Part shown: piece after piece, positions 1-64,000 of the stretch | Position numbering within the stretch: position 1 is the first letter of the stretch | Layout: each line of letters begins with the position of its first letter | Assembly: GCF_000012305.1 (NCBI RefSeq) | Contig: NC_007204.1 | Coordinates: forward strand, 1,612,001-1,676,000 | Direction: 5' to 3' | Origin: Psychrobacter arcticus 273-4 | Lineage (GTDB): Bacteria; Pseudomonadota; Gammaproteobacteria; Pseudomonadales; Moraxellaceae | DNA: 64,000 nucleotides | Made by a program: the position numbers and the translations under genes | Notes under the pieces: generated by a model | Told to the model about the DNA's origin: nothing | Databases searched by the model: none | What the model saw: the letters and a program-made list of their open reading frames with translations, nothing else

Positions 1-688
1 TAATAATCGCCTTATTAAAGGTAATGGTTTCAAAAGTATTCTCATCAATCTCGATACGTATGGTGTTTTTATCGATGAAATTTGCCCAACCATGAATCAC
101 TTCGATTTGGTTGCGCTCATAAAAGCGGGTGTGAGTTTGAACCTGCTGAAGAATCACTTTTCGAGCTTTGGCAAGTACGATATTCAGCGGGACTTGATGA
201 TAGTCCATTGCTTTGGTAAACATCTGGTCACGGCGAAAGTTAATCAAGTTAAAGACCGACTGACGCAAAGCCTTACTTGGAATCGTACCAACGTGAGTAC
301 AGTTACCGCCTACTTGCTCGCGCGGGTCGATAACCACCACTTTCTTGCCCGATTTGGCAAGTTTCATGGCAGCCGCTTCACCAGCAGGACCTGCACCTAA
401 TACGACAGCATCGTACTCAAACTCGTGCTTATCACTTTTTAGACGTTGTGAGTCCTTTGTAAAGCCCGATTTTACATCAATACGAGTATCATCTAGTGGA
501 TTGACCAAGTCTGGATGGTGCATGATGTCGTCATTGACCTGTTCATGCGTTTGCTCGACTCTCTCTTTCTTATTTTTACCTTCAGTATGCTCAGGGTTTA
601 GCACACGACCACTTTCTTTATTAGACACCTCAGTTTCAGTGTCTTTACCAGTATCATTAGTCGCATCGCCTATCGTTTTGCTTCCCAT
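1..688 (-). CDS. sthA: Soluble pyridine nucleotide transhydrogenase, partial (3' end beyond window)
   Basis: Flavoprotein that transfers hydride between NADPH and NAD+ in the cytoplasm. Only the N-terminal 229 codons lie in the window. Reading the minus strand from ATG at 688 (preceded by AGAGGA) gives a dinucleotide-binding motif (VVLGAGPAGEAA), then GGNCTHVGTIPSKALR. This is the SthA version of the disulphide-reductase motif, with a single Cys (E. coli SthA, recalled from memory, has CTHWGTIPSKALR), which separates it from lipoamide dehydrogenase. Odd: about 90 charged, low-complexity residues precede the FAD domain, which E. coli SthA lacks. Divergence from other flavoprotein reductases is clear; confidence is limited only by the truncation. 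Confidence 0.88.
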   Translation of the reverse strand, partial: MGSKTIGDATNDTGKDTETEVSNKESGRVLNPEHTEGKNKKERVEQTHEQVNDDIMHHPDLVNPLDDTRIDVKSGFTKDSQRLKSDKHEFEYDAVVLGAGPAGEAAAMKLAKSGKKVVVIDPREQVGGNCTHVGTIPSKALRQSVFNLINFRRDQMFTKAMDYHQVPLNIVLAKARKVILQQVQTHTRFYERNQIEVIHGWANFIDKNTIRIEIDENTFETITFNKAII

Positions 689-884
689 CGTATCCTCTTT
701 ATTAATTTATGAATCTGTTTTTTGGCTCACGGATGCTTTTATCTTTATAAGTGTTTAGATAAAAATATTCATAGCACTAAAGTTTGTTCACCATACGTGG
801 TGATACGTTATTTTGCAATATAGCCACGACTGCCACTGCTATTTTTTAAAATACTACTTTTCGAAAAATAGTGATTGATCTTAA

Positions 885-1781
885 TTAGCCAATACGACGC
901 TTTAGACCGGTCATCTGTAATATGCGCGTGGCAATCTCTTCAACGGACATCTCTGACACATCGAGACTTGGAATACCTTGCGAGGTATAAATTCCTTGTA
1001 TCGCGCGCTGCTCTTGCTGACATTGCTGGTAACTTGAATAACGACTACCTGCGCGGCGCTCTTGGCGGATTTTCACCAAGCGATCCGTATCGATAATCAG
1101 ACCAAAGAGCTTGTGTTTATGCTCACGCAATGCTTTTGGTAGCTGATTGTCGTTAAGGTCTTCTTCGGTTAAGGGATAATTGGCCGCTCGGATACCAAAT
1201 TGTAATGCCAAATATAATGACGTTGGGGTTTTACCAGAGCGTGAAACGCCAATCAAAATAATATCTGCCGCATGATAATGACGGGTACGCGCGCCGTCAT
1301 CGTTATCTAAGGCAAAATGCACCGCATCGATACGCTCTTTGTAAGTCTCAGAGTCAACGTTATCATGCGCATGACCTGAATGCCCATCTGGCTCCACGCC
1401 GGTCTCTTCTGCTACGCGACCGATTAGACCTTCATACATATCCAAATTGCAGCTGTGCGCCGAATTGATTTTCTCACGAATCTCAGGACTGACAATGGTA
1501 TCAAACACCAGTGGCAGCAAGCCATCTCGCTGATAGGCAGTATTGATTTGCACAACCGCATCTTCAGCACGTTCTAAATTATCCACATAAGGCAACACTC
1601 GAGTCTCAAAGGGCACTGAAGCAAATTGGCTTAAAATAGCACGGCCAAGCGTTTCTGCTGTAATCGCCGTGCCATCAGAGATAAAAAACGCCGTTCTTAT
1701 GTTTTGAGCGTTATCAACTTCTAGTGCTTTCATATTTTGAATCGTAGAATTGGGTTGTGGTGACGAATGGTTTACGTACAT
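885..1781 (-). CDS. ppsR: PEP synthase regulatory protein (bifunctional kinase/pyrophosphorylase)
   Basis: Phosphorylates a Thr of PEP synthetase to switch it off and uses Pi to remove that phosphate and switch it on (family DUF299/PpsR). The 298-residue protein has the family's opening FFISDGTAITAETLGRA, the P-loop GVSRSGKTPTSLYLA and the C-terminal GIPSLDVS segment. The start at 1781 is preceded by AAAGG. A His/Asp-rich insert (GHSGHAHDN) sits mid-protein. It lies divergent to ppsA, its substrate, across a shared 370-bp promoter region, which strongly supports the assignment. Confidence 0.95.
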   Translation of the reverse strand: MYVNHSSPQPNSTIQNMKALEVDNAQNIRTAFFISDGTAITAETLGRAILSQFASVPFETRVLPYVDNLERAEDAVVQINTAYQRDGLLPLVFDTIVSPEIREKINSAHSCNLDMYEGLIGRVAEETGVEPDGHSGHAHDNVDSETYKERIDAVHFALDNDDGARTRHYHAADIILIGVSRSGKTPTSLYLALQFGIRAANYPLTEEDLNDNQLPKALREHKHKLFGLIIDTDRLVKIRQERRAGSRYSSYQQCQQEQRAIQGIYTSQGIPSLDVSEMSVEEIATRILQMTGLKRRIG

Positions 1782-2149
1782 AACGTTGATACCTTTGTTT
1801 AAATCCTTTGTTGAGAACTCAATAGCAGCCTTTAATTTTTAGCATCTAGCGCCTCATAGTTTGGTCGTATGCATCTCAAATTTATGCCTTATATTATACG
1901 CAATATTATACGCATAATAGGCGCGCAATAGTAACCAATGTTACAGACTTAGACTTACATCGCAGCTCATAGCAAAATCAACATTAATTGCGCCAAAATT
2001 TATGACCTATCCTAATAAATAGGTAGCAAATCTCACAATTTGTACCTTTTTCATCATTTTTTTGCTTCAACCTCTCGAATTTCTCAAAATATAGAGGTAT
2101 AATCGACCATTATAATCTTTACTAAATAACCTTATTTTCTGGAGTTATC
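1782..2149. promoter_or_regulatory. Divergent ppsR/ppsA intergenic region
   Basis: A 368-bp gene-free, AT-rich stretch between the divergent ppsR and ppsA starts. A perfect -10 hexamer (TATAAT) lies at 2111-2116, 34 bases before the ppsA ATG, and GGAG at 2141-2144 is its ribosome binding site. I see no convincing ORF and no obvious operator palindrome. Confidence 0.5.
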
Positions 2150-4534
2150 ATGGCAGCGCAATCTACAGCACTTGTAATTAACCTTGATCAGTTAGGAAAA
2201 GACGACATTGAAATGGTCGGTGGCAAAAACGCTTCACTTGGTGAAATGATCAGCCATCTATCTGATTTGGGCGTTAGTGTTCCAGGCGGCTTTGCCACAA
2301 CTTCAAATGCTTTTAACCAGTTTCTAACAGAAACTGGCTTACTTGACAAAATTAACAGCGAGCTTAAAACCTTAGATGTTAACGATGTCAACAAACTTGC
2401 TGAAACTGGCAAAAAAATCCGTACTTGGATTATTGAGCAAGAACTGCCAAAAGATCTTGAGCAAGCAGTGCGTGAATCATTTGAAGAGATGAGCGATGGT
2501 AAAGAGATTGCGGTTGCTGTACGTTCTTCTGCGACTGCTGAAGATTTGCCAGATGCCTCATTTGCTGGTCAGCAAGAAACTTTCTTGAATATTCGTGGTA
2601 TTGATAACGTCCTTATTGCGATTAAAGAAGTATTTGCTTCTCTTTATAATGACCGCGCGATCTCTTATCGTGTACACAAAGGCTTTGAGCACGAAGGCGT
2701 TGCTTTATCTGCTGCCGTACAGCGTATGGTACGTTCAGAAACTGGCGCGGCTGGTGTTATGTTCACGCTAGATACAGAAAGTGGCTTTGATCAAGTGGTC
2801 TTCATCACCTCAAGCTATGGCTTGGGTGAGATGGTCGTGCAAGGCGCGGTAAACCCTGATGAATTCTATGTGTCAAAGCAATTACTTGCTAACGGCAAAC
2901 CTGCGATTATTCGTCGCAACCTAGGTAGCAAGCATAAGAAAATGATTTATGGTGATGAAGGTAGTACCACTAAATCTGTAAAAGTCATTGACGTCGAAAA
3001 ACAAGATCGTATGCAGTTCTCTTTATCGACTGAAGAGCTGACTTCACTTGCCAAGCAAGCGATGACCATTGAAAAACATTATGGTCAAGCGATGGATATT
3101 GAGTGGGCAAAAGACGGCGATACCAATGAAATCTTTATCGTTCAAGCCCGTCCTGAAACGGTTAAGAGTCGTCAAGACAGTAATGTCATGGAACGTTATA
3201 TCATCGACACGACTAACGCTAAAGTGTTGTGCGAAGGTCGCTCAATTGGTCAACGTATCGGTTCAGGTAAAGTCCGTATCGTTAGCAACCTAAATGAGAT
3301 GGACAAAGTACAAGAAGGCGATGTATTGGTATCAGACATGACGGATCCAGATTGGGAACCAGTCATGAAGCGTGCTTCTGCTATCATTACTAACCGTGGC
3401 GGTCGTACTTGTCACGCGGCGATTATCGCTCGTGAGCTAGGTGTTCCAGCAATCGTTGGTTGTGGTAATGCTACTGAGCTATTGGTTGATGGTCAAGACG
3501 TGACTGCTTCTTGTGCTGAAGGTGATACTGGCTTCATTTATGAAAGTCAAATCGACTTTGAAATACAGACCAACTCTGTTGAGTCTATGCCAGAGCTTGC
3601 CTTTAAAGTGATGATGAACGTCGGTAATCCAGATCGCGCCTTCTCATTTACTCAAATGCCAAACGAAGGTATCGGTCTTGCCCGTCTTGAATTCATCATT
3701 AACCGTATGATTGGTGTGCATCCAAAAGCGCTACTGAACATGAACAGCTTGCCGCGTGAAATTGCGCAAGCCATCAATGAGCGTATCGCGGGTTATGCCT
3801 CACCAGTTGATTTTTATGTTGATAAATTGGTTGAAGGTATCTCAACCCTAGCCGTTGCCTTTATGGATCAGCCAGTAATCGTTCGTATGTCGGATTTCAA
3901 ATCTAACGAATATGCTAACTTGCTAGGTGGTAAGCTGTACGAGCCATCAGAAGAAAACCCAATGCTTGGTTTCCGCGGTGCTAGCCGTTATGTGTCTGAC
4001 AATTTCCGTGACTGCTTTGAGCTTGAGTGTAAAGCGCTAAAGCGTGTACGCGATGAGATGGGCTTGACCAACGTCGAGATCATGATTCCATTCGTACGTA
4101 CCGTGGGCGAAGCCAAACAAGTCATCGAGTTACTTGAGAAAAATGGTCTAAAACGTGGTGAAAACGGTCTACGCATTATCATGATGTGTGAGCTACCAAC
4201 CAACTGCTTACTTGCAGAAGAGTTCCTAGAGCACTTTGATGGTTTCTCAATCGGTTCAAACGATTTGACACAGTTGACCTTAGGTCTTGACCGTGACTCA
4301 GGTATCGTCTCACATCTATTTGATGAGCGTGATCCTGCGGTTAAAAAGCTGTTGTCTATGGCGATTGATGCTTGTCGCAAGCAAAACAAGTATGTCGGTA
4401 TCTGTGGTCAAGGTCCTTCAGACCATCCAGATCTTGCTTACTGGCTTATGGAACAAGGCATCAGCTCAGTGTCATTAAACCCTGACTCAGTACTAGATAC
4501 TTGGTTCTTCTTAGCGGGTGAAGAAGCGAAGTAA
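2150..4534 (+). CDS. ppsA: Phosphoenolpyruvate synthase
   Basis: Converts pyruvate, ATP and water to PEP, AMP and phosphate for gluconeogenesis. The 794-residue length is normal. The N-terminal ATP-grasp domain opens with [11 protein letters not shown] and contains [20 protein letters not shown]. The swivelling phosphohistidine domain has [15 protein letters not shown] with the catalytic His near residue 422. The C-terminal PEP/pyruvate barrel has [18 protein letters not shown] and the catalytic Cys in [11 protein letters not shown]. It is divergent from ppsR and followed by a strong hairpin, so it is probably monocistronic. Confidence 0.97.
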
Positions 4535-4587
4535 GCCGTAACGTTAAGTCACAGCGTTAATTCACACCGTCATGTAAGATATAACCA

Positions 4588-4622
4588 TTAGGGTCTATTT
4601 GATTTTTTCAAATAGACCCTAA
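4588..4622 (+). terminator. Hairpin downstream of ppsA
   Basis: A perfect 15-bp inverted repeat (4588-4602 and 4608-4622) around a TTTTT loop, 53 bases after the ppsA stop. No long U tract follows, but position and stability suggest a terminator or mRNA-stabilising hairpin. Confidence 0.7.
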
Positions 4623-4645
4623 TATAATGTATTACTGAAAGTGGC

Positions 4646-4684
4646 TTAAAAACAGTTTTTTAAAAACAGTTTTTTTAAAAACAG
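4646..4684. repeat. Short tandem repeat upstream of the GYF/RDD gene
   Basis: Three imperfect copies of TTAAAAACAGT separated by T runs, just upstream of the next gene. It could be replication slippage in an AT-rich spacer; no function is evident. Confidence 0.6.
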
Positions 4685-4705
4685 TGACTTGAAACATGAC
4701 TAACT

Positions 4706-5689
4706 ATGCAGGCAATTATGCAGATTTTCCTTGCTCGAAATAACGTACAAGCCGGTCCATATACCTTGGATCAGCTCAACATCATGCTCACCTCTGGTGA
4801 GGTGCTATTAGATGATTTGGTCTGGCATGAAGGTTTAGATCAGTGGCAGCGCGTGGGCAACTTGACTAACAATCAACCCTTTTATCGCCCAACTCATGTA
4901 GCAATGCCTGAAGTTAATGACTCTATCATTAACAACGTCACTGTGTTTCCAGAAGACGCTGAAACAGATGCTAATAAAGGTAACCAATCAGTATCGCTAG
5001 ATCGTCTATATGGCAAGCCTGAACGTTCAATAGACACTGCTAAAAATACCAAAGCAGACATGACGACCAATCGTCACTATAAGCCAAATAGCAATGTCTC
5101 ATTGAATAAGTCTGGTGCTGCTAATGCTACTTCAGCGAAAGATAAGGTAGTGGGTAATGTGGTACTGGCTCCGATCATGTCACGCCTATTAGCCACAGCT
5201 ATTGACTGGCTATTACTGATTATTGCATTTTTACCTTTATTTATGGCTATAAATAAGCTGGGTGGTTTTCCTACAGACTTAGCGAGTATAGATCAAATGC
5301 TCGCTTTCTCTGTAAACTTAGCCGAAAAAATACCGCAAAGCACACAGCTGATATCGAATGTTATGTTGTTTGGCTTTGTTATTATACAACTAGTATTTAT
5401 TATTTTACGGGGACAGTCGATAGGTAAAGTTATTACAGGTATTCGGATAGTCGATCAAACTACGCACCATTTACCTTCTTTTTTTAGACTAGTAGTCATG
5501 CGTACTATTTTATTAATACTTATCTATTTACCTTTTTTTACTACCTTTATAGCCGCTCTGTTGTTAGCAGTGAATTATTATTTGGCCTCTAAAAGCTCTA
5601 AAAATATCGGTTGGCATGATAAATTGGCCAAAACTTTGGTGGTCAAAGCTGATAGCAGTCAATTGGTAAAAGAGCCAAAAATAAAATAA
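4706..5689 (+). CDS. GYF_2 domain plus RDD family inner-membrane protein
   Basis: A 327-residue protein of unknown role. The first ~60 residues match the GYF_2/DUF4339 pattern (QAGPYTLDQL ... WHEGLDQWQRV), a presumed peptide-binding module. About 90 polar linker residues follow. The C-terminal half is an RDD domain with three hydrophobic segments: RLLATAIDWLLLIIAFLP with the family's R and D near residue 160, a second near residue 225, and a third near residue 275 preceded by GQSIGKVITGIRIVD. ATG at 4706 lacks a good ribosome binding site; in-frame ATG at 4718 is an alternative. Some RDD proteins have been linked to Na+/H+ antiport, but that is not shown here. Confidence 0.8.
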   Translation: MQAIMQIFLARNNVQAGPYTLDQLNIMLTSGEVLLDDLVWHEGLDQWQRVGNLTNNQPFYRPTHVAMPEVNDSIINNVTVFPEDAETDANKGNQSVSLDRLYGKPERSIDTAKNTKADMTTNRHYKPNSNVSLNKSGAANATSAKDKVVGNVVLAPIMSRLLATAIDWLLLIIAFLPLFMAINKLGGFPTDLASIDQMLAFSVNLAEKIPQSTQLISNVMLFGFVIIQLVFIILRGQSIGKVITGIRIVDQTTHHLPSFFRLVVMRTILLILIYLPFFTTFIAALLLAVNYYLASKSSKNIGWHDKLAKTLVVKADSSQLVKEPKIK

Positions 5690-5822
5690 CTTAATTTTTG
5701 GTTATTAATAATACCTCTTATGTTTGTCATCAAAAGCAGCGTATCAGCGTTGCTTTTTTATTGATAACACAACAATGTATTCCATTAATATTTTTTATTA
5801 ACAGCCGCGCATTGATTAACCT

Positions 5823-5851
5823 TTGTGTTCATCAGTGACTACTGTTATAAT
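5823..5851 (+). promoter_or_regulatory. Putative sigma-70 promoter of the rpsF operon
   Basis: TTGTGT at 5823-5828 and TATAAT at 5846-5851 with a 17-base spacer, upstream of the structured rpsF leader. Confidence 0.65.
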
Positions 5852-5928
5852 ACGGCGCTTTATAAACTAAGCTTATTCTCTGTTAATTATTTATAATAAT
5901 GGGTAGGATTTGAGCTTACCTTATAAAT

Positions 5929-5974
5929 CTCCTTGCTATTAACATAGGGTTAATAGCTACTAATCCGTAAGGAG
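5929..5974 (+). promoter_or_regulatory. rpsF leader RNA, S6:S18-type autoregulatory hairpin
   Basis: A nested hairpin: outer stem CTCCTT (5929-5934) pairs with AAGGAG (5969-5974), the Shine-Dalgarno of rpsF. Inner stem GCTATTAAC (5935-5943) pairs with GTTAATAGC (5949-5957). The 3' side of the junction holds a bulge with CCG at 5965-5967. A CCG-containing bulge between two stems in the rpsF leader is the described S6:S18 binding motif that represses the operon. Here the outer stem also sequesters the ribosome binding site. Confidence 0.82.
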
Positions 5975-5979
5975 TCATA

Positions 5980-6378
5980 ATGCGACATTACGAACTGGTG
6001 TTACTTGTACACCCAGACCAAAGCGACCAAGTGGTCGGCATGGTTGAACGCTATATCAAGTTGGTTCAAGACAACAACGGCACCATCCATCGTCTAGAAG
6101 ATTGGGGTCGTCGTCAACTGGCTTACCCAATTAACAAGATTCACAAAGCTCATTACGTTCTTTTCAACATCGAAACTGACGGCGAGACTTTAGCTGAACT
6201 TGAAGAATTATTCCGTTATAACGACGCGATCATTCGTAGTCTAGTTATGCGCCGTGACGACGCTGTCACTGAAGAGTCGCAGTTAGCTAAGAATGCCGAT
6301 GAAAAACGTGCACGCAAAGCAACTACTCGTCGTCCAGATCGTGATGATAGCGACGACAACGACCACAGTGAAGACTAA
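5980..6378 (+). CDS. rpsF: 30S ribosomal protein bS6
   Basis: Small-subunit protein that binds 16S rRNA as a heterodimer with bS18. The 132 residues open with [18 protein letters not shown] and contain [22 protein letters not shown], typical of bS6. The C-terminal ~35 residues form a charged Lys/Arg then Asp/Glu tail (SDDNDHSED). First gene of rpsF-rpsR-rplI, started by AAGGAG inside the regulatory hairpin. Confidence 0.97.
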
Positions 6379-6394
6379 TTAAAGGAGAATACTC

Positions 6395-6625
6395 ATGGCA
6401 CGTTTCTATCGCCGTCGCAAATTCTGCCGTTTCACTGCTGAAGGCATCACTCACATCGATTATAAAGATGTTGAATTGCTAAAACAGTATATCAGTGATA
6501 ATGGTAAAATCGTACCAAGCCGCATTACCGGTACATCTACTAAATATCAGCGTCAACTAGCGACTGCTATCAAGCAAGCTCGTTATTTATCGCTACTCCC
6601 ATACACTGATAACCATCAGGGTTAA
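6395..6625 (+). CDS. rpsR: 30S ribosomal protein bS18
   Basis: Partner of bS6 on the 30S platform. The 76 residues include [28 protein letters not shown] and [10 protein letters not shown], all diagnostic. It lies 16 bases after rpsF with AAAGGAG as ribosome binding site, so it is in the same operon. Confidence 0.97.
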
Positions 6626-6645
6626 CCGTTAACTAGGAATGACTC

Positions 6646-7146
6646 ATGCAAATTATTTTGTTACAGCGTATCGTCAACCTTGGTAAACTCGGTGAAACTG
6701 TCGATGTGAAACCAGGTTACGGACGTAACTTTCTTATCCCTTTGGGTAAAGCACTACCTGCTACTAAAGCTAACATTGAAAAGTTCGAAGCACGTCGTGC
6801 TGAGCTTGAAGCTGAAGAAGCAAAAGAAGTAGCTGTTGCTCAAGAACGTGCTGACGCATTAGCTGACGTTAATGTTATCATGCGTGCTAAATCAGGTGAC
6901 GAAGGCAAGCTATTCGGCTCTATCGGTACTCGCGATATCGCTGAAGCATTGACTAACTCAGGTTTAGAAGTTGACCGTGCTGAAATCAAGCTACCTGAAG
7001 GCACTTTGCGTCAAATTGGTGAATACAATGTTGATATTCAACTACATCATGACGTTACTGCTACTATTCTAGTTACCATTCTTTCTGAAGATGGCGACAA
7101 CGAAGATTTAGACGAAAACGACGCTACAGACGAAAACGAAGAGTAA
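6646..7146 (+). CDS. rplI: 50S ribosomal protein bL9
   Basis: Large-subunit protein with an N-domain, a long central helix and a C-domain. [21 protein letters not shown] and [15 protein letters not shown] are diagnostic, and the Glu/Ala-rich helix spans roughly residues 40-75. The C-terminus has an acidic extension of about 18 residues ([19 protein letters not shown]) beyond the usual 148-residue end. Last gene of the rpsF operon, followed by a terminator. Confidence 0.97.
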
Positions 7147-7180
7147 TCTTTAGTATACTGAGTTTTAGTCGCAATAAAAA

Positions 7181-7210
7181 ACTAGCAACCCTGGGTTGCT
7201 AGTTTTTTTT
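7181..7210 (+). terminator. Rho-independent terminator of the rpsF operon
   Basis: Stem ACTAGCAAC/GTTGCTAGT (7181-7189 and 7195-7203) with loop CCTGG, followed by a run of T. Confidence 0.9.
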
Positions 7211-7294
7211 GTGTTGGATTTGGACTTTGTATTTTAATCCTGCTATAGTCACTATGCTGACGATATCTATTTTATGAATGAAATCTAGGACACC

Positions 7295-7537
7295 ATGATA
7301 AATACTGACGATACTTTACGATGTACTCAAGGCAATGACTTTTATACTGAAGGCAAAATTTATAAGGTCGGTAGAATCGTTAATAATAAACACTTCCAAA
7401 TATTGACTGATAATAATACTGACCATTGGTATGCGACATTAGACGATAAAGGCATTTATGTGAGCTTTGATTCCGAGGTAGCAGACACTAAGAGAGCGTG
7501 TTTTGAGAAGATCAATGAGTTATCAAATGATTGTTAG
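7295..7537 (+). CDS. Small hypothetical protein, 80 residues
   Basis: No family assigned. ATG is preceded by CTAGGA at a good distance, and a T-tailed hairpin (7574-7603) follows. The protein has an SH3-like beta pattern (CTQGNDFYTEGKIYKVGRI ... HWYATLDDKGIYVSF) that resembles small phage and bacterial proteins of the 'gain-of-contact to nucleic acid' kind, but that is only a look-alike. Isolated between the rpsF operon and a decayed region, so it may be a small transferred gene. Confidence 0.6.
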   Translation: MINTDDTLRCTQGNDFYTEGKIYKVGRIVNNKHFQILTDNNTDHWYATLDDKGIYVSFDSEVADTKRACFEKINELSNDC

Positions 7538-7573
7538 TAGCATCTCAAGGCGTTTAAACTGTCGTCAAATATT

Positions 7574-7603
7574 AAAAACGGTCAATATAATGACCATTTT
7601 TTT
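7574..7603 (+). terminator. Terminator after the 80-residue gene
   Basis: AAAACGGTCA / TGACCATTTTTTT hairpin with loop ATATAA, 37 bases after the stop codon, followed by a T run. Confidence 0.7.
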
Positions 7604-7605
7604 GA

Positions 7606-7905
7606 TTAACTATCAATACGGTTACAAGACAGATATGCTACAGAGCGTGGCCATTTAATCGCCAGATTCGGCGCCTCTTGACCAGCAGCAATTATCTTAG
7701 CGGCATTGATCCATCCAGCATGACCAATGGCTAATATAGGCAAAGTTCTCGCACCATTGATCAATTTGTTGTTTCTCTATCTGCTGCCAAGACTTACCTT
7801 CCCATTCCCCAAAATTAATCTCAGCAAGCTCAGGTGCAACCTTGTATCGAAAGCCGCGCTGTGCCAATCTGCGCAATAAGGCAGTAGCGTCAGTAAGCTA
7901 ATGCA
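7606..7905 (-). pseudogene. Histidine phosphatase family remnant (CobC/phosphoglycerate mutase-like)
   Basis: The minus strand encodes, in one frame, LRRLAQRGFRYKV, then APELAEINFGEWEGKSW, the E-x-x-FGxWEG signature of cobalamin-type histidine phosphatases. After a frame shift near 7735 it continues IGHAGWINAAKII to a stop at 7606-7608, matching the family's second-histidine HxG region. The N-terminal RHG motif is missing and the part between the two fragments looks deleted. The stretch upstream on the same strand (7905-8080) continues open but unrecognised. This is a decayed gene, not a working enzyme. Confidence 0.7.
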
Positions 7906-8082
7906 TAATAAGCGTATCGGTTTAATCCTTAAAAAAACGGGTGCTGCTATTGTAATGGCAGAAACGGTCATCAAAATTTTAGGACCGCGCTTCCCTACTT
8001 TTACCATGTCTATCCTATTGATTTGCTTATCGTCTGTTGCCAATTTGCCTAGTGCACCATTTAGTACAAGCTCAATAACAGA

Positions 8083-8220
8083 TATAGTCGGTGAAAAGTA
8101 ATATCGATACAACACGTACTACTGTTGCAAATTTTTCTTGCTTGCTGTGCCTACGCAGACAGAGGCTGCAAAAAATTTACACCAGCAATACGGTAGCGAC
8201 TTTAAAGTATTTAAACTATA
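8083..8220 (+). repeat. 138-bp dispersed palindromic element, copy 1
   Basis: Begins TATAGTCGGTGAAAAG and ends TATTTAAACTATA. Ends are short inverted repeats (TATAGT...ACTATA), and internal segments near CTGGTGCAAATTTTT and AAAATTTACACCAG are inverted, so the transcript could fold. No coding capacity. Near-identical copies occur at 9595, 29784, 34446 and 36212, with a short form at 23839, so it looks like a MITE or small intergenic repeat. Confidence 0.9.
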
Positions 8221-8371
8221 TATACTCAAAGTTACACCAATTGGCGATGATTTGGGCACGACTTTATCCGCCTTGGGACTTGGTATTTATATAACGACTT
8301 AGTTGACTCATCAAGAAGATGTTTGAACACTGCGTTCAAACACACTGCGAGACACACTTAAAGAGTATTTC

Positions 8372-9508
8372 ATGAAAATTTTAATCGCCCCCGACTCGTT
8401 TAAAGAAAGCTTAGAGGCATTGGATGTCTGCCACGCTATCCAATCTGGATTCAGTCAAGTATTTCCTGACGCTGACTATAAGCTACTGCCTATGGCAGAT
8501 GGCGGTGAAGGCACATCTACAGTGTTGTCCTATGTATTGGGTGGATACTGGAAAGAAGTGGTAGTCAATGATCCCTTGATGCGACCCATTAGCGCAAAAT
8601 ATTTATTACTACCTGATGCGACCGCTGTCATCGAAATCTCCCAAGCTTGTGGCTTACACCTATTGACTATAGCAGAGCGCAATCCTGTCGTCGCGAGCAG
8701 CTATGGTGTCGGCGAGCTGATTACGGATGCTTTAAATGAAGGGGTTAAACGCATCATCATTGGTCTTGGTGGTAGTGCTACCAATGACGCGGGGCTTGGT
8801 ATGCTAACGGCACTTGGCATGACGTTTCATGATAGTGATGATAATACGTTAGCCCAAGGCGGCGGCGCGCTTACCAACTTACAGCGTTTAGATGCGACAA
8901 GCTTCCATGCCAGCTTATTAGAGACAGTATTTGAAGTGGCTTGTGATGTGACCAATCCTCTATGCGGCGAGTTGGGTGCTAGTGCGATATTTGGCCCTCA
9001 AAAAGGTGCTAGCTCACAGCAAGTCAATACTCTAGATCAAGCATTAAGTCATTTTGCTAGTGTATGCGAGCAGCATGGCTACCAAGATTATCAAGAGATA
9101 GCAGGCGCTGGTGCAGCAGGTGGACTTGGCTATGCGTTAATGAGCTTTTGCCAAGCTGAGTTAAAATCAGGTTTTGATACGATTGCAGAAGTTGCCAACT
9201 TATCACAGCACATCGCTGATGCAGATTTAGTCATTACTGGTGAAGGCAAGCTTGATGCTCAGTCTGCTATGGGAAAAGTGGCTGGTGGTGTTAGCCACCT
9301 TGCCAAACTGAGCCATATACCAGTGATTGCTATTTGCGGTAGTGTTGATAGCCTAGAACCGACTCAGACCAGTCAGTTCGATGTCATTATGCCCAGTATA
9401 CAAAAGCTAGATACCATCGATAACGTCTTTAAAAGCGCTTATCGCAATATTGAAACCACCGCTACCAATATTGCTGCGGCGATTAAACTAGGTCAAAGCA
9501 TAAAATAA
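8372..9508 (+). CDS. glxK: Glycerate kinase
   Basis: Phosphorylates glycerate, feeding glyoxylate/glycerate carbon into glycolysis (GarK/GlxK, glycerate kinase type 1). The 378-residue protein opens IAPDSFKESLEA and contains LPMADGGEGT, GLGGSATNDAGLGML, GAGAAGGLGYAL and VITGEGKLDAQSAMGK, all family hallmarks. AAAGAG precedes the ATG. It stands alone between decayed sequences, so no pathway partner is visible here. Whether the product is the 2- or 3-phosphate cannot be read from sequence alone. Confidence 0.93.
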   Translation: MKILIAPDSFKESLEALDVCHAIQSGFSQVFPDADYKLLPMADGGEGTSTVLSYVLGGYWKEVVVNDPLMRPISAKYLLLPDATAVIEISQACGLHLLTIAERNPVVASSYGVGELITDALNEGVKRIIIGLGGSATNDAGLGMLTALGMTFHDSDDNTLAQGGGALTNLQRLDATSFHASLLETVFEVACDVTNPLCGELGASAIFGPQKGASSQQVNTLDQALSHFASVCEQHGYQDYQEIAGAGAAGGLGYALMSFCQAELKSGFDTIAEVANLSQHIADADLVITGEGKLDAQSAMGKVAGGVSHLAKLSHIPVIAICGSVDSLEPTQTSQFDVIMPSIQKLDTIDNVFKSAYRNIETTATNIAAAIKLGQSIK

Positions 9509-9560
9509 AAAGAAGCGTTTGTCGTAAGGCATGATCAGTATCACTGACCTATTGCTTTAA

Positions 9561-9985
9561 CCGAGAGCATCCCGAATTCTGTGTAACTGCCATTTATAGT
9601 CGGTGAAAAGTAATATCGATACAACACGTACTACTGGTGCAAATTTTTCTTGCTTGCTGTGCCTACGCAGACAGAGGCTGCAAAAAATTTACACCAGCAA
9701 TACGGTAGCGACTTTAAAGTATTTCAACTATAGATTAAATGCTTACTGATACGGTCATCAAACATAATCATAAAACGATTAAGTGCAGCAGTCCAGTTAC
9801 GGATGGGCATCGACCATTTTTTAGACGCCTGCTGGGTTGCCAGATAAATCACCTTATTGATGATTTGTTTGTCTTGACGTACTTTAACGACGATGCAGTC
9901 CAAATAGACGATAGGATAGACGCTGCTTAAGCTTAAGGGCCTGTTCTGCCAAGCGCTGATATCCTCTAAGAGGTTGTCAGCTTAC
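9561..9985 (-). pseudogene. IS256-family element remnant, interrupted by a 138-bp element
   Basis: At 9561-9590 the sequence GAGAGCATCCCGAATTCTG and the TGTAACTG after it resemble an IS256-family terminal repeat. From about 9985 down to 9736 the minus strand reads ISAWQNRPL, VYPIVYLDCIVVKVR and NKVIYLA, then jumps to SKKWSMPIRNWTAALNRF and MIMFDDRISKH. These are the middle and C-terminal parts of a Mutator/IS256 transposase joined by an internal deletion. The 138-bp element sits between the transposase end and the terminal repeat. Confidence 0.8.
9595..9732 (+). repeat. 138-bp dispersed palindromic element, copy 2
   Basis: Full-length copy, TATAGTCGG ... CAACTATA, almost identical to copy 1. 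It is nested inside the IS256-type remnant, which shows it arrived by insertion. Confidence 0.9.
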
Positions 9986-10404
9986 TCTGCTAATAATTTA
10001 GTAAGCCTCTGATTTATCTCAACTTTAAACGCTTTATTGTCAAGTTTACTAGCAGTTATTTTAGCACTCTGTAAGCTCTTAATCGCTGCCTCTGTCTGTC
10101 CAAGCTCGCTCTGTAACTCAGCCATTGAAAAGGCAATCGACGATAAATGCTCTTTTGATTGAATCGCTGACGCTTTATCCAAGGCTTTCTGGTAGATAAC
10201 TAACGCCTCATCCAAATCTTCCGTAAAATCTGCCAATGTCTCCCACTGCTCTGGATGATCCTTATTAGCTTTCTCATTTTCAATGCACAAGTCTGTTAGC
10301 TGAACATACAGCATATCAAATGTCTTTTTATCATCAGCACTATCAGCATCTAATAGCTTTTCTGCCAATACATAAGTTGAGTGATATATTTTAGTATTAA
10401 TCAT
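9982..10404 (-). CDS. Hypothetical protein with TPR-like helices
   Basis: A 140-residue, all-helical, acidic protein without signal peptide. Residues 60-135 contain two helix-pair repeats (DEALVIYQKALDKASAI and AAIKSLQSAKITASKL) with TPR spacing, suggesting a scaffold for protein contacts. AAAGGG precedes the start. The stop codon abuts the IS256-type remnant in the same frame, so the native C-terminus may have been trimmed by that insertion. Function unknown. Confidence 0.6.
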   Translation of the reverse strand: MINTKIYHSTYVLAEKLLDADSADDKKTFDMLYVQLTDLCIENEKANKDHPEQWETLADFTEDLDEALVIYQKALDKASAIQSKEHLSSIAFSMAELQSELGQTEAAIKSLQSAKITASKLDNKAFKVEINQRLTKLLAE

Positions 10405-10483
10405 TCTTTATAACCCTTTTGCTGCTTACCAGATAACTGTCAATGAGGTTGATTATAGACTATTTGCATGAGTTGCTCATCAA

Positions 10484-10513
10484 AAAGGGCATGATAGTCA
10501 TATCACGCCCTTT
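10484..10513 (-). terminator. Terminator of the ridA-like gene
   Basis: AAAGGGC-ATGATA / TATCAC-GCCCTTT hairpin with a GTCA loop. Read on the minus strand it follows the RidA-type gene and ends in a short U run. Confidence 0.65.
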
Positions 10514-10550
10514 AAATATTACTTAGTTTTTTAATCTTAAACGCCGGTAT

Positions 10551-10889
10551 TTATTCAGCCGCGATAGCCGTAATCTCAACCAACAGCTCAGGACGTGCCA
10601 AGGCAGATTCACCGCAAGCACGGGCTGGTGGCTGTACACCCTCAAACCACTTATCCCATACTTCATTCATCGCAGCAAAATCCGACATACTCTTCACCCA
10701 GACGGTCGCCATTAGCAGCTTTGATTTGTCGCTACCGACTTCTTGCAGCAAGCTTTCGATCTTCTCTAGGCAAGTTAAGGTTTGGGCTTTGATGTCATCT
10801 TCAGCGTTACCCACTTGACCACATAGATAAACGGTGTTGTTGTGTACCACAATCTTACTCATGCGCTCACTACTATGAAGCTTTTTCAT
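10551..10889 (-). CDS. RidA/YjgF/YER057c family enamine deaminase
   Basis: RidA proteins hydrolyse reactive 2-aminoacrylate and related imines. The 112-residue length and the motifs LCGQVG, TLTCLEKIESLLQEVGSDKSKL and PPARACGESALARPELLVEI fit the family, including the Arg in PPARA that contacts the carboxylate. The gene lies 42 bases after the DadA-type oxidase gene on the same strand. RidA would clear the imino acids released by that enzyme, so the two are probably co-transcribed. Confidence 0.88.
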   Translation of the reverse strand: MKKLHSSERMSKIVVHNNTVYLCGQVGNAEDDIKAQTLTCLEKIESLLQEVGSDKSKLLMATVWVKSMSDFAAMNEVWDKWFEGVQPPARACGESALARPELLVEITAIAAE

Positions 10890-10931
10890 TACTCTTTATC
10901 CTTAGATGTGTGTATTTACAGGCTACGTGCG

Positions 10932-12179
10932 TTATTTAGAAAAGCGATCGGCGCTAAATGGCTCAATGTTGACCAGTAGCGGCTTTTCATGAATCATCTC
11001 TTCAACTAGACGACCGGTCATCGGTCCTAAAGTGAAGCCTTGATGGCTATGACCAAAGGCAAACCACAATTTTTCATGTTTATTTGCAGAACCAATAACT
11101 GGCTTCATATCCGGCATACAAGGACGTGAGCCTGCCCATGCTTCGCTCTCAACTGCATCTTCTAATGGCAATATTTTTCGCGCCAATTTGAGCACGGTCT
11201 TTAATTGTCCAAAATTCTTTGGCGCATTCATGGTAGTCATCTCAGCACCGGTGGTAATACGGATACCTTGCTGCATCGGTCCCATGACAAAGCCTTTGTC
11301 CATATCAAACATACTATGATGAATGGTGTTTTTTTCATTGACTTTAAAATGCTGATGATAGCCACGCATCGGGAATAATGGTAAATCATAACCAAGCGGC
11401 TTGATGAGATCATTAGACCAAGGTCCTGCTGCGATGACTAACTTATCACTATAGAAGGTATCAGTATCGGTGATGACTTTCCAGCCGCCATCTTCTTGTA
11501 CGATTTCTTGAACGCCAGTCTCTTTAATTATGCCACCCATTTCTTGGAAGTTTTTTGCATAGGCTTTAACCAACAAGCTTGGGTTTGAGACCTGCCAAGA
11601 ATTCAACCAATGAATCGCACCGACAAACTCATCAAAATTGGCACTCGGCTCCATTACTTTTAATTCGGCTACCGTCAATACATTGTGCTCAACACCCTGA
11701 TTACGCGCATCGATAGCGAGCGCAACGGCTTCTTTAAAGGTGTCTTCAGAGCGATGTAGTTGCAACCAGCCATCGCGCGTAATCAGCTCATCCGCGCCAG
11801 AGGCGCTAATCATGGTTTGATGTTCGCTTGTGCAATGCTCAATCAGCGTTTGCCACTCGCCTTCAATTTTTTTGACTGAAGCAGGTGTAGAGTATTTCCA
11901 ATATTGTAGCAGCGCTTGATGATAACGAAGAATCGCTGGTATACGATAGCGAATATCAGTACCTTGGTTCGGCAATACACGTATCATCTCAGTCAGCTGG
12001 CGCGGAAACGGATGCGTATGAATCGCCTCGCGCTGAATCAAGCCAGCATTGCCGTATGAAGTCTCTGAGCCCGGTAGCTTTTTGTCTATAAGCAAAACTT
12101 CAGCATTGTTTTTTTGTAGATGCCAAGCAACCGATGTGCCAACCATACCTGCACCGATAACGATAACTTCATGACGCAT
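10932..12179 (-). CDS. D-amino acid dehydrogenase-type FAD oxidoreductase (DadA-like)
   Basis: FAD-dependent deamination of a D-amino acid (or imino acid) in the DAO superfamily. The 415-residue protein opens HEVIVIGAGMVGTSVAWHLQ (Rossmann FAD site) and ends with GHSHQGFTLGPMTGRLVEEM, the usual C-terminal FAD contact. I chose ATG at 12179, preceded by AAAGGATATG, rather than an upstream start that would add 26 residues before the FAD motif. Downstream is a RidA-family gene. Substrate cannot be fixed; proline or hydroxyproline oxidase relatives are possible. Confidence 0.83.
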   Translation of the reverse strand: MRHEVIVIGAGMVGTSVAWHLQKNNAEVLLIDKKLPGSETSYGNAGLIQREAIHTHPFPRQLTEMIRVLPNQGTDIRYRIPAILRYHQALLQYWKYSTPASVKKIEGEWQTLIEHCTSEHQTMISASGADELITRDGWLQLHRSEDTFKEAVALAIDARNQGVEHNVLTVAELKVMEPSANFDEFVGAIHWLNSWQVSNPSLLVKAYAKNFQEMGGIIKETGVQEIVQEDGGWKVITDTDTFYSDKLVIAAGPWSNDLIKPLGYDLPLFPMRGYHQHFKVNEKNTIHHSMFDMDKGFVMGPMQQGIRITTGAEMTTMNAPKNFGQLKTVLKLARKILPLEDAVESEAWAGSRPCMPDMKPVIGSANKHEKLWFAFGHSHQGFTLGPMTGRLVEEMIHEKPLLVNIEPFSADRFSK

Positions 12180-12417
12180 AACATATCCTTTTTTATGGCT
12201 TTGATACAGAGTGTCGAATAGATGAATATAACGGACAAGGTAGTCATAGTAACGCATTGAAAGATTTTTTAAACCCTTATCTAATAAATATTTCTCCTAT
12301 TCCATACTTTTTGTTATGCGATTTTACCTAAGGTATTTTTGATAGGAATAATGACAAGCTACTATAAAACAAAAGTCATTTTTTAAGCTATTTTGCCAAA
12401 TTTTATAGTATTTTTTA

Positions 12418-12938
12418 TCACCACCAAACCGGATCATCACTCTCTTCTAAGGGCTCTTTGCCCGTTACCACTGTTATCTTATCGGCAGCTTACGCTCTTC
12501 CAAATCCTCATCTAACCTTTGGGTAAAAGAGGGTATGCTTGCCAGCAATTTTTTAGCACGACTCTTGATTTCATTGGCGGCTTTACGAGTAAAGGTTAAT
12601 AATAAAATCTCTTTTGGCGACACGCCATTTTCTATCAAATAGCTGGTTCTATAGGTCAAAGTTTTGGTTTTACCAGAACCCGCGCCGGCAATCACCAATA
12701 CCTTGCCCTCAATAGTCGTGGCGGCCAATAACTGATTGGCATTAATAAGCTCGCTGGCATAATCTACTTGCAACCCTAAATGACTGGCAAGCCGCTTCTC
12801 TAACACCTCAATATCTGCATCCAATAAATTGGCTTCGAGCTTTTTGATCGCCTGTTCAAGCCGAGTAAGCTTTGGTTTCATCTCAATGAAATTTTGCGGA
12901 TAATTATAATGGTGTGTAGCAAAAATGGTCGTAGTCAT
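12418..12938 (-). pseudogene. UvrD/Rep-type helicase remnant
   Basis: The minus strand keeps the N-terminus of a superfamily 1 helicase: NANQLLAATTIEGKVLV, Walker A AGAGSGKTKTLTYR and motif Ia LTFTRKAANEIKSRA, then stops after about 154 codons. Shifting frame near the stop gives DKITVVTGKEPLEES and DDPVWW followed by a stop at 12418-12420, plausibly the original C-terminus. Motifs II to VI are absent, so a large internal deletion has removed the helicase core. Not functional as a helicase. Confidence 0.72.
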
Positions 12939-13132
12939 TATAGGATATTACCTTTGATATGGTTTGGCGCGCCATTCATTATAAAGTAAGATAATAATCT
13001 TTAGAGGCTGTCTTAGATAAGTAAAACAATCTTGGGTAGCTTAATGAGAAAGAGCAGGTTAAATAGGTACAAAATAAAAAGATGGCATGTCTTACGCAAT
13101 GACCAACGGAAAAGGTTTAAAATCTCTACATT

Positions 13133-14386
13133 TTAACCAAATAAACCATCTGGACGCGGGTTTGTTAGAATACGCAGATAGCTGCTGCAAAATAATACAA
13201 AGCAGGAAATCCAAGCTCCTTGCGCGACCATTATCCACCATAAATAATGGCTGTTATCTACTAATGGCAACAGTACACGGCTGATAAATACCAATACCAT
13301 CAATGCAAACATGACAGTGACCGTTTTGGGTGGCTCATGAATGCTACGTCCTGTATGCCCAAGCGACACACGTGCCATCATTGCCACCGTCGTCATACCA
13401 ACACCGGCAATTGCCAATCCATGTACGCCAATACTATGATTGTAACCGAACCACGGCTGTAGCGCGTACAATATAAAGCTCACACACATCCCGAAAAACG
13501 CAACAAACAGCGACCATAATAAAGGCTTGTGCCAAATACCGTGATGGTACCAACCCATTAAGCGTACGATATTGACGACTGCCACGCCAAGGGCGCTGAT
13601 GGTCAGCAAATATTTATTGGGATAAAATAAATCAGTGATAAAAAAGGTGAAGAAAAATAGCAAACTTGCGATATCTTGCGCCTTACTATTTCGTACCGTC
13701 ACCGTTTCTGCCACGCCCGCTGCATTCGGAATACTCAAACCGCGCTCAATAAAGAACGGCACGACGCGGCGACCCATAGTCAATACCAAGCCAATGATAA
13801 GATAAAAACCCAAATAAACACCAATTTTTGTCATCGTCGTATTGGCGCTAATAATGCCCCAATAGCATAATCCATTGCCGAGCGTCAGTAGCGTAAGCTT
13901 TGCTAAAATACCCATCTGCTTATACTGTTTAACTTGCCACACTGCCCTAAAAATCACAAAAGCCATTGAGCCAAAAAACAACAAATCAAACACCGCAGCG
14001 ATATATAACCAAGCACTTTGTTCAAGACCAATATCAATCCCTAAACCAAACGCTATCCAGCCCAAACGCGCCAGCAACCAGCACATAAAAATGCCTAACA
14101 GTTTATAGCCGTATGGCATCATGACGCCGGTCCACGTCTTTACCGCTGTTAGCAAAAACCCTGCAACGATGGCTAACGCATAGCCATAAATCATCTCATG
14201 ACCGTGCCAATATAGTGGATTCAACGTTTGCGCATCGATAGCCGTATGTCCGGTAAAGACACATGCCCATAACGTCATCGTTATTATGGCAAACAATGCC
14301 CCAGCACTAAAAAATATCCGAAAACTTAAATTAAGGATAGGATGTGGAGAGTTTGGTGGTTTACTGGGTAAATTGATAGCTTGCAT
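13133..14386 (-). CDS. nnrS: NnrS family multi-pass membrane protein
   Basis: NnrS is a haem- and copper-containing inner-membrane protein associated with nitric oxide tolerance and denitrification. The 417-residue protein has about 12 hydrophobic segments and the family sequence NPLYWHGHEMIYGYALAIVAG near residue 57, with conserved His that may bind metal. GRRVVPFFIERGL and GVHGLAIAGVGMTTVAMMARVSLGHTGR are also typical. No denitrification genes lie nearby, so NO stress defence is more likely than respiration. Weak ribosome binding site (AGCAGG). Confidence 0.9.
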   Translation of the reverse strand: MQAINLPSKPPNSPHPILNLSFRIFFSAGALFAIITMTLWACVFTGHTAIDAQTLNPLYWHGHEMIYGYALAIVAGFLLTAVKTWTGVMMPYGYKLLGIFMCWLLARLGWIAFGLGIDIGLEQSAWLYIAAVFDLLFFGSMAFVIFRAVWQVKQYKQMGILAKLTLLTLGNGLCYWGIISANTTMTKIGVYLGFYLIIGLVLTMGRRVVPFFIERGLSIPNAAGVAETVTVRNSKAQDIASLLFFFTFFITDLFYPNKYLLTISALGVAVVNIVRLMGWYHHGIWHKPLLWSLFVAFFGMCVSFILYALQPWFGYNHSIGVHGLAIAGVGMTTVAMMARVSLGHTGRSIHEPPKTVTVMFALMVLVFISRVLLPLVDNSHYLWWIMVAQGAWISCFVLFCSSYLRILTNPRPDGLFG

Positions 14387-14570
14387 CGTTGCCTGCTTAT
14401 AATAAAGATAGGAAATCTTACCTTAAAGATTCATATTAAGTGAATTTTATAAGCTATTCAACGATAACTTGTGGATAGGTTCAACCCTACTTCATGCTTC
14501 ACCACTTTCAATACACTCATTGACTATAGTCAAGCCGACTGCTTAAATGATTTATCCCTAGGAGAATATC

Positions 14571-14810
14571 ATGACTGAAAAAACCGAAGAAAACGCTGCT
14601 ACTCACAAACGTAAATTGATTGATAAATTTTTGATAAAACTGACCAAAGAAGAACCGCAGATGTATTACGCTACGACATCTGAGATAGCCCGTAGTCTCT
14701 ATAGCATGTTAAAAGAACATACCAACCGCTTGACGATTGAGGAGCAAGCACTTATCAGACATATGACCATTGAAGAAATACAAGGGCTATTAGGTTTTCA
14801 TGTTAAATGA
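14571..14810 (+). CDS. Small hypothetical protein, 79 residues
   Basis: Not recognised. ATG is preceded by a good AGGAG, and a hairpin with U tail follows (14835-14869), so it is a credible monocistronic gene. The protein is helical and charged, without signal or membrane segment. KLIDKFLIKL and TIEEIQGLLGFH could form amphipathic helices. Confidence 0.6.
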   Translation: MTEKTEENAATHKRKLIDKFLIKLTKEEPQMYYATTSEIARSLYSMLKEHTNRLTIEEQALIRHMTIEEIQGLLGFHVK

Positions 14811-14834
14811 TAAAATAAATCCACTCTGATTTCA

Positions 14835-14869
14835 TAAAAAAAAGACCGTCTAAAGGCAGTCTTTTTTTA
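14835..14869. terminator. Bidirectional hairpin between the 79-residue gene and the ALDH gene
   Basis: AAAAAAAGAC / GTCTTTTTTT flanking a short imperfect stem. A and T runs on both sides suit both the upstream plus-strand gene and the convergent ALDH gene. Confidence 0.6.
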
Positions 14870-14893
14870 TAGTAAAAATTTAATCTAAATTAT

Positions 14894-16384
14894 TTAGAAA
14901 GGATAATCACGCGGTGTATGCTGCATCGAAATCCAATGTAACGTGGTAAATTCTTCTAGTATCCATTCACCGTTAAAGCGTCCGATACCCGAGTTCTTCT
15001 CTCCGCCAAAGGGCGCATTGCTTTCGTCATTCACCGAAATATCATTAATATGAGTCATGCCTGCTTTGATACCGCGAGCAAAGCGCAAGCCTTTTGCCAT
15101 ATCTTGAGTAAATACTGCACTCGATAAGCCATACATAGAGTCATTGGCAATCGACAGCGCATCGTCTTCATCTTTGGCGCGAATAATACCAACCAAAGGA
15201 CCAAATACTTCGTTGCAAGACAAATCCATCTCACGAGTGACGTCACTAAAGACATGTGGTGGCACGACTTGACCTTTTATCTCACCACTTAATAGCATTT
15301 TTGCGCCTTCATCTTTCGCTTTGACAATTTTTTCTTTTAGCGATGCAACTTGTTTTTTATTGATAATAGGACCGACTGCGGTATCTGCTTTGTTAGGATC
15401 GCCAACATTTAAGGTCTTAACGTGCGCCACAAAACGCGTAACGAAATCGTCATAAATCTCATCTTCGACAATGATACGGTTAATCGCAATACATATCTGA
15501 CCTTGATGTAAGAACTTACCAAAAGCTGCAGCCTTCACAGCTTGCTCAATATCAGCATCTTTTAGCACCACAAATGGACTGTTGCCGCCCAGCTCTAGCG
15601 CCACTTGTTTGATATATTCACCGCCATTTGCCAACTCACCGATATGCTTACCCACAGAGGTTGATCCAGTAAAGGAAACCAAACTCGGGACATGATGGGT
15701 AACCATTGCATCGCCTATCTCGCTGCCGCTACCAACAACGACATTGAGCAAACCTTTAGGCAAACCAGCTTCTTCAAATATTTTTGCAAGCAGCAACCCA
15801 CCGGTAATCGGTGTATCACTAGCAGGCTTTAACACTACTGCATTCCCCAATGCTAATGCTGGCGCAATCGAGCGCTGGGTTAGATGTAGCGGGAAGTTCC
15901 ATGGGCTAATCACCGCAATCACGCCCATCGGCTCACGATAAATAAAGTTCTCTTTACCCGGCGTATTCGACGGGCGAATCTCGCCATGTACACGATTAGG
16001 AAAGCTTGCAGCTTCAAGGGTAATCGCCCGCGCACTGCTAAACTCGACCATCGCTTTAATACGGGTACTACCCGACTCTTTGATTAGCCAATCAACAATC
16101 TCATCTTGACGCTGATCAAAGATGCTGACTACTTTATAAAGGATAGCGGCACGTTCGTTCGGGGTTTGCTTCGCCCACTGTTTTTGAGCGTCACTTGCAG
16201 CTTGATAAGCCTCATCAAGTTGTTTATCCGTTGCTTGTTGAATCTCAACCAAAGTTTCACCATTAAACGGGTTGGTGTTGGTATTGATACTATCGTCATC
16301 GCCCTTTTTCCATTCACCTGCGATATATTGCAAATGAAAATCTGTATAAGTATTTGCCTGCGTATTTTTGGCTGCTGTTGACAT
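14894..16384 (-). CDS. NAD(P)-dependent aldehyde dehydrogenase
   Basis: Oxidises an aldehyde to its acid. At 496 residues it is a standard ALDH-superfamily enzyme: [26 protein letters not shown], catalytic Glu in ALELGGNSP, catalytic Cys in [12 protein letters not shown], and [26 protein letters not shown] matches the benzaldehyde/vanillin-type subgroup, but substrate is open. It is divergent from a TetR regulator with a palindromic operator in the intergenic region. The YqhD-type dehydrogenase downstream of that regulator has the same operator, so this is probably one aldehyde-stress regulon. Confidence 0.9.
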
Positions 16385-16508
16385 AATTATTCCTATTTTT
16401 TATTTAAAAATATTATTAGAGTGTGGTTAGACCATATCATTACCGTCTATCAAGTTCCGTAACACGTTTAATAAGTATTTACAGCATACGATAACAAACG
16501 TAACTTGC

Positions 16509-16523
16509 TAGACGACTGGTCTA
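16509..16523. promoter_or_regulatory. Putative TetR operator, ALDH/tetR intergenic region
   Basis: TAGACGACTGGTCTA, a 15-base near-palindrome, lies between the divergent ALDH and TetR genes. The copy at 17530 differs at one position. A second half-site (TTAGACC) lies nearby at about 16427. Probable binding site of the TetR protein encoded at 16662. Confidence 0.72.
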
Positions 16524-16661
16524 ATGCTAACATAGACGGTATAAAAATAAGAATCTTTTACCCCCTATTCTTTGTTGAACAAACGTAACTTACCAATCAA
16601 TATTTATAAATTTACTAAACCATATTAAATAATTATTCTCTCTAAGGAGAACATAAGTAAC

Positions 16662-17300
16662 ATGTCTATACCCAATGCTATAAAACATACCCAAACCGAT
16701 AGTGCGCTATCTAATATTGCGTTATCAAACACCAGAGACCATCTGTTAACGACTGGCTATAAGCTCATCGCACAAAAAGGTTTTACTGCGGTAGGTATTA
16801 AGCAAATATTAGATACCGCGGGTGTACCGAAAGGTTCTTTTTATCATTATTTTGCGTCAAAAGAAGCCTTTGGTGAGGCGATTATTAGTCACTACTTTAC
16901 CCAGTATAAGCAGCGCTTGAATATTATTGGGTCACAAGATGTTAGCGCTCAGCAAAAATTATATGACTATTTTCAAAACTGGTATGACACGCAGCAGAGT
17001 GGCTGCGATCATGAGAAATGCTTGGTCGTAAAGCTTAGCGCTGAAGTTTCGGATATGTCGGAGCCGATGCGTAAAGTATTACATACTGGCTACCAACAAA
17101 CGATTACTTGGCTTGCGACCCAAATCAAAGCAGGCTGGGTGGACGGTTCTGTACCTCATCCCGCTAACGTGGCTGCTGAGAGTATGGCAAAGCGTTGGTA
17201 TTTTGCATGGCTTGGTGCCAGTTTAGTTACCAAGATTAGTCAAACGGATACGCCATTAGCAGAAGCATGGCTGATGACTACTACCGCCATGGGGCGCTAG
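16662..17300 (+). CDS. TetR/AcrR family repressor
   Basis: Transcriptional repressor that should respond to an electrophile or aldehyde. The 212-residue protein has an N-terminal HTH (GFTAVGIKQILDTAGVPKGSFYHYFASKEAF, residues ~40-70) and an all-helical ligand domain containing Cys in HEKCLVVKLSAEVSD, resembling NemR/AcuR-type regulators. AAGGAG precedes the ATG. Operator-like palindromes sit on both sides of the gene, consistent with control of the divergent ALDH gene, itself, and the downstream ADH gene. Confidence 0.88.
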   Translation: MSIPNAIKHTQTDSALSNIALSNTRDHLLTTGYKLIAQKGFTAVGIKQILDTAGVPKGSFYHYFASKEAFGEAIISHYFTQYKQRLNIIGSQDVSAQQKLYDYFQNWYDTQQSGCDHEKCLVVKLSAEVSDMSEPMRKVLHTGYQQTITWLATQIKAGWVDGSVPHPANVAAESMAKRWYFAWLGASLVTKISQTDTPLAEAWLMTTTAMGR

Positions 17301-17529
17301 TTTTTTCATTTTATAATTGCTCTTCTCACAGTTTTTATATGTCACCTTATCTATCTTTCTGCCTTACTCATTCTTGTTTAACTTATCGTAAGCTATTGTT
17401 AAACAAGAATATCTTAATATTAAGAAAAATATTAAGCACTACTATCAAAAATCCAATCGAATAATACGATTAAATTAATATCGGCTGACATGCTTATGCG
17501 ATAGTTTTGTAACCATCGAGCATAACCAC

Positions 17530-17557
17530 TAGACGACCGGTCTAATTAGTATATAAT
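17530..17557 (+). promoter_or_regulatory. yqhD promoter with overlapping TetR operator
   Basis: Operator TAGACGACCGGTCTA (17530-17544, containing the perfect palindrome GACCGGTC) lies immediately upstream of a TATAAT -10 hexamer at 17552-17557. It covers the place of the -35 box, as expected for steric repression. The rest of the 17301-17639 gap holds no gene. Confidence 0.72.
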
Positions 17558-17639
17558 GCGGACAGATGCAAATAAGTTACAGACTTTATTTTCAATATTA
17601 AATACTCTTTTCATACTCAGAAAATATATTAGGAATCTT

Positions 17640-18872
17640 ATGAATAACTTTCAATATTACAATCCCGTCCGTATCATCTTTGGTGAAGGTCAAATCGAAA
17701 AGTTAGCGAATCTTGTACCGACAGATGCCCGTGTACTGATTACCTATGGTGGCGGTTCAGCGCAGCGTACTGGTACGTTAGATGAAGTCAAAACGGCATT
17801 GGCCGCCAGTGGCAGTCGTGAAGTATTTGAGTTTGGTGGTATTGAAGCCAATCCAGAATTTACCACTTTGCTAAAAGCTGCGGATATGGTCAATGAGCAC
17901 AATATTGACTTTTTACTAGCCGTTGGCGGTGGCTCTGTGATTGACGGCAGTAAGTTTGTCGCGCTCGTATCGTCATTGACCGAACAAGACGGTACGGTAT
18001 CACGCGATAAGGCATGGGATGCGCTAACCAGTTATTGCAGAGATATCGATTCAGCAGTTGATTTGGGCGCAGTATTGACCATTCCAGCCACTGGCTCTGA
18101 GATGAATTCAGGCGGCGTGATTAACTTTAGTGAACGTCAAGCAAAACTGCCGTTTGGTAACCCACTTGCCTTCCCTAAATTTTCAATTTTAGATCCAACC
18201 AAAACCATGACCTTACCTGAACGCCAAGTAATGAATGGTGTGGCTGACGCCTTTGTTCATGTAATGGAACAGTATCTGACCTATCCGGTCAATGCAAAAG
18301 TTCAAGATGCCTTTGCTGAGAGCCTGTTAAAAATTCTGATTGAAGAAGGCGCAGCGGTTAAAGCCGATCCAGAGAATTTAGAGACGCGTAAAAACATCAT
18401 GTGGACGGCGACCATGGCGCTAAATGGTTTGATTGGTACTGGTGTACCGCAAGATTGGACGACGCATATGATCGGTCATGAATTGACTTCATTGCACGCG
18501 ATTGACCATGCGCGTACGCTGACCATCGTATTGCCATCAGTGATGCGTGAGCTTAAAGACAGCAAAAAAGACAAGTTGCTTCAATATGCACGTAACGTAT
18601 GGCACATTAAAGCCGATGATAATGGTACTGAGCTAAATGATGATGCGATCATTGAAGCGGCTATCAAACAGACTGAAAACTTCTTCCGTGAGCTTGGACT
18701 GCCGGTCAGTTTAGAAGATGCAGAGTTAGATGCAACCGCTATTGATCCTATCATTAAGCAGTTAGAAGTACATGGTATGGTGAAATTGGGCGAGCATGGC
18801 AAAAACGACTTAGCGGTATCACGTCGTATCCTAGAGCGTGCCATTACTAGCAAAACAATCAAAAATAAATAA
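17640..18872 (+). CDS. yqhD: YqhD-type iron/zinc alcohol dehydrogenase
   Basis: NADPH-dependent reduction of short-chain and lipid-derived aldehydes to alcohols. The 410-residue protein opens MNNFQYYNPVRIIFGEGQIE and contains LITYGGGSAQRTG, GGGSVIDGSKF, PATGSEMNSGGVI and metal-binding His in DAFVHVMEQY and HELTSLHAIDHARTL. I chose ATG at 17640 (AGGAATCTT upstream) over an upstream start that would add 28 residues and overlap the -10 box. It lies next to a DJ-1/PfpI-family gene in an aldehyde-detoxification cluster. Confidence 0.92.
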   Translation: MNNFQYYNPVRIIFGEGQIEKLANLVPTDARVLITYGGGSAQRTGTLDEVKTALAASGSREVFEFGGIEANPEFTTLLKAADMVNEHNIDFLLAVGGGSVIDGSKFVALVSSLTEQDGTVSRDKAWDALTSYCRDIDSAVDLGAVLTIPATGSEMNSGGVINFSERQAKLPFGNPLAFPKFSILDPTKTMTLPERQVMNGVADAFVHVMEQYLTYPVNAKVQDAFAESLLKILIEEGAAVKADPENLETRKNIMWTATMALNGLIGTGVPQDWTTHMIGHELTSLHAIDHARTLTIVLPSVMRELKDSKKDKLLQYARNVWHIKADDNGTELNDDAIIEAAIKQTENFFRELGLPVSLEDAELDATAIDPIIKQLEVHGMVKLGEHGKNDLAVSRRILERAITSKTIKNK

Positions 18873-18970
18873 AATGCGGCATATCACTAATAGGTTTCAA
18901 TAACAAACAGCAAGTATAAGCGTCAATAATAAACTTCAATAATAACTTTCAACAATAAACAGGGACAATT

Positions 18971-19648
18971 ATGAATATTTTAATGGTACTAACTTCACAC
19001 GATAAATTGGGCGATACTGGTAAGAAGACAGGCTTTTGGCTAGAAGAATTTGCCGCACCTTACTATGCTTTTTTAGATGCTGGTGTCAATATCACGCTTG
19101 CCTCTCCTGCGGGCGGTCAACCACCACTTGACCCAAGTAGTGACACACCAGATGCTCAAACCAAAGATACCAAACGCTTTAAAGAAGACTCTGAAGCACA
19201 AGAACACCTAGCAACGACCAAAAAACTTGCTGATATGAAAGCGGAAGATTTTGATTCAGTATTCTATCCTGGTGGTCATGGTCCAATGTGGGATTTAGCC
19301 GTTGACAAAAACTCGATTGAATTAATTGAGACATTCATCAAACAAGACAAACCAGTAGCTTTTGTCTGCCATTCTCCTGCCGCCCTTAAAAACGTTAAAA
19401 TCGATGGCGAGTATCTGGTCAAAGGAAAAACGGTCACAGGCTTTAGTAATACTGAAGAAGAAGCGGTTCAGCTTACTGATGTCGTGCCTTTCTTATTAGA
19501 GGACGTGCTAAAAGCCAATGGTGGTAACTATGAAAAAGGTACTGATTGGGAGTCGTTTGTGGTCGAAGACGGCTTGTTGATCACTGGTCAAAATCCAGCG
19601 TCATCAGAAGAAGCCGCCAAGCGCTTAATTGCTAAGATACAGGCTTAA
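18971..19648 (+). CDS. DJ-1/PfpI family protein (HchA/Hsp31-type glyoxalase III-like)
   Basis: Class I glutamine amidotransferase-fold protein; relatives act as glutathione-independent glyoxalases or protein deglycases. The 225 residues contain YPGGHGPMWDL and the nucleophile elbow AFVCHSPAAL with Cys near residue 136. AGGGAC precedes the ATG. About 100 bases separate it from yqhD on the same strand, so it is probably co-transcribed and deals with methylglyoxal-type aldehydes. Enzymatic activity is inferred from the family. Confidence 0.88.
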   Translation: MNILMVLTSHDKLGDTGKKTGFWLEEFAAPYYAFLDAGVNITLASPAGGQPPLDPSSDTPDAQTKDTKRFKEDSEAQEHLATTKKLADMKAEDFDSVFYPGGHGPMWDLAVDKNSIELIETFIKQDKPVAFVCHSPAALKNVKIDGEYLVKGKTVTGFSNTEEEAVQLTDVVPFLLEDVLKANGGNYEKGTDWESFVVEDGLLITGQNPASSEEAAKRLIAKIQA

Positions 19649-19650
19649 TA

Positions 19651-19988
19651 GCAACACATTCTCTTGGTAAGTCTCCGGTTATTGAGATGGATGGCGAACT
19701 TTATGCAGAGTCAGGTGCGATTACTGAGCTATTGATTGAGCGGTTTGCACCTGATAATCTGCGCCCTGCTATCTAAATGATGAGGTGGCAGGCAAATCAT
19801 TTATCGTGGGTAATAAGCTAAGCGGTGCAGATTTTATGTTGTCGTTTGATTTAATGATGCTTGTCAAGCGTAAGGCGTTAGAGAATTATCCTCATATCCG
19901 ACAGTATGCGCTACAGCTTGCTAGCCTTGATAGCTATCAGCGCGCCATGCGTTTGGAAGCAAATTATGATAAAACAAGCACTGAGTAA
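19651..19988 (+). pseudogene. Glutathione S-transferase remnant
   Basis: Directly after the DJ-1-type gene, one frame reads HSLGKSPVIEMDGELYAESG and AITELLIERFAP, the thioredoxin-fold end of a GST (SPVIE cis-Pro and ESGAI glutathione contact), to a stop at 19776. A second frame from about 19785 reads FIVGNKLSGADFMLSF and DSYQRAMRLEANYD, the C-terminal GST domain. The N-terminal ~45 residues and the joining segment are missing. It is a broken GST beside other aldehyde-detoxification genes. Confidence 0.82.
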
Positions 19989-20057
19989 TAAATCTATCAT
20001 GTAGTCAGTGTAATCTTGTATCAATTTTAAAGAATAATGACTGTATCAGTGATAACG

Positions 20058-20090
20058 AAAAAGCAGCCTACGTGATAGGCTGCTTTTTTA
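20058..20090. terminator. Terminator after the GST remnant
   Basis: AAAAAGCAGCCTA / TAGGCTGCTTTTTT hairpin with loop CGTGA. Symmetric A/T runs suit both strands. Confidence 0.85.
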
Positions 20091-20149
20091 CGTATAATTT
20101 GATAACTTTAAGAAATGGCAAACTTTTCTTCAAGCCAGCGATATCAAAA

Positions 20150-20401
20150 CTATTTTTTTAGTAAATACACTGATTCATCAGCAGCATAAGACATCAGACC
20201 GATAAAATTTGGCGAGCGCGCTTGAATATAGCGTAGAACATCGATTGAGCGCATAGACTTGGTCGCCAAACGTAGATTGGTTGGCTGGGTTTTTTGATTG
20301 ACCAGCTGAATATTGTGATCAAGTGCATCCATATCGAGCCATGTACTGGGTATTTTTGGCGGCGTATTTTGACCTGAATATAGAGGAGCGACCATTCTCA
20401 T
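20150..20401 (-). pseudogene. Alanine racemase-like PLP-fold protein, N-terminal fragment
   Basis: 83 residues with WLDMDALDHNI and LRLATKSMRSIDVLRYI, matching the start of the fold III PLP barrel (D-threonine aldolase/amino-acid racemase N domain), with Lys in ATKSMRS as the PLP lysine. Complete members are about 400 residues; here the frame stops after GLMSYAADESVYLLKK. The sequence downstream on that strand is a terminator, so the rest has been deleted. Confidence 0.72.
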
Positions 20402-20603
20402 TCTCTACAGTTAATAAAAACAGATATTAAACCCTCAGCAAAAATCATGATAAAATATCTCAAGCAGCTTTTAGGCGGTTCTTTTGGTTATATCACTCTA
20501 TTACATAGCATTGAGCTTAATGGATGCCCCTCCAACTGTCGCAAGTCTTGTTTAGGAGCTGTTCTATGTTAATCAATCCCCCTATACAGATCGACCCTGC
20601 CTT

Positions 20604-22220
20604 ATGAGTACCGACTATCAATTTAAGCCTCATGAACAGCCGTTCATGCTGGGCTCGCCTGCCACACCCGATCATCCTACTTATCGAAAAGTATTTTACT
20701 TACTGATCGGTATTTTTATCGGTATTACTGCCAGTTTTCAAAACGGTCTATTGGTAGCTAACCTCTCTCAAATTCAAGGGCAGATGGGCTTAACCCCTGT
20801 TGAAGGTGGCTGGATATCGGTCGCTTACAATATGACCAATGCCTGTGTCACGGTACTGCTCTATAAAATTCGCCAACAGTTTGGTATGTCGCTATTTAGC
20901 AAAATCACTTTGTTCTTTTTGCTGTCAGCGACCAGTATGCAGTGGTTAGTCAGTAGTCATCTGCTCAGCTCAACCACCGGTATTAGCATTAATCCTTATT
21001 ATTTAGAGTTAATTGCCCGTGGTTTTAGCGGCGTGGTTGCCAGTGCCATGACGGTATTGTCTATCTTTTATTGTTTGCAAGGCATGCCAGCAGCTCGGCG
21101 GATTAGCGGGCTAATCTTGGGCTTTGGATTGGTACAGTTTGGGGTACCTCTATCGCGTATCATCTCGCCTTATCTAGCTGCCGACGGTCAACTTGAAGGC
21201 TTATTTTTGTTCCAAGTAGGCTTAGCATTGATATGCTTTGGGTTGATTAATATTCTTGAGCTGCCACGCGGCAATATGGAAAAAGTCTTTGAAAATCTAG
21301 ATATTATCAGCTTTGCTTTCTTTGCGACTGGTCTCGCAGCATTGGCGGTGTTTTTGGTGCAAGGTCGTATCTTATGGTGGACAACGCCTGGGCTCAGTTA
21401 TCCGCTGATTATTTCCGTCGTCACCATTTCTATTGCGTTGTGGATTGAAACCCACCGTAAAAACCCGATGCTGCAAGTACGCTGGATGCGCAGCCGGACG
21501 ATTATCGCCTTTATGATAACGGGCGCTGTGATGCGTATTTTGCTGTCTGAGCAAAGCGTTGGCGCGGCTGGATTATTGGAAAACCTTGGCTATGGTAACG
21601 ATCAGCTGATTGTCTTTTATGCCATTATTTTAGCAGCCAGTGCACTAGCATTGGTGCTTAGTATTTTTACGACCAATGCGATGGATCTGCGTCGACCAGT
21701 AATTTTTGCCGTGGCACTGATTGCTATTGGTGCTTGGATAGATACGGGTGTGTCACTTAATTCTACACCTGTCATGTTTTATTTTAGCCAGTTTATCATT
21801 GCGTTTGCTGCCGTATACTTTATGGGACCGATGGTATTTGAAGGGATGTTTCGTGCCATTGCCAATGGACCTGCCTATATTATTAGCTTCTCAGTCATTT
21901 TTGGTATTTCACAAACGGTTGGCGGTTTGGCAGGTGCCGCCGGCATTCAAGCCTTTACCACTATTCGCACGCAGATGCACTATGCAAATATGGTCAGCTC
22001 GATGACTGCTGGCAATCCTGCTCAGATGACCCAAATGCTGCAAGGGATTCAGCGCCAAGCGACCGTTGCCGCTTATGACGATTTATTCTTTTTAATGGCA
22101 GTGAGCGCTACGATTACCGCGATCTATTTATTAATGGTTTATTTCTATTATTTGTATCATAAGCGCAACCCACTTGGTAAAGAGCTTGCCGCGTTAGCAA
22201 AAATCATGGGAAAAAAATAG
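20604..22220 (+). CDS. MFS efflux transporter, DHA2/EmrB-type
   Basis: A 538-residue membrane protein with about 14 hydrophobic segments, typical of the proton-driven DHA2 drug exporters. The first helix begins VFYLLIGIFIGITASFQNG, and EGGWISVAYNMTNA corresponds to the conserved E-x-x-W segment after helix 1. The gene is followed 101 bases later by an EmrA-type fusion protein gene, so the pair should form an inner-membrane/periplasmic export complex joined to an outer-membrane channel encoded elsewhere. Ribosome binding site is weak. Substrate unknown. Confidence 0.87.
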   Translation: MSTDYQFKPHEQPFMLGSPATPDHPTYRKVFYLLIGIFIGITASFQNGLLVANLSQIQGQMGLTPVEGGWISVAYNMTNACVTVLLYKIRQQFGMSLFSKITLFFLLSATSMQWLVSSHLLSSTTGISINPYYLELIARGFSGVVASAMTVLSIFYCLQGMPAARRISGLILGFGLVQFGVPLSRIISPYLAADGQLEGLFLFQVGLALICFGLINILELPRGNMEKVFENLDIISFAFFATGLAALAVFLVQGRILWWTTPGLSYPLIISVVTISIALWIETHRKNPMLQVRWMRSRTIIAFMITGAVMRILLSEQSVGAAGLLENLGYGNDQLIVFYAIILAASALALVLSIFTTNAMDLRRPVIFAVALIAIGAWIDTGVSLNSTPVMFYFSQFIIAFAAVYFMGPMVFEGMFRAIANGPAYIISFSVIFGISQTVGGLAGAAGIQAFTTIRTQMHYANMVSSMTAGNPAQMTQMLQGIQRQATVAAYDDLFFLMAVSATITAIYLLMVYFYYLYHKRNPLGKELAALAKIMGKK

Positions 22221-22321
22221 CAGATAGTGCAATTTTTATTGTGTATTCTATACGTATTATTCTCTCTGATTATTATTTTAAAGTTCTCTATTATGTTTAT
22301 AAAACCCTTTAGGAGCGCGTC

Positions 22322-23725
22322 ATGAACGAAGACAAACCGAACCGCTTTGATGACGCAAGTACACCTAACAAAGCGGCTAAACCCGTTGAAAATGCTCAAG
22401 CTAGTGAATCATTATCAAATCAAGCAGTTGTGGATACACCATCACAGTCACAGTCACAAGTGGCTTCCAATAATGACGCAAATACCAATATAGCAGCCAT
22501 TCAACCTGAACCTACTATGCCTGAAACTCGGGTTCAAACTGACCCTTCTGATGACTTACCTACTAATGCCAATGAGCCTATAAATACCCCTGATACTGGC
22601 ACTGATAAAATAGGCAGCACTGAGGCAGGTGATGGCAAAGATGCCACTCCGATGCCACCCACTGAATCTATTCCTGCACCGGCAGGTTGGTCACCTAAAA
22701 AGAAGTCGTTTTTTAATTTAGGTTTACTGATTGCTCTGATTGTTATTGGCGTGGCACTCATTCTCTATGCGTGGAAGCTGCCACCTTTTACACCAACCAT
22801 GCAACAAACCAACAATGCTTTTGTTAAAGGACAAACAACCATTATCAGCCCGCAAGTGTCAGGTTATGTGACAGAAGTGGCGGTAGAAGATTTTGCGAAT
22901 GTTGCAGCGGGTGATTTGTTGGTAAAAATAGATGATCGAATTTTTCAGCAGCAGCTAGAACAAGCACAGGCGAATATCGATATTGCGTTGACCAATCGCT
23001 CTAGTAATGCGCAAGATACGGGCACCAGCCAAGCACAGATTCAGGCGCGCGAGGCAGATGTTTATAGCGCTAAAGTAAGTGTTGACAGTGCCCGCGAGGA
23101 CGTTAACCGTTATCAGGGCTTAGTTGCCATTGGCGCAGTATCGAGAGCAGATGTTGCTCATGCTGAAGCTCAATTAGCAAAAGCACAAGCCGGTGTCCAA
23201 CAAGCGGAAGCCAATTTACAAGTGGCAAAAGAAGGTAGCAAAAAAATGACTGCTAGCCGCTCTTCATTAGATGCCAATATCAAAAATGCTGAAGCTGCCG
23301 CGAAACAAGCACAGATTAACTTAGACAACACCATAATTCGCGCCCCTGAATCAGGACAATTGAGCCAATTAACTGTCCAAACAGGACAATATGTCACTGC
23401 TGGTACGCAGCTTATGTATATTGTGCCAAAAGGCGTATGGATTATTGCCAACTTTAAAGAGACACAAGTGGCCAATATGACGATTGGTGAAGCTGCCACT
23501 ATTCATGTGGATGCCTTGGGTGGCACGCAGTTTAGCGGACGTGTCAGCAATATCTCACCCGCAACAGGCAGTGAATTCAGTGCTGGCGCTGCCAATCCTG
23601 CAACAGGTAACTATATTAAAATCGCTCAGCGTATTCCAGTCCGTATTGACTTAGACCCCAACCAGCCAGAGCTTGCCCGCCTACGTCCTGGTATGTCCGT
23701 GTCGGTAGATGTGGATACTAAATAG
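22322..23725 (+). CDS. EmrA/HlyD-family membrane fusion protein
   Basis: Periplasmic adaptor linking the DHA2 transporter to an outer-membrane channel. The 467 residues comprise a polar N-terminal tail of ~135 residues rich in Asn, Thr and Pro, one membrane anchor (GLLIALIVIGVALILYAW), and a biotinyl-lipoyl half-motif (ISPQVSGYVTEVAVEDFANV). An Ala/Gln-rich coiled-coil hairpin (roughly 210-330), the second lipoyl half (IIRAPESGQLSQLTVQTGQYV) and a beta-barrel follow. AGGAGCG precedes the ATG. The cytosolic tail is unusually long for EmrA. Confidence 0.88.
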   Translation: MNEDKPNRFDDASTPNKAAKPVENAQASESLSNQAVVDTPSQSQSQVASNNDANTNIAAIQPEPTMPETRVQTDPSDDLPTNANEPINTPDTGTDKIGSTEAGDGKDATPMPPTESIPAPAGWSPKKKSFFNLGLLIALIVIGVALILYAWKLPPFTPTMQQTNNAFVKGQTTIISPQVSGYVTEVAVEDFANVAAGDLLVKIDDRIFQQQLEQAQANIDIALTNRSSNAQDTGTSQAQIQAREADVYSAKVSVDSAREDVNRYQGLVAIGAVSRADVAHAEAQLAKAQAGVQQAEANLQVAKEGSKKMTASRSSLDANIKNAEAAAKQAQINLDNTIIRAPESGQLSQLTVQTGQYVTAGTQLMYIVPKGVWIIANFKETQVANMTIGEAATIHVDALGGTQFSGRVSNISPATGSEFSAGAANPATGNYIKIAQRIPVRIDLDPNQPELARLRPGMSVSVDVDTK

Positions 23726-23751
23726 ATAAACGGTAAGAAGATAGTTAATAT

Positions 23752-23801
23752 AAAAAGCCACTTTATTTGCCATATGAATATGACATTTAAAGTGGCTTTT
23801 T
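23752..23801 (+). terminator. Terminator of the efflux operon
   Basis: AAAAAGCCACTTTA / TAAAGTGGCTTTTT hairpin 27 bases after the membrane-fusion gene stop. Confidence 0.85.
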
Positions 23802-23838
23802 GATAGATATAAACTTCTTATAAGTTCATATCATCAGC

Positions 23839-23907
23839 TATAGTCGGTGAAAAGTAATATCGATACAACCCGTACTACTGGTGCGACTTTAAAGTATTTC
23901 AACTATA
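23839..23907 (+). repeat. Short form (69 bp) of the 138-bp dispersed element, copy 3
   Basis: Has both ends of the element (TATAGTCGGTG ... CAACTATA) but the internal hairpin-forming half is cleanly missing: ACTACTGGTG joins straight to CGACTTTAAAG. An internal deletion derivative. Confidence 0.88.
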
Positions 23908-23915
23908 TCATGCGC

Positions 23916-24566
23916 TTAAGGCAATAAGCGTTTGGTGCTAAAGCTACCATCTACCTCTTTATGATAAACAATGCGGTCGTGCATACGATTGGCGCGACCT
24001 TGCCAAAACTCAATCTCACTGACGGTAATTTCGTAACCACCCCAAAACCCTGGCGTCGGTACTGCTGCACCATCTGGATAGTCTGTTTGCAATTGCTCAA
24101 ACGTCTGCTCCATCACGTCGCGACTGGCAACTTCACCGCTTTGCGGTTGACTGACCCACGTGCCCACTTGGCTATCGTGCGGGCGTTTTTGAAAGTAAGC
24201 AGCAGATTTATCAGCATCAATTTTAGCGATACTGCCGCTAATACGGATTTGGCGCTCAAGTTTATGCCAAAAGAATAGCGCTTCTGCATTAGGGTTTTCA
24301 GCAATATCTTGACCCTTGGCACTTTCGTAATTGGTATAAAAAACGATACCTTTATCCGTAATTTCACGCAATAGAACAATACGCACGCTGGGTTTATCGT
24401 CCGCTCCGCAAGTCGCCAGACTCATCGCGTACGGCTCTTGCACTTGCTCTTCTATTGCCTCATGCATCCAAGCCTTTAGCAGCTCAAACGGCGATATTGG
24501 TACTGACTGTTGGTCAAGTTGACCTTTTTCATATGACAAACGCTGATCGGTAAAGTCCATATTCAT
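23916..24566 (-). CDS. pdxH: Pyridoxamine 5'-phosphate oxidase
   Basis: FMN enzyme that makes pyridoxal 5'-phosphate from PNP or PMP. The 216-residue protein opens MNMDFTDQRLSYEKGQLDQ and contains KPSVRIVLLREI, FYTNYESAKGQDIAENP, QIRISGSIAKID and WGGYEITVSEIEFWQGRANRMHDR, matching PdxH over the full length. AAGGGA precedes the ATG. The C-terminal KRLLP is conserved. It lies 38 bases after glmM on the same strand and may share its transcript. Confidence 0.95.
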   Translation of the reverse strand: MNMDFTDQRLSYEKGQLDQQSVPISPFELLKAWMHEAIEEQVQEPYAMSLATCGADDKPSVRIVLLREITDKGIVFYTNYESAKGQDIAENPNAEALFFWHKLERQIRISGSIAKIDADKSAAYFQKRPHDSQVGTWVSQPQSGEVASRDVMEQTFEQLQTDYPDGAAVPTPGFWGGYEITVSEIEFWQGRANRMHDRIVYHKEVDGSFSTKRLLP

Positions 24567-24604
24567 GGTTGTCCCTTATTTTGGTATATTTTTATTAAAG
24601 ACTA

Positions 24605-25972
24605 TTAACCCAGTGTATCTTTGATTTTATCTGCCAAATCATTCGCCATCACATCACACTCTATCTCATCATCTGACTCAACCATGACTCGAATCATCGG
24701 TTCTGTACCCGATTGGCGAATAAGCAAGCGACCGCGACCTTCTAAAGTAGCACGTGCTTTATCAAAAGCGGCAACCAGTTCTTCATGCTCAAATGGATCT
24801 TGCATTTGCGACAAGCGCACATTGACCAGTTTTTGTGGCAATACTTCAAACCCTTCTGTCAAATCACTCAGCGCTTTGCCTCTTGCTTGCATGACTGCAA
24901 GTATCTGCAAACTTGCGATAATGGCATCGCCGGTTCGGCTTTTATCCAAGCATAAAATATGACCTGATGGCTCACCGCCCAATATCCAACCGTTTGCTTC
25001 AAGCTCTTGCATCACATAACGATCGCCTACTTTTGCACGCGTAAACTCAATATCAGCCGCTTTTAACGCCAACTCTAAACCCATATTGCTCATCAGGGTG
25101 CCAACGACACCTGCCACCTTTGTCTGACCTTGGGTGGCAAGCACATACAAGATACCATCACCATCAACCAAATGACCGGCTTCATCAACCATCACGATAC
25201 GGTCGCCATCACCATCTAAAGCAATGCCCACATCGGCTTCATATTTAAGAACGGCTGCTTGTAGACCTTCAGGATGGGTAGAACCGCAATGTGCATTGAT
25301 ATTGATGCCATCAGGCTTATGGTTAATAGCAATGACATTGGCACCCAACTCACGCATCACTCGCGGCGCTACGCTATAACCAGCACCATTTGCACAATCG
25401 ACAACCACGGTCAAATGATCCAGATCATACTGATAAGGAAAGCTGCCCTTACAGAATTCAATATAGCGCCCTTTTGCATCATCGATACGATTGTTTTTAC
25501 CCAATTGCGCAGGGTCAAGAATAGGCATCAGAGCATCATTACTGCCCGTAGCAGCCATGATGGTGTCTAACTTATCATTGATGGCATTTTGCATCTCATC
25601 GGTCAGTTTTTTGCCATCACCTGAAAAGAATTTGATGCCATTATCATAGTATGGATTGTGTGAGGCAGAAATAACCACACCTGCATCGGCATTAAAGCTA
25701 CGCGTTAAATGAGCAATAGCGGGCGTTGGTAATGGTCCAAGCATATGCACGTCCACACCCGCGGCGTTAAAGCCTGCTTGTAGTGCGCCTTCAATCACAT
25801 AGCCTGATAATCGCGTGTCTTTACCAATTACCACACTCGGCTTACGCGCCGAATTTTGACTGTTTTCTATTAGGACGAGTCCTGTGACATAGCCGAGCTT
25901 TAAGATAAAATCTGGCGTAATTGGCAGCTCACCAAATTTACCGCGAATACCATCAGTGCCAAAATAGCTCAT
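24605..25972 (-). CDS. glmM: Phosphoglucosamine mutase
   Basis: Interconverts glucosamine 6- and 1-phosphate for UDP-GlcNAc and hence peptidoglycan and lipid A. The 455 residues include [15 protein letters not shown], the phosphoserine loop [19 protein letters not shown], the metal loop [13 protein letters not shown], sugar-binding GGEPSGHIL and phosphate-binding [20 protein letters not shown] precedes the ATG. Followed closely by pdxH. Confidence 0.97.
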
Positions 25973-26111
25973 TCTTATTGTTCCTTAAATCTAAAAGTAA
26001 AAGACCCGACGCGGACGCAGGGTTAAGTAATTTCAATCATTCACTGTTATCAATGGTTTTGATAAGACAAGCAGTTATCACTTATTATTAGAATAATCTA
26101 TTATCGTATTT

Positions 26112-26157
26112 TACAAAAAAAAACAGCCAACAATAACAAGGCATTGTTGGCTGTTTG
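26112..26157 (-). terminator. Terminator of guaB
   Basis: AAACAGCCAACAAT / ATTGTTGGCTGTTT hairpin. Read on the minus strand it is followed by a U tract of nine or more, about 65 bases after the guaB stop. Confidence 0.88.
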
Positions 26158-26222
26158 TATCTTGATGTCACTTGACGCGGTCAGACTGCCAGTTATTGCA
26201 TCCTACAGCGGCAAAAATGTAA

Positions 26223-27695
26223 TTAGTCGACTCGATAGTTAGGCGCTTCTTTAGTAATCTGCACATCGTGGACGTGTGATTCTTTCATACCAGCAGAAGT
26301 AACTTTGATGAACTGCGGCTTACTGCGCATATCTTCAATCGTGGCACAGCCGGTATAACCCATAGATGAACGTAAACCACCAACCAATTGATTGACGATA
26401 CCAGCGACTGGACCTTTATAGGGTACACGACCTTCGATACCTTCTGGCACCAACTTTTCAACACCGTCTTTGGCATCTTGGAAATAGCGATCTGAGGAGC
26501 CGTTTTGACCTGACATCGCGCCCAAACTACCCATACCGCGATAGGCTTTATAGTAGCGACCTTGGAACAGCTCAACTTCACCTGGCGCTTCTTCCGTACC
26601 TGCCATAAGCGAGCCAACCATGATGCATGATGCACCAGCGGCAATGGCTTTTGCCATATCGCCTGAGTAGCGAATACCACCATCAGCAATCAATGGAATA
26701 CTGTCTTGCAAAGCGCTTGCAACACTATCAATCGCAGAGATTTGCGGTACACCAATACCGGCGATGATACGCGTGGTACAGATAGATCCTGGACCAATAC
26801 CGACTTTTACGGCATCAGCACCGGCATCACGTAAGGCTTTAGCAGCGTCGCCTGTCGCGATGTTACCACCAATTACTTGTACGTGCGGGAAGTGCTTTTT
26901 GATCCAAGATACTTTATCAATCACGCCTTTTGAATGGCCATGCGCCGTATCAACAACGATAATATCGACGTCAGCGGCAATTAATGCTTCAACGCGTGCT
27001 TGGGTATCAGCGCCAGTACCAACTGCTGCGCCAACACGTAAACGACCCTGCTCATCTTTACAAGCATTAGGGTTATTTTCTGCTTTGGCAAAGTCATTAA
27101 CCGTAATCAAACCGCGCAAACGGAAATCATCATTGATCACAATGACTTTTTCGATACGGTGCTCATGTAGCAGTCTTTTAATGTTTTCATTGCTCTCACC
27201 TTCTTTAACGGTGACGAGCTGCTCTTTTGGCGTCATGATATGACTGACAGGCAATGATAAATTGGTTTCAAAGCGCCAGTCACGATGAGTAACAATACCA
27301 ACTACTTTATCAGTGCCTTTTTCAACTACTGGTACACCTGAAATATTATTGTCTTGGGTCAGTCTTAGTAACTCACCGATTGTCATCTCTGGATGCACAG
27401 TAATAGGATCTACCACCGTACCCGCTTCGAATTTTTTGACGCGGCGCACTTGCATCGCCTGCTTATCGATATCCATGCTTTTATGCAAGATACCTAAACC
27501 ACCAAGCTGTGCCATGGTAATGGCCATCTCAGACTCAGTGACTGTATCCATAGCAGCAGAAATTAATGGTAAATTTAGCGTGATACTTTTTGTTAGGCGG
27601 GTCGTTAGATTAGCAGCTTTCGGTAAAATCTCAGAATAAGCTGGCAATAATAAAACGTCATCAAAGGTTAAGGCTTCATCGACAATTCGCAACAT
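26223..27695 (-). CDS. guaB: Inosine-5'-monophosphate dehydrogenase
   Basis: Oxidises IMP to XMP, the committed step to GMP. The 490-residue protein opens [21 protein letters not shown], carries two CBS domains (roughly residues 95-205), the catalytic Cys loop [15 protein letters not shown] and the flap around GMGSLGAM, and ends with the usual [17 protein letters not shown] precedes the ATG. The 412-bp gap upstream (27696-28107) holds no gene; its AT-rich sequence should contain the guaB promoter. Confidence 0.97.
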
Positions 27696-28107
27696 ACAGA
27701 CCCCTAGTAGTGGTTATTTTGATGGGTGGGCAATGCAGCATCAAGACAATCAACGAACGTTTTATCACAATCATCAGGTTATCAAAACCTAGCAGAAAAT
27801 AATAAAACCGTGGGGAACAAATACTAAATACAAACATTCGCTCGGCACATCATCAATTTATCATTGCTAATTAAATCATTGGTTCAATAGACTCGCTAAT
27901 ACAGCGCCTCTAACTGTCCAAAAATCTGATGACACAATGCTTAATAACTGAATTATCCCTTAAAAATAACGCCATATTATAACAAATAATACGACCATTC
28001 GCATAACATATTTGTCAGCTTATTTTATGCCTTGATACTAACATCGTATCCTAAAAATAAAAGCGTTACTGTTTGTGAATGAGCAAGCGCAAAAATGTAT
28101 GCTCAAA

Positions 28108-29574
28108 TTAAGCACGGCGCCAAGTGGTGCCAGCACGACTGTCTTCAAGCTCAATACCGGCGTCTTTTAACTGTATACGTATCTCATCAGCACGGGCAAA
28201 GTTTTTATTGGTCTTGGCATCAGCGCGCTCAATAATTAAACTATCAATAGCCTCATCTGTTAAACCGTCTTCAGCTGCTTCACCGATGACGGCTTGCAAG
28301 AACTGCTGTACAGGCTGCTGCAAAATATTTAGCGTTTGCGCCAACGCCTTTAATTGTTGCGCCAACTGCCATGCACTCTCTATATCTTCTACTTTGCTGG
28401 CTTTGTTAATATCACGCGCCAATCCAAACAGCACACTAATAGCCGTTGAGCTATTAAAGTCATCATTCATGGCTTTGATAAAGTCTTGTCCAGGCGCACT
28501 TGCATAAGCATTATTAATCAATGCGTCATCGACAATAAGCGTTTGACCTTTTTGCTGTTCAACAACTTTGAGGGCTTGATATAATCTGCTTAGGCTATTA
28601 TGCGCTTCGTCCAATGCACTATCAGAGAAATTCACTTGGCTACGATAGTGACTCGACAATAAGAAAAAACGTACCGTTTCTGGCAGGTATTTTGCCATCA
28701 CATCGCGAATGGTGAAAAAGTTACCCAATGACTTAGACATTTTTTCACCATCGACATTGATGAAGCCAACATGCATCCAGTTGCGCGCGTATTCACAGCC
28801 GGTCGCCGCTTCAGATTGGGCAATCTCGTTTTCATGATGCGGGAACTGCAAATCATGACCACCACCATGGATATCAAAGGTATTACCAAGGCATTTGGTC
28901 GACATCGCCGAGCATTCAATATGCCAACCTGGACGTCCTTGACCCCAAGATGACACCCATTGGGGCTCATCAGGTTTCGCTGCCTTCCATAAGACAAAAT
29001 CAAATGGATTACGCTTGTCGTTTTCGACTTCAACCCGTGAGCCTGCCTGCATATCATCAAGGTTACGCTTAGATAATTTACCATAATCAGCGAAGCTATC
29101 GACTGCATAGTAGACGTCGCCATTGTCGCCTGCGTAGGCATAGTCATTGCTGACCAACGTCTCAATCATCTGCTGCATTTCATCGATATAATCCGTCGCA
29201 CGCGGTTCTGCATTCGGTGATTGGCAGCCAAGTGCTGTCGCATCTTCATGCATAGCAGTAATAAAACGCTGCGTCAATGCACCAATCTCTTCACCATTTT
29301 CGGCAGCACGAGCGATGATTTTGTCATCGATATCCGTGATATTACGTACGTAATTCACATCATAGCCTAGCTGCGCAAGCCAACGTACTGCCATATCAAA
29401 GCCAACCATCACCCGTGCATGACCGATATGACAATAATCATAAACCGTCATCCCGCACACATACATGCCAACTTTGCCCTCAACAAGCGGTTTAAATGAT
29501 TGCTTGCGTCCAGTAAGTGAATCGTAGATGACGAGCTGAGACATCGCGTCTGCAAGAGGTGTGGTCATAATCAT
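28108..29574 (-). CDS. cysS: Cysteinyl-tRNA synthetase
   Basis: Charges tRNA-Cys. The 488 residues include the Zn-site Cys in [10 protein letters not shown], the HIGH motif ([13 protein letters not shown]), further Zn ligands in WHIECSAMS and [15 protein letters not shown], and the KMSKS loop ([11 protein letters not shown]). The start used has only a modest AGGC upstream; internal Met residues at 3 and 11 are possible alternatives since the core homology begins at about residue 13. Confidence 0.97.
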
Positions 29575-29783
29575 AAAGCCTTTAAATTAAAATTATAAGA
29601 GGAAAACAAGTCTAACGATAATGCCCGTTTAGGAAATAAAAACGCGCTTATATAAACAAATAATGCCTAAATGAGAGGTAACAAGAAAACCAATATAAAA
29701 CTTAACCCATTATCTTAGCGAAAATGCTCGTAAAATACTACAATGAGCGCGCAAGTAAGACTCTGTAATGATAAAAACACTGA

Positions 29784-29920
29784 TATAGTTGAAATACTTT
29801 AAAGTCGCTACCGTATTGTGGTGTAAATTTTTTGAAGCCTCTGTCTGCGTAGGCACAGCAAGCAAGAAAAATTTGCACCAGTAGTACGTGTTGTATCGAT
29901 ATTACTTTTTACCGACTATA
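29784..29920 (-). repeat. 138-bp dispersed palindromic element, copy 4
   Basis: Reverse-oriented copy (TATAGTTGAAATAC ... ACCGACTATA), 137 bp. Its right end lies 16 bases before the ATG of the next gene and 2 bases before that gene's AAGGA, so any promoter for the gene must lie within or beyond the element. Confidence 0.9.
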
Positions 29921-29935
29921 GTTAAGGACAAAAAT

Positions 29936-30580
29936 ATGGGCAATCGTTTAAGCAAAATTTACACCCGTACTGGCGATGATGGTAGTACTGGCATGGCAGA
30001 TGGCAGCCGCGTTAGCAAGGCGGACAACCTATTTAGTGTGATGGGTGATATTGATGAGTTGAACTCACATATTGGTTTGGTACGCGCGCAGCTTACTCAA
30101 GCGTTAAGTACAGCAACCAACAACTCAAGTAACTGCCAACAGCTACCTGAGCGCTTGCAAACAGAGCAAGAAGTAGACTTTGCACAAGCTTTGGTGATTA
30201 TTCAACACTTATTATTTAATATCGGCGGCGAGCTTGCTATGCCGGAATATGAAGGGGTGAATGCGATTCATATTGATTGGCTTGAGCAGCAGATCGATGC
30301 AATGAATACTACTTTGCCGCCGCTTAAAGACTTTATTTTACCGACAGGCTCACTATTGGTCAGCCAATTGCACGTGGCACGTACTGTTTGTCGCCGCGCT
30401 GAGCGCCAAGCTGTGTTGCTAAAACAAGAGCAGCAGCAAGCCATTCGTCATACAGCAGTCAGCTTTATCAATCGCTTATCCGACTGGCTGTTTGTGGCGG
30501 CACGTTTTTGTACAGATCCTGAGCAAGTCTCTGAAGTACTATGGGACAGCCAAGTATTACAAAAATTCTCTGATAGCTGA
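29936..30580 (+). CDS. PduO-type cob(I)alamin adenosyltransferase
   Basis: Adenosylates cob(I)alamin to make coenzyme B12. Motifs IYTRTGDDGSTGMADGSRVSK (ATP-binding N-terminus), GDIDELNSHIGLVRA, LFNIGGELAMP and VARTVCRRAERQAV are diagnostic of the PduO family. I chose ATG at 29936 (AAGGACAAAAAT upstream), giving 214 residues. The longer open frame from 29888 starts inside the dispersed element and its extra 16 residues are not conserved in the family. Confidence 0.92.
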   Translation: MGNRLSKIYTRTGDDGSTGMADGSRVSKADNLFSVMGDIDELNSHIGLVRAQLTQALSTATNNSSNCQQLPERLQTEQEVDFAQALVIIQHLLFNIGGELAMPEYEGVNAIHIDWLEQQIDAMNTTLPPLKDFILPTGSLLVSQLHVARTVCRRAERQAVLLKQEQQQAIRHTAVSFINRLSDWLFVAARFCTDPEQVSEVLWDSQVLQKFSDS

Positions 30581-30598
30581 GCCATTTAATGAACAATA

Positions 30599-30634
30599 AA
30601 AAACGCCTGCAACGTATCTATTGCGGGCGTTTTT
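30599..30634. terminator. Bidirectional terminator between convergent genes
   Basis: AAAAACGCC-TGCAA / TTGCG-GGCGTTTTT hairpin with loop CGTATCTA. It serves the adenosyltransferase gene and the convergent lipoprotein gene. Confidence 0.85.
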
Positions 30635-30682
30635 GAATTGAAATATTGAAACGATGATTATCGATATTTAGTAGCGGTAGAC

Positions 30683-31576
30683 TTAATAAGTCGCTTCTTT
30701 GTCTTCAATAATTACCATATCGATACTTTCATCTTTAGGTGTCGCTTTTGGTGCTTCTGGAGCAGCAGGTGTAGTAGTGCTAGGTGCTGCCGCTGATGGA
30801 GTACTGCTTGGCGTCTTCGTACTTTGACTGCTGTTTTGATTGCCTTGATTAACAACTGGCGGCTTAGCAGGTTGTGCTGGTTCACGGCGGCGTTCAGGTT
30901 GCTGATTGGCACGTTGAGCGCGCTGCTCTTCCTTCGCTGACTGGAGCGTTGAACTGGCGACCACTTCTGATACTACTGTCAGTAATGCAGGCTGTCCTGC
31001 GATACGTGTACGTACTTGACCACCTTGCGTGCCAACGACATAGGTAAAAGCATTATCGATGAGCATGTTGTTATTGATACGAATATTGTCATTGGCTAAG
31101 CGCGATTGCAAACTTGGCTGATTGTTTGCTGCTTGCACTTGGCTGGCTTGATATAAGTCTTCACTTGGCAAGGTCATACTGACACTTGCCTGACAGGTTG
31201 TCAGACCATTTTCATTGGTCGCTTGTAAAACGGCGGCATTTTGTACATCGATGACGATACCATTGACTTTAGTAGAGACCACACCACTGCCTAAACCAAT
31301 CTCTGCATCATTGGCATAACCGACCGCTAGGGTTTGCGCTTGTTGATTGAGCGTATTTTTCAAAGCGGATTTGAGGCGGTCTTGTACCATAGGATCATCA
31401 CAGCTCACCGCCGTGGCGGAGGCGTTTTCACTGACCTGTGCTTCTTGCTCGGTCACTTCTGCCGTTTCAGCATTCTCTTTTTCTGAGCGATCACAACCAG
31501 CAAGCGCTAAACCACATACCATGCCGATACCAGCAACTTGATACCACTTGCTCACACTTTTATTTGCTACGCTCAT
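30683..31576 (-). CDS. Hypothetical lipoprotein
   Basis: Not recognised. From the ATG at 31576 (AAAAGAG upstream) the protein has 297 residues. A basic start leads to a hydrophobic stretch and lipobox LAGC with Cys at residue 28, so it should be lipidated. A central domain (~55-190) holds a repeat-like beta/alpha pattern with two Cys (SCDDPMVQDRL and LTTCQASVSM). The C-terminal ~90 residues are low complexity (Gln, Pro, Ser, Thr and Ala). An upstream start at 31633 would place 19 extra residues before the signal and is less likely. Confidence 0.7.
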   Translation of the reverse strand: MSVANKSVSKWYQVAGIGMVCGLALAGCDRSEKENAETAEVTEQEAQVSENASATAVSCDDPMVQDRLKSALKNTLNQQAQTLAVGYANDAEIGLGSGVVSTKVNGIVIDVQNAAVLQATNENGLTTCQASVSMTLPSEDLYQASQVQAANNQPSLQSRLANDNIRINNNMLIDNAFTYVVGTQGGQVRTRIAGQPALLTVVSEVVASSTLQSAKEEQRAQRANQQPERRREPAQPAKPPVVNQGNQNSSQSTKTPSSTPSAAAPSTTTPAAPEAPKATPKDESIDMVIIEDKEATY

Positions 31577-31972
31577 ATCTCTTTTGCTCCAATTCACTGA
31601 TTCGTACCGTCGCTCACGGACAGTATTTGACATTTAAATTATAAAACTCAAATCTAGCCGAAACAAGCACTGCGATAGATTTGAAAACCACATTATTATA
31701 CGGTGTTTGCGTGAGATGGTCATCCATGTAGCCTACTGATATACAAATAACGTCCAACATTGTGTCCAAAATCTAGCTTTGGTTGCAAAAAAACTACAAA
31801 TATATATTTGCTTGAACAAATATTAAGATGATAACAGAAATTTTTATCAGCACAAAAATTTTATAGATATTTTGTTAAATGCGCTTTGATACGTGATAGC
31901 GTTGGATGTGGTTGATAACAGACGATATAATATTCCAATTATAATGCTTAAAATATGTGATGGTTACTGGTT

Positions 31973-32701
31973 ATGATAGATATTAAGAACACCTTGCTAC
32001 TCGGTCATCGTGGCGCTCGCGGTGAAGCATTAGAAAACACCTTATCAGGCTTTGAGTATGCGCAAAACTTGCAACTCTCTGGTTTGGCAGGCGTAGAGTT
32101 CGACGTACAACTTAGTCGAGATGGACAGTTGGTGGTCTTTCATGATGACACGCTTGAACGTATGTGCGCGCAGCAGTCACGCCTAGATCAGCTAAATGTG
32201 AGCGAAATACAGCGTCATCGGCAATTTGGTCAGCCAATCATCACGTTGCTTGATATTGCTTCTGCCCTAAATACCTATACTTATATTGAGCTTGAGGTTA
32301 AAACCCATAGTCGCACTGATTATGCCAAACTCGTAAAAGCCTTGATGCATGACCTGATTGATAGCTCACTTGCTAGCCTGCCGATTGTGCTGACCAGCTT
32401 TGATGTGGCGCTACACGCCCGCTTACAACGCAGTACCTTATTGAGGCATATACCACGTGGGCTGCTTATTCGTGAACCTGAATTATTGAAACAGGCACCC
32501 AATACTGCCTTGCAACTTGGTTGTGGTCAATTAGGTATCCACTATCCGCTTTTGAATCATAAAGTTATACAGTGTTGTCATCAATACGACTTACCTGTGA
32601 GTGCATGGACCGTCAATGATATTGAGACCATTAAACAGCTTATAGACTGGCAAGTTGATGTGATTATCACCGATTACCCGAGCTATTTATTGTTGCCTTA
32701 G
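31973..32701 (+). CDS. Glycerophosphodiester phosphodiesterase
   Basis: Hydrolyses glycerophosphodiesters to glycerol 3-phosphate. The 242-residue, signal-less protein has the GDPD catalytic pattern: LLGHRGARGEALENTLSGFEYA with His and Arg, EFDVQLSRDGQLVVFHDDTLERM with metal ligands, and the C-terminal VSAWTVNDIETIKQLIDWQVDVIITDYP. This resembles cytosolic UgpQ. Upstream 31634-31972 holds no gene; a TATAAT at 31925-31930 may be part of the promoter. Confidence 0.9.
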   Translation: MIDIKNTLLLGHRGARGEALENTLSGFEYAQNLQLSGLAGVEFDVQLSRDGQLVVFHDDTLERMCAQQSRLDQLNVSEIQRHRQFGQPIITLLDIASALNTYTYIELEVKTHSRTDYAKLVKALMHDLIDSSLASLPIVLTSFDVALHARLQRSTLLRHIPRGLLIREPELLKQAPNTALQLGCGQLGIHYPLLNHKVIQCCHQYDLPVSAWTVNDIETIKQLIDWQVDVIITDYPSYLLLP

Positions 32702-32925
32702 CGCATTATTCCTATTTCTAGACTCGCGTTTATGGTCTACATATTTATTGTTTTACTTACATTTTTACCTTACAGCTGATAAGTCACGGCTTATTTGCCA
32801 TAACACCTACTATAATCCATACAAGTTATTGTTATTTAGCAATATTTTTATAGTGTATAAGTGTTCACTTTATGATTGCTTTAGGGTAATATAGACACTT
32901 AAATTAATACCGTTAGGGATATTAT

Positions 32926-34329
32926 ATGATTGCAAAAAAAGCACTTGGCTTACCGCTTAAAGGCTTACGTTTCGCTATCAAATCTGGTGACACACTTATC
33001 AAAACTGCCAGCACTCAAGTCACACGTTTTAAAACACGTTTTGATGAGAATAAAGCAAAAAACTCATTAGATGAGATGCCAGTTGCCAAACGCAATTACG
33101 CGAGCGTCTCTGAACAAACTGAACTGTCTACCAATGCAGACAGTATTGATATGCGTGAGTTTGAGTTTACCAAAGCACCGATTAACTGGATTCCAGCGAC
33201 TATTCTGGTAGCCACGCCTATTGCTGCTGCTATCATTACGCCATGGTATCTGTTTACCCATCAAGTCAGTGCACCGGTTTGGGGTGTATTTGGTGCTTTT
33301 ATGGTTTGGACGGGCATCAGTATCACAGCAGGTTATCACCGTTTATTGTCGCATCGTGCTTATAAAGCGCATCCAATCGTCAAAAACTTTTTATTGTTAG
33401 GTTCTACCTTTGCCGTACAAGGTTCAGCGTTTGATTGGGTTTCTGGTCACCGTACGCATCATCGTCATGTCGATGATCGCTTAGAAGACCCGTACTCAGC
33501 GAAACGTGGCTTTTTCTTTAGTCATATGGGCTGGATGTTACGCAATTATCCTAGCGGCAAATTTGACTATAAAAATATCCCTGACCTGACCAAAGATAGA
33601 ACGCTGCAAATTCAGCATAAATATTACGGTTTATGGGTCGCTGCATTGAACGTCGGTGCAGTCGCCGCGATCGGCTGGTTACTGGGTGATGTTTGGGGTA
33701 CTTTGGTCATCGTCGGTTTGCTACGTCTGGTACTGACGCATCACTTTACCTTCTTTATCAATTCGCTATGTCATATGTTTGGGTCGCGTCCTTATACCGA
33801 CACTAATACTGCCCGTGATAACTTCTTCTTAGCTATCTTTACGTGGGGTGAGGGTTATCACAACTACCATCACTTCTTCCAGTACGATTATCGTAATGGC
33901 GTAAAATGGTGGCAGTATGATCCAACCAAATGGTTAATCGCTGGCTTATCGAAGCTGGGCTTAACCAGTGAGCTACGTACCGTTGATGACACCACTATCA
34001 AGCATGCTGAAGTACAAATGCAATTCAAAGCGGCGCAGCAGCAGATTGATACGGCAACATCAAGTGGTATTGATATTCCTCATGCGATGAAAAGCTTCCA
34101 AGATCGTATTAAGTTTGAATACGATGCCTTTACGCAAACGGTCGAAGAATGGCAAGCATTAAAAGCAAAAACCATTGAGCTGAAAAAGACCGAATTTGCA
34201 GATCGCTTGCATGAAGTTGAGGATGAGCTGAAAAATGATTATGCCAAAATTGAAGAAAAAATATTAGCGCATAATAGCAACCTAAAAACAGCATTTCGCT
34301 CTATCGATAAAAGCGCAAAAGCTGCTTAA
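32926..34329 (+). CDS. Acyl-CoA/acyl-lipid desaturase (delta-9 type)
   Basis: Membrane di-iron enzyme that puts a cis double bond into fatty acids, relevant to membrane fluidity in the cold. The 467 residues have the three His boxes at 138-144 (HRLLSHR), 175-179 (HRTHH) and 312-316 (HNYHH), two pairs of hydrophobic segments, and WGEGYHNYHH, the delta-9 acyl-CoA desaturase form. A basic N-terminal stretch of ~80 residues and a helical C-terminal coiled coil (~365-460) extend the usual ~300-residue core. TAGGGAT precedes the ATG, and a terminator follows. Confidence 0.92.
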   Translation: MIAKKALGLPLKGLRFAIKSGDTLIKTASTQVTRFKTRFDENKAKNSLDEMPVAKRNYASVSEQTELSTNADSIDMREFEFTKAPINWIPATILVATPIAAAIITPWYLFTHQVSAPVWGVFGAFMVWTGISITAGYHRLLSHRAYKAHPIVKNFLLLGSTFAVQGSAFDWVSGHRTHHRHVDDRLEDPYSAKRGFFFSHMGWMLRNYPSGKFDYKNIPDLTKDRTLQIQHKYYGLWVAALNVGAVAAIGWLLGDVWGTLVIVGLLRLVLTHHFTFFINSLCHMFGSRPYTDTNTARDNFFLAIFTWGEGYHNYHHFFQYDYRNGVKWWQYDPTKWLIAGLSKLGLTSELRTVDDTTIKHAEVQMQFKAAQQQIDTATSSGIDIPHAMKSFQDRIKFEYDAFTQTVEEWQALKAKTIELKKTEFADRLHEVEDELKNDYAKIEEKILAHNSNLKTAFRSIDKSAKAA

Positions 34330-34378
34330 GCATTGCTCACTGTTTGATTATTTAGTCTTTTTATTGTGACGCTTCTCC

Positions 34379-34412
34379 TTCCCTCTATCTGTCAAAGATA
34401 GGGGGATTTTTT
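34379..34412 (+). terminator. Terminator after the desaturase gene
   Basis: TCCCTCTATCT / AGATAGGGGGA hairpin (one bulge) with loop GTCAA, followed by T7, about 50 bases after the stop. Confidence 0.8.
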
Positions 34413-34445
34413 TGTGCGGTATTAATTATCATGTCTATTGACCAA

Positions 34446-34583
34446 TATAGTCGGTGAAAAGTAATATCGATACAACAGGTACTACTGGTGCAAATTTTTC
34501 TTGCTTGCTGTGCCTACGCAGACAGAGGCTGCAAAAAATTTACACCAGCAATACGGTAGCGACTTTAAAGTATTTCAACTATA
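34446..34583 (+). repeat. 138-bp dispersed palindromic element, copy 5
   Basis: Full-length copy in plus orientation (TATAGTCGG ... CAACTATA), in the gap between the desaturase terminator and selO. Confidence 0.9.
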
Positions 34584-34734
34584 TTGATAAATAGTCATAT
34601 GATAAATTAGTATGATTTACAAGAGAGGGACAGAGTGCAATGCTGCTATATCAAGGCTATGTTATAGTGAGTTTATTCTGTTTATATCTTAAATCTTATC
34701 TCCCAGTTTTTATCTCTCAATTGGAACGGCTCAT

Positions 34735-36207
34735 ATGCGCTATCAAAACACCTATGCTCAATTGGACACCCGCCTTTATCATGAGCAACTGCCAAACCCA
34801 TTAGACAATCCTCGTGCCGGTCATTTTAATAATCAAGTTGCTGATCAGCTGGGCTGGACGAAAGCTGCAGACTTAATGGCACGCTGGGTTGAGATACTCG
34901 GTGGGCAGTACGTTCCAGCTGAATTTCAACCTCTTTCAATGGCGTATGCTGGTCATCAGTTTGGGCAATGGGCGGGTCAATTGGGCGATGGGCGCGGCTT
35001 ATTGATGACGCAAGTACTTGATAAAAATAATCAACTACAAGACTTACATCTAAAGGGTGCAGGGTTAACACCCTATTCACGCATGGGTGATGGGCGTGCG
35101 GTGTTACGCAGTACCATTCGTGAATATTTATGCGGTCATGCGCTGACCCAGCTTGGTATTGCTTCCTCTAACGCCTTAGGCTTTGTGGTATCAGATACCA
35201 AAGTGCGCCGTGAACGACTGGAAGCTGGCGCTGCCTTAATGCGTGTGGCTGACAGTCATATTCGCTTAGGTCATGTTGAGTGGATTGCAAGCTTTGCACC
35301 CGATTTACTCGCTGAGTTTACAGATTATATGATTGACACTTACTACCCTGAGTGCCGTGATAGTGAAAAGCCAGTCTTAGCATTTTTACAGGCGGTGGTT
35401 GAGCGCACAGCACGCATGATAGCCGATTGGCAACTGATTGGTTTTGCACATGGCGTTATGAATACAGACAACCTTTCCATTACTGGCAGCACCTTGGATT
35501 TTGGTCCATTTGGTTTTATGGAGCGCTTTAACCCTGCTTGGATCAATAATCACTCTGATCATAGCGGACGCTATGCCTATCAAAATCAACCTGCTATTGG
35601 TCATTGGAATCTAAATGTTTGGTTGCCACACTTTATGCGCTTAACACAAGCTGGCGTGACGCGCGAGACGTTGGCAGATTGTCTGGCACCTTATGAAGCG
35701 ACCTTTATGCAGCATTATCAGCAAGGGCTGTGTCGTAAGCTTGGGTTGCCGCATCAGCGTGAGAGCCTAAGTTTGGCGTTCGAATGGTTAACATTATTAG
35801 AAGATAACTTACTCGACTATACCAATAGTTTCCGAGCATTATTAGGATTAATCGCACCTAACGAGCATCTTTATGAGCAGCAATTGCTTGCCACAATGAC
35901 GGCTGAGCTGAACCCTGAAGCGCAGCAAGTCTGGCAAGTGTGGTCAACGCGTTATCTGGCACAAATACAGCAGGTATCGATTACTCAAGCGATTGAGGAG
36001 ATGCAAGCCAGCAATCCGATTTATATCCTACGTAACAGTATGGCTCAGCGTGTTATTGTCGCCGCAGAGCAAGGACAATTTGAAGAATTAAATCGAGTAT
36101 TTGATTTGCTTGCTAAGCCCTATACGCTACAGGACAGCGCCATTGAACTTGATACCTTGCCACCTGCACCTCATGCACCGCAAATGCCAATCAGCTGCTC
36201 GTCTTAA
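34735..36207 (+). CDS. selO: Protein adenylyltransferase SelO (YdiU)
   Basis: Pseudokinase-fold enzyme that AMPylates Ser/Thr/Tyr on proteins, linked to redox stress. The 490 residues contain PLSMAYAGHQFGQWAGQLGDGR, LHLKGAGLTPYSRMGDGRAVLRS (nucleotide-binding Lys and Arg), MRVADSHIRLGHVEW, HGVMNTDNLSITG and LDFGPFGFM, all conserved in SelO. The C-terminus SCSS carries the Cys at the position of selenocysteine in animal SelO. GGAACGG precedes the ATG. The stop codon is 5 bases from the next dispersed element. Confidence 0.95.
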   Translation: MRYQNTYAQLDTRLYHEQLPNPLDNPRAGHFNNQVADQLGWTKAADLMARWVEILGGQYVPAEFQPLSMAYAGHQFGQWAGQLGDGRGLLMTQVLDKNNQLQDLHLKGAGLTPYSRMGDGRAVLRSTIREYLCGHALTQLGIASSNALGFVVSDTKVRRERLEAGAALMRVADSHIRLGHVEWIASFAPDLLAEFTDYMIDTYYPECRDSEKPVLAFLQAVVERTARMIADWQLIGFAHGVMNTDNLSITGSTLDFGPFGFMERFNPAWINNHSDHSGRYAYQNQPAIGHWNLNVWLPHFMRLTQAGVTRETLADCLAPYEATFMQHYQQGLCRKLGLPHQRESLSLAFEWLTLLEDNLLDYTNSFRALLGLIAPNEHLYEQQLLATMTAELNPEAQQVWQVWSTRYLAQIQQVSITQAIEEMQASNPIYILRNSMAQRVIVAAEQGQFEELNRVFDLLAKPYTLQDSAIELDTLPPAPHAPQMPISCSS

Positions 36208-36211
36208 TATA

Positions 36212-36349
36212 TATAGTTGCAATACTTTAAAGTCGCTACAGTACTACTGGTGTAAATTTTTTGCAGCCTCTGTCTGCGTAGGCACAGCAAGCAAGAAAAA
36301 TTTGCGCCAGTAGTACGTGTTGTATCGATATTACTTTTCACCGACTATA
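36212..36349 (-). repeat. 138-bp dispersed palindromic element, copy 6
   Basis: Reverse-oriented full-length copy, starting 5 bases after the selO stop. With its internal inverted repeats it could act as a hairpin at the 3' end of the selO mRNA. The rest of the gap to maeB (36350-36649) holds no gene. Confidence 0.9.
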
Positions 36350-36649
36350 TTTCTTCTGTAATATTTTGCATTTGGGGTTGATATTTGGGTCGTTTTTTTG
36401 GCATTATCAACTAGCTAAATAATGAATATCAACTTATTATATTGTTTAGCTGGTTCATGGTGCTTAGCTAGGCTAATAATTGGCGATAATGTAGAATATT
36501 TATTTTGCAATATTGTTTTTTTTACTGATGTCTAAGCGCCGCATAGCACCCCATAACAGTCAATGTACACTTATGATCAGCTTCGATGATTTTTGAGAAT
36601 TAGGCATTAGTTTGTATCACCATTTAATTTATTCCAATTTATCCTAACC

Positions 36650-38989
36650 ATGGCAATTATTATGAATGACGATATCACTTTGAATACGGACACCCCTACC
36701 CCTAGTACGGAAAAAGAGCAGTTTGAGCAGGCTGCCTTACATTACCATGAGTTCCCCCGCCCAGGTAAAATCTCAGTCACCCCTATCAAGCAACTGGCAA
36801 ACCAACGTGATCTGGCGCTCGCCTACTCACCAGGTGTGGCAGTACCTTGTCTTGAGATTCAAAGAGATCCGTCTCTTGCGGCAAAATATACCGCACGTAG
36901 CAACTTAGTTGGTGTTATCACCAATGGTACCGCAGTGCTAGGTTTAGGGAATATTGGTCCATTGGCATCAAAGCCTGTCATGGAAGGTAAAGGGGTTCTA
37001 TTTAAAAAATTCGCTGGTATCGACGTTTTTGATATTGAAATTGCACAAAACGATCCGGACAAATTCATTGAAGCAGTTGCCTCTTTAGAGCCTACTTTTG
37101 GTGGTATCAACTTAGAAGACATCAAAGCACCAGAGTGTTTCAAAATCGAGCGCGAATTGCGTAAGCGTATGAATATTCCAGTATTCCATGATGACCAACA
37201 TGGTACTTCAATCATCGTTGCGGCGGCGATGCTCAATGCATTGATCATCACTAACAAAAAGATTGAAGACATTAAAATCATCTGTTCTGGTGCTGGTGCT
37301 GCAGCGATTTCTTGCTTGGACATCATTTGCGCCCTTGGTGTGAATAAAAACAACATCTACGTATCAGACTCACGCGGCATTATCTCTACTACCCGTGAAA
37401 ACCTTGATGAGACTAAGCAGCGCTATGCTCGTGAAACCACTGCTACGACTATTGAAGAGCTGATGGATGATGTCGATATGTTCTTAGGCTTATCTATGCC
37501 CGGTACATTGACAGAAGATATGGTTCGCCGTATGGCAAAAGACCCTATTATCTTTGCGCTTGCTAACCCAACGCCTGAGATTATGCCAGAAATCGCCCAT
37601 GCCGTCCGTCCAGACGTTATCATGGCAACTGGTCGCTCTGATTACCCTAACCAAGTAAACAATGCTTTGTGTTTCCCTTATATCTTCCGCGGTGCGTTAG
37701 ATGTGGGCGCGACGACGGTTAACGAAGAAATGAAAGTTGCGTGCGTACGTGCTATTGCTGCTATGGCACATGTTGAAGCGACGCCAATAAGCAACATCAA
37801 AAACGTTGAAAGTACGCCAAGCTTTGGTCGTGATTATCTAATCCCAGGACCACTTGAGCCAAACCTAATCATTGAAATCGCTTCTGCAGTCGCAAAAGCG
37901 GCAATGGATTCAGGCGTTGCAACGCTTCCTATCGCCGACATGAAAGCCTATCGTCAACGTCTGTCTGAGTTTGTCTATAACTCAGCGTTTGTGATGAAGC
38001 CTATCTTTGCTCGTGCAAAAGCCGATCCAAAGCGTATCGTTTATTGTGAAGGTGAAGACAGAGATGTTTTGTTGGCTGTCCAAGTGGTCGTCGATGAGCA
38101 ATTGGCTTATCCAATCTTGGTCGGTCGTCCTTCAGTAATCGAAAATAACATTACCAAGCTAGCACTACGCTTGAAAGATGGCGAGAACATTACTATCGTC
38201 AATGTTGATGATGACCCACGCTACAACGATTACTGGAAAGGCTACTACGAGAAAAACAAACGTACTGGTGTCAGTATCGAGCTTGCTCGCCGTGATGTAC
38301 GCCGCAAGACGTCTCTAATTGGTGCCCTTTTGGTTGAAAATGGCGATGCCGATGGTATGATTTGTGGTACATTCGGTCATTATCAACTGCATTTAAAATA
38401 TGTCAGTAGAGTGATTAATAAAAAAGAAGGCATCAATGATTTTTATGCGATGAATGCTGTGCTCATGCAAGATCGCAATATCTTTATTGCTGATACCTAT
38501 ATCCATGAAGATCCGACTGCTGAGCAATTGGCTGAGATGACTGTATTGGCAACAGAGCAGTTGCGCCGTTTTAGCATCACCCCGCGTGTGGCTTTGGTGT
38601 CGCATTCAAACTTTGGTACTTCTGATCGTGCCAGCGCGGTGAAAATGCGTAAAGTACATCAATTACTAACCGAGATGAATGTCGACTTTGAATTCGATGG
38701 TGAGATGCAAGGTGATGCGGCACTTGATGAGCATATTCGTGCCAATGATTTGCCTTCGAGCAACCTTAAAGGTTCAGCAAATCTACTCATCTTGCCAACA
38801 CTAGATGCATCGAACATTGCTTTTAACCTGCTTAAAACAGCAACCGGTAGCGCCTCTATTGGTCCTATCTTATTAGGCGCGAGTAAACCTGTGCATATCC
38901 TAACGCCATCAGCCACAGCGCGCCGTGTGGTCAACATGACTGCCCTTGCGGTTACTGAAGCTCAAGACTTAGAAAACAAGCAACAGTAA
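36650..38989 (+). CDS. maeB: NADP-dependent malic enzyme (MaeB-type, with phosphotransacetylase-like domain)
   Basis: Decarboxylates malate to pyruvate with NADP+. The 779-residue protein has the malic enzyme domain first: PGKISVTPIKQL, AYSPGVAVPCLEI, VFHDDQHGTSIIV with metal ligands, ICSGAGAAAISCLDI (NADP) and FALANPTPEI. The C-terminal ~330 residues are a phosphotransacetylase-like domain (VYCEGEDRDVLLAVQVVVDE, ADGMICGTFGHYQLHLKYV) that in E. coli MaeB serves regulation. Starts at 36650 or 36662 are both possible, neither with a clear ribosome binding site. Confidence 0.95.
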   Translation: MAIIMNDDITLNTDTPTPSTEKEQFEQAALHYHEFPRPGKISVTPIKQLANQRDLALAYSPGVAVPCLEIQRDPSLAAKYTARSNLVGVITNGTAVLGLGNIGPLASKPVMEGKGVLFKKFAGIDVFDIEIAQNDPDKFIEAVASLEPTFGGINLEDIKAPECFKIERELRKRMNIPVFHDDQHGTSIIVAAAMLNALIITNKKIEDIKIICSGAGAAAISCLDIICALGVNKNNIYVSDSRGIISTTRENLDETKQRYARETTATTIEELMDDVDMFLGLSMPGTLTEDMVRRMAKDPIIFALANPTPEIMPEIAHAVRPDVIMATGRSDYPNQVNNALCFPYIFRGALDVGATTVNEEMKVACVRAIAAMAHVEATPISNIKNVESTPSFGRDYLIPGPLEPNLIIEIASAVAKAAMDSGVATLPIADMKAYRQRLSEFVYNSAFVMKPIFARAKADPKRIVYCEGEDRDVLLAVQVVVDEQLAYPILVGRPSVIENNITKLALRLKDGENITIVNVDDDPRYNDYWKGYYEKNKRTGVSIELARRDVRRKTSLIGALLVENGDADGMICGTFGHYQLHLKYVSRVINKKEGINDFYAMNAVLMQDRNIFIADTYIHEDPTAEQLAEMTVLATEQLRRFSITPRVALVSHSNFGTSDRASAVKMRKVHQLLTEMNVDFEFDGEMQGDAALDEHIRANDLPSSNLKGSANLLILPTLDASNIAFNLLKTATGSASIGPILLGASKPVHILTPSATARRVVNMTALAVTEAQDLENKQQ

Positions 38990-39019
38990 TCGATTACGCT
39001 CTGTAAAGTGCGCAATTAA

Positions 39020-39052
39020 GACCGTCTCTACCGTTTTTTGTAAAGACGGTCT
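39020..39052 (+). terminator. Hairpin after maeB
   Basis: AGACCGTCT / AGACGGTCT hairpin 30 bases after the maeB stop, with T6 inside its loop. Confidence 0.55.
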
Positions 39053-39060
39053 GCTATACT

Positions 39061-39100
39061 AAAACCAGCCAATACGCATTAAGCATTGGCTGGTTTTTTT
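39061..39100 (+). terminator. Rho-independent terminator between maeB and cca
   Basis: AAAACCAGCCAAT / ATTGGCTGGTTTT hairpin followed by T; the stronger of two hairpins in this gap. Confidence 0.85.
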
Positions 39101-39144
39101 GGCAAAAATTTAGGTCAATTGGCAATAAATACAAAGAGAATGTT

Positions 39145-40332
39145 ATGCAAGTGTATCTTGTCGGCGGTGCAGTACGTGATCAGCTATTAGGGCGCCCTAT
39201 TAAAGATAAGGACTTCGTCGTCGTTGGGGCAACGATTACTGAGATGCTTGACGCTGGGTTTCAGCAAGTAGGTGCTGATTTTCCTGTATTTTTGCATCCG
39301 ATTAGCCGCGAAGAATATGCGCTAGCACGAACTGAGCGCAAGCAAGGTATGGGCTATCAAGGTTTTAGCATTCATGCCAGTTCTGATGTCAGCTTAAAAG
39401 ACGATCTGCAGCGGCGCGATTTGACCGTCAACGCCATGGCAATAGAGGTTACTAGCATAACCGACGATACGCCAATAAGTGGTGATGTGATTGATTATTA
39501 TGGTGGACTGGACGACATAAAAAGCAAGAGTTTGCGCCATGTCTCAAGCGCCTTTAGCGAAGACCCTTTACGGGTACTGAGAACGACACGCTTTTATAGC
39601 CGCTACTACGATTTGGGCTTTACTATCGCTGATGATACGTTAGCCTTGATGCGTGAATTGGTGAATTCAGGAGAGCTTGCTCATTTAAGTAGCGAGCGCA
39701 TTTGGCAAGAATCGAGCCGCGCGATGATGCAGCTCTCCCCTCAGGTGTACTGGCAGCAGCTATTTGATATCGGCGCCCTCACAGAGCACTTTACGCCATT
39801 ACATCAGGCTTGGAATGATGTTCAGATACGAGAAATGGTACAGACAGCGCTATATTTTTCTGGTCAAATGCAATTAAACTTATCGCAGCGTTGGGCGCTA
39901 TTGATGACTAGCCTTCGACCATCGATATTTAATATTAAACCTAGTGATTTAGTAGACTCCGAGGCAGCGATCTCTACCAAGCGCATTATTGACATAGGCA
40001 ATATGGCTAAAGTACCAAAATCTCATACCCAGTTTGCCAGTTTATTCGTACAACAAGTGGAAAAACTAACCATTGTCAGTCATATTACGGCAGCTGAAAA
40101 AATAGACCTTATTCAAGCTTGTAGCGCCCATAAAGCGCCGGAAAAACTATCGCAGCTATTGGTCACCAGTCAAGTATTGCAGTTAGCCATACAGCACTGT
40201 CAAATGATGTTGGCATTGAATAGCTTCCACGCTATTGGTATGCAAGATATTGACCAAAACCTTAAAGGTCCAGCGATTGGTAAAGCCTTGCGGCAATGCA
40301 GAATTGAGCACTTACAAACGCAAACAGCCTGA
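39145..40332 (+). CDS. cca: tRNA CCA-adding enzyme (class II), HD domain degenerate
   Basis: Adds or repairs the 3' CCA of tRNAs. The 395-residue protein opens with MQVYLVGGAVRDQLLGRP, the metal-binding DKDFVVVGAT, then FPVFLHPISREEYALARTERK, DDLQRRDLTVNAMA, FSEDPLRVLRTTRFYSRY and SERIWQESSRAM, all typical of gammaproteobacterial Cca. Odd: the C-terminal region that holds an HD phosphohydrolase in E. coli Cca keeps no HxxM...HD pattern; where HD would stand it reads ALLMTSLRPS. The nucleotidyltransferase part looks intact. GAGAATG precedes the ATG. Confidence 0.93.
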   Translation: MQVYLVGGAVRDQLLGRPIKDKDFVVVGATITEMLDAGFQQVGADFPVFLHPISREEYALARTERKQGMGYQGFSIHASSDVSLKDDLQRRDLTVNAMAIEVTSITDDTPISGDVIDYYGGLDDIKSKSLRHVSSAFSEDPLRVLRTTRFYSRYYDLGFTIADDTLALMRELVNSGELAHLSSERIWQESSRAMMQLSPQVYWQQLFDIGALTEHFTPLHQAWNDVQIREMVQTALYFSGQMQLNLSQRWALLMTSLRPSIFNIKPSDLVDSEAAISTKRIIDIGNMAKVPKSHTQFASLFVQQVEKLTIVSHITAAEKIDLIQACSAHKAPEKLSQLLVTSQVLQLAIQHCQMMLALNSFHAIGMQDIDQNLKGPAIGKALRQCRIEHLQTQTA

Positions 40333-40393
40333 CTAAAAATAGATTCAATATCTCGTTAAAAAATCAAAACCATATCCTGATTAAAACCCTACT

Positions 40394-41197
40394 ATGACTC
40401 AAACACTCAAAAACACTCAGCCTATGACGACATCTGCGCCTGTCATGCTTGTCACAGGCAGCGCTAAGCGTATTGGCGCGGCGATTGTTCGTGCAGCTCA
40501 TCGGCACGGTTATCGCGTCATTATCCATTGTCATCATAGTGAGCAAGAGGCAAATGCATTAGCAGATGAGCTGAATGATACTTGCGCTCATAGTGCTGTG
40601 GTTATTATCGCAGATTTGGCAGTGGTGAATCAGGGAGACACTCTCAAGAACCTGACTCAAACTATCATGCAGGCATTTGGGCAACTAGACATACTGGTAC
40701 ATAATGCCTCTCGCTTTTACCCCACTCCCCTTGGCAGTATTCGTCATGACCAATGGGATGAGCTGCTCTTGACCAATGCCAAAGCACCATTGTTATTAAG
40801 CCAAGCGCTATACCCTTATCTAAAAATGCAGCAAGGCTGTATTATTAGTCTGCTTGATATTCATGCGCATGATAAGCCGTTTACCAATTATACGGTCTAC
40901 AACATGGCAAAGGCAGCGCATCGGATGATGGTGCAGTCTTTAGCGCTGGATATGGCGCCTAATGTACGTGTTAATGGTGTCGCGCCTGGAGTCAATATTT
41001 TACCCGATGCGGATAGTGATCAAGCACTTGATAGTCAGCAGCAAAAAAGCATTGTCGACTCCATTCCTATGCAGCGAATAGGTACACCTGCTGACATTGC
41101 GCATAGTGTGCTCTATTTGGCACAAGCCAGTTATGTTACAGGTGAGATAATAACCGTAGATGGTGGGCGCAGTTTGACGCTAGCTGGTGGCAATTAG
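40394..41197 (+). CDS. Pteridine reductase-type short-chain dehydrogenase
   Basis: NADPH-dependent reduction of dihydrobiopterin/dihydrofolate-type pteridines (FolM/PTR1 group). The 267 residues have the pteridine reductase cofactor motif TGSAKRIG instead of the common TGxxxGIG, LVHNASRFYPTPLG, and a catalytic Asp-Tyr-Lys set (SLLDIHAHD ... YNMAK) as in PTR1, plus the C-terminal ITVDGGRSL. ATG at 40394 lacks a clear ribosome binding site; ATG at 40424 is an alternative. Last core gene before the tRNA and island. Confidence 0.85.
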   Translation: MTQTLKNTQPMTTSAPVMLVTGSAKRIGAAIVRAAHRHGYRVIIHCHHSEQEANALADELNDTCAHSAVVIIADLAVVNQGDTLKNLTQTIMQAFGQLDILVHNASRFYPTPLGSIRHDQWDELLLTNAKAPLLLSQALYPYLKMQQGCIISLLDIHAHDKPFTNYTVYNMAKAAHRMMVQSLALDMAPNVRVNGVAPGVNILPDADSDQALDSQQQKSIVDSIPMQRIGTPADIAHSVLYLAQASYVTGEIITVDGGRSLTLAGGN

Positions 41198-41279
41198 CGA
41201 CAATGAATCAAATAGTATGCCCTTCTTGCTAAGTTTTACTTGAAAATATATAAAAATCAGGTATTATTGTGCGTCTAAA

Positions 41280-41356
41280 GGGCCCATAGCTCAGTTGGTT
41301 AGAGCAGAGGACTCATAATCCTTTGGTCGTAGGTTCAAGTCCTACTGGGCCCACCA
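41280..41356 (+). tRNA. tRNA with CAU anticodon, probably tRNA-Ile2 (lysidine-modified), otherwise elongator Met
   Basis: A full 77-base cloverleaf: acceptor GGGCCCA/TGGGCCC, D arm TAGCTCAGTTGGTTAGAGCA, anticodon stem-loop GAGGACTCATAATCCTT with CAT, T arm GTAGG-TTCAAGT-CCTAC and encoded CCA. Acceptor pairs C4-G69 and C5-G68 are determinants for TilS on tRNA-Ile2, which favours Ile over Met. It is the likely integration site of the following island. Confidence 0.9.
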
Positions 41357-41371
41357 CATATCAAGAAAAAC

Positions 41372-41407
41372 AAAAACCCTTACAGTCATTGACTTGTAAG
41401 GGTTTTT
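41372..41407 (+). terminator. Terminator after the tRNA gene
   Basis: AAAAACCCTTACA / TGTAAGGGTTTTT hairpin followed by T, 15 bases after the tRNA. Confidence 0.85.
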
Positions 41408-41539
41408 TATTGTTTAAAATTCATGTGAACGCATTGATGTAATTAATTTTTTGATACTATCTTGATACTTTGACCCTTGTAGTAATTAAAGTATGATGAC
41501 TACTAACACTATGGTTATGTACTGCTGCATGGGTGATAT

Positions 41540-42811
41540 ATGAAAGTTAAACTTACCAAAAAACTTATTGATTCAGTAGACTATACCGCTAAAGGTACTG
41601 AAATCTATATGGATGATGTATTAACTGGTTTTGCGCTACGCATAGGCAGGCAATCAAAGCGCTATACATTGCATAAGCGCATCAATGGAAAGCTGTATAG
41701 AGATGAAGTAGAAGAGACACATCTAATTACGCTAACTGAAGCACGTGAAAAAGCCAGCATAATGATGGCAAACATAAAAAAAGGTATGCATGTTTACGAT
41801 GGTCTTCACGAGAACTTAGAAGATCCGAAAAATAAGACCAATAATGTGCCAACACTGCAAGAAGCTTATGACTACTTTAAATCAACGAAGACTGGCTTAG
41901 CTAAAGGCACTATTACCACTTATGACCGTCAAATAATACATAAGCTGAAAGACTGGCTAAATATCTCACTAAATGATATTACTAAGTCAATGATAAGTGA
42001 TAAACATAAGGAAATAAGCAAGAATAGCGAAGCTCAGGCTAATGCAACTATGAGAGCTCTGAGATCAGTTTGGAATTATTGCCGTGATAGCTTTTTAGGT
42101 GATGACGAAGACTTTTTAATCAAAGAGCAACCTATACGTATACTCAATGCTAAGAAAGACTGGAATAGAGTTAAGCCACGTACCAAACATATCGAAGAAG
42201 AATATATAGGTATGTACCTTAAAACGCTTTTAAATTATGTTGATAGAAGCTCACACATGCAAGCGCCCCATAGCAATAATGCACGAGATATCATGCTATT
42301 TTTTATGTTTACTGGTGTGCGTTTAAACGAAGCGCAGTCTTTAAAGTGGTCTGACATCGACCTTAAAGCTGGCAGGATAATATTCAAAGATACCAAAAAC
42401 GGTTCTGATTATCATATGCCTACTAGTAATATTTTACAGGCCCTACTCGAAGAAAGGTGGAGAATGAGTTCTGGTAAGCAATGGGTGTTTCCAAGTGACT
42501 TGCAAGCCAGCGATGATCATATAAAAGACTTAAGTGGTAGTTATAAGGCCATAGGTAATCAAGCAAACCTATATATTACTCCACATGATCTGCGTCGTAC
42601 TTTTGGAACGGTAGCCAATAGCTTAAATATCAGCTATCCAGTCCTTAAACGCTTGCTCAATCATCGTGAAGCTAAATCAAGCGATGATGTTACCCTACAG
42701 TATGTTCAAGTGTCACAGCGGCAACTAAGAGACGCTTTAAATTCAATAGAGTCTTTCTATTGTCAGCATGCTGGCATGACACAAGATGAAATAATCATTA
42801 AATTTTACTAA
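41540..42811 (+). CDS. Tyrosine recombinase (island integrase)
   Basis: Site-specific recombinase, P4-type layout with an N-terminal DUF4102-like arm-binding domain (residues 1-~85: LTKKLIDSVD, TGFALRIGRQSKRYTLHKRI), a SAM-like core-binding domain, and a catalytic domain. Catalytic residues visible: Arg near 260 (FTGVRLNEAQSLKW), HDLRR near 350, NHR around 373 and the Tyr in LQYVQVS near 387. The frame is complete, so it could be active. Its place 184 bases after a tRNA 3' end, pointing into the island, fits tRNA-targeted integration. Confidence 0.92.
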   Translation: MKVKLTKKLIDSVDYTAKGTEIYMDDVLTGFALRIGRQSKRYTLHKRINGKLYRDEVEETHLITLTEAREKASIMMANIKKGMHVYDGLHENLEDPKNKTNNVPTLQEAYDYFKSTKTGLAKGTITTYDRQIIHKLKDWLNISLNDITKSMISDKHKEISKNSEAQANATMRALRSVWNYCRDSFLGDDEDFLIKEQPIRILNAKKDWNRVKPRTKHIEEEYIGMYLKTLLNYVDRSSHMQAPHSNNARDIMLFFMFTGVRLNEAQSLKWSDIDLKAGRIIFKDTKNGSDYHMPTSNILQALLEERWRMSSGKQWVFPSDLQASDDHIKDLSGSYKAIGNQANLYITPHDLRRTFGTVANSLNISYPVLKRLLNHREAKSSDDVTLQYVQVSQRQLRDALNSIESFYCQHAGMTQDEIIIKFY

Positions 42812-43015
42812 CCTACTAAAATTTCAAGAAGAGCTCTTTGAAAATATCCTCAACTGATTTAGTAAGAACGAGCCGTGATGGATTGGATGGTGACCAGTTA
42901 TTATCTAGGCAGAAATTTTAGCGCCTTAATCTTTTACAGATAATAGTATAAACCTAGAAGCAGACCCATTTTTTAGACTACTGAATAGTTTGAAATAAAT
43001 ATTATTAGTAAAAAT

Positions 43016-43489
43016 TCAAACCTGCTTTAGCACTTCGATATTGTCTTGGATTTTCTTACCTACCCAAAAATCTCTCCGACCTGCAATAATCAATATTAAC
43101 GGATCTGATGATTTTAGGTTTTTATGCCAACTACTATAATCTGTCATCGATGGTTTTGGTACATCTTCTGGATGTGTGTGCCACTCACCTAAGTATTGCC
43201 ACTCTCCATTATTCTTTTTAAAAGCGTCATCAACCACCTTTTGGTGATACTTACTCACACGATCCACCATGAACCGGCTCCTAATGTCCCATGGACTAGG
43301 CTCAGATACCGTTTTAATAACGATATGAACGTCTCTACGTTCACCAATTAGAACCCCGGCACTCTCGGGGCTAGAATCGCTTAATTGACGGTATGAGGTC
43401 AATATATTGGCAACGCCAATGGAAATCACAACTAATGATTCATCTTGAGCTTGGAACACAAGTTCCTTATCGACCATTGCAGATATCAC
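43016..43489 (-). CDS. cap3: CBASS Cap3, JAMM/Mov34 deconjugating protease
   Basis: Removes Cap2-attached CD-NTase from its targets, the counterpart of a eukaryotic deubiquitinase. The 157 residues carry the JAMM motif: Glu42 in PESAGVLIGE, then HTHPEDVPKPSMTD with His104, His106, Ser114 and Asp117 in the E...HxHx(7)SxxD pattern. It overlaps cap2 by 23 bases, so the two are translationally coupled. Last gene of the CBASS operon. Confidence 0.92.
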   Translation of the reverse strand: MISAMVDKELVFQAQDESLVVISIGVANILTSYRQLSDSSPESAGVLIGERRDVHIVIKTVSEPSPWDIRSRFMVDRVSKYHQKVVDDAFKKNNGEWQYLGEWHTHPEDVPKPSMTDYSSWHKNLKSSDPLILIIAGRRDFWVGKKIQDNIEVLKQV

Positions 43490-45236
43490 AAAAGGCTTGT
43501 TTACTAATCCAAGTCGTTCTTTTACTTCGACTGCCCATGAAGAAGATATGTTCTTTATAATTCCAATCTCTTTTGTGCTCCAAAGTTGATAAAACCGCTT
43601 CTTGGATCAAAGCTGCTGTCACAACACTCACAGCTGCATCATAGGGTGTGTATGTATTACCACATGAGACTTTTTTTTCTGGTATTCCATTAAGCTTCTC
43701 GAAGCGCTTATCATTTCCATTTTTATAGAATCTTTCATCTCCGCATAGACAATTATAACAGCCGTCCAAGCTATCTATAAATATCTTCGATGCAACTCCA
43801 TTGCCATCATTGAAAGCATGAATAATAACAGGCTTTTTGACTCCACCTAATTGACGCAATAAGTAAGCTAGACGTTTTGAAATTGGTGCACGACCTGTCG
43901 CATCAATAATGATGTCATAGGCAGTCAGCTTATTTAGTAAAAATTCAAATTTTCGTGCATGACCTTGAATATTTGTTGTTAAGTGCGTAGAGCTATCAAG
44001 TCGCTCTTTCATTGCAACAGCTTTATTTTTCCCAAAATCACGACTTGATAAAGTGTGGCGACTGAAATTTTCAGGTCCAAATTCGTCTGCATCATATAGA
44101 TCAAAGACTTTCTCCCCCATACCTGCACCAGCTCGTATCAATAGCTCAGCTGCGTATCCTCCAACTGTGCCACAGCCGATCAAAGCGATTTTTTTTGATC
44201 TGAGATCACCAATTTCAGGTTTAGAACGATTCCTTGTTAAAATTGTTTCTTTATCAGCTTTCTCAAATGAAATTCTTCTAAATTTTAAGAAGGCGTATTT
44301 ACCCATAAGAACAGAACTAGCTCGTTTAAAATTAAACTTTCGACCTGATTTTCCTAATTTTTTATGGTTCGCATATGAGTTAAATTGTACTGCATTAAGA
44401 TTCAAATCTAGGACCACCCCAAACGTATCCTGCTTATCAATATCTAAGAAGATTAAGTGTTGTTTAGATAGATTTTCTACAAAATATCGAACCAAGTTTG
44501 TTTTAGCGTTGTGATCAACTTGAGATAGCCATTGGAATAGCTGTGCGGCATCCTGTGGTGGCCATTGTAAACCTGATAATCGAGTGGGTCTGATTTTTAA
44601 GATGAATGAATTCAACGTTTGAGAATTCTGTTGAGATAGCCCTCTCTGGTTTAACCATTTTTGATGAATATCCTTGTCATGTTCGCCGTGTATGGTTAAT
44701 TCTCGCCCTTTGGAGCCATCAATATATTCATTGTTGGTTAGATAAGCGTTGTGACCATTCAAAGATAGATAGTCTGTAAGGACGTATATCGTTTGTTCAG
44801 GCTTCCAATATGAAACGAATTCACCCTCAAACTCAGCTTGATCTATTTGCCCATTTTGTAAGGAACTGATGGCAGTATTTAAGGTATTTTGAACTTGCTC
44901 ATCTACTGCTCTATATAAAGCATTCAAGTTATTTGGATTCCAATCCGCTTCTTTTTCTTCTACATAGCACAGATACCCACCACTGTTAATATGTGGTAAT
45001 AAAACCTGTTCGATTTTTTTCGGTTTTTTGAGGACCTGCGCTCGTGGTAATGTTGTATATAGGTCGTCACCAAATACGAGTGCAACATTGAAAATGCCCT
45101 CACTTGTCTTATAGTCTTTGACATAAATTGGACGAGTAGTAGGAATACTATCGAAAAAACTGATAGATTGACGTTGACTATTTTTTAGGTATTTAAACCC
45201 GCAACTCAGCATAGTTTGATGTAATTCAGACATCAT
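43467..45236 (-). CDS. cap2: CBASS Cap2, fused E2-E1 ubiquitin-like transferase
   Basis: Activates the CD-NTase by conjugating its C-terminus to target molecules. The 589-residue protein has an N-terminal E2-like domain with candidate catalytic Cys90 in GGYLCYVEE and a C-terminal E1 domain: ATP site KIALIGCGTVGGYAAELL near 350 with DLYDADEFGPENFSRHTL, and adenylation-region Asp in DIIIDATGRAP. The E1 Cys is probably near residue 525 in KVSCGNTYTPYDA. Extra Cys pairs (CYNCLCG, CDIC) may bind zinc. The start codon overlaps the dncV stop by one base. Confidence 0.94.
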   Translation of the reverse strand: MMSELHQTMLSCGFKYLKNSQRQSISFFDSIPTTRPIYVKDYKTSEGIFNVALVFGDDLYTTLPRAQVLKKPKKIEQVLLPHINSGGYLCYVEEKEADWNPNNLNALYRAVDEQVQNTLNTAISSLQNGQIDQAEFEGEFVSYWKPEQTIYVLTDYLSLNGHNAYLTNNEYIDGSKGRELTIHGEHDKDIHQKWLNQRGLSQQNSQTLNSFILKIRPTRLSGLQWPPQDAAQLFQWLSQVDHNAKTNLVRYFVENLSKQHLIFLDIDKQDTFGVVLDLNLNAVQFNSYANHKKLGKSGRKFNFKRASSVLMGKYAFLKFRRISFEKADKETILTRNRSKPEIGDLRSKKIALIGCGTVGGYAAELLIRAGAGMGEKVFDLYDADEFGPENFSRHTLSSRDFGKNKAVAMKERLDSSTHLTTNIQGHARKFEFLLNKLTAYDIIIDATGRAPISKRLAYLLRQLGGVKKPVIIHAFNDGNGVASKIFIDSLDGCYNCLCGDERFYKNGNDKRFEKLNGIPEKKVSCGNTYTPYDAAVSVVTAALIQEAVLSTLEHKRDWNYKEHIFFMGSRSKRTTWISKQAFCDICNGR

Positions 45237-46540
45237 TAGGCACTTTTCATCGATTTGCTAATAGTCGTAGATGACTTCGCTTGAGTAGGTCCGCTTTCAT
45301 AAGCCGGTGCAGCTGCTTGCGATACAATGAGATCACTATTGGTTACACGATTGCCATACTCAGAATTTAGAGTGTTCAAGGCATCTTGTTTTGTTTGTGC
45401 GTCATATGCTGCTTCAAGTGATGATGCAAGGTCTTCCAACTTCGATATAGTTTCTGTATGCTTTTTCTCATGATCGTCAATATGTGGGAATAATGGACGT
45501 TCATCGTTTGAGTCAGGACTTTCAACGCCGCTGCGGAAAACAATTGGGAGTTCTTTTGCGACCGTTAGCATCATTGAACCGAAATCTTTAGTATCCAATT
45601 CAGTTCTGTCAGCAATATCTACAATTGCTGCCATTAATGAAATGGACGATGGGCCATTACCCTCTTGCCAATCAGTGGCATCACGCCAAGCTTTGATGAC
45701 ACGACAGATTTTTCGCAAATGCCGACCATTACGTTGGCAAGCATCTTGGAACCATAGGTGCACATCTTTAGGGTCGCTTTTGATCCATTTTTGGTTATCG
45801 ATACGGACAGCTAAATTCACACAATCAGCATCAAGTTGATCATATAGAGCATGGTCAGCAACAGATAAGCTGTCATATGATTCTATAGCAATTCGTAGGC
45901 TTTCTGCCTTTTCTAACAGCACCTCTTTTTCTAGAAATTTTTCGTATGGAATGGCATACATTGGTACATCAATATGAACGTTACGAGCAGAAATTTTTAT
46001 TCGACCACACATTTCTTTAGGTTCAAATGACCAACCACTTCGTTCAGCTGCTAATGAATAAAGTGAAGCGTCAACCAACAGTAATAAAAGCTTGTGACCG
46101 ATTGCCGGTTTATCTTCAAAGAACATCATTGGAAGATAAGCCCCGTCATCAATATCCATTTCTTGAGGTGGCGTTCTATATGGACGGTTTAGCGTGTCAT
46201 ACGCGAAACTACCTTGAGTCCAAAATCGAGGATTAAGCTTCATAAATTCTGCTTTGAGAATATCGCTCAAACCTATCATCAATTCAGCTAAAATTTTCTG
46301 GTCTTCTGGTTTCAGATACTTGAATTTAGTGTCTACAAACTCCGTAAGTAATGAAGCAGCTGAGAGATAGTTTTTCGATAATTTCACTAGCTGTTTTGCT
46401 TCGTTAAATGTATCTCGTATACGTACACGAACAATTTGACGCAAAGCTTTAAGGGATTCTTTTTCACCATCAGAAAGAATGATTTGACCCAGCAAACCTG
46501 ATTCGCGATTGGTGTAGTAACTGTGAAAATTCCAAGTCAT
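45236..46540 (-). CDS. dncV: CBASS cyclic dinucleotide synthase, DncV/CdnA-type
   Basis: Makes a cyclic dinucleotide alarm on phage infection. The 434 residues match Vibrio cholerae DncV from the very start (MTWNFHSYYTNR against MTWNFHQYYTNR from memory) and keep FWTQGSFAYDTLNRP with Gly110-Ser111, the metal-binding Asp129 and Asp131 in EMDIDDG, the third Asp in HIDVPMYAIP, and PSSISLMA. The product should be 3',3'-cGAMP by homology. The C-terminal end is SKSMKSA, so the terminal residue that Cap2 would load is Ala. It overlaps capV by 4 bases. Confidence 0.95.
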   Translation of the reverse strand: MTWNFHSYYTNRESGLLGQIILSDGEKESLKALRQIVRVRIRDTFNEAKQLVKLSKNYLSAASLLTEFVDTKFKYLKPEDQKILAELMIGLSDILKAEFMKLNPRFWTQGSFAYDTLNRPYRTPPQEMDIDDGAYLPMMFFEDKPAIGHKLLLLLVDASLYSLAAERSGWSFEPKEMCGRIKISARNVHIDVPMYAIPYEKFLEKEVLLEKAESLRIAIESYDSLSVADHALYDQLDADCVNLAVRIDNQKWIKSDPKDVHLWFQDACQRNGRHLRKICRVIKAWRDATDWQEGNGPSSISLMAAIVDIADRTELDTKDFGSMMLTVAKELPIVFRSGVESPDSNDERPLFPHIDDHEKKHTETISKLEDLASSLEAAYDAQTKQDALNTLNSEYGNRVTNSDLIVSQAAAPAYESGPTQAKSSTTISKSMKSA

Positions 46541-47637
46541 GCTGATGCTCCATTACTATGAGATTTGACAAACGGTTTCGCTGTTTTTAAGAAGAAATCG
46601 CGTAATTCTTTAACTTCGCTGTATCTCTCAGCACCCAATTTTTTTCCCATACCTTTTAAGGCATTTAAGCTACTCTGGGATGCATTATCTAAAGTAATGT
46701 CAGAGGACGCTTCGTTTGGAATGGTTTCATCAATTTCAACGTAATTATTGGAAATACCAAGCACTTTTAGTTCCCGTAGCAACATAAAACGCTGTAAGTG
46801 TTGGTTAGCAGTCATAGTAATTAAAACAAGACGCTCCCCCATTCCCCATAATCCTAAGTAACCCTTCGAGCATTTTTTAGATAACGTCTTGGGACCAATA
46901 CAGTAATTCTCGCTCAAAGTACCAATATTCAGAATTTTCACATCTTTAGGCTCTGCATTCGGGAAGTCATCTTTCATATCTATCAAGACTTCACGAACAC
47001 CTATAAAACTAGGGTTATTAGAAACTAATCCACCATCAACGAAATAGTGATTCAGTTTACTAATGAAATGTGGTTTAAAATAGGTTGGTGCAGCTGATGT
47101 AGCCATTGCCGCATCAATCAATTTGATTTCGCCATCAAACGTAAACATGGGATTATGTGGTGTTTTGAAAAATTTTGGTTTACCAGTGGAAAGGTTCAAT
47201 GACGTAATCATTACTCGGCGCTCAAGGTCATCGAACTTGATATTGTCACCGATCATACTTTTCACAGTCTCGTATAAAGGATCACTTCTGTAGATTGGAT
47301 AAAATAGTGTGATCAATTTCTTGAATCTGAAACGTCCTACAGGGAAAATATCAGGTGCACTTTTTTCAAATACTTCCTTTAGTTCTCGCGCACTTTTACC
47401 ACTTGCCAATCCAAGTGCCAAAACACCACCAATAGATGTACCGGTAATCAGGTCAAAGTAGTCACCAATTTTGACATTTTCACGTTTTTCACGCTTTTCA
47501 ATGATTGATTCAAGTTCGGCAAGCAACGTAATAGTAAATAGCCCGCGTACACCCCCACCATTTAACGCTAAAATTTTAATTGGTTCTGAGATTTCTAAAA
47601 GTCCATCCACTGGCTCAGTTTTTTCTAGTGTTGCCAT
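46537..47637 (-). CDS. capV: CBASS effector CapV, cyclic-dinucleotide-activated patatin phospholipase
   Basis: Phospholipase that destroys the inner membrane once activated by cGAMP, killing the infected cell. From ATG at 47637 the protein has 366 residues: oxyanion-hole GGGVRG (27-32), nucleophile elbow GTSIG with Ser68, and catalytic Asp201 in VDGGLVSNNPS. I chose this start (GAGAACA upstream) over a TTG at 47694 that would add 19 residues and begin inside the tandem repeats. First gene of capV-dncV-cap2-cap3. Confidence 0.94.
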   Translation of the reverse strand: MATLEKTEPVDGLLEISEPIKILALNGGGVRGLFTITLLAELESIIEKREKRENVKIGDYFDLITGTSIGGVLALGLASGKSARELKEVFEKSAPDIFPVGRFRFKKLITLFYPIYRSDPLYETVKSMIGDNIKFDDLERRVMITSLNLSTGKPKFFKTPHNPMFTFDGEIKLIDAAMATSAAPTYFKPHFISKLNHYFVDGGLVSNNPSFIGVREVLIDMKDDFPNAEPKDVKILNIGTLSENYCIGPKTLSKKCSKGYLGLWGMGERLVLITMTANQHLQRFMLLRELKVLGISNNYVEIDETIPNEASSDITLDNASQSSLNALKGMGKKLGAERYSEVKELRDFFLKTAKPFVKSHSNGASA

Positions 47638-47690
47638 ATTGTTCTCATTTTTATATATTTTGTTTTTATATTGTGTCGGAAATATATATC

Positions 47691-47768
47691 TCAAGGATTA
47701 ATATCAAGGATTAATATCAAGGATTAATATCAAGGATTAATATCAAGGATTAATATCAAGGATTAATA
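47691..47768. repeat. Six perfect tandem copies of a 13-bp unit in the CBASS leader
   Basis: Unit TCAAGGATTAATA repeated six times without a mismatch, then a partial TCAATTAATT. It lies 54 bases upstream of the capV ATG. On the coding strand each unit reads TATTAATCCTTGA and consecutive units contain TTGATA, which resembles a -35 box. No spacers, so not CRISPR. Confidence 0.95.
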
Positions 47769-47779
47769 TCAATTAATTA

Positions 47780-48634
47780 GGGTCTGTTGAACATTCATAA
47801 TTTCAACCAAAGATAAGCACAAGCAAGTGCCACCGTATTCTCATAACTCTGCTTGAGCTTATCAAATCTTGTGGCAACCGCTCTGTAATGTTTTAGCTTA
47901 GCGAAAGCATTTTCTACTAAGTGGCGAGTTTTGTACAAGTGCCAGTCCATATGGTTGTTGGTGGACTTAGTGTTTCGTCTCCGAGGGATGTTATTGAAGC
48001 AACCCGCTTGTTTGATATGGGTTCGTAACGCATCAGAATCATAGCCCTTATCAGCGCATAGAATGTCTGTATCGCTTAAATCCTTATCAATTAAGTCTGG
48101 TGCCACCTTTACATCATGAGTGGTGCCATCTGATAAGATAAAAGTGATGGGGTTGCCATGAGCATCGACCGCTAAGTGAATCTTGGTCGCGCGTCCTGCC
48201 ACACTTTTACTAATACCTTGCATGTTCTCATGACCAATACTGCTGTGCTGATGCGCTTTAATATGAGTGCCATCGATAAAGACCCACTCACAGTCTGAGT
48301 CTTTGATTAATAACGCAAATAGGGCAATGAGCTTATTACTACGAAACCAACGCTGGTAGGCTTTGTAGACAGTATTGGGCTTACCAAAATGCTCGGGTAA
48401 GTCACGCCAAGGGCAACCAACGCGCATCCGATACAGCACACCTTCAACCGTATTTCTAAGATTCCCTTTGTCATAGATATTGAGTTCTAGTAAGATAGGT
48501 TTTAGTCTTGTCCAGTGTTCATCTTTGAGTATTGTACGAGGCATAGCGAACGAGATCTTTTTTGTGTGAGAACTTAAAAATTACTCGTTTGCTATTTTTT
48601 TGTCAGCAATTTATTCCCAATGTTCAACACGCCC
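47780..48634 (-). mobile_element. IS5-family insertion sequence, 855 bp, complete
   Basis: Ends are imperfect inverted repeats: GGGTCTGTTGAACATT at 47780 and, on the other strand, GGGCGTGTTGAACATT from 48634. Both ends are flanked by TA (47778-47779 and 48635-48636), consistent with insertion into a TTAA site and 2-bp duplication. It carries one transposase gene. Inserted between the DUF262 genes and the CBASS operon. Confidence 0.9.
47795..48544 (-). CDS. IS5-family transposase
   Basis: DDE transposase of 249 residues in a single frame. The N-terminal DUF4096-type domain reads LKDEHWTRLKPILLE, RNTVEGVLYRMRVGCPWRDLP, and the catalytic triad is Asp in VFIDGTHIKAH, Asp in ILCADKGYD and Glu in RHLVENAFAKLKHYRAVATR. 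No frameshift is needed and nothing is missing, so the element may be mobile. The gene fills almost the whole IS. Confidence 0.95.
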   Translation of the reverse strand: MPRTILKDEHWTRLKPILLELNIYDKGNLRNTVEGVLYRMRVGCPWRDLPEHFGKPNTVYKAYQRWFRSNKLIALFALLIKDSDCEWVFIDGTHIKAHQHSSIGHENMQGISKSVAGRATKIHLAVDAHGNPITFILSDGTTHDVKVAPDLIDKDLSDTDILCADKGYDSDALRTHIKQAGCFNNIPRRRNTKSTNNHMDWHLYKTRHLVENAFAKLKHYRAVATRFDKLKQSYENTVALACAYLWLKL

Positions 48635-50676
48635 TAAGCTATACGTTTTAATTTTTGTTCTATATCTTCCTGCAGGATTTTGACCATATCATATCTATGT
48701 GAATCGATATTCTTAATGTTCCAGTTTTCTTGAGCAGTTTGCATCATTAACTCTAACTTTAGACTCAGAGGCGCCATTCTATTACGTTGGCTGTTTAGTA
48801 TCTCTGTCTTCTGTCTAGGAGTATCGTTACTTAATGATGAATTCTCACTGCTACCCATTAAACATAGGTTGCCAAAACTATGCAATTTAGCTTCAGGTAA
48901 TATCTCATTGATTCTAGAAGTCTGAGGTGAGAAGTGCTCTTTAGAACTCTTGAAACTAAATCTAAATTCTTTTTTCTTCGGAATAGAAACATTGCTGTCT
49001 TTCCATAATAAATAATCTAAGTAATTAAAAACAAAAACAGCAACCTTGTCATACCCTAAGTGACTTTCAAAATCATGATTTGGATCGCTTAGTTCATATG
49101 GTAGTACACTGAGCTCTGCACAATCAGCATACATAAATTTTGAATAATCATTGGGTTTAGCTATCAGGTATCGGTTCGCCATGAAAGCTTGCGCAAGACT
49201 TTCTAAAAACCCTAAATAATTTTCTGCATTAATTGGTACTGAGGACTTATCTTGGCTTAACCAATACAGTACTGCAGATAACCAATTTTTGCGAGAGTTG
49301 GTTGGGTAAGAAACATGAAATGCTGATATAAGCATCAAGCAAGATAACGTACTATCATTCAGATGATCTTCGTCACCACTAAAACTATCTACATAATTGC
49401 TTGAGCTGCTCTCATACAATTTATAGCGCTTTAAAGCCCAACTTTCTCTATTACTAGCATTATCTCTTTTAATAATATAACGATCAAAAAGATAGCGAGT
49501 TTTGAGCAAAGTGAAAATAAACTCCTTTACTTTAATAGCTTGTAGATCTTTGAAATTATCAAATGCTGAGAGTAGACTTTTATCATCTAATGCCGGAAGT
49601 TCCTGAATAGAATTTGATGGAGGGTTATGATAAATACGCAGTACATGCATTAAAAAGTTAGGAAAATCTATTACACTATCAAAACGCTCTTGTTTAATAT
49701 CTCGAGTATCAGTTATTCGTTGTTTATCTGGCTTATGTATTGCACCTTTATCAATAGAGGTAGTTAACGATAATGGTTCAATTTTATTATTCTCTCCGTC
49801 AGAACTATTCTTATAATCTTTACCCAAAACGGCAATTGCAATCTTATCAAAGCTATCAATTATAAAATCTTCTGCACTTGAACCAAATATCGCTTTTCGT
49901 TCAGCAACTGAAAAACCTGTTTGCACATAACTATTCATATCTGCGCAGGCAAGCCACACCTTTTGGAGGGTAGCCATAGCTATGTCTTTGTTATGTAAAT
50001 CACTTTCTTGGATAATAGACAGTAGGTGAGCTTTAACAACCTCATGCTTCTCTAACTGTTCACCACGATTATTCATCACTTCAAAGTAGTGAGTAACATC
50101 AGTATTTTTTGGTACTGTTATTCTAAAAATTTGAACATTATTTAATAGATAACTCGCAAAAACTTCTAATTTATTTTCCTGTTTAAATGTTTCTGAAATC
50201 ACTCTTTCGATAATTTTAAAACCATTGAATATTGAGCTGTTAAACTCCTTACTATAGCTAGTTTCAATCAAATTCGAAAATATATTATCAGTACTGGTTT
50301 GACTATTAAATACTTCAAAAAGTCTATTTACAGCTAAATCTGATTTTGGTCGACTTTCAAAACATAAATTAGGTCGCTTATATTCAGGAAAAATTGAGGG
50401 AAGTCGATATTTTAAATAACACGCAAGCAAGCTTAAAGTTGTGAAACGTTGCTGTCCATCTAGTATTTCAAAATAATCTGCTCGTTTGTGTACTACTAGA
50501 CTGCCTAAATAGTATGTTTGAGAATTACCTTTTAAAGAAAAATCCTGAATATCATTTATGAGCTGTCTAATTTGAGCCTCTTCCCAGTCATAGTTACGTT
50601 GATAAACAGGAACTCTGTAATTATCTTCGTTGAGTAGTGTTTGTATTGTCAGGCTATATTCTTTGTTACTACTCAT
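48634..50676 (-). CDS. DUF262/DUF1524 protein (GmrSD-like), second gene of a pair
   Basis: 680 residues. The N-terminal DUF262 domain has RVPVYQRNYDW and the ParB/Srx-like nucleotide motif ILDGQQRFTTLSLL (DGQQR 73-77). The C-terminal part keeps a DUF1524 HNH-type pattern: KEHFSPQ near 595 and SFGNLCLMGSSENSSLSN. GmrSD-type enzymes cleave modified phage DNA using NTP, so defence is likely by family. AAGGA precedes the ATG. Its stop codon TAG is formed by the end of the IS5-family insertion; without it the same position reads TAA, so the protein is complete. Confidence 0.8.
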   Translation of the reverse strand: MSSNKEYSLTIQTLLNEDNYRVPVYQRNYDWEEAQIRQLINDIQDFSLKGNSQTYYLGSLVVHKRADYFEILDGQQRFTTLSLLACYLKYRLPSIFPEYKRPNLCFESRPKSDLAVNRLFEVFNSQTSTDNIFSNLIETSYSKEFNSSIFNGFKIIERVISETFKQENKLEVFASYLLNNVQIFRITVPKNTDVTHYFEVMNNRGEQLEKHEVVKAHLLSIIQESDLHNKDIAMATLQKVWLACADMNSYVQTGFSVAERKAIFGSSAEDFIIDSFDKIAIAVLGKDYKNSSDGENNKIEPLSLTTSIDKGAIHKPDKQRITDTRDIKQERFDSVIDFPNFLMHVLRIYHNPPSNSIQELPALDDKSLLSAFDNFKDLQAIKVKEFIFTLLKTRYLFDRYIIKRDNASNRESWALKRYKLYESSSSNYVDSFSGDEDHLNDSTLSCLMLISAFHVSYPTNSRKNWLSAVLYWLSQDKSSVPINAENYLGFLESLAQAFMANRYLIAKPNDYSKFMYADCAELSVLPYELSDPNHDFESHLGYDKVAVFVFNYLDYLLWKDSNVSIPKKKEFRFSFKSSKEHFSPQTSRINEILPEAKLHSFGNLCLMGSSENSSLSNDTPRQKTEILNSQRNRMAPLSLKLELMMQTAQENWNIKNIDSHRYDMVKILQEDIEQKLKRIA

Positions 50677-50693
50677 TTTTTTATCCTTTTTTA

Positions 50694-52190
50694 TTAAGTT
50701 GGCAGGTAGCCAAGCTTTGTAAACAGCTCTTTGATACCCTCAACATTCGTTACATCTACCTTTTTAGGCTGTGGTAAGGGTTTACTCAAGAAATCGACGG
50801 AAGATAATGATTGCTGTAAACGCTCAAATAAATTATCTGTCCCAATATGCTTTTCAATACTTTCTAAGTAAACACTTTTCTTCTCTAAACGTAATGAATA
50901 AGCCCAAATAAATATATATTCTATGGCTCGCGGTAAATTATGACTTCCAAAACGATCGTAGTAGCATAGGACCAATGCATCAAACATACGCCGTACATAT
51001 TGGTCGCCTCTTCTTGAGCGTCCCTTGTAAGAATACTCAGGCAAGTCGGTGTTAAGCACTAGAAAAATATTAAATGCTGTTGGTCTTTTTGCTACTTCTT
51101 TAATAGATGTGCCTGTCTCAGTGTGATGACAACTTGTTATGGTATAGAGCCATTTCTGAGAATCGCTATCTATAGTTTTATTCAATAATGGCTGGATCAT
51201 CTCCTGATAATGTGTAACCCACTCAAAAAAACGGCGTCCATTAATTAAGGTTTGAGTTAACTGAAATGGGTATGCCATTGCTTGTTGATCAAGTAACCGA
51301 TGTGAATGATGATTATAGCTGTCGACCGTATTGTGAACTATTCTTAAGTTTTCTTGAAAAGGATAACTATCGCTATCTAATTTCATACCTTTGAATACAT
51401 TAACCTCAGACTTAGAGAAGTGCACAGCTTGCTTTCCAAAACTCCAGCGGCGAATAGGGTAAAGATAGTTAGCAAATAAAACCTCTAAACTTTTAGTATT
51501 TTGCTGCTCCCAACATTCAACAATGTTCTGTTTTAAAAGACTTTCAGAGTCAGGGAACTCGCGTAAATGGAATGCTTTTAACAAGTCGTGAGGGTTTAAA
51601 TCAAGTCCACGTGCATTTTGTGAGTCGAAGAACTGAAAAGCTTCTGATAAATAATGAAGTGTCACTTGAACTACTTCACAATGATTAAGTAGAAAATCTA
51701 AAACTTCAGAAGTAAATTCTGGACTGTTCACATGTCTTCTAATAAGTTCATAGTTTCTACTTAAATTTTGCTGAGTTTCACTACAGTCAGGGAGCTCTAT
51801 TTCTAAAGGTGTAAAACTATTAAACTGCTCTGTGAACCTGTTTGACTCAAGAGCTGATTTCATTATTAACAGCAACGTTAATGTACGTTGCTGACCATCA
51901 ACTAAGTCAGCATTTGTCTGATGACTTCCGTTATTAACATATTGGTGTAAAACCACAGTTCCTAAGCGATAAAAATTATCTGGATTATCAGGACTGCCTA
52001 ACCTATGGCCAATTCTTTTACACTGGTAGTACAGATCTGACAATAAATCAACTATGTTTTTTGCTGTCCAGCGATAAGGTCGTTGATAGACTGGTATTAC
52101 TAATTTCTTATCTAAATACTCTTTTTTAGATAAAAATTCTGAAATTTTTATTACTTTGTAGCCTGCACTATTAACATTCGATGGGGTCAT
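50694..52190 (-). CDS. DUF262 protein (GmrS-like), first gene of a pair
   Basis: 498 residues with DUF262 signatures VIPVYQRPYRWTAKNIVDLL and LVDGQQRTLTLLLIM (DGQQR 98-102), plus FFDSQNARGLDLNPHDLLKAFHL, which is standard for the family. I see no C-terminal HNH motif, unlike its neighbour, so this may be the nucleotide-sensing partner. Seventeen bases separate it from the next DUF262 gene, indicating a two-gene operon. AGGTAT precedes the ATG. No exact named system assigned. Confidence 0.8.
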   Translation of the reverse strand: MTPSNVNSAGYKVIKISEFLSKKEYLDKKLVIPVYQRPYRWTAKNIVDLLSDLYYQCKRIGHRLGSPDNPDNFYRLGTVVLHQYVNNGSHQTNADLVDGQQRTLTLLLIMKSALESNRFTEQFNSFTPLEIELPDCSETQQNLSRNYELIRRHVNSPEFTSEVLDFLLNHCEVVQVTLHYLSEAFQFFDSQNARGLDLNPHDLLKAFHLREFPDSESLLKQNIVECWEQQNTKSLEVLFANYLYPIRRWSFGKQAVHFSKSEVNVFKGMKLDSDSYPFQENLRIVHNTVDSYNHHSHRLLDQQAMAYPFQLTQTLINGRRFFEWVTHYQEMIQPLLNKTIDSDSQKWLYTITSCHHTETGTSIKEVAKRPTAFNIFLVLNTDLPEYSYKGRSRRGDQYVRRMFDALVLCYYDRFGSHNLPRAIEYIFIWAYSLRLEKKSVYLESIEKHIGTDNLFERLQQSLSSVDFLSKPLPQPKKVDVTNVEGIKELFTKLGYLPT

Positions 52191-52330
52191 TAATCTATAC
52201 CTATTAGATTTAAATTTTTTCTGCTACTAAGACTACATAGCTATATTGTTTTTTATTATTCAAGTGCAACTCTAAGATATTTAAAGGTAACAATAATTAA
52301 AATTAAATGGTTTTATATAAATAGTACCAG

Positions 52331-52957
52331 CTAAGCCAAAGCATAAATCGCTTTTAAATGAAAAGTATTGAGCTCATCAGTCATACTTGAGCGGTAATAT
52401 ATAGATTCACCAATATTAGATAAAAATCCTTCAACAGCATCTGCTACGTAAGCAAAAGCTTCCATTGGTAAGCTTTGAACGCTCTCCATTCCAATAAACA
52501 ACCCTTTAGTATGGCGTGCTGTCGAAAGTTGATTCACTAGCTTATGTGTTGTTACTTTTATTAAATCTGAGTCAGATTCACCTGTGGCATTTGCCTGAAT
52601 GAACTGAAATGAATTGCCACACTCAAACAGATTTTTGATATCTACAACATCTATGCCAATAATTGTGCTTGCAGAGTTTACATCAAGTAGTTTAATGACA
52701 TTGTTTACTTCATCTGGCTGACATCTAATAATGCCCTCTATAATATCTAGGTGCTCAAATTTATTATTGTCTGTCTGCAAGCCTAATAAAAACCAAGCCC
52801 CTGATTTCTCTTTTAGCCCTAGTAGCGCCTGCTCATCCCAACTATCGCTGATAATAAAACAACCAATAGTAGACTTAGGATAATGATCCATAGTTTGTCG
52901 ATATAGAACAGCACTGGGAATATCATCTATGTACGAGTCGTCAAGCTGGTATTTCAT
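52331..52957 (-). CDS. FtsZ C-terminal-domain-like protein A (no GTPase domain)
   Basis: 208 residues, unrecognised as a named family. Residues ~100-208 follow the second half of FtsZ: GIDVVDIKNLF (FtsZ NVDFADVRTVM, T7 loop and helix), FIQANATGES (GSGVASGED), KGLFIGMESVQSL, MEAFAYVADAVEGFL, then a final strand ending LKAIYALA (VTVVATG). The GGGTGTG nucleotide motif and Rossmann half are absent; residues 1-100 form a different alpha/beta segment with WDEQALLGLK. Paralogue of the gene at 53583. AGAGGAT precedes the ATG. It could bind FtsZ as a decoy or inhibitor; this is inference. Confidence 0.6.
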   Translation of the reverse strand: MKYQLDDSYIDDIPSAVLYRQTMDHYPKSTIGCFIISDSWDEQALLGLKEKSGAWFLLGLQTDNNKFEHLDIIEGIIRCQPDEVNNVIKLLDVNSASTIIGIDVVDIKNLFECGNSFQFIQANATGESDSDLIKVTTHKLVNQLSTARHTKGLFIGMESVQSLPMEAFAYVADAVEGFLSNIGESIYYRSSMTDELNTFHLKAIYALA

Positions 52958-53052
52958 AGTTATATCCTCTGATAATTAATAGCTTTAATGCAGTTAAAAA
53001 TATTAAATTTTGGCGCTAGTTAAATCTCATTCGGTTTTGTTTGGCGCTGTTA

Positions 53053-53493
53053 TTAACCACTCAGTTGCTTTAGCATTTTCATAGTGCTTATATCATAACT
53101 GCCTGCGTAGAACTGATACAAAAGTTGCTCAAAAACACAATCGTTACCAGCTGCAAAGGCAAATAAAGTTAGCGAAGATTGTAGCTTTAGATTATCCGGT
53201 GTACCAAAGATATCTAAAGCGCTTTTATCAGGATGCAGCAGCAGTAATTCAGCACACTCTATTAATCGTGCTCCAAGCACCTCATGCTGCAAATACGCTT
53301 TTGCTTGCTCCAGACTCTCTATTCCAAAGCGTCGAGCTCTTACACTGTGCCCTAACCCTTTCACTTGTGGAAAAATAAACCACATCCAATGCGTACGTTT
53401 ATGACCTTGGGTCAGCTCTGTAATAACCGATGGATAAATCATATCTTGAGCTTGGATAAAATCATCAAATAAACTTTTATCTATCGTTGTCAT
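53053..53493 (-). CDS. DUF1810 family protein
   Basis: 146 residues matching DUF1810 in order: FDDFIQAQDMIYPSVITEL, KRTHWMWFIFPQVKGLGHS, RRFGIESLEQAKAYL, LGARLIECAELLLLH, ALDIFGTPDNLKLQSSLTLF and CVFEQLLYQFYAG. The family has no firmly established biochemical role that I can cite. I chose ATG at 53493 (AAGGAG 8 bases upstream) over a GTG nine bases earlier that overlaps the ribosome binding site. It sits between two FtsZ-like paralogues, all on the same strand, so it is probably co-transcribed. Confidence 0.85.
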   Translation of the reverse strand: MTTIDKSLFDDFIQAQDMIYPSVITELTQGHKRTHWMWFIFPQVKGLGHSVRARRFGIESLEQAKAYLQHEVLGARLIECAELLLLHPDKSALDIFGTPDNLKLQSSLTLFAFAAGNDCVFEQLLYQFYAGSYDISTMKMLKQLSG

Positions 53494-53582
53494 TTTCTGC
53501 ACTCCTTGCGATTTAATTAATGAGCGTTTGCCTACCTGACACGCTCACAGCGTGAATAAATCCATGTATAGTCAATACTAGG

Positions 53583-54260
53583 CTAACCAGCCACATATAT
53601 CGCTCCCATCCAGCAATGGTCAGACTTGTCAATCATCCTATTACCGTAAAACACTTCTGAATCGTCAGTAATCCAGCTTTCAATCGCAGTTGTGACGCTA
53701 AAAAATTCATCAAGAGATAACTTATGATTACGTTCAATATGAAGCATCATATACTCAATACTAAGACCTTTAGCAATTTGATTGAGCAGATGATTAGCGG
53801 CACTCTTTACTTGTTCTGGGTCTGGTATGTCCGTTACCCTAGCCTGTATAAACTTGGCAGGCTTCTCAGCCCCACAGGATTTCTTGATATCATTAACATC
53901 TATACCAACTTTATCCCGATCAGATAGTACTGATTCAAATACAGTTGTTACCTGCCCGACTTCATCCGCTTTGCAAATAATAATACCGTCTATAACCTCG
54001 AATCTATCAATGTGCTTATCTGTGGTTTGTAGCGCAAACAATGTGCCCAAACCTGTTTGCTGTTTTAACGCTAGCAGTGACTGTTCATCCCAGCCATTTT
54101 CTATAACAATAAACCCAACCTCAGACAGGCGATAGCTATCTGCTTGTGGCCTATATAAAGTAGTTAAAGGTATGGGCTTTATCTGAAGCTCATCATTACA
54201 CTCTTCGTTAATATCGTTTTTTAGAGTCTGTTTATCTTCAAAGATACTATCTACTGTCAT
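53583..54260 (-). CDS. FtsZ C-terminal-domain-like protein B (no GTPase domain)
   Basis: 225 residues, paralogue of the gene at 52331. They share GFIVIENGWDEQSLLALKQ and a following VIDGIIICKADEV segment. Residues ~118-225 track FtsZ's C-domain closely: GIDVNDIKKSCG, FIQARVTDIPDPE, SLDEFFSVTTAIESWITDD (FtsZ RLDEFETVGNTIRAFASDN), EVFYGNRMID and a last strand ending AIYVAG. No GGGTGTG. A ~35-residue acidic N-terminal extension is unique to this copy. GAGGAAC precedes the ATG; 27 bases after the WYL gene. Function unknown. Confidence 0.62.
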   Translation of the reverse strand: MTVDSIFEDKQTLKNDINEECNDELQIKPIPLTTLYRPQADSYRLSEVGFIVIENGWDEQSLLALKQQTGLGTLFALQTTDKHIDRFEVIDGIIICKADEVGQVTTVFESVLSDRDKVGIDVNDIKKSCGAEKPAKFIQARVTDIPDPEQVKSAANHLLNQIAKGLSIEYMMLHIERNHKLSLDEFFSVTTAIESWITDDSEVFYGNRMIDKSDHCWMGAIYVAG

Positions 54261-54287
54261 ACCTGGTTCCTCTTTAAAGTGAAATCA

Positions 54288-55379
54288 TTAATTACTGTTA
54301 TAAAGCTGCATCCCACTCTCTAGACGCTCAAAAATAATTTTTTTTAACGCCAAGGGTTCAATCACGACAGACAGCTGTGACATACTCACCAGCCAGTCTT
54401 GTAAGCGCTGAGTATTAGCAACCGTAGCGCTGACTTGATTCCAAGTATCATCTACAATAGTAATCTGTTGATCTTTCGATAGTGGACGCTCATAAAGATG
54501 CTGACAGGCGTATTTCTGTACTTTTAAAACCAAGTTGATTTCAATATTTTTACCAAACTCTAGCTTGCCCAGCTTCTGTAAGCTATCTAATGTAAAAACG
54601 TCACGCCCTACCCAGTCTGGTATTGGCTCATCTATGACTACTGCCTCGGTAATACGGTTGACTGCAAAATTGCGATGCTCCTCTAACAGTTTATTATCAT
54701 CCATATGATCATCTACTGAATTAAAACCTGTGAGGTAGACCATATTGTCAATAAAAATCAGTCCTTTGGGATATACCACTCTTTGAGTTGGCTGTCCTTC
54801 CCATTTGTTTTGATAGCGTATTTGTAATGGACGACTCTGTAGCAAAGCTTGATGGATACTAGAAAGCACGTCACTATCAAGCTTTGGTGCTTGCACGATA
54901 CTAGGTAAGGTTATGAGATGATCTTGCCATTGCCCTAACGGACTTTGGTGAAATTTATCTTTGTCTTGTCGACGTAGTTGAGTGAGCTGATCTGTGATAC
55001 TTTGCTTAAAAGACACTGGCAAATAGTTTGCGGTATATTTATCCAGCATCTCCCAAAAGAACACTGTTTGCTCGTTAATGATATCGATACTAAAGCTGGG
55101 TTCAATGTAAAACCGTGCCGTCTTGCCGCTGATATTCTTGCCCCATGCTGGCACCCGGATTAATGCATTACTATAGAAGATATCGTTAAAGATTTGATTT
55201 AAGCCAATCAGATCGTTCTCTAAGTTTTTACGCTCATTTGTATAATTATCAGGATCATCACCGTAGTTTTGCATAAGCTCTGTCAGTGAAACAGCATCAG
55301 CTTCACTCCGAGGTAAACATTGATATAAAGCAAATAGACGTGCTGACTTTGTATAGCTGGCAATGGGATATGTGGGCAT
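54288..55379 (-). CDS. WYL-domain transcriptional regulator
   Basis: 363 residues in the usual three-part layout: N-terminal winged helix (SARLFALYQCLPRSE ... LTELMQNYG ... ERKNLENDLIGL, residues ~10-65), a WYL domain (LQIRYQNKWEGQPTQ, VVYPKGLIFIDNMVYLTGFN, residues ~180-250) and a C-terminal WCX extension (INLVLKVQKYACQHLYERP). Relatives such as BrxR and CapW repress defence operons until a ligand or nucleic acid is sensed. It lies 52 bases after the PP2C gene and may control both its own operon and the divergent SMC operon. Confidence 0.87.
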   Translation of the reverse strand: MPTYPIASYTKSARLFALYQCLPRSEADAVSLTELMQNYGDDPDNYTNERKNLENDLIGLNQIFNDIFYSNALIRVPAWGKNISGKTARFYIEPSFSIDIINEQTVFFWEMLDKYTANYLPVSFKQSITDQLTQLRRQDKDKFHQSPLGQWQDHLITLPSIVQAPKLDSDVLSSIHQALLQSRPLQIRYQNKWEGQPTQRVVYPKGLIFIDNMVYLTGFNSVDDHMDDNKLLEEHRNFAVNRITEAVVIDEPIPDWVGRDVFTLDSLQKLGKLEFGKNIEINLVLKVQKYACQHLYERPLSKDQQITIVDDTWNQVSATVANTQRLQDWLVSMSQLSVVIEPLALKKIIFERLESGMQLYNSN

Positions 55380-55431
55380 ATTGGTTGCTCTATTAAGTGA
55401 TAATTTATAACTTCATTATTAAAACAAACAT

Positions 55432-56289
55432 TCAATCAAAACGAACCAATATTGCTGTGCCATTATCATAGGCATTGCCATCGGAGTCATAAACTTGGTT
55501 CTTAAGAGCAATTAGCCAATCCTGTAAATTTGTCTCAGCCTTGACAGGTTGCCATTTATGACTCGGTACTAAGTCATGGATACCATCTGTACAAACCACG
55601 ATACAGTCGCCACTGTTAATATCGACCTTACGCGAAATACTTTCTGGTGCTTCACAGCTTAGATAACCGTCATCGGCGGTTAACGCAAAGCATTCAGTAA
55701 TGATATATAAACTACCCGCCATCCCTTCTCGGTTATAGTCTGCAAACGCCGCTTGCCGACCTTGTTCTTGTGCCTGCTGGTCAATGAGTTCATTCAATAG
55801 ATTATGATCTCGAGTCAGGCACTGCCATTGTGACGCACCTTTAGACAGTCGATAAACACGACTGTCACCTACATGCGTTATCGTCGCCTTTACTGTGCCA
55901 TCACTATTTAACTCTCCGATAACCATAGCTAGTGTTGCCGCGGCACCATGACGCTTGGATGGATGCTTGGTTTGATTAATCAGCTGATGAATACTATTTG
56001 AGCTGATACTCTTCTGATCGTTCCATAACCGTCTGATTGCTTTTACCACCGCCTTTGAGCAGTGCTGCGAGTGATGAGAGCTTGCCACGCCATCAGACAC
56101 TGCTAAACAAAATGGTAATGCAACTGGTGTCACTGCCATCACACCTAAATCTTCTTGATACCAATTATCTAAAAAGAAAAAGGCATCTTGTTGCAGGTTA
56201 TTACTTGCATTGCCTTGAAAGGTAATTACACAGGCTTGCGCTATCGCTTGAGTAGGATTTGGATTGTTATTATTATGATAAATTGTCAT
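55432..56289 (-). CDS. PP2C-family protein phosphatase
   Basis: Metal-dependent Ser/Thr phosphatase, 285 residues. Visible motifs: metal-binding Asp66 in LAVSDGVASS, KRHGAAATLAMVIGE, THVGDSRVYRLSKG, LTRDHNLLNEL, IVVCTDGIHDLV and the C-terminal DNGTAILVRFD, in the canonical PP2C order, so it should be active. No signal peptide. No kinase gene is adjacent, which is unusual for bacterial PP2C loci; its substrate is unknown. First gene of the PP2C-WYL-FtsZ-like-DUF1810-FtsZ-like run and divergent from the SMC operon. Confidence 0.9.
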   Translation of the reverse strand: MTIYHNNNNPNPTQAIAQACVITFQGNASNNLQQDAFFFLDNWYQEDLGVMAVTPVALPFCLAVSDGVASSHHSQHCSKAVVKAIRRLWNDQKSISSNSIHQLINQTKHPSKRHGAAATLAMVIGELNSDGTVKATITHVGDSRVYRLSKGASQWQCLTRDHNLLNELIDQQAQEQGRQAAFADYNREGMAGSLYIITECFALTADDGYLSCEAPESISRKVDINSGDCIVVCTDGIHDLVPSHKWQPVKAETNLQDWLIALKNQVYDSDGNAYDNGTAILVRFD

Positions 56290-56777
56290 GACAACTTGCC
56301 TATATTCTTATTCTATAAACAAGTATAGCGGACAACCTAGCATTTTATTTTCTAGGTTTTATATTATTTTAAATTTTATAGTAATAGTGAATAACTTATT
56401 TCCATTAATTACCTGCTACCTAAACTGCATAACATGGTTAAAAAATTATCAACTCGCTCACATTCATAGTCTAAAAATAGGTAATATCCCCCGTTACATC
56501 AGAAAATATTTCCGTAGACTAAACAACTCAAAAAGCTCTTTAGTATTCATGAACAAGCTCGAATCTTATAACCTTGACTCTAATTCTCATCACTCGTGCT
56601 ATATTTCTTGTTATTAAACTCAAATTCGAGTTATATAGACTTTAATTGTGAATGTTTGCACTTGAATAGATAAAATCTGATGTACAAATCAATGATACCT
56701 CACTTCAAAGTTTTTAAGCTTGGTACTAAAAAACCACGCTGATATTCCAGTTTGAACTGTGGATAAAATGATAAAAT
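56290..56777. promoter_or_regulatory. Divergent intergenic region, PP2C operon / SMC operon
   Basis: About 500 bases of very AT-rich sequence between two divergent defence operons. A 109-codon open frame (56288-56617) has no ribosome binding site, is rich in Tyr, Asn, Ile and Ser, and is unlikely to be a gene. Room for both promoters and WYL operators; I could not pick a clear palindrome. Confidence 0.4.
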
Positions 56778-56804
56778 TTGACGTACTCACACAGGATACA
56801 AGTT

Positions 56805-59800
56805 ATGCTAGAAATGCGCGACGACCAAAATCTCGACAGTATGTCGACTGCAGAGCATGGTCTAAATATAAGTAATGAATTAGTTTCCAACAACCAACCA
56901 CTAGAAGCAGCTAAAAAGAAAAATAAACTATTAAGAGTAGCTCTATTAAATAGTTACCTGAAAGGACAAAGCCACCTTATTGAGGTAGATAGCAATACTA
57001 TTCTTACTGGTCGTAATAGTGCCGGTAAAACAACGTTAATGGGCGCTATCGTGCCGTTTTTTGGCACCAAGCTAAGTAGTATTTCCAAAAAATCTGAAGT
57101 ACATAAGAGTTTTGTAGAGTTCTACCTCCCTTATGCAAACAGCTATATCGTTTATGAATACATAAGAGAGGGTCAAAAAAAGTGCGTCTTGATCAGGAAT
57201 AGTGGTGGTGTTCAAGTTTTCAACTTCATTGATTCAGAATATAAAGAGAAGTGGTTTGTCAGTATGGACTTGCAGGGTAAGCGCTCTTTTCATCAGTTTG
57301 AGGCGGTAAAAGCGAACATTGAGTCAGACGGGTTATACATTTCTAACAATGTGCGCCAGTTGTCATACGAGGCTATTATTAGTAACTGCCCTCCTCATCG
57401 TGTTAAAGCATCTATACGCTCAACAGATAGCCTCAGAAGTATCTCTGCACTACGTCATGACTTTTCATTAGCGACAGGGAAAGGGAGTTTCTATGGTTTT
57501 GCTTCAATCGCTAGCAACATATTACAGACAAAGCTTGAATTTAATGAGATATGCGAGTTCTTAGTAGAGGCGATGAAGGCGGAGAATAAGGTTAGAGACA
57601 ATGAGATTATTATCGACTCTAAAGGGGTCGATACCGCTAAGTGGGTACGTCAACGGGATACTTGGGGCAAGATTGAAGTGTTACGACCACAGTTTGATCG
57701 TTTATCTTTAGCAGTCAAAATGAATGCCTCTAATCAAAATGAATTATCTACAGACATTAGCATCATAGGTGGTCTACTGATTGAGCTGAAGAACAAAATA
57801 AGAAACAACAAGGACTTACTGAACCAATATCAAAACTCTATCAATCTACTTAAAAGTGATATCAATGAAGTATCTGCTCAATGGAGACGAGACCAAGGTG
57901 ACTTAGACGCTCAATTAAGTCGTCTGACTCTTGATATTGATAAGCTTGAGGCGCGTAAATTTGAGTTTGAAAATGGTATTGCTGGCAAGCATAAACCCGT
58001 GAATGAATTAAAAGAGCTGTCATCACAGATACAAGCTCTCAACACTCAAAAAGACCATCAAGAAAGCCTTTTAAATGACTATGAAGATAAAGAGCGTGAG
58101 GCTGCTGCAGTCATCAAACAAATAGAATCCATACTTCAAAAAGAATTGCTGGCAATTGAAAACAGTCTAACTCAGAAACTTGCCAGCATTGAACATGAGA
58201 TAACTAAGGCAGACGGTGTATACGAGCATGCTTATTCTGAATTAATGAAATCACAATACGCTCATATAGAATCTATTCGCGATAGTGCCAAAATTCAGAT
58301 AGATAATATTCGTGACAAGCTACAACAGCTAAAAATAGATAAAGCCCTTCTTGATCAATCTGTCACTAGTATTGATATCAGCCTTAAATATAAGCAAGAC
58401 TTGGAGCAAGTTGCTGGCGAGATACGTGCTAAACAAAAGCAGTTAAGCCGAGATATAGAAAACGAAAGCATAGCTAAAGAGCAAAGCCGTGCCGCGCAAG
58501 CAGAAAATAGCAACCTTCAAAACGAGCTTATCGAAAATTCACGAAGTATAGAGAGGTTTCAAGCAGATTATAAAAAGCTTCAGGACTTATTAAAAGGCGA
58601 TACCCTATTTAGCTTTTTGGTACAAAGCGAAGATGATCAGAGCCTAGTTGCTACAGTAGACCAAGTTAGACGAGCCATAGACCCCGCATTACTTAATCGT
58701 ACCGACCTAGAACCGTCATGGCTAGACGCAGATAGTAGCGATAACCATATCCAAACTGGTGAGTCCTTGTATGGTCTGATCATAGATACTGCAAAAATTG
58801 ATAACTCAAAAAGTCAGTCTCGCCGTGAAATCACTCAGCAGATGCTTAGCATTGATGCTCAAATATCTAGTAAAAACGAGAGAAAGAAAGAAGTTGAGTC
58901 TTTATTACTTGCCAGCCAAAAAAGAATAAAACTTGCAAGAGATGAGAGCTATCAAGCTACCGTCAATATTACTAAAACTAAAGAATCAATAGAAAGCTTA
59001 AATCAAAGTAGCAAGCAATTAGAGCTAAGAGCCAAAGCAGATCTTGAAGACAGAAAAACTAAGCTTGCTCAGCAAGTAGCAGCGTTAGCAACCGAAATTG
59101 CTGGTAAGCAAAATGAGCTAACTAATATAGAGCTCGGAGTTCATGAAAACATTAATGATATCAAGCAACAGGATAAGATTAGACTTAAGCAATTAGAAGC
59201 CAGCCAAACTCAAAGAAAAGAGCAACTCAACCAAGATAAGAAAGCGGCTACCGTTAAGGCGCAACAACAGAGCACTAGTGCTCGTCAACGTCGAGACAAT
59301 GCTATTAATGCAAACGGCTATGATGATAATGTGATAATTGGTGTTAGGGATACCATCAAAGATATTACCGCTCAGCTCAAACGTGCTGAATCTGCTCAGT
59401 TGCGCGTTACCCTGTATGATGAATTTTTAGCTGAAGAGTACACACAAGCTAGTGCTTACACTCAAAAACACAGTGAGCTAAAGTCTATTGTTATCACCAA
59501 TACTCAAGCTTTCAATGAGATTATTGAGGAAAAAACCAGGAAAGCTGGTAGTTTATCTGAGGAAGCCTCTAGCATTGAGCAAGACTTGACGGTAGCCAAT
59601 GCTGATCTTGAGCGACTAGAAACGACCCTTAAAGCCGCTAACAATACCTTTATAAGTACATTAGTACCAAATCAGCCACCACCCGCAGAGTTTGCCTCAA
59701 AAACCCTATTTGAGCTACATGATACTGCGCTATTCGTACTCGATAAATCTAAAGAGACTATTGAGAAGACTAGGAACACTATCAAAGAAGGTATCAACAT

Positions 59801-60740
59801 ACTTACCGCTATAAAATCACCATTTATCAATAACGAGAGTATGTTTGAGACCTTACTTTCCAATGACAGCACAGTAGGCCGTCCTGATGACTATAACTGG
59901 TTCATACAAGCGCGTATCTTTACTGAGTATTTAAACAATGAGCATGAGACTAGAAAAGAGGTCATCATCAATCACTATCTGGTTGAAGCTCATAAAATTC
60001 GCGATTTTAAATTCAAACTAGACCAAGCGCATCATAGCCTAACCACATTCTCAAACCGTATTAATCGTAGCTGTAGAGAGGTCTGTGATAAATTGGGCGC
60101 GTTGGCTATCGAGAATCTAAAGATTACGCTAACCTCTAGTATTAGAGATAACGAATGGTATTCGGTACTCAATACCTTTACCGAGGCATTCGAAGAATGG
60201 GTTAACAAGGATATTCATGACAGGTATCGTATGCCTGATGAAGAACTTTTAATGAAGCTTGACCAAGTACAAAGCTATATTGGTCAAAACAAAATGAACA
60301 TCAAACTGTCAGAACAGTTCTTTGTCAGCTTGACGGTGAAACAAAGAGGTAAAGAGGAGCAGCATACCGACCGTGCCAAATCTTTCCCTGATATCGGCTC
60401 AAATGGCACCATGCGTATTGCCCAGCTGATTATTTATATTGCCCTACTCTCAGTCATATCGACCACTGATACTAGTGAGCTCAAATTCTTTATTGATGAA
60501 GTGGGTGTGCTTGACCCTACCAATACCCAAGAGCTATTAGGCTTACTGCAAAAACTAGGTATTTCAGCCATGTGCGCCGCACCAGAGAATCCTCATGACG
60601 CTGTGATCCCCTTATTCTCTAACAACATTGGCTGTGCTTATGATGTTAACACTTATAGATATGAGCTATCACAGACAGATGATATGTACTCGCTAACTCA
60701 GGACCACCAGTTAGAGCAATATGGAGTATTCGAAGAATGA
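56805..60740 (+). CDS. SMC-like ATPase of a Wadjet/MksB-type system (JetC-like)
   Basis: Large DNA-loop-extruding ATPase of 1311 residues. Walker A GRNSAGKTTLMG lies at 69-76 and two long coiled-coil arms (~330-640 and ~680-1000, Gln/Lys/Glu rich) are interrupted by a hinge-like part. The C-terminal head has FPDIGSNGTMRIAQLI as signature near 1197 and Walker B LKFFIDEVGVLDP near 1230. I chose ATG at 56805 (CAGGAT upstream) over a TTG at 56778. It is the first gene of four overlapping genes; Wadjet-type systems recognise and cleave circular plasmids. Confidence 0.85.
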   Translation: MLEMRDDQNLDSMSTAEHGLNISNELVSNNQPLEAAKKKNKLLRVALLNSYLKGQSHLIEVDSNTILTGRNSAGKTTLMGAIVPFFGTKLSSISKKSEVHKSFVEFYLPYANSYIVYEYIREGQKKCVLIRNSGGVQVFNFIDSEYKEKWFVSMDLQGKRSFHQFEAVKANIESDGLYISNNVRQLSYEAIISNCPPHRVKASIRSTDSLRSISALRHDFSLATGKGSFYGFASIASNILQTKLEFNEICEFLVEAMKAENKVRDNEIIIDSKGVDTAKWVRQRDTWGKIEVLRPQFDRLSLAVKMNASNQNELSTDISIIGGLLIELKNKIRNNKDLLNQYQNSINLLKSDINEVSAQWRRDQGDLDAQLSRLTLDIDKLEARKFEFENGIAGKHKPVNELKELSSQIQALNTQKDHQESLLNDYEDKEREAAAVIKQIESILQKELLAIENSLTQKLASIEHEITKADGVYEHAYSELMKSQYAHIESIRDSAKIQIDNIRDKLQQLKIDKALLDQSVTSIDISLKYKQDLEQVAGEIRAKQKQLSRDIENESIAKEQSRAAQAENSNLQNELIENSRSIERFQADYKKLQDLLKGDTLFSFLVQSEDDQSLVATVDQVRRAIDPALLNRTDLEPSWLDADSSDNHIQTGESLYGLIIDTAKIDNSKSQSRREITQQMLSIDAQISSKNERKKEVESLLLASQKRIKLARDESYQATVNITKTKESIESLNQSSKQLELRAKADLEDRKTKLAQQVAALATEIAGKQNELTNIELGVHENINDIKQQDKIRLKQLEASQTQRKEQLNQDKKAATVKAQQQSTSARQRRDNAINANGYDDNVIIGVRDTIKDITAQLKRAESAQLRVTLYDEFLAEEYTQASAYTQKHSELKSIVITNTQAFNEIIEEKTRKAGSLSEEASSIEQDLTVANADLERLETTLKAANNTFISTLVPNQPPPAEFASKTLFELHDTALFVLDKSKETIEKTRNTIKEGINILTAIKSPFINNESMFETLLSNDSTVGRPDDYNWFIQARIFTEYLNNEHETRKEVIINHYLVEAHKIRDFKFKLDQAHHSLTTFSNRINRSCREVCDKLGALAIENLKITLTSSIRDNEWYSVLNTFTEAFEEWVNKDIHDRYRMPDEELLMKLDQVQSYIGQNKMNIKLSEQFFVSLTVKQRGKEEQHTDRAKSFPDIGSNGTMRIAQLIIYIALLSVISTTDTSELKFFIDEVGVLDPTNTQELLGLLQKLGISAMCAAPENPHDAVIPLFSNNIGCAYDVNTYRYELSQTDDMYSLTQDHQLEQYGVFEE

Positions 60741-61360
60741 AAGAGCATGAGATATTAAGAATGATAATGCAGAACAAGCTTATCTGCCCTATCAGCGAAC
60801 CTGAAGCCTATAAGTGGTTAAAGGATAGTGAAGATAACGTTAATCGTATCTCAATCCATCTTGAGCCCTTTGGTGTCAAGCTAGTCTCTATGTGTGATGG
60901 CGACGTGTATGCTGGCTTGAACACCGTACCATCCGAGTCTGACAAAAAGGCCATCTCTAAGCAGTTCCATGACATATACAACAATATTGGGCCTATCATT
61001 GAAATGCTGACCTGTCTTGCCAGCGCTGATGAACATAATAATGCTCTGGTAATGGGCGATAAGCTCAAACAAGCTGAGTTAGTATTAACTGCTAATGACA
61101 ATAAGCATTTTGAGAGTATGCTCAATCAAGTCTCTGAAATTACAGGTGCTACCAAAAAGCCCAATGATCAACAGGTAGAAGCTCTACTTGAGCGACTAAG
61201 AAAGCATGACATTGTCATCTTGTCTAATAGTGCTCAAAAAATATACCGTGTGACCGGCATGATTAGTTATATTAGCCAAATCTTTGAATACATCACCGAA
61301 AACCTCTTTGATGATTTTAATGAAGAGGAGATTGAACTGCAGCAAGGGCTCAGCTTATGA
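60737..61360 (+). CDS. MksE/JetB-like winged-helix subunit (DUF4194-like)
   Basis: 207 residues between the SMC and kleisin-like genes, overlapping both by 4 bases (ATGA), so stoichiometric coupling is likely. Helix-rich with winged-helix features at the N-terminus (ISEPEAYKWLKDSEDN, VKLVSMCDGDVYAGL) and the C-terminus (LLERLRKHDIVILSNSAQKIYRVTGMISY), as in JetB/MksE. Sequence identity to the family is low, so the assignment rests on size, position and fold pattern. Confidence 0.65.
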   Translation: MKEHEILRMIMQNKLICPISEPEAYKWLKDSEDNVNRISIHLEPFGVKLVSMCDGDVYAGLNTVPSESDKKAISKQFHDIYNNIGPIIEMLTCLASADEHNNALVMGDKLKQAELVLTANDNKHFESMLNQVSEITGATKKPNDQQVEALLERLRKHDIVILSNSAQKIYRVTGMISYISQIFEYITENLFDDFNEEEIELQQGLSL

Positions 61361-62685
61361 GCGAGGGTATAAAACTTACCGAGGACAAGATCAAAACCTT
61401 GGGCCGGGCTATTACGGACAAATCTGATGTGCTCTTTGAGTCCTACTCTCCTGAAGGGTGTTTCGGTGCTGTAAACACAAGCTCCAAACAGTATCAAGTA
61501 CTGCGTGACAGTGGCGTCATAAGCATTAATGCCAATAGTATTACGCTTGGATCTAGTTTTAGAGATATTTTGCGAACGGTTGATCAAAAGTCCTATCGTA
61601 CGCACACTATGCCAGACGTAGAGGACTGGAAGCAAAATATCCATCATTCCATTCAAATGGCACAAGCTGCATCAGATTCATTTGATGAAACGCACGATGA
61701 GATGATGCACTTAGCGAATATCCGAGATGAGGCCAATATGCTATCTGAGGCTTTAGGCCGTGAGATGTCGAATATTGAGTACATTATTAACTCAGACCTT
61801 AATAATACGCCTAACATAAAAGCTAAGCGTATTATCCTTGAAAGCTTGAATAAGAAAATTAAATCGCAGATCCAAAAAACAGCTATTTTAAGTCGTGAAG
61901 AGCTTTATAAGCTCCATGGTGACTATACTAAAGCCGCTGTCATATTGGATGAATACCTGTCTGACTCTATCGTTAAATTCAACCATGAAATGGGCGTTCA
62001 TCTAGATAAGACCATCCTGCTTATCGATAAGTTAAAAAGAGATCAGAACCGTCAAAATAAGATACTGTGGCAACTGCATAAAGCATTGAGAAACGAGCAG
62101 TTTATCCCTAAACAAATGGGGCTTGAGTTAAGAGATATCGAAAGCATAGGCTTGGCATTTGGCGGGATAGAGGTTAGTGATAATCTTTATAACATTGAGT
62201 TAAGCGATGACAGTTATCTTCTTGCTACTATCATGGGTAAACTTGCCAGCAGCAAACCCATTATCAAAGGTAAAGACATAAATATTTATGAGGGTGAGTA
62301 TGTTGAATCGACAGACAAAACTGAACAACAAAAACCCTCGGCTGAAAAGCTTTGGGTTCTAAAATATCTGTCCAATAACAACACCGATGACCTGAGTAAA
62401 TGTTACTCGGTTAGAGAGTATTGGCAAACTGCTGGCTTGACCCATATCGTCGAATATAAGGCCTTTTTAGCTTTAGTGCTTAAGGTCTGTGGTAGCAACT
62501 TTAAGAGCGATCATATTATTAAGAAAAAAGACACTTGCTATTGGAAGCTTTATCTAAAAAAGCGGTGGTTATCCGATACTTGCGACACTCTGTATATAAC
62601 AGATGCTAAGTATGTTAGATGTAATACCACATCTAACGAACCTAGTGAGAACGAATTATGGACGCTAAACTCGCTCAACGCTTAG
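61357..62685 (+). CDS. Kleisin-like subunit (MksF/JetA-like)
   Basis: 442 residues: an N-terminal winged-helix-like part (KQYQVLRDSGVISINANSITLG), a long helical middle (~95-240) like the MukF/JetA dimer bundle, and a C-terminal part that seems to form another winged helix (KDTCYWKLYLKKRWL). It should bridge the SMC heads and bind the small subunit. It overlaps the preceding gene by 4 bases and the following one by 28. In canonical Wadjet this gene comes first; here it is third. Confidence 0.6.
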   Translation: MSEGIKLTEDKIKTLGRAITDKSDVLFESYSPEGCFGAVNTSSKQYQVLRDSGVISINANSITLGSSFRDILRTVDQKSYRTHTMPDVEDWKQNIHHSIQMAQAASDSFDETHDEMMHLANIRDEANMLSEALGREMSNIEYIINSDLNNTPNIKAKRIILESLNKKIKSQIQKTAILSREELYKLHGDYTKAAVILDEYLSDSIVKFNHEMGVHLDKTILLIDKLKRDQNRQNKILWQLHKALRNEQFIPKQMGLELRDIESIGLAFGGIEVSDNLYNIELSDDSYLLATIMGKLASSKPIIKGKDINIYEGEYVESTDKTEQQKPSAEKLWVLKYLSNNNTDDLSKCYSVREYWQTAGLTHIVEYKAFLALVLKVCGSNFKSDHIIKKKDTCYWKLYLKKRWLSDTCDTLYITDAKYVRCNTTSNEPSENELWTLNSLNA

Positions 62686-63569
62686 AGAGCAGTAAGACTT
62701 TGCTTGATATACAGCAAAAGCTACAGGCTGGTGAGGATACTATCGCTTTTAGAACGCCTAGCAATGTTTTTGCGCTACTGGTTATTTATGATGCAGATAT
62801 AGGTCACAAAATAGGACGTAATATACATATAAAGCCTGGTGGTTGGAACCGTATTGTTAGCCTTATTAAAGCTCATACTAAGATAGATATAGCGCACGAC
62901 GACATAACGGCAATGAAAACCAAAGATCGTGTCGACAACAGCTTGACTATGTCCAATGAGAAGATGCTGAGTAAAGCGCCTACAAAAGGATTCTTTGAAT
63001 TAAGAATGCTTGGTTCTGATAATGATTTGGCGCTTGCCACCCAGAACTATATTCATAGAGCCTCTAAAGAAAACGCTTACCTAGGTGTTCACAGTGATGA
63101 TTTGATGCAGTGGAATATTGATAATCTTATTGTCATAGAGAACTTCACTAGCTTTTGTCGTTTTACTGAGCAAGACTTAGCATTAATAGAAGGCTGGCAT
63201 GGTCAAACTACCGCTTTAGTCTATAGAGGCCACAAGGCTAGTAATACTACTCTAATTTACGAAAGCCTCAAAAACACTAAGTGCTCTAAATATATCTTTG
63301 CTGACTATGATTTCGCTGGTCTAAGCATCGCACAATCTATCGGAGAATCAATTTTAGCTACTGGCTTTATAATGCCACAAGATCCTTGGCTCAATAACGA
63401 TGAGATGCTAGATATGAATAAGAAGCAAACTAGGCTTGTACAGTCACATATCACTGTTAGCCACCCTGCTCTGCAGCCTTACTATAATCATCTGAAGGAA
63501 AATTTTTTAGCAATAACTCAAGAAGCTTTAGTCGCTAGGTCGATACCTTTAACCATTGTTAGTGTTTGA
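62658..63569 (+). CDS. Toprim nuclease subunit (JetD/MksG-like)
   Basis: 303 residues. The C-terminal half is a Toprim domain related to topoisomerase VI A: Glu161 in NLIVIENFTSF and the acidic pair Asp216/Asp218 in IFADYDFAGLSIAQS. JetD cuts plasmid DNA after the SMC complex has loaded. The N-terminal half (~1-110) has DNA-binding character (LKAHTKIDIAHDD-type winged helix) and no recognised DUF3322 motif. It overlaps the kleisin-like gene by 28 bases; last gene of the operon. Confidence 0.78.
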   Translation: MDAKLAQRLESSKTLLDIQQKLQAGEDTIAFRTPSNVFALLVIYDADIGHKIGRNIHIKPGGWNRIVSLIKAHTKIDIAHDDITAMKTKDRVDNSLTMSNEKMLSKAPTKGFFELRMLGSDNDLALATQNYIHRASKENAYLGVHSDDLMQWNIDNLIVIENFTSFCRFTEQDLALIEGWHGQTTALVYRGHKASNTTLIYESLKNTKCSKYIFADYDFAGLSIAQSIGESILATGFIMPQDPWLNNDEMLDMNKKQTRLVQSHITVSHPALQPYYNHLKENFLAITQEALVARSIPLTIVSV

Positions 63570-63680
63570 ATCAGGTTAAAGACTTAGTTTCGAAATTGAG
63601 ATCGATAGCGGGCAATCATTTAACGATAAAGTAGACCAAATATTTATTCTAGGTTGCTTAATTTTTAGTAAAATCTAGGC

Positions 63681-63732
63681 AATAAAAAAAGCCGAATGCT
63701 ACTTTTAATCGTAACATTCAGCTTTTTTATTC
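63681..63732. terminator. Hairpin at the right end of the island
   Basis: AATAAAAAAAGC-GAATG / CATTC-GCTTTTTTATT stem with one mismatch on each side, between the Toprim gene and the convergent malic enzyme gene; serves both strands. Confidence 0.8.
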
Positions 63733-63746
63733 GTATTTTCTAATTT

Positions 63747-64000
63747 TTAGAAAGAAGTACGGCGATAGTTGTGGTATCTAGGTAACCAGAAATTAGCTTT
63801 TAATCGACGTTCTAAATTTTCTGCCGTGACAGGTAATGCCAATTTATCTTCAATCGCCTGTAGGGCAACTGCATAGGCTATTTTTTCACTGATTTCTCTA
63901 ATGAACTTAATGGGCGGTAATATTGCACCTGGTGCTTTTTCATATTCCATTGATATGTCTGCAAGTGCTTGGCTTGCAGACATTAACATATTATCGCTGA
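63747..64000 (-). CDS. maeA: NAD-dependent malic enzyme, partial (N-terminus beyond window)
   Basis: Oxidative decarboxylation of malate to pyruvate with NAD+. Only the C-terminal ~84 codons are present: MLMSASQALAD, AILPPIKFIREISEKIAYAVA and the last residues FWLPRYHNYRRTSF, which match the end of E. coli MaeA/SfcA (FWKPEYRDYRRTS from memory). Core gene marking the resumption of the chromosome after the island. The start lies outside the window. Confidence 0.88.
   Translation of the reverse strand, partial: SDNMLMSASQALADISMEYEKAPGAILPPIKFIREISEKIAYAVALQAIEDKLALPVTAENLERRLKANFWLPRYHNYRRTSF

What the first reader, a model, noticed from the sequence alone, without database searches (positions are those of the whole stretch)
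56805..63569. Wadjet/Mks-like operon with reordered genes and divergent subunits
The canonical order is kleisin (JetA), small winged-helix (JetB), SMC (JetC), nuclease (JetD). Here it is SMC, small subunit, kleisin, nuclease, with overlaps of 4, 4 and 28 bases. Toprim acidic residues and both Walker motifs are kept, but the kleisin and small subunits look far from JetA/JetB. This may be a separate subtype of the SMC-Toprim anti-plasmid systems.
Basis: partly seen in the sequence, partly recalled or inferred. Interest (0 to 1): 0.72.

Follow-up and report, generated by a model that had tools for sequence, protein, structure and literature searches.

The report
SMC-first Wadjet-like defence operon
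This is a four-gene DNA-motor-plus-nuclease operon that probably detects and cuts invading circular DNA such as plasmids; it belongs to a lineage, also carried by large plasmids and one phage, that the searched catalogue of such systems does not recognise.

Summary
Confirmed: window 56805-63569 holds SMC, KITE, kleisin-like and Toprim genes on one strand, overlapping by 4, 4 and 28 bases, with ATPase and Toprim motifs intact. It is not a local shuffle. The same order is complete in 22 of 38 chromosomal loci and 12 of 20 plasmid/phage loci examined, including a 209-kb cyanophage. PADLOC's Wadjet I, II and III models match the window proteins only weakly (best E 4e-4), while control type I and II operons are identified strongly (no type III control was at hand). 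Profile comparison puts SMC, KITE and nuclease nearest the MksB, MksE and MksG of an F-E-B-G operon sharing the DUF7281 nuclease, then Wadjet I. The kleisin is assigned mainly by position, size and architecture. A lineage SMC gene is in 13 of 105 Psychrobacter genomes; here it sits with CBASS and GmrSD genes near a tRNA and integrase. Most likely it is a separate lineage of SMC-guided plasmid nuclease. Function is untested; one intact copy lies on a 40-kb plasmid, which does not fit a simple size rule; and a 2025 survey's data file, which might list this lineage, could not be read.

The parts
56805..60740 (+). SMC ATPase (1311 aa, PF12128/DUF3584), MksB/JetC-like
   Evidence: PF12128 E 2.4e-90; Walker A, signature and Walker B intact; profile match MksB 99.8, JetC1 97.7
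60737..61360 (+). KITE subunit (207 aa), MksE/JetB-like
   Evidence: Profile match MksE 93.9, JetB1 51.5; PF21980 in 15 of 17 family members
61357..62685 (+). Presumed kleisin (442 aa), MksF/JetA position
   Evidence: No family match; best kleisin profile MksF, 9.8 to 27.5, or 69.3 with a merged set; low-confidence secondary structure with winged-helix-like ends. Inferred, not shown
62658..63569 (+). Toprim nuclease (303 aa, PF23947/DUF7281), MksG/JetD-like
   Evidence: PF23947 E 4.3e-20; E161 and D216xD218 in 38 of 38 aligned nucleases; profile match MksG 95.4, JetD1 88.9
54288..55379 (-). WYL-domain gene, divergent neighbour; possible regulator (speculative)
   Evidence: PF13280 and PF25583 over cut-off; a WYL gene also stands divergently beside the plasmid copy L150
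55432..56289 (-). PP2C-like phosphatase gene between the WYL gene and the operon; role unknown
   Evidence: PF13672 E 1.2e-9
41280..41356 (+). tRNA-Met at the presumed left edge of the island
   Evidence: ARAGORN; the same flank stands beside the operon in L077
41540..42811 (+). Tyrosine integrase next to the tRNA
   Evidence: PF00589 E 2.1e-18

Best explanation
A lineage of the Mks/Wadjet group, distinct from the three catalogued Wadjet types, with the fixed order SMC, KITE, kleisin, Toprim nuclease. By analogy with Wadjet I, paired SMC motors held by kleisin and KITE would load on DNA, extrude it using ATP and, when a small circle has been fully extruded, switch on the Toprim nuclease to cut it. 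Shown here: the genes, intact ATPase and Toprim motifs, homology of three of the four subunits to Mks/Jet subunits, the conserved order, patchy presence in an island and on mobile elements. Inferred: that the third protein is the kleisin, complex assembly, loop extrusion, cleavage, and that plasmids are the target.
For: Same four genes in the same order in 22 of 38 chromosomal and 12 of 20 plasmid/phage loci. SMC, KITE and nuclease each pick their Mks and Jet counterparts, and no other tested subunit class, as best profile matches. Catalytic residues conserved. Patchy in the genus, 13 of 105 genomes, and placed with CBASS and GmrSD genes near an integrase and tRNA. Weak or no match to Wadjet I-III models while type I and II controls match strongly. 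Ten of 11 plasmids with a complete operon are 107 kb or larger, in line with the reported escape of circles above about 100 kb (PMC10586767, passages).
Against: No activity was tested. The kleisin is not demonstrated: an SMC coiled coil scored 36.7 against it, above MksF alone. One apparently intact operon lies on a 40-kb plasmid, pACI-b25a. The large-plasmid trend is confounded by large plasmids holding more genes. Being carried by plasmids at all sits awkwardly with a purely anti-plasmid role. The lineage's own clade is weakly supported at its base (87/43), and the tree tool flagged long branches. AlphaFold models were too poor to use.
Confidence: 0.65

Rival explanations
1. The complex acts on phages or on competing mobile elements in general (for example circularised phage genomes) rather than on plasmids in particular, serving conflict between elements when carried by megaplasmids or a phage.
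For: It lies in an island with CBASS and GmrSD genes, and complete copies are on 11 plasmid records and one cyanophage.
Against: The closest characterised machines, Wadjet I and MksBEFG, restrict plasmids (PMC10586767 and PMC10123090, passages). No phage data here.
Confidence: 0.2
2. It is a chromosome-organising condensin of the MksBEF or MukBEF kind, with the nuclease as an accessory.
For: Four relatives lack the nuclease (L082, L085, L088, L090), three of their four genomes have no DUF7281 match at all, and G639 keeps the operon at the same chromosomal site as nuclease-bearing relatives G679 and G566.
Against: Patchy in the genus (13 of 105), degraded in one genome (L002/L076) and with a split or shortened nuclease in two more (L077, L078), on mobile elements, and with catalytic residues kept wherever aligned (38 of 38). 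These suit defence better than housekeeping.
Confidence: 0.1
3. It is an ordinary Wadjet I, II or III operon whose genes were merely reshuffled.
For: Same domain composition; weak nuclease and SMC matches to Jet models (E 4e-4 and 7e-4); SMC-JetC1 profile match 97.7 and nuclease-JetD1 88.9.
Against: No Jet model recognises it while type I and II controls are recognised; the order is shared by many genomes and elements; the SMC tree separates six JetC1 rows at 100/100; all three alignable subunits score higher with Mks.
Confidence: 0.03

Closest known systems
MksBEFG-like operons with a DUF7281 nuclease, order F-E-B-G (loci L134, L025, L029 and relatives)
   Same: KITE, SMC and nuclease are the best profile matches (93.9, 99.8, 95.4); the nuclease carries the same Pfam domain.
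   Different: SMC is last but one rather than first and about 917-936 aa against about 1,220-1,340; kleisin match weak (9.8 to 27.5). That this group equals P. aeruginosa MksBEF is recalled, not tested.
Wadjet type I (JetABCD)
   Same: Same four kinds of subunit; SMC-JetC1 97.7, nuclease-JetD1 88.9, KITE-JetB1 51.5.
   Different: Order A-B-C-D, DUF3375 kleisin, a longer nuclease with a DUF3322 N-terminus; separate in the SMC tree at 100/100.
Wadjet types II and III
   Same: SMC plus Toprim nuclease; a few family members match JetD2 (4 of 15, best 2.1e-6), JetD3 (best 4.1e-6) or JetC3 (best 1e-4) models weakly.
   Different: Type II profile matches are poor (SMC 25, nuclease 17, one sequence each). 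Type III was compared through PADLOC models only.
MukBEF
   Same: SMC-KITE-kleisin core, and the nuclease-less relatives have the same composition.
   Different: Order F-E-B, no nuclease; profile match only on the SMC C-terminal head (66), none for MukE (2.1) or MukF (0.1), one E. coli sequence each.

Membership tests
Wadjet (as a functional class) | SMC, KITE, kleisin and Toprim nuclease encoded together | tested here: inconclusive
   SMC, KITE and nuclease met; kleisin inferred only
Wadjet (as a functional class) | Restricts plasmids by cutting circular DNA | not testable with these tools
   Needs an assay
Wadjet types I, II or III | Proteins recognised by the type's own profile models | tested here: not met
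   Window best E 4e-4; family best 2.1e-6; type I and II controls E 0 to 1.5e-134; no type III control
Wadjet types I, II or III | Gene order kleisin, KITE, SMC, nuclease | tested here: not met
   SMC, KITE, kleisin, nuclease in the window and in 22 of 38 chromosomal and 12 of 20 mobile loci
MksBEFG | Homology of SMC, KITE and nuclease to MksB, MksE, MksG | tested here: met
   99.8, 93.9 and 95.4; MksE Pfam model matched by 15 of 17 KITEs
MksBEFG | Kleisin homologous to MksF | tested here: inconclusive
   9.8 and 27.5 with MksF; 69.3 with a merged set whose two halves do not match each other
MksBEFG | Gene order F-E-B-G | tested here: not met
   SMC first; published order mksFEBG (PMC10123090, passages)
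MukBEF | MukF and MukE homology, no nuclease | tested here: not met
   MukF 0.1, MukE 2.1; nuclease present

The most novel reading that the evidence does not exclude
A fourth, unnamed, SMC-first Wadjet lineage carried by large mobile elements (megaplasmids, islands, a 209-kb cyanophage) as a weapon against smaller rival circles, with carriers protected by their own size. The same lineage sheds its nuclease, giving natural snapshots of a plasmid-defence machine turning into a condensin.
Probability: 0.35. Interest if true: 0.8.

Novelty: new variant of a known kind. Interest (0 to 1): 0.62.

Why it matters
A 2025 paper still counts three Wadjet types (PMC12647877, passages). Here is a further lineage, annotated in the public records as 'ATP-binding protein', 'hypothetical protein' or 'DUF2399 domain-containing protein', which PADLOC's models do not recognise, so surveys based on such models will undercount SMC-based plasmid defence. 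Its presence on conjugative plasmids and a phage makes the size-escape idea testable, since carriers must survive their own system. The nuclease-less relatives, one of them beside nuclease-bearing relatives of the same genus, make the proposed path from defence system to condensin testable. A divergent kleisin and a shorter nuclease also offer a new comparison for how extrusion triggers cutting.

Tried and rejected
Sequence-profile searches of the PDB gave nothing relevant: kleisin one designed helical protein at E 0.1, nuclease none up to E 1, KITE nine unrelated proteins at 0.29-0.65, SMC none up to 1e-5, the limit used. AlphaFold models of kleisin and nuclease, made from the window and L002 sequences only, were poor (mean pLDDT 34.3 and 37.9); fold searches with them would be meaningless and were not run. 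Ranking single sequences against the kleisin profile did not separate known kleisins: 17 of them fell at ranks 4 to 98 of a list drawn from 215 proteins of 350-560 aa. Five viral-contig scans found no relative. No exact repeat of 15 bases or more of the tRNA end was found to mark the right edge of the island up to position 80000. The MukF family was absent from 85 class genomes, so the MukBEF comparison rests on E. coli alone. The first tree lost L025, L026, L029, L134 and one JetC1 row (L135) to a too-strict Walker pattern; it gave the lineage 97/92 with 20 rows. It was rebuilt with 40 rows, leaving out MukB, JetC2, six of 12 JetC1 rows, L021, L026, L002/L076, near-duplicates L072-L074, broken plasmid copies and loci fetched later. 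Rows left out of alignments, of those the local profiles had found: A1 L028, L072; A2 L021, L025, L028, L029, L030, L072, L077, L078, L089; A3 L019, L072, L083; A4 L002, L025-L027, L029, L030, L072, L089; and from each of them the further near-duplicates L073-L076. Considered and rejected: a local gene shuffle of a known Wadjet type, and a chance ORF arrangement.

Full report
1. Observation. The SMC matches PF12128 (DUF3584, E 2.4e-90), the nuclease PF23947 (DUF7281, 4.3e-20) and the small gene PF21980 (MksE, 1.1e-3, below its cut-off); the third gene matches no Pfam or PADLOC family, and NCBIfam gives only matches far below cut-off for all four. The ATPase motifs of the SMC and E161, D216 and D218 of the Toprim domain are intact.

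2. The family. The window lies in a 2.65-Mb single-contig genome; the nearest named record is Psychrobacter immobilis. DUF7281 is found in 13 of 369 genomes of the class; a match to the window's SMC in 14 of 398 of the phylum and 14 of 105 of the genus. One genus hit (G788) has another architecture, which leaves 13 with this lineage's SMC; neighbouring genes were checked in 12 of them (G768 was not fetched beyond its SMC). Local profiles of the four proteins were run over 38 chromosomal and 20 plasmid/phage loci.

3. Gene order. SMC-KITE-kleisin-nuclease on one strand is complete in 22 of the 38 chromosomal loci; these include L077, whose nuclease frame is split, and L078, whose nuclease ends early. 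L002 and L076, one and the same record, lack the start of the SMC gene. L082, L085, L088 and L090 have the first three genes and no nuclease. L020 and L028 stop at contig ends and L023 holds only nuclease remnants. The other seven have other orders: kleisin-KITE-SMC-nuclease (L025, L026, L027, L029, L134) and nuclease-SMC followed by two genes of kleisin and KITE size (L030, L089). Of the 20 mobile loci 12 are complete; L150 has an insertion element in the SMC gene, L164 has split SMC and kleisin frames, L159, L160 and L162 are fragments, and the Bacteroidota plasmids L154, L155 and L166 have another order. No locus that matched all four profiles had any other order; but the KITE and kleisin profiles come from this lineage, so that is partly built in.

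4. Placement. Profile-profile comparison gave, as probabilities in percent, SMC: MksB 99.8, JetC1 97.7, MukB 66, JetC2 25; KITE: MksE 93.9, JetB1 51.5, MukE 2; nuclease: MksG 95.4, JetD1 88.9, JetD2 17. With more sequences: KITE-MksE 92.0, KITE-JetB1 22.9, nuclease-MksG 97.1, nuclease-JetD1 94.6, nuclease-JetD2 7.5. 'Mks' here means the F-E-B-G operons of L134, L025 and relatives; the L134 KITE matches PF21980 at 1.9e-28 and its nuclease is also DUF7281. That this group is the MksBEF of P. aeruginosa is recalled, not tested. In the SMC-head tree (40 rows) six JetC1 rows stand apart at 100/100, the F-E-B-G group has 100/99 and the L030/L089 pair 100/100. The lineage here has only 87/43; without the window's own Psychrobacter subgroup, 95/96. 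The tool flagged several long branches. An earlier tree with fewer F-E-B-G rows gave the lineage 97/92.

5. Kleisin. This is the weakest assignment. The third protein scored 9.8 and 27.5 with MksF, 69.3 over colinear residues 1-233 with MksF merged with two Bacteroidota kleisins, 0.3-0.7 with JetA1 and 0.1 with MukF. Against this, SMC coiled coils scored 36.7 and 15.6, and the two halves of the merged set do not match each other (0.1). Accepted kleisins fare no better among themselves (MksF-JetA1 3.6 and 7.0, MukF-JetA1 0.3), so sequence cannot decide. Position in the operon, size and a low-confidence secondary structure with winged-helix-like ends and long helices between favour a kleisin.

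6. Known types. PADLOC gives the window proteins no Jet match better than 4e-4, yet identifies control proteins of L128 as type I and of L133 as type II, with best models at E 0 to 1.5e-134. It also holds type III models, for which I had no positive control. Across the family the best Jet matches are 6.6e-5 (19 SMCs), 2.1e-6 (15 nucleases), 2.3e-3 (17 KITEs) and none (21 kleisins). MksE is matched by 15 of 17 KITEs at E <= 0.01.

7. Setting. From tRNA-Met (41280-41356) and an integrase (41540-42811) the window runs through CBASS genes, a transposase, two GmrSD-type proteins, and WYL and PP2C genes to the operon; beyond it is a malic enzyme gene. In L077 the same tRNA-Met flank (77.8% over 5.3 kb) lies directly beside the operon; L002 has a 52-base match to the tRNA end about 4.4 kb from its operon, though no tRNA gene was called there; in L071-L075 the flanks of the operon do not match those in the window. 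So the site is shared by some carriers and not by others. Loss of the SMC start in L002 and split or shortened nucleases in L077 and L078 look like the decay of dispensable genes (inference).

8. Mobile carriers. Complete operons lie on cyanophage Dfl-JY45 (209 kb; the only one of 50,697 phage records to match) and on 11 plasmid records, three of them typed conjugative (L152, L163, L167). Ten of the 11 plasmids are 107 kb or larger; pACI-b25a is 40 kb. Two Acinetobacter plasmids of 50 and 20 kb, in the same replicon cluster as a 142-kb carrier, keep only fragments. Wadjet spares circles above about 100 kb (PMC10586767, passages), so the trend fits; but it is confounded because larger plasmids hold more genes, and the 40-kb plasmid goes against it. 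The plasmid searches found 28 and 40 records with an SMC match; I examined 19 plasmid regions, not all records.

9. Nuclease loss. Ten genomes carrying this lineage were searched for DUF7281: three (G639, G734, G724) have no match and a fourth (G689) only one below the cut-off on another contig; these are the genomes of L085, L088, L090 and L082. In one genus G639 lacks the gene while G679 and G566 carry it, and flanks on both sides are collinear. Nuclease-less SMCs are interleaved with nuclease-bearing ones in the tree, which implies more than one loss, or a regain; some of the forks there are weak.

10. Literature. Papers were seen as search listings and passages only. PMC12647877 (passages) says that Wadjet exists in three types; PMC10123090 (passages) gives mksFEBG as the conserved order. 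PMC7617805 (passages) collected Wadjet-group operons by iterative profiles with an optional nuclease; its data file could not be read here and may list this lineage. Searches of the held open-licence library for DUF3584, Wadjet with kleisin, subtype and gene order, 'Wadjet IV' and variants, DUF7281 and Dfl-JY45 and kleisin/KITE/Toprim combinations listed no paper that I could recognise as describing it.

11. Verdict. The operon is real, conserved and placed: a new variant of the SMC-Toprim kind, nearest to Mks and probably acting like Wadjet. Mechanism and target are inferred.

Noticed in passing
window 43016-47694: A CBASS set: Jab peptidase, E2-E1 fusion, DncV-like cyclase and patatin phospholipase genes, all on the minus strand.
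   Followed up: partly
window 48634-52190: Two adjacent GmrSD/DUF262-type proteins, the second with a DUF7834 domain, next to an IS5-like transposase gene at 47795-48544.
   Followed up: no
window 52331-54260: Two proteins of 208 and 225 aa that look like paralogues and match no Pfam family over its cut-off flank a DUF1810 gene, in line with the WYL and PP2C genes; possibly a module of its own.
   Followed up: no
L139 6980-13335: A 209-kb cyanophage, Dfl-JY45, carries the complete four-gene operon in the same order, annotated as hypothetical proteins.
   Followed up: partly
L082, L085, L088, L090: Relatives with SMC, KITE and kleisin genes but no nuclease, interleaved in the tree with nuclease-bearing ones; G639 differs from same-genus G679 and G566 at a collinear site.
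   Followed up: partly
L030 and L089: A third architecture with the DUF7281 nuclease gene first, then a 956-1022 aa SMC, then genes of kleisin and KITE size that the profiles here do not recognise.
   Followed up: partly
L150 804-15727: On a conjugative plasmid, a copy of the operon with an insertion element inside the SMC gene stands next to Tn7-like transposition genes and a divergent WYL gene.
   Followed up: no
L158 1073-7547: A 40-kb Acinetobacter plasmid holds an apparently intact operon, unexpected if small circles are the target.
   Followed up: partly
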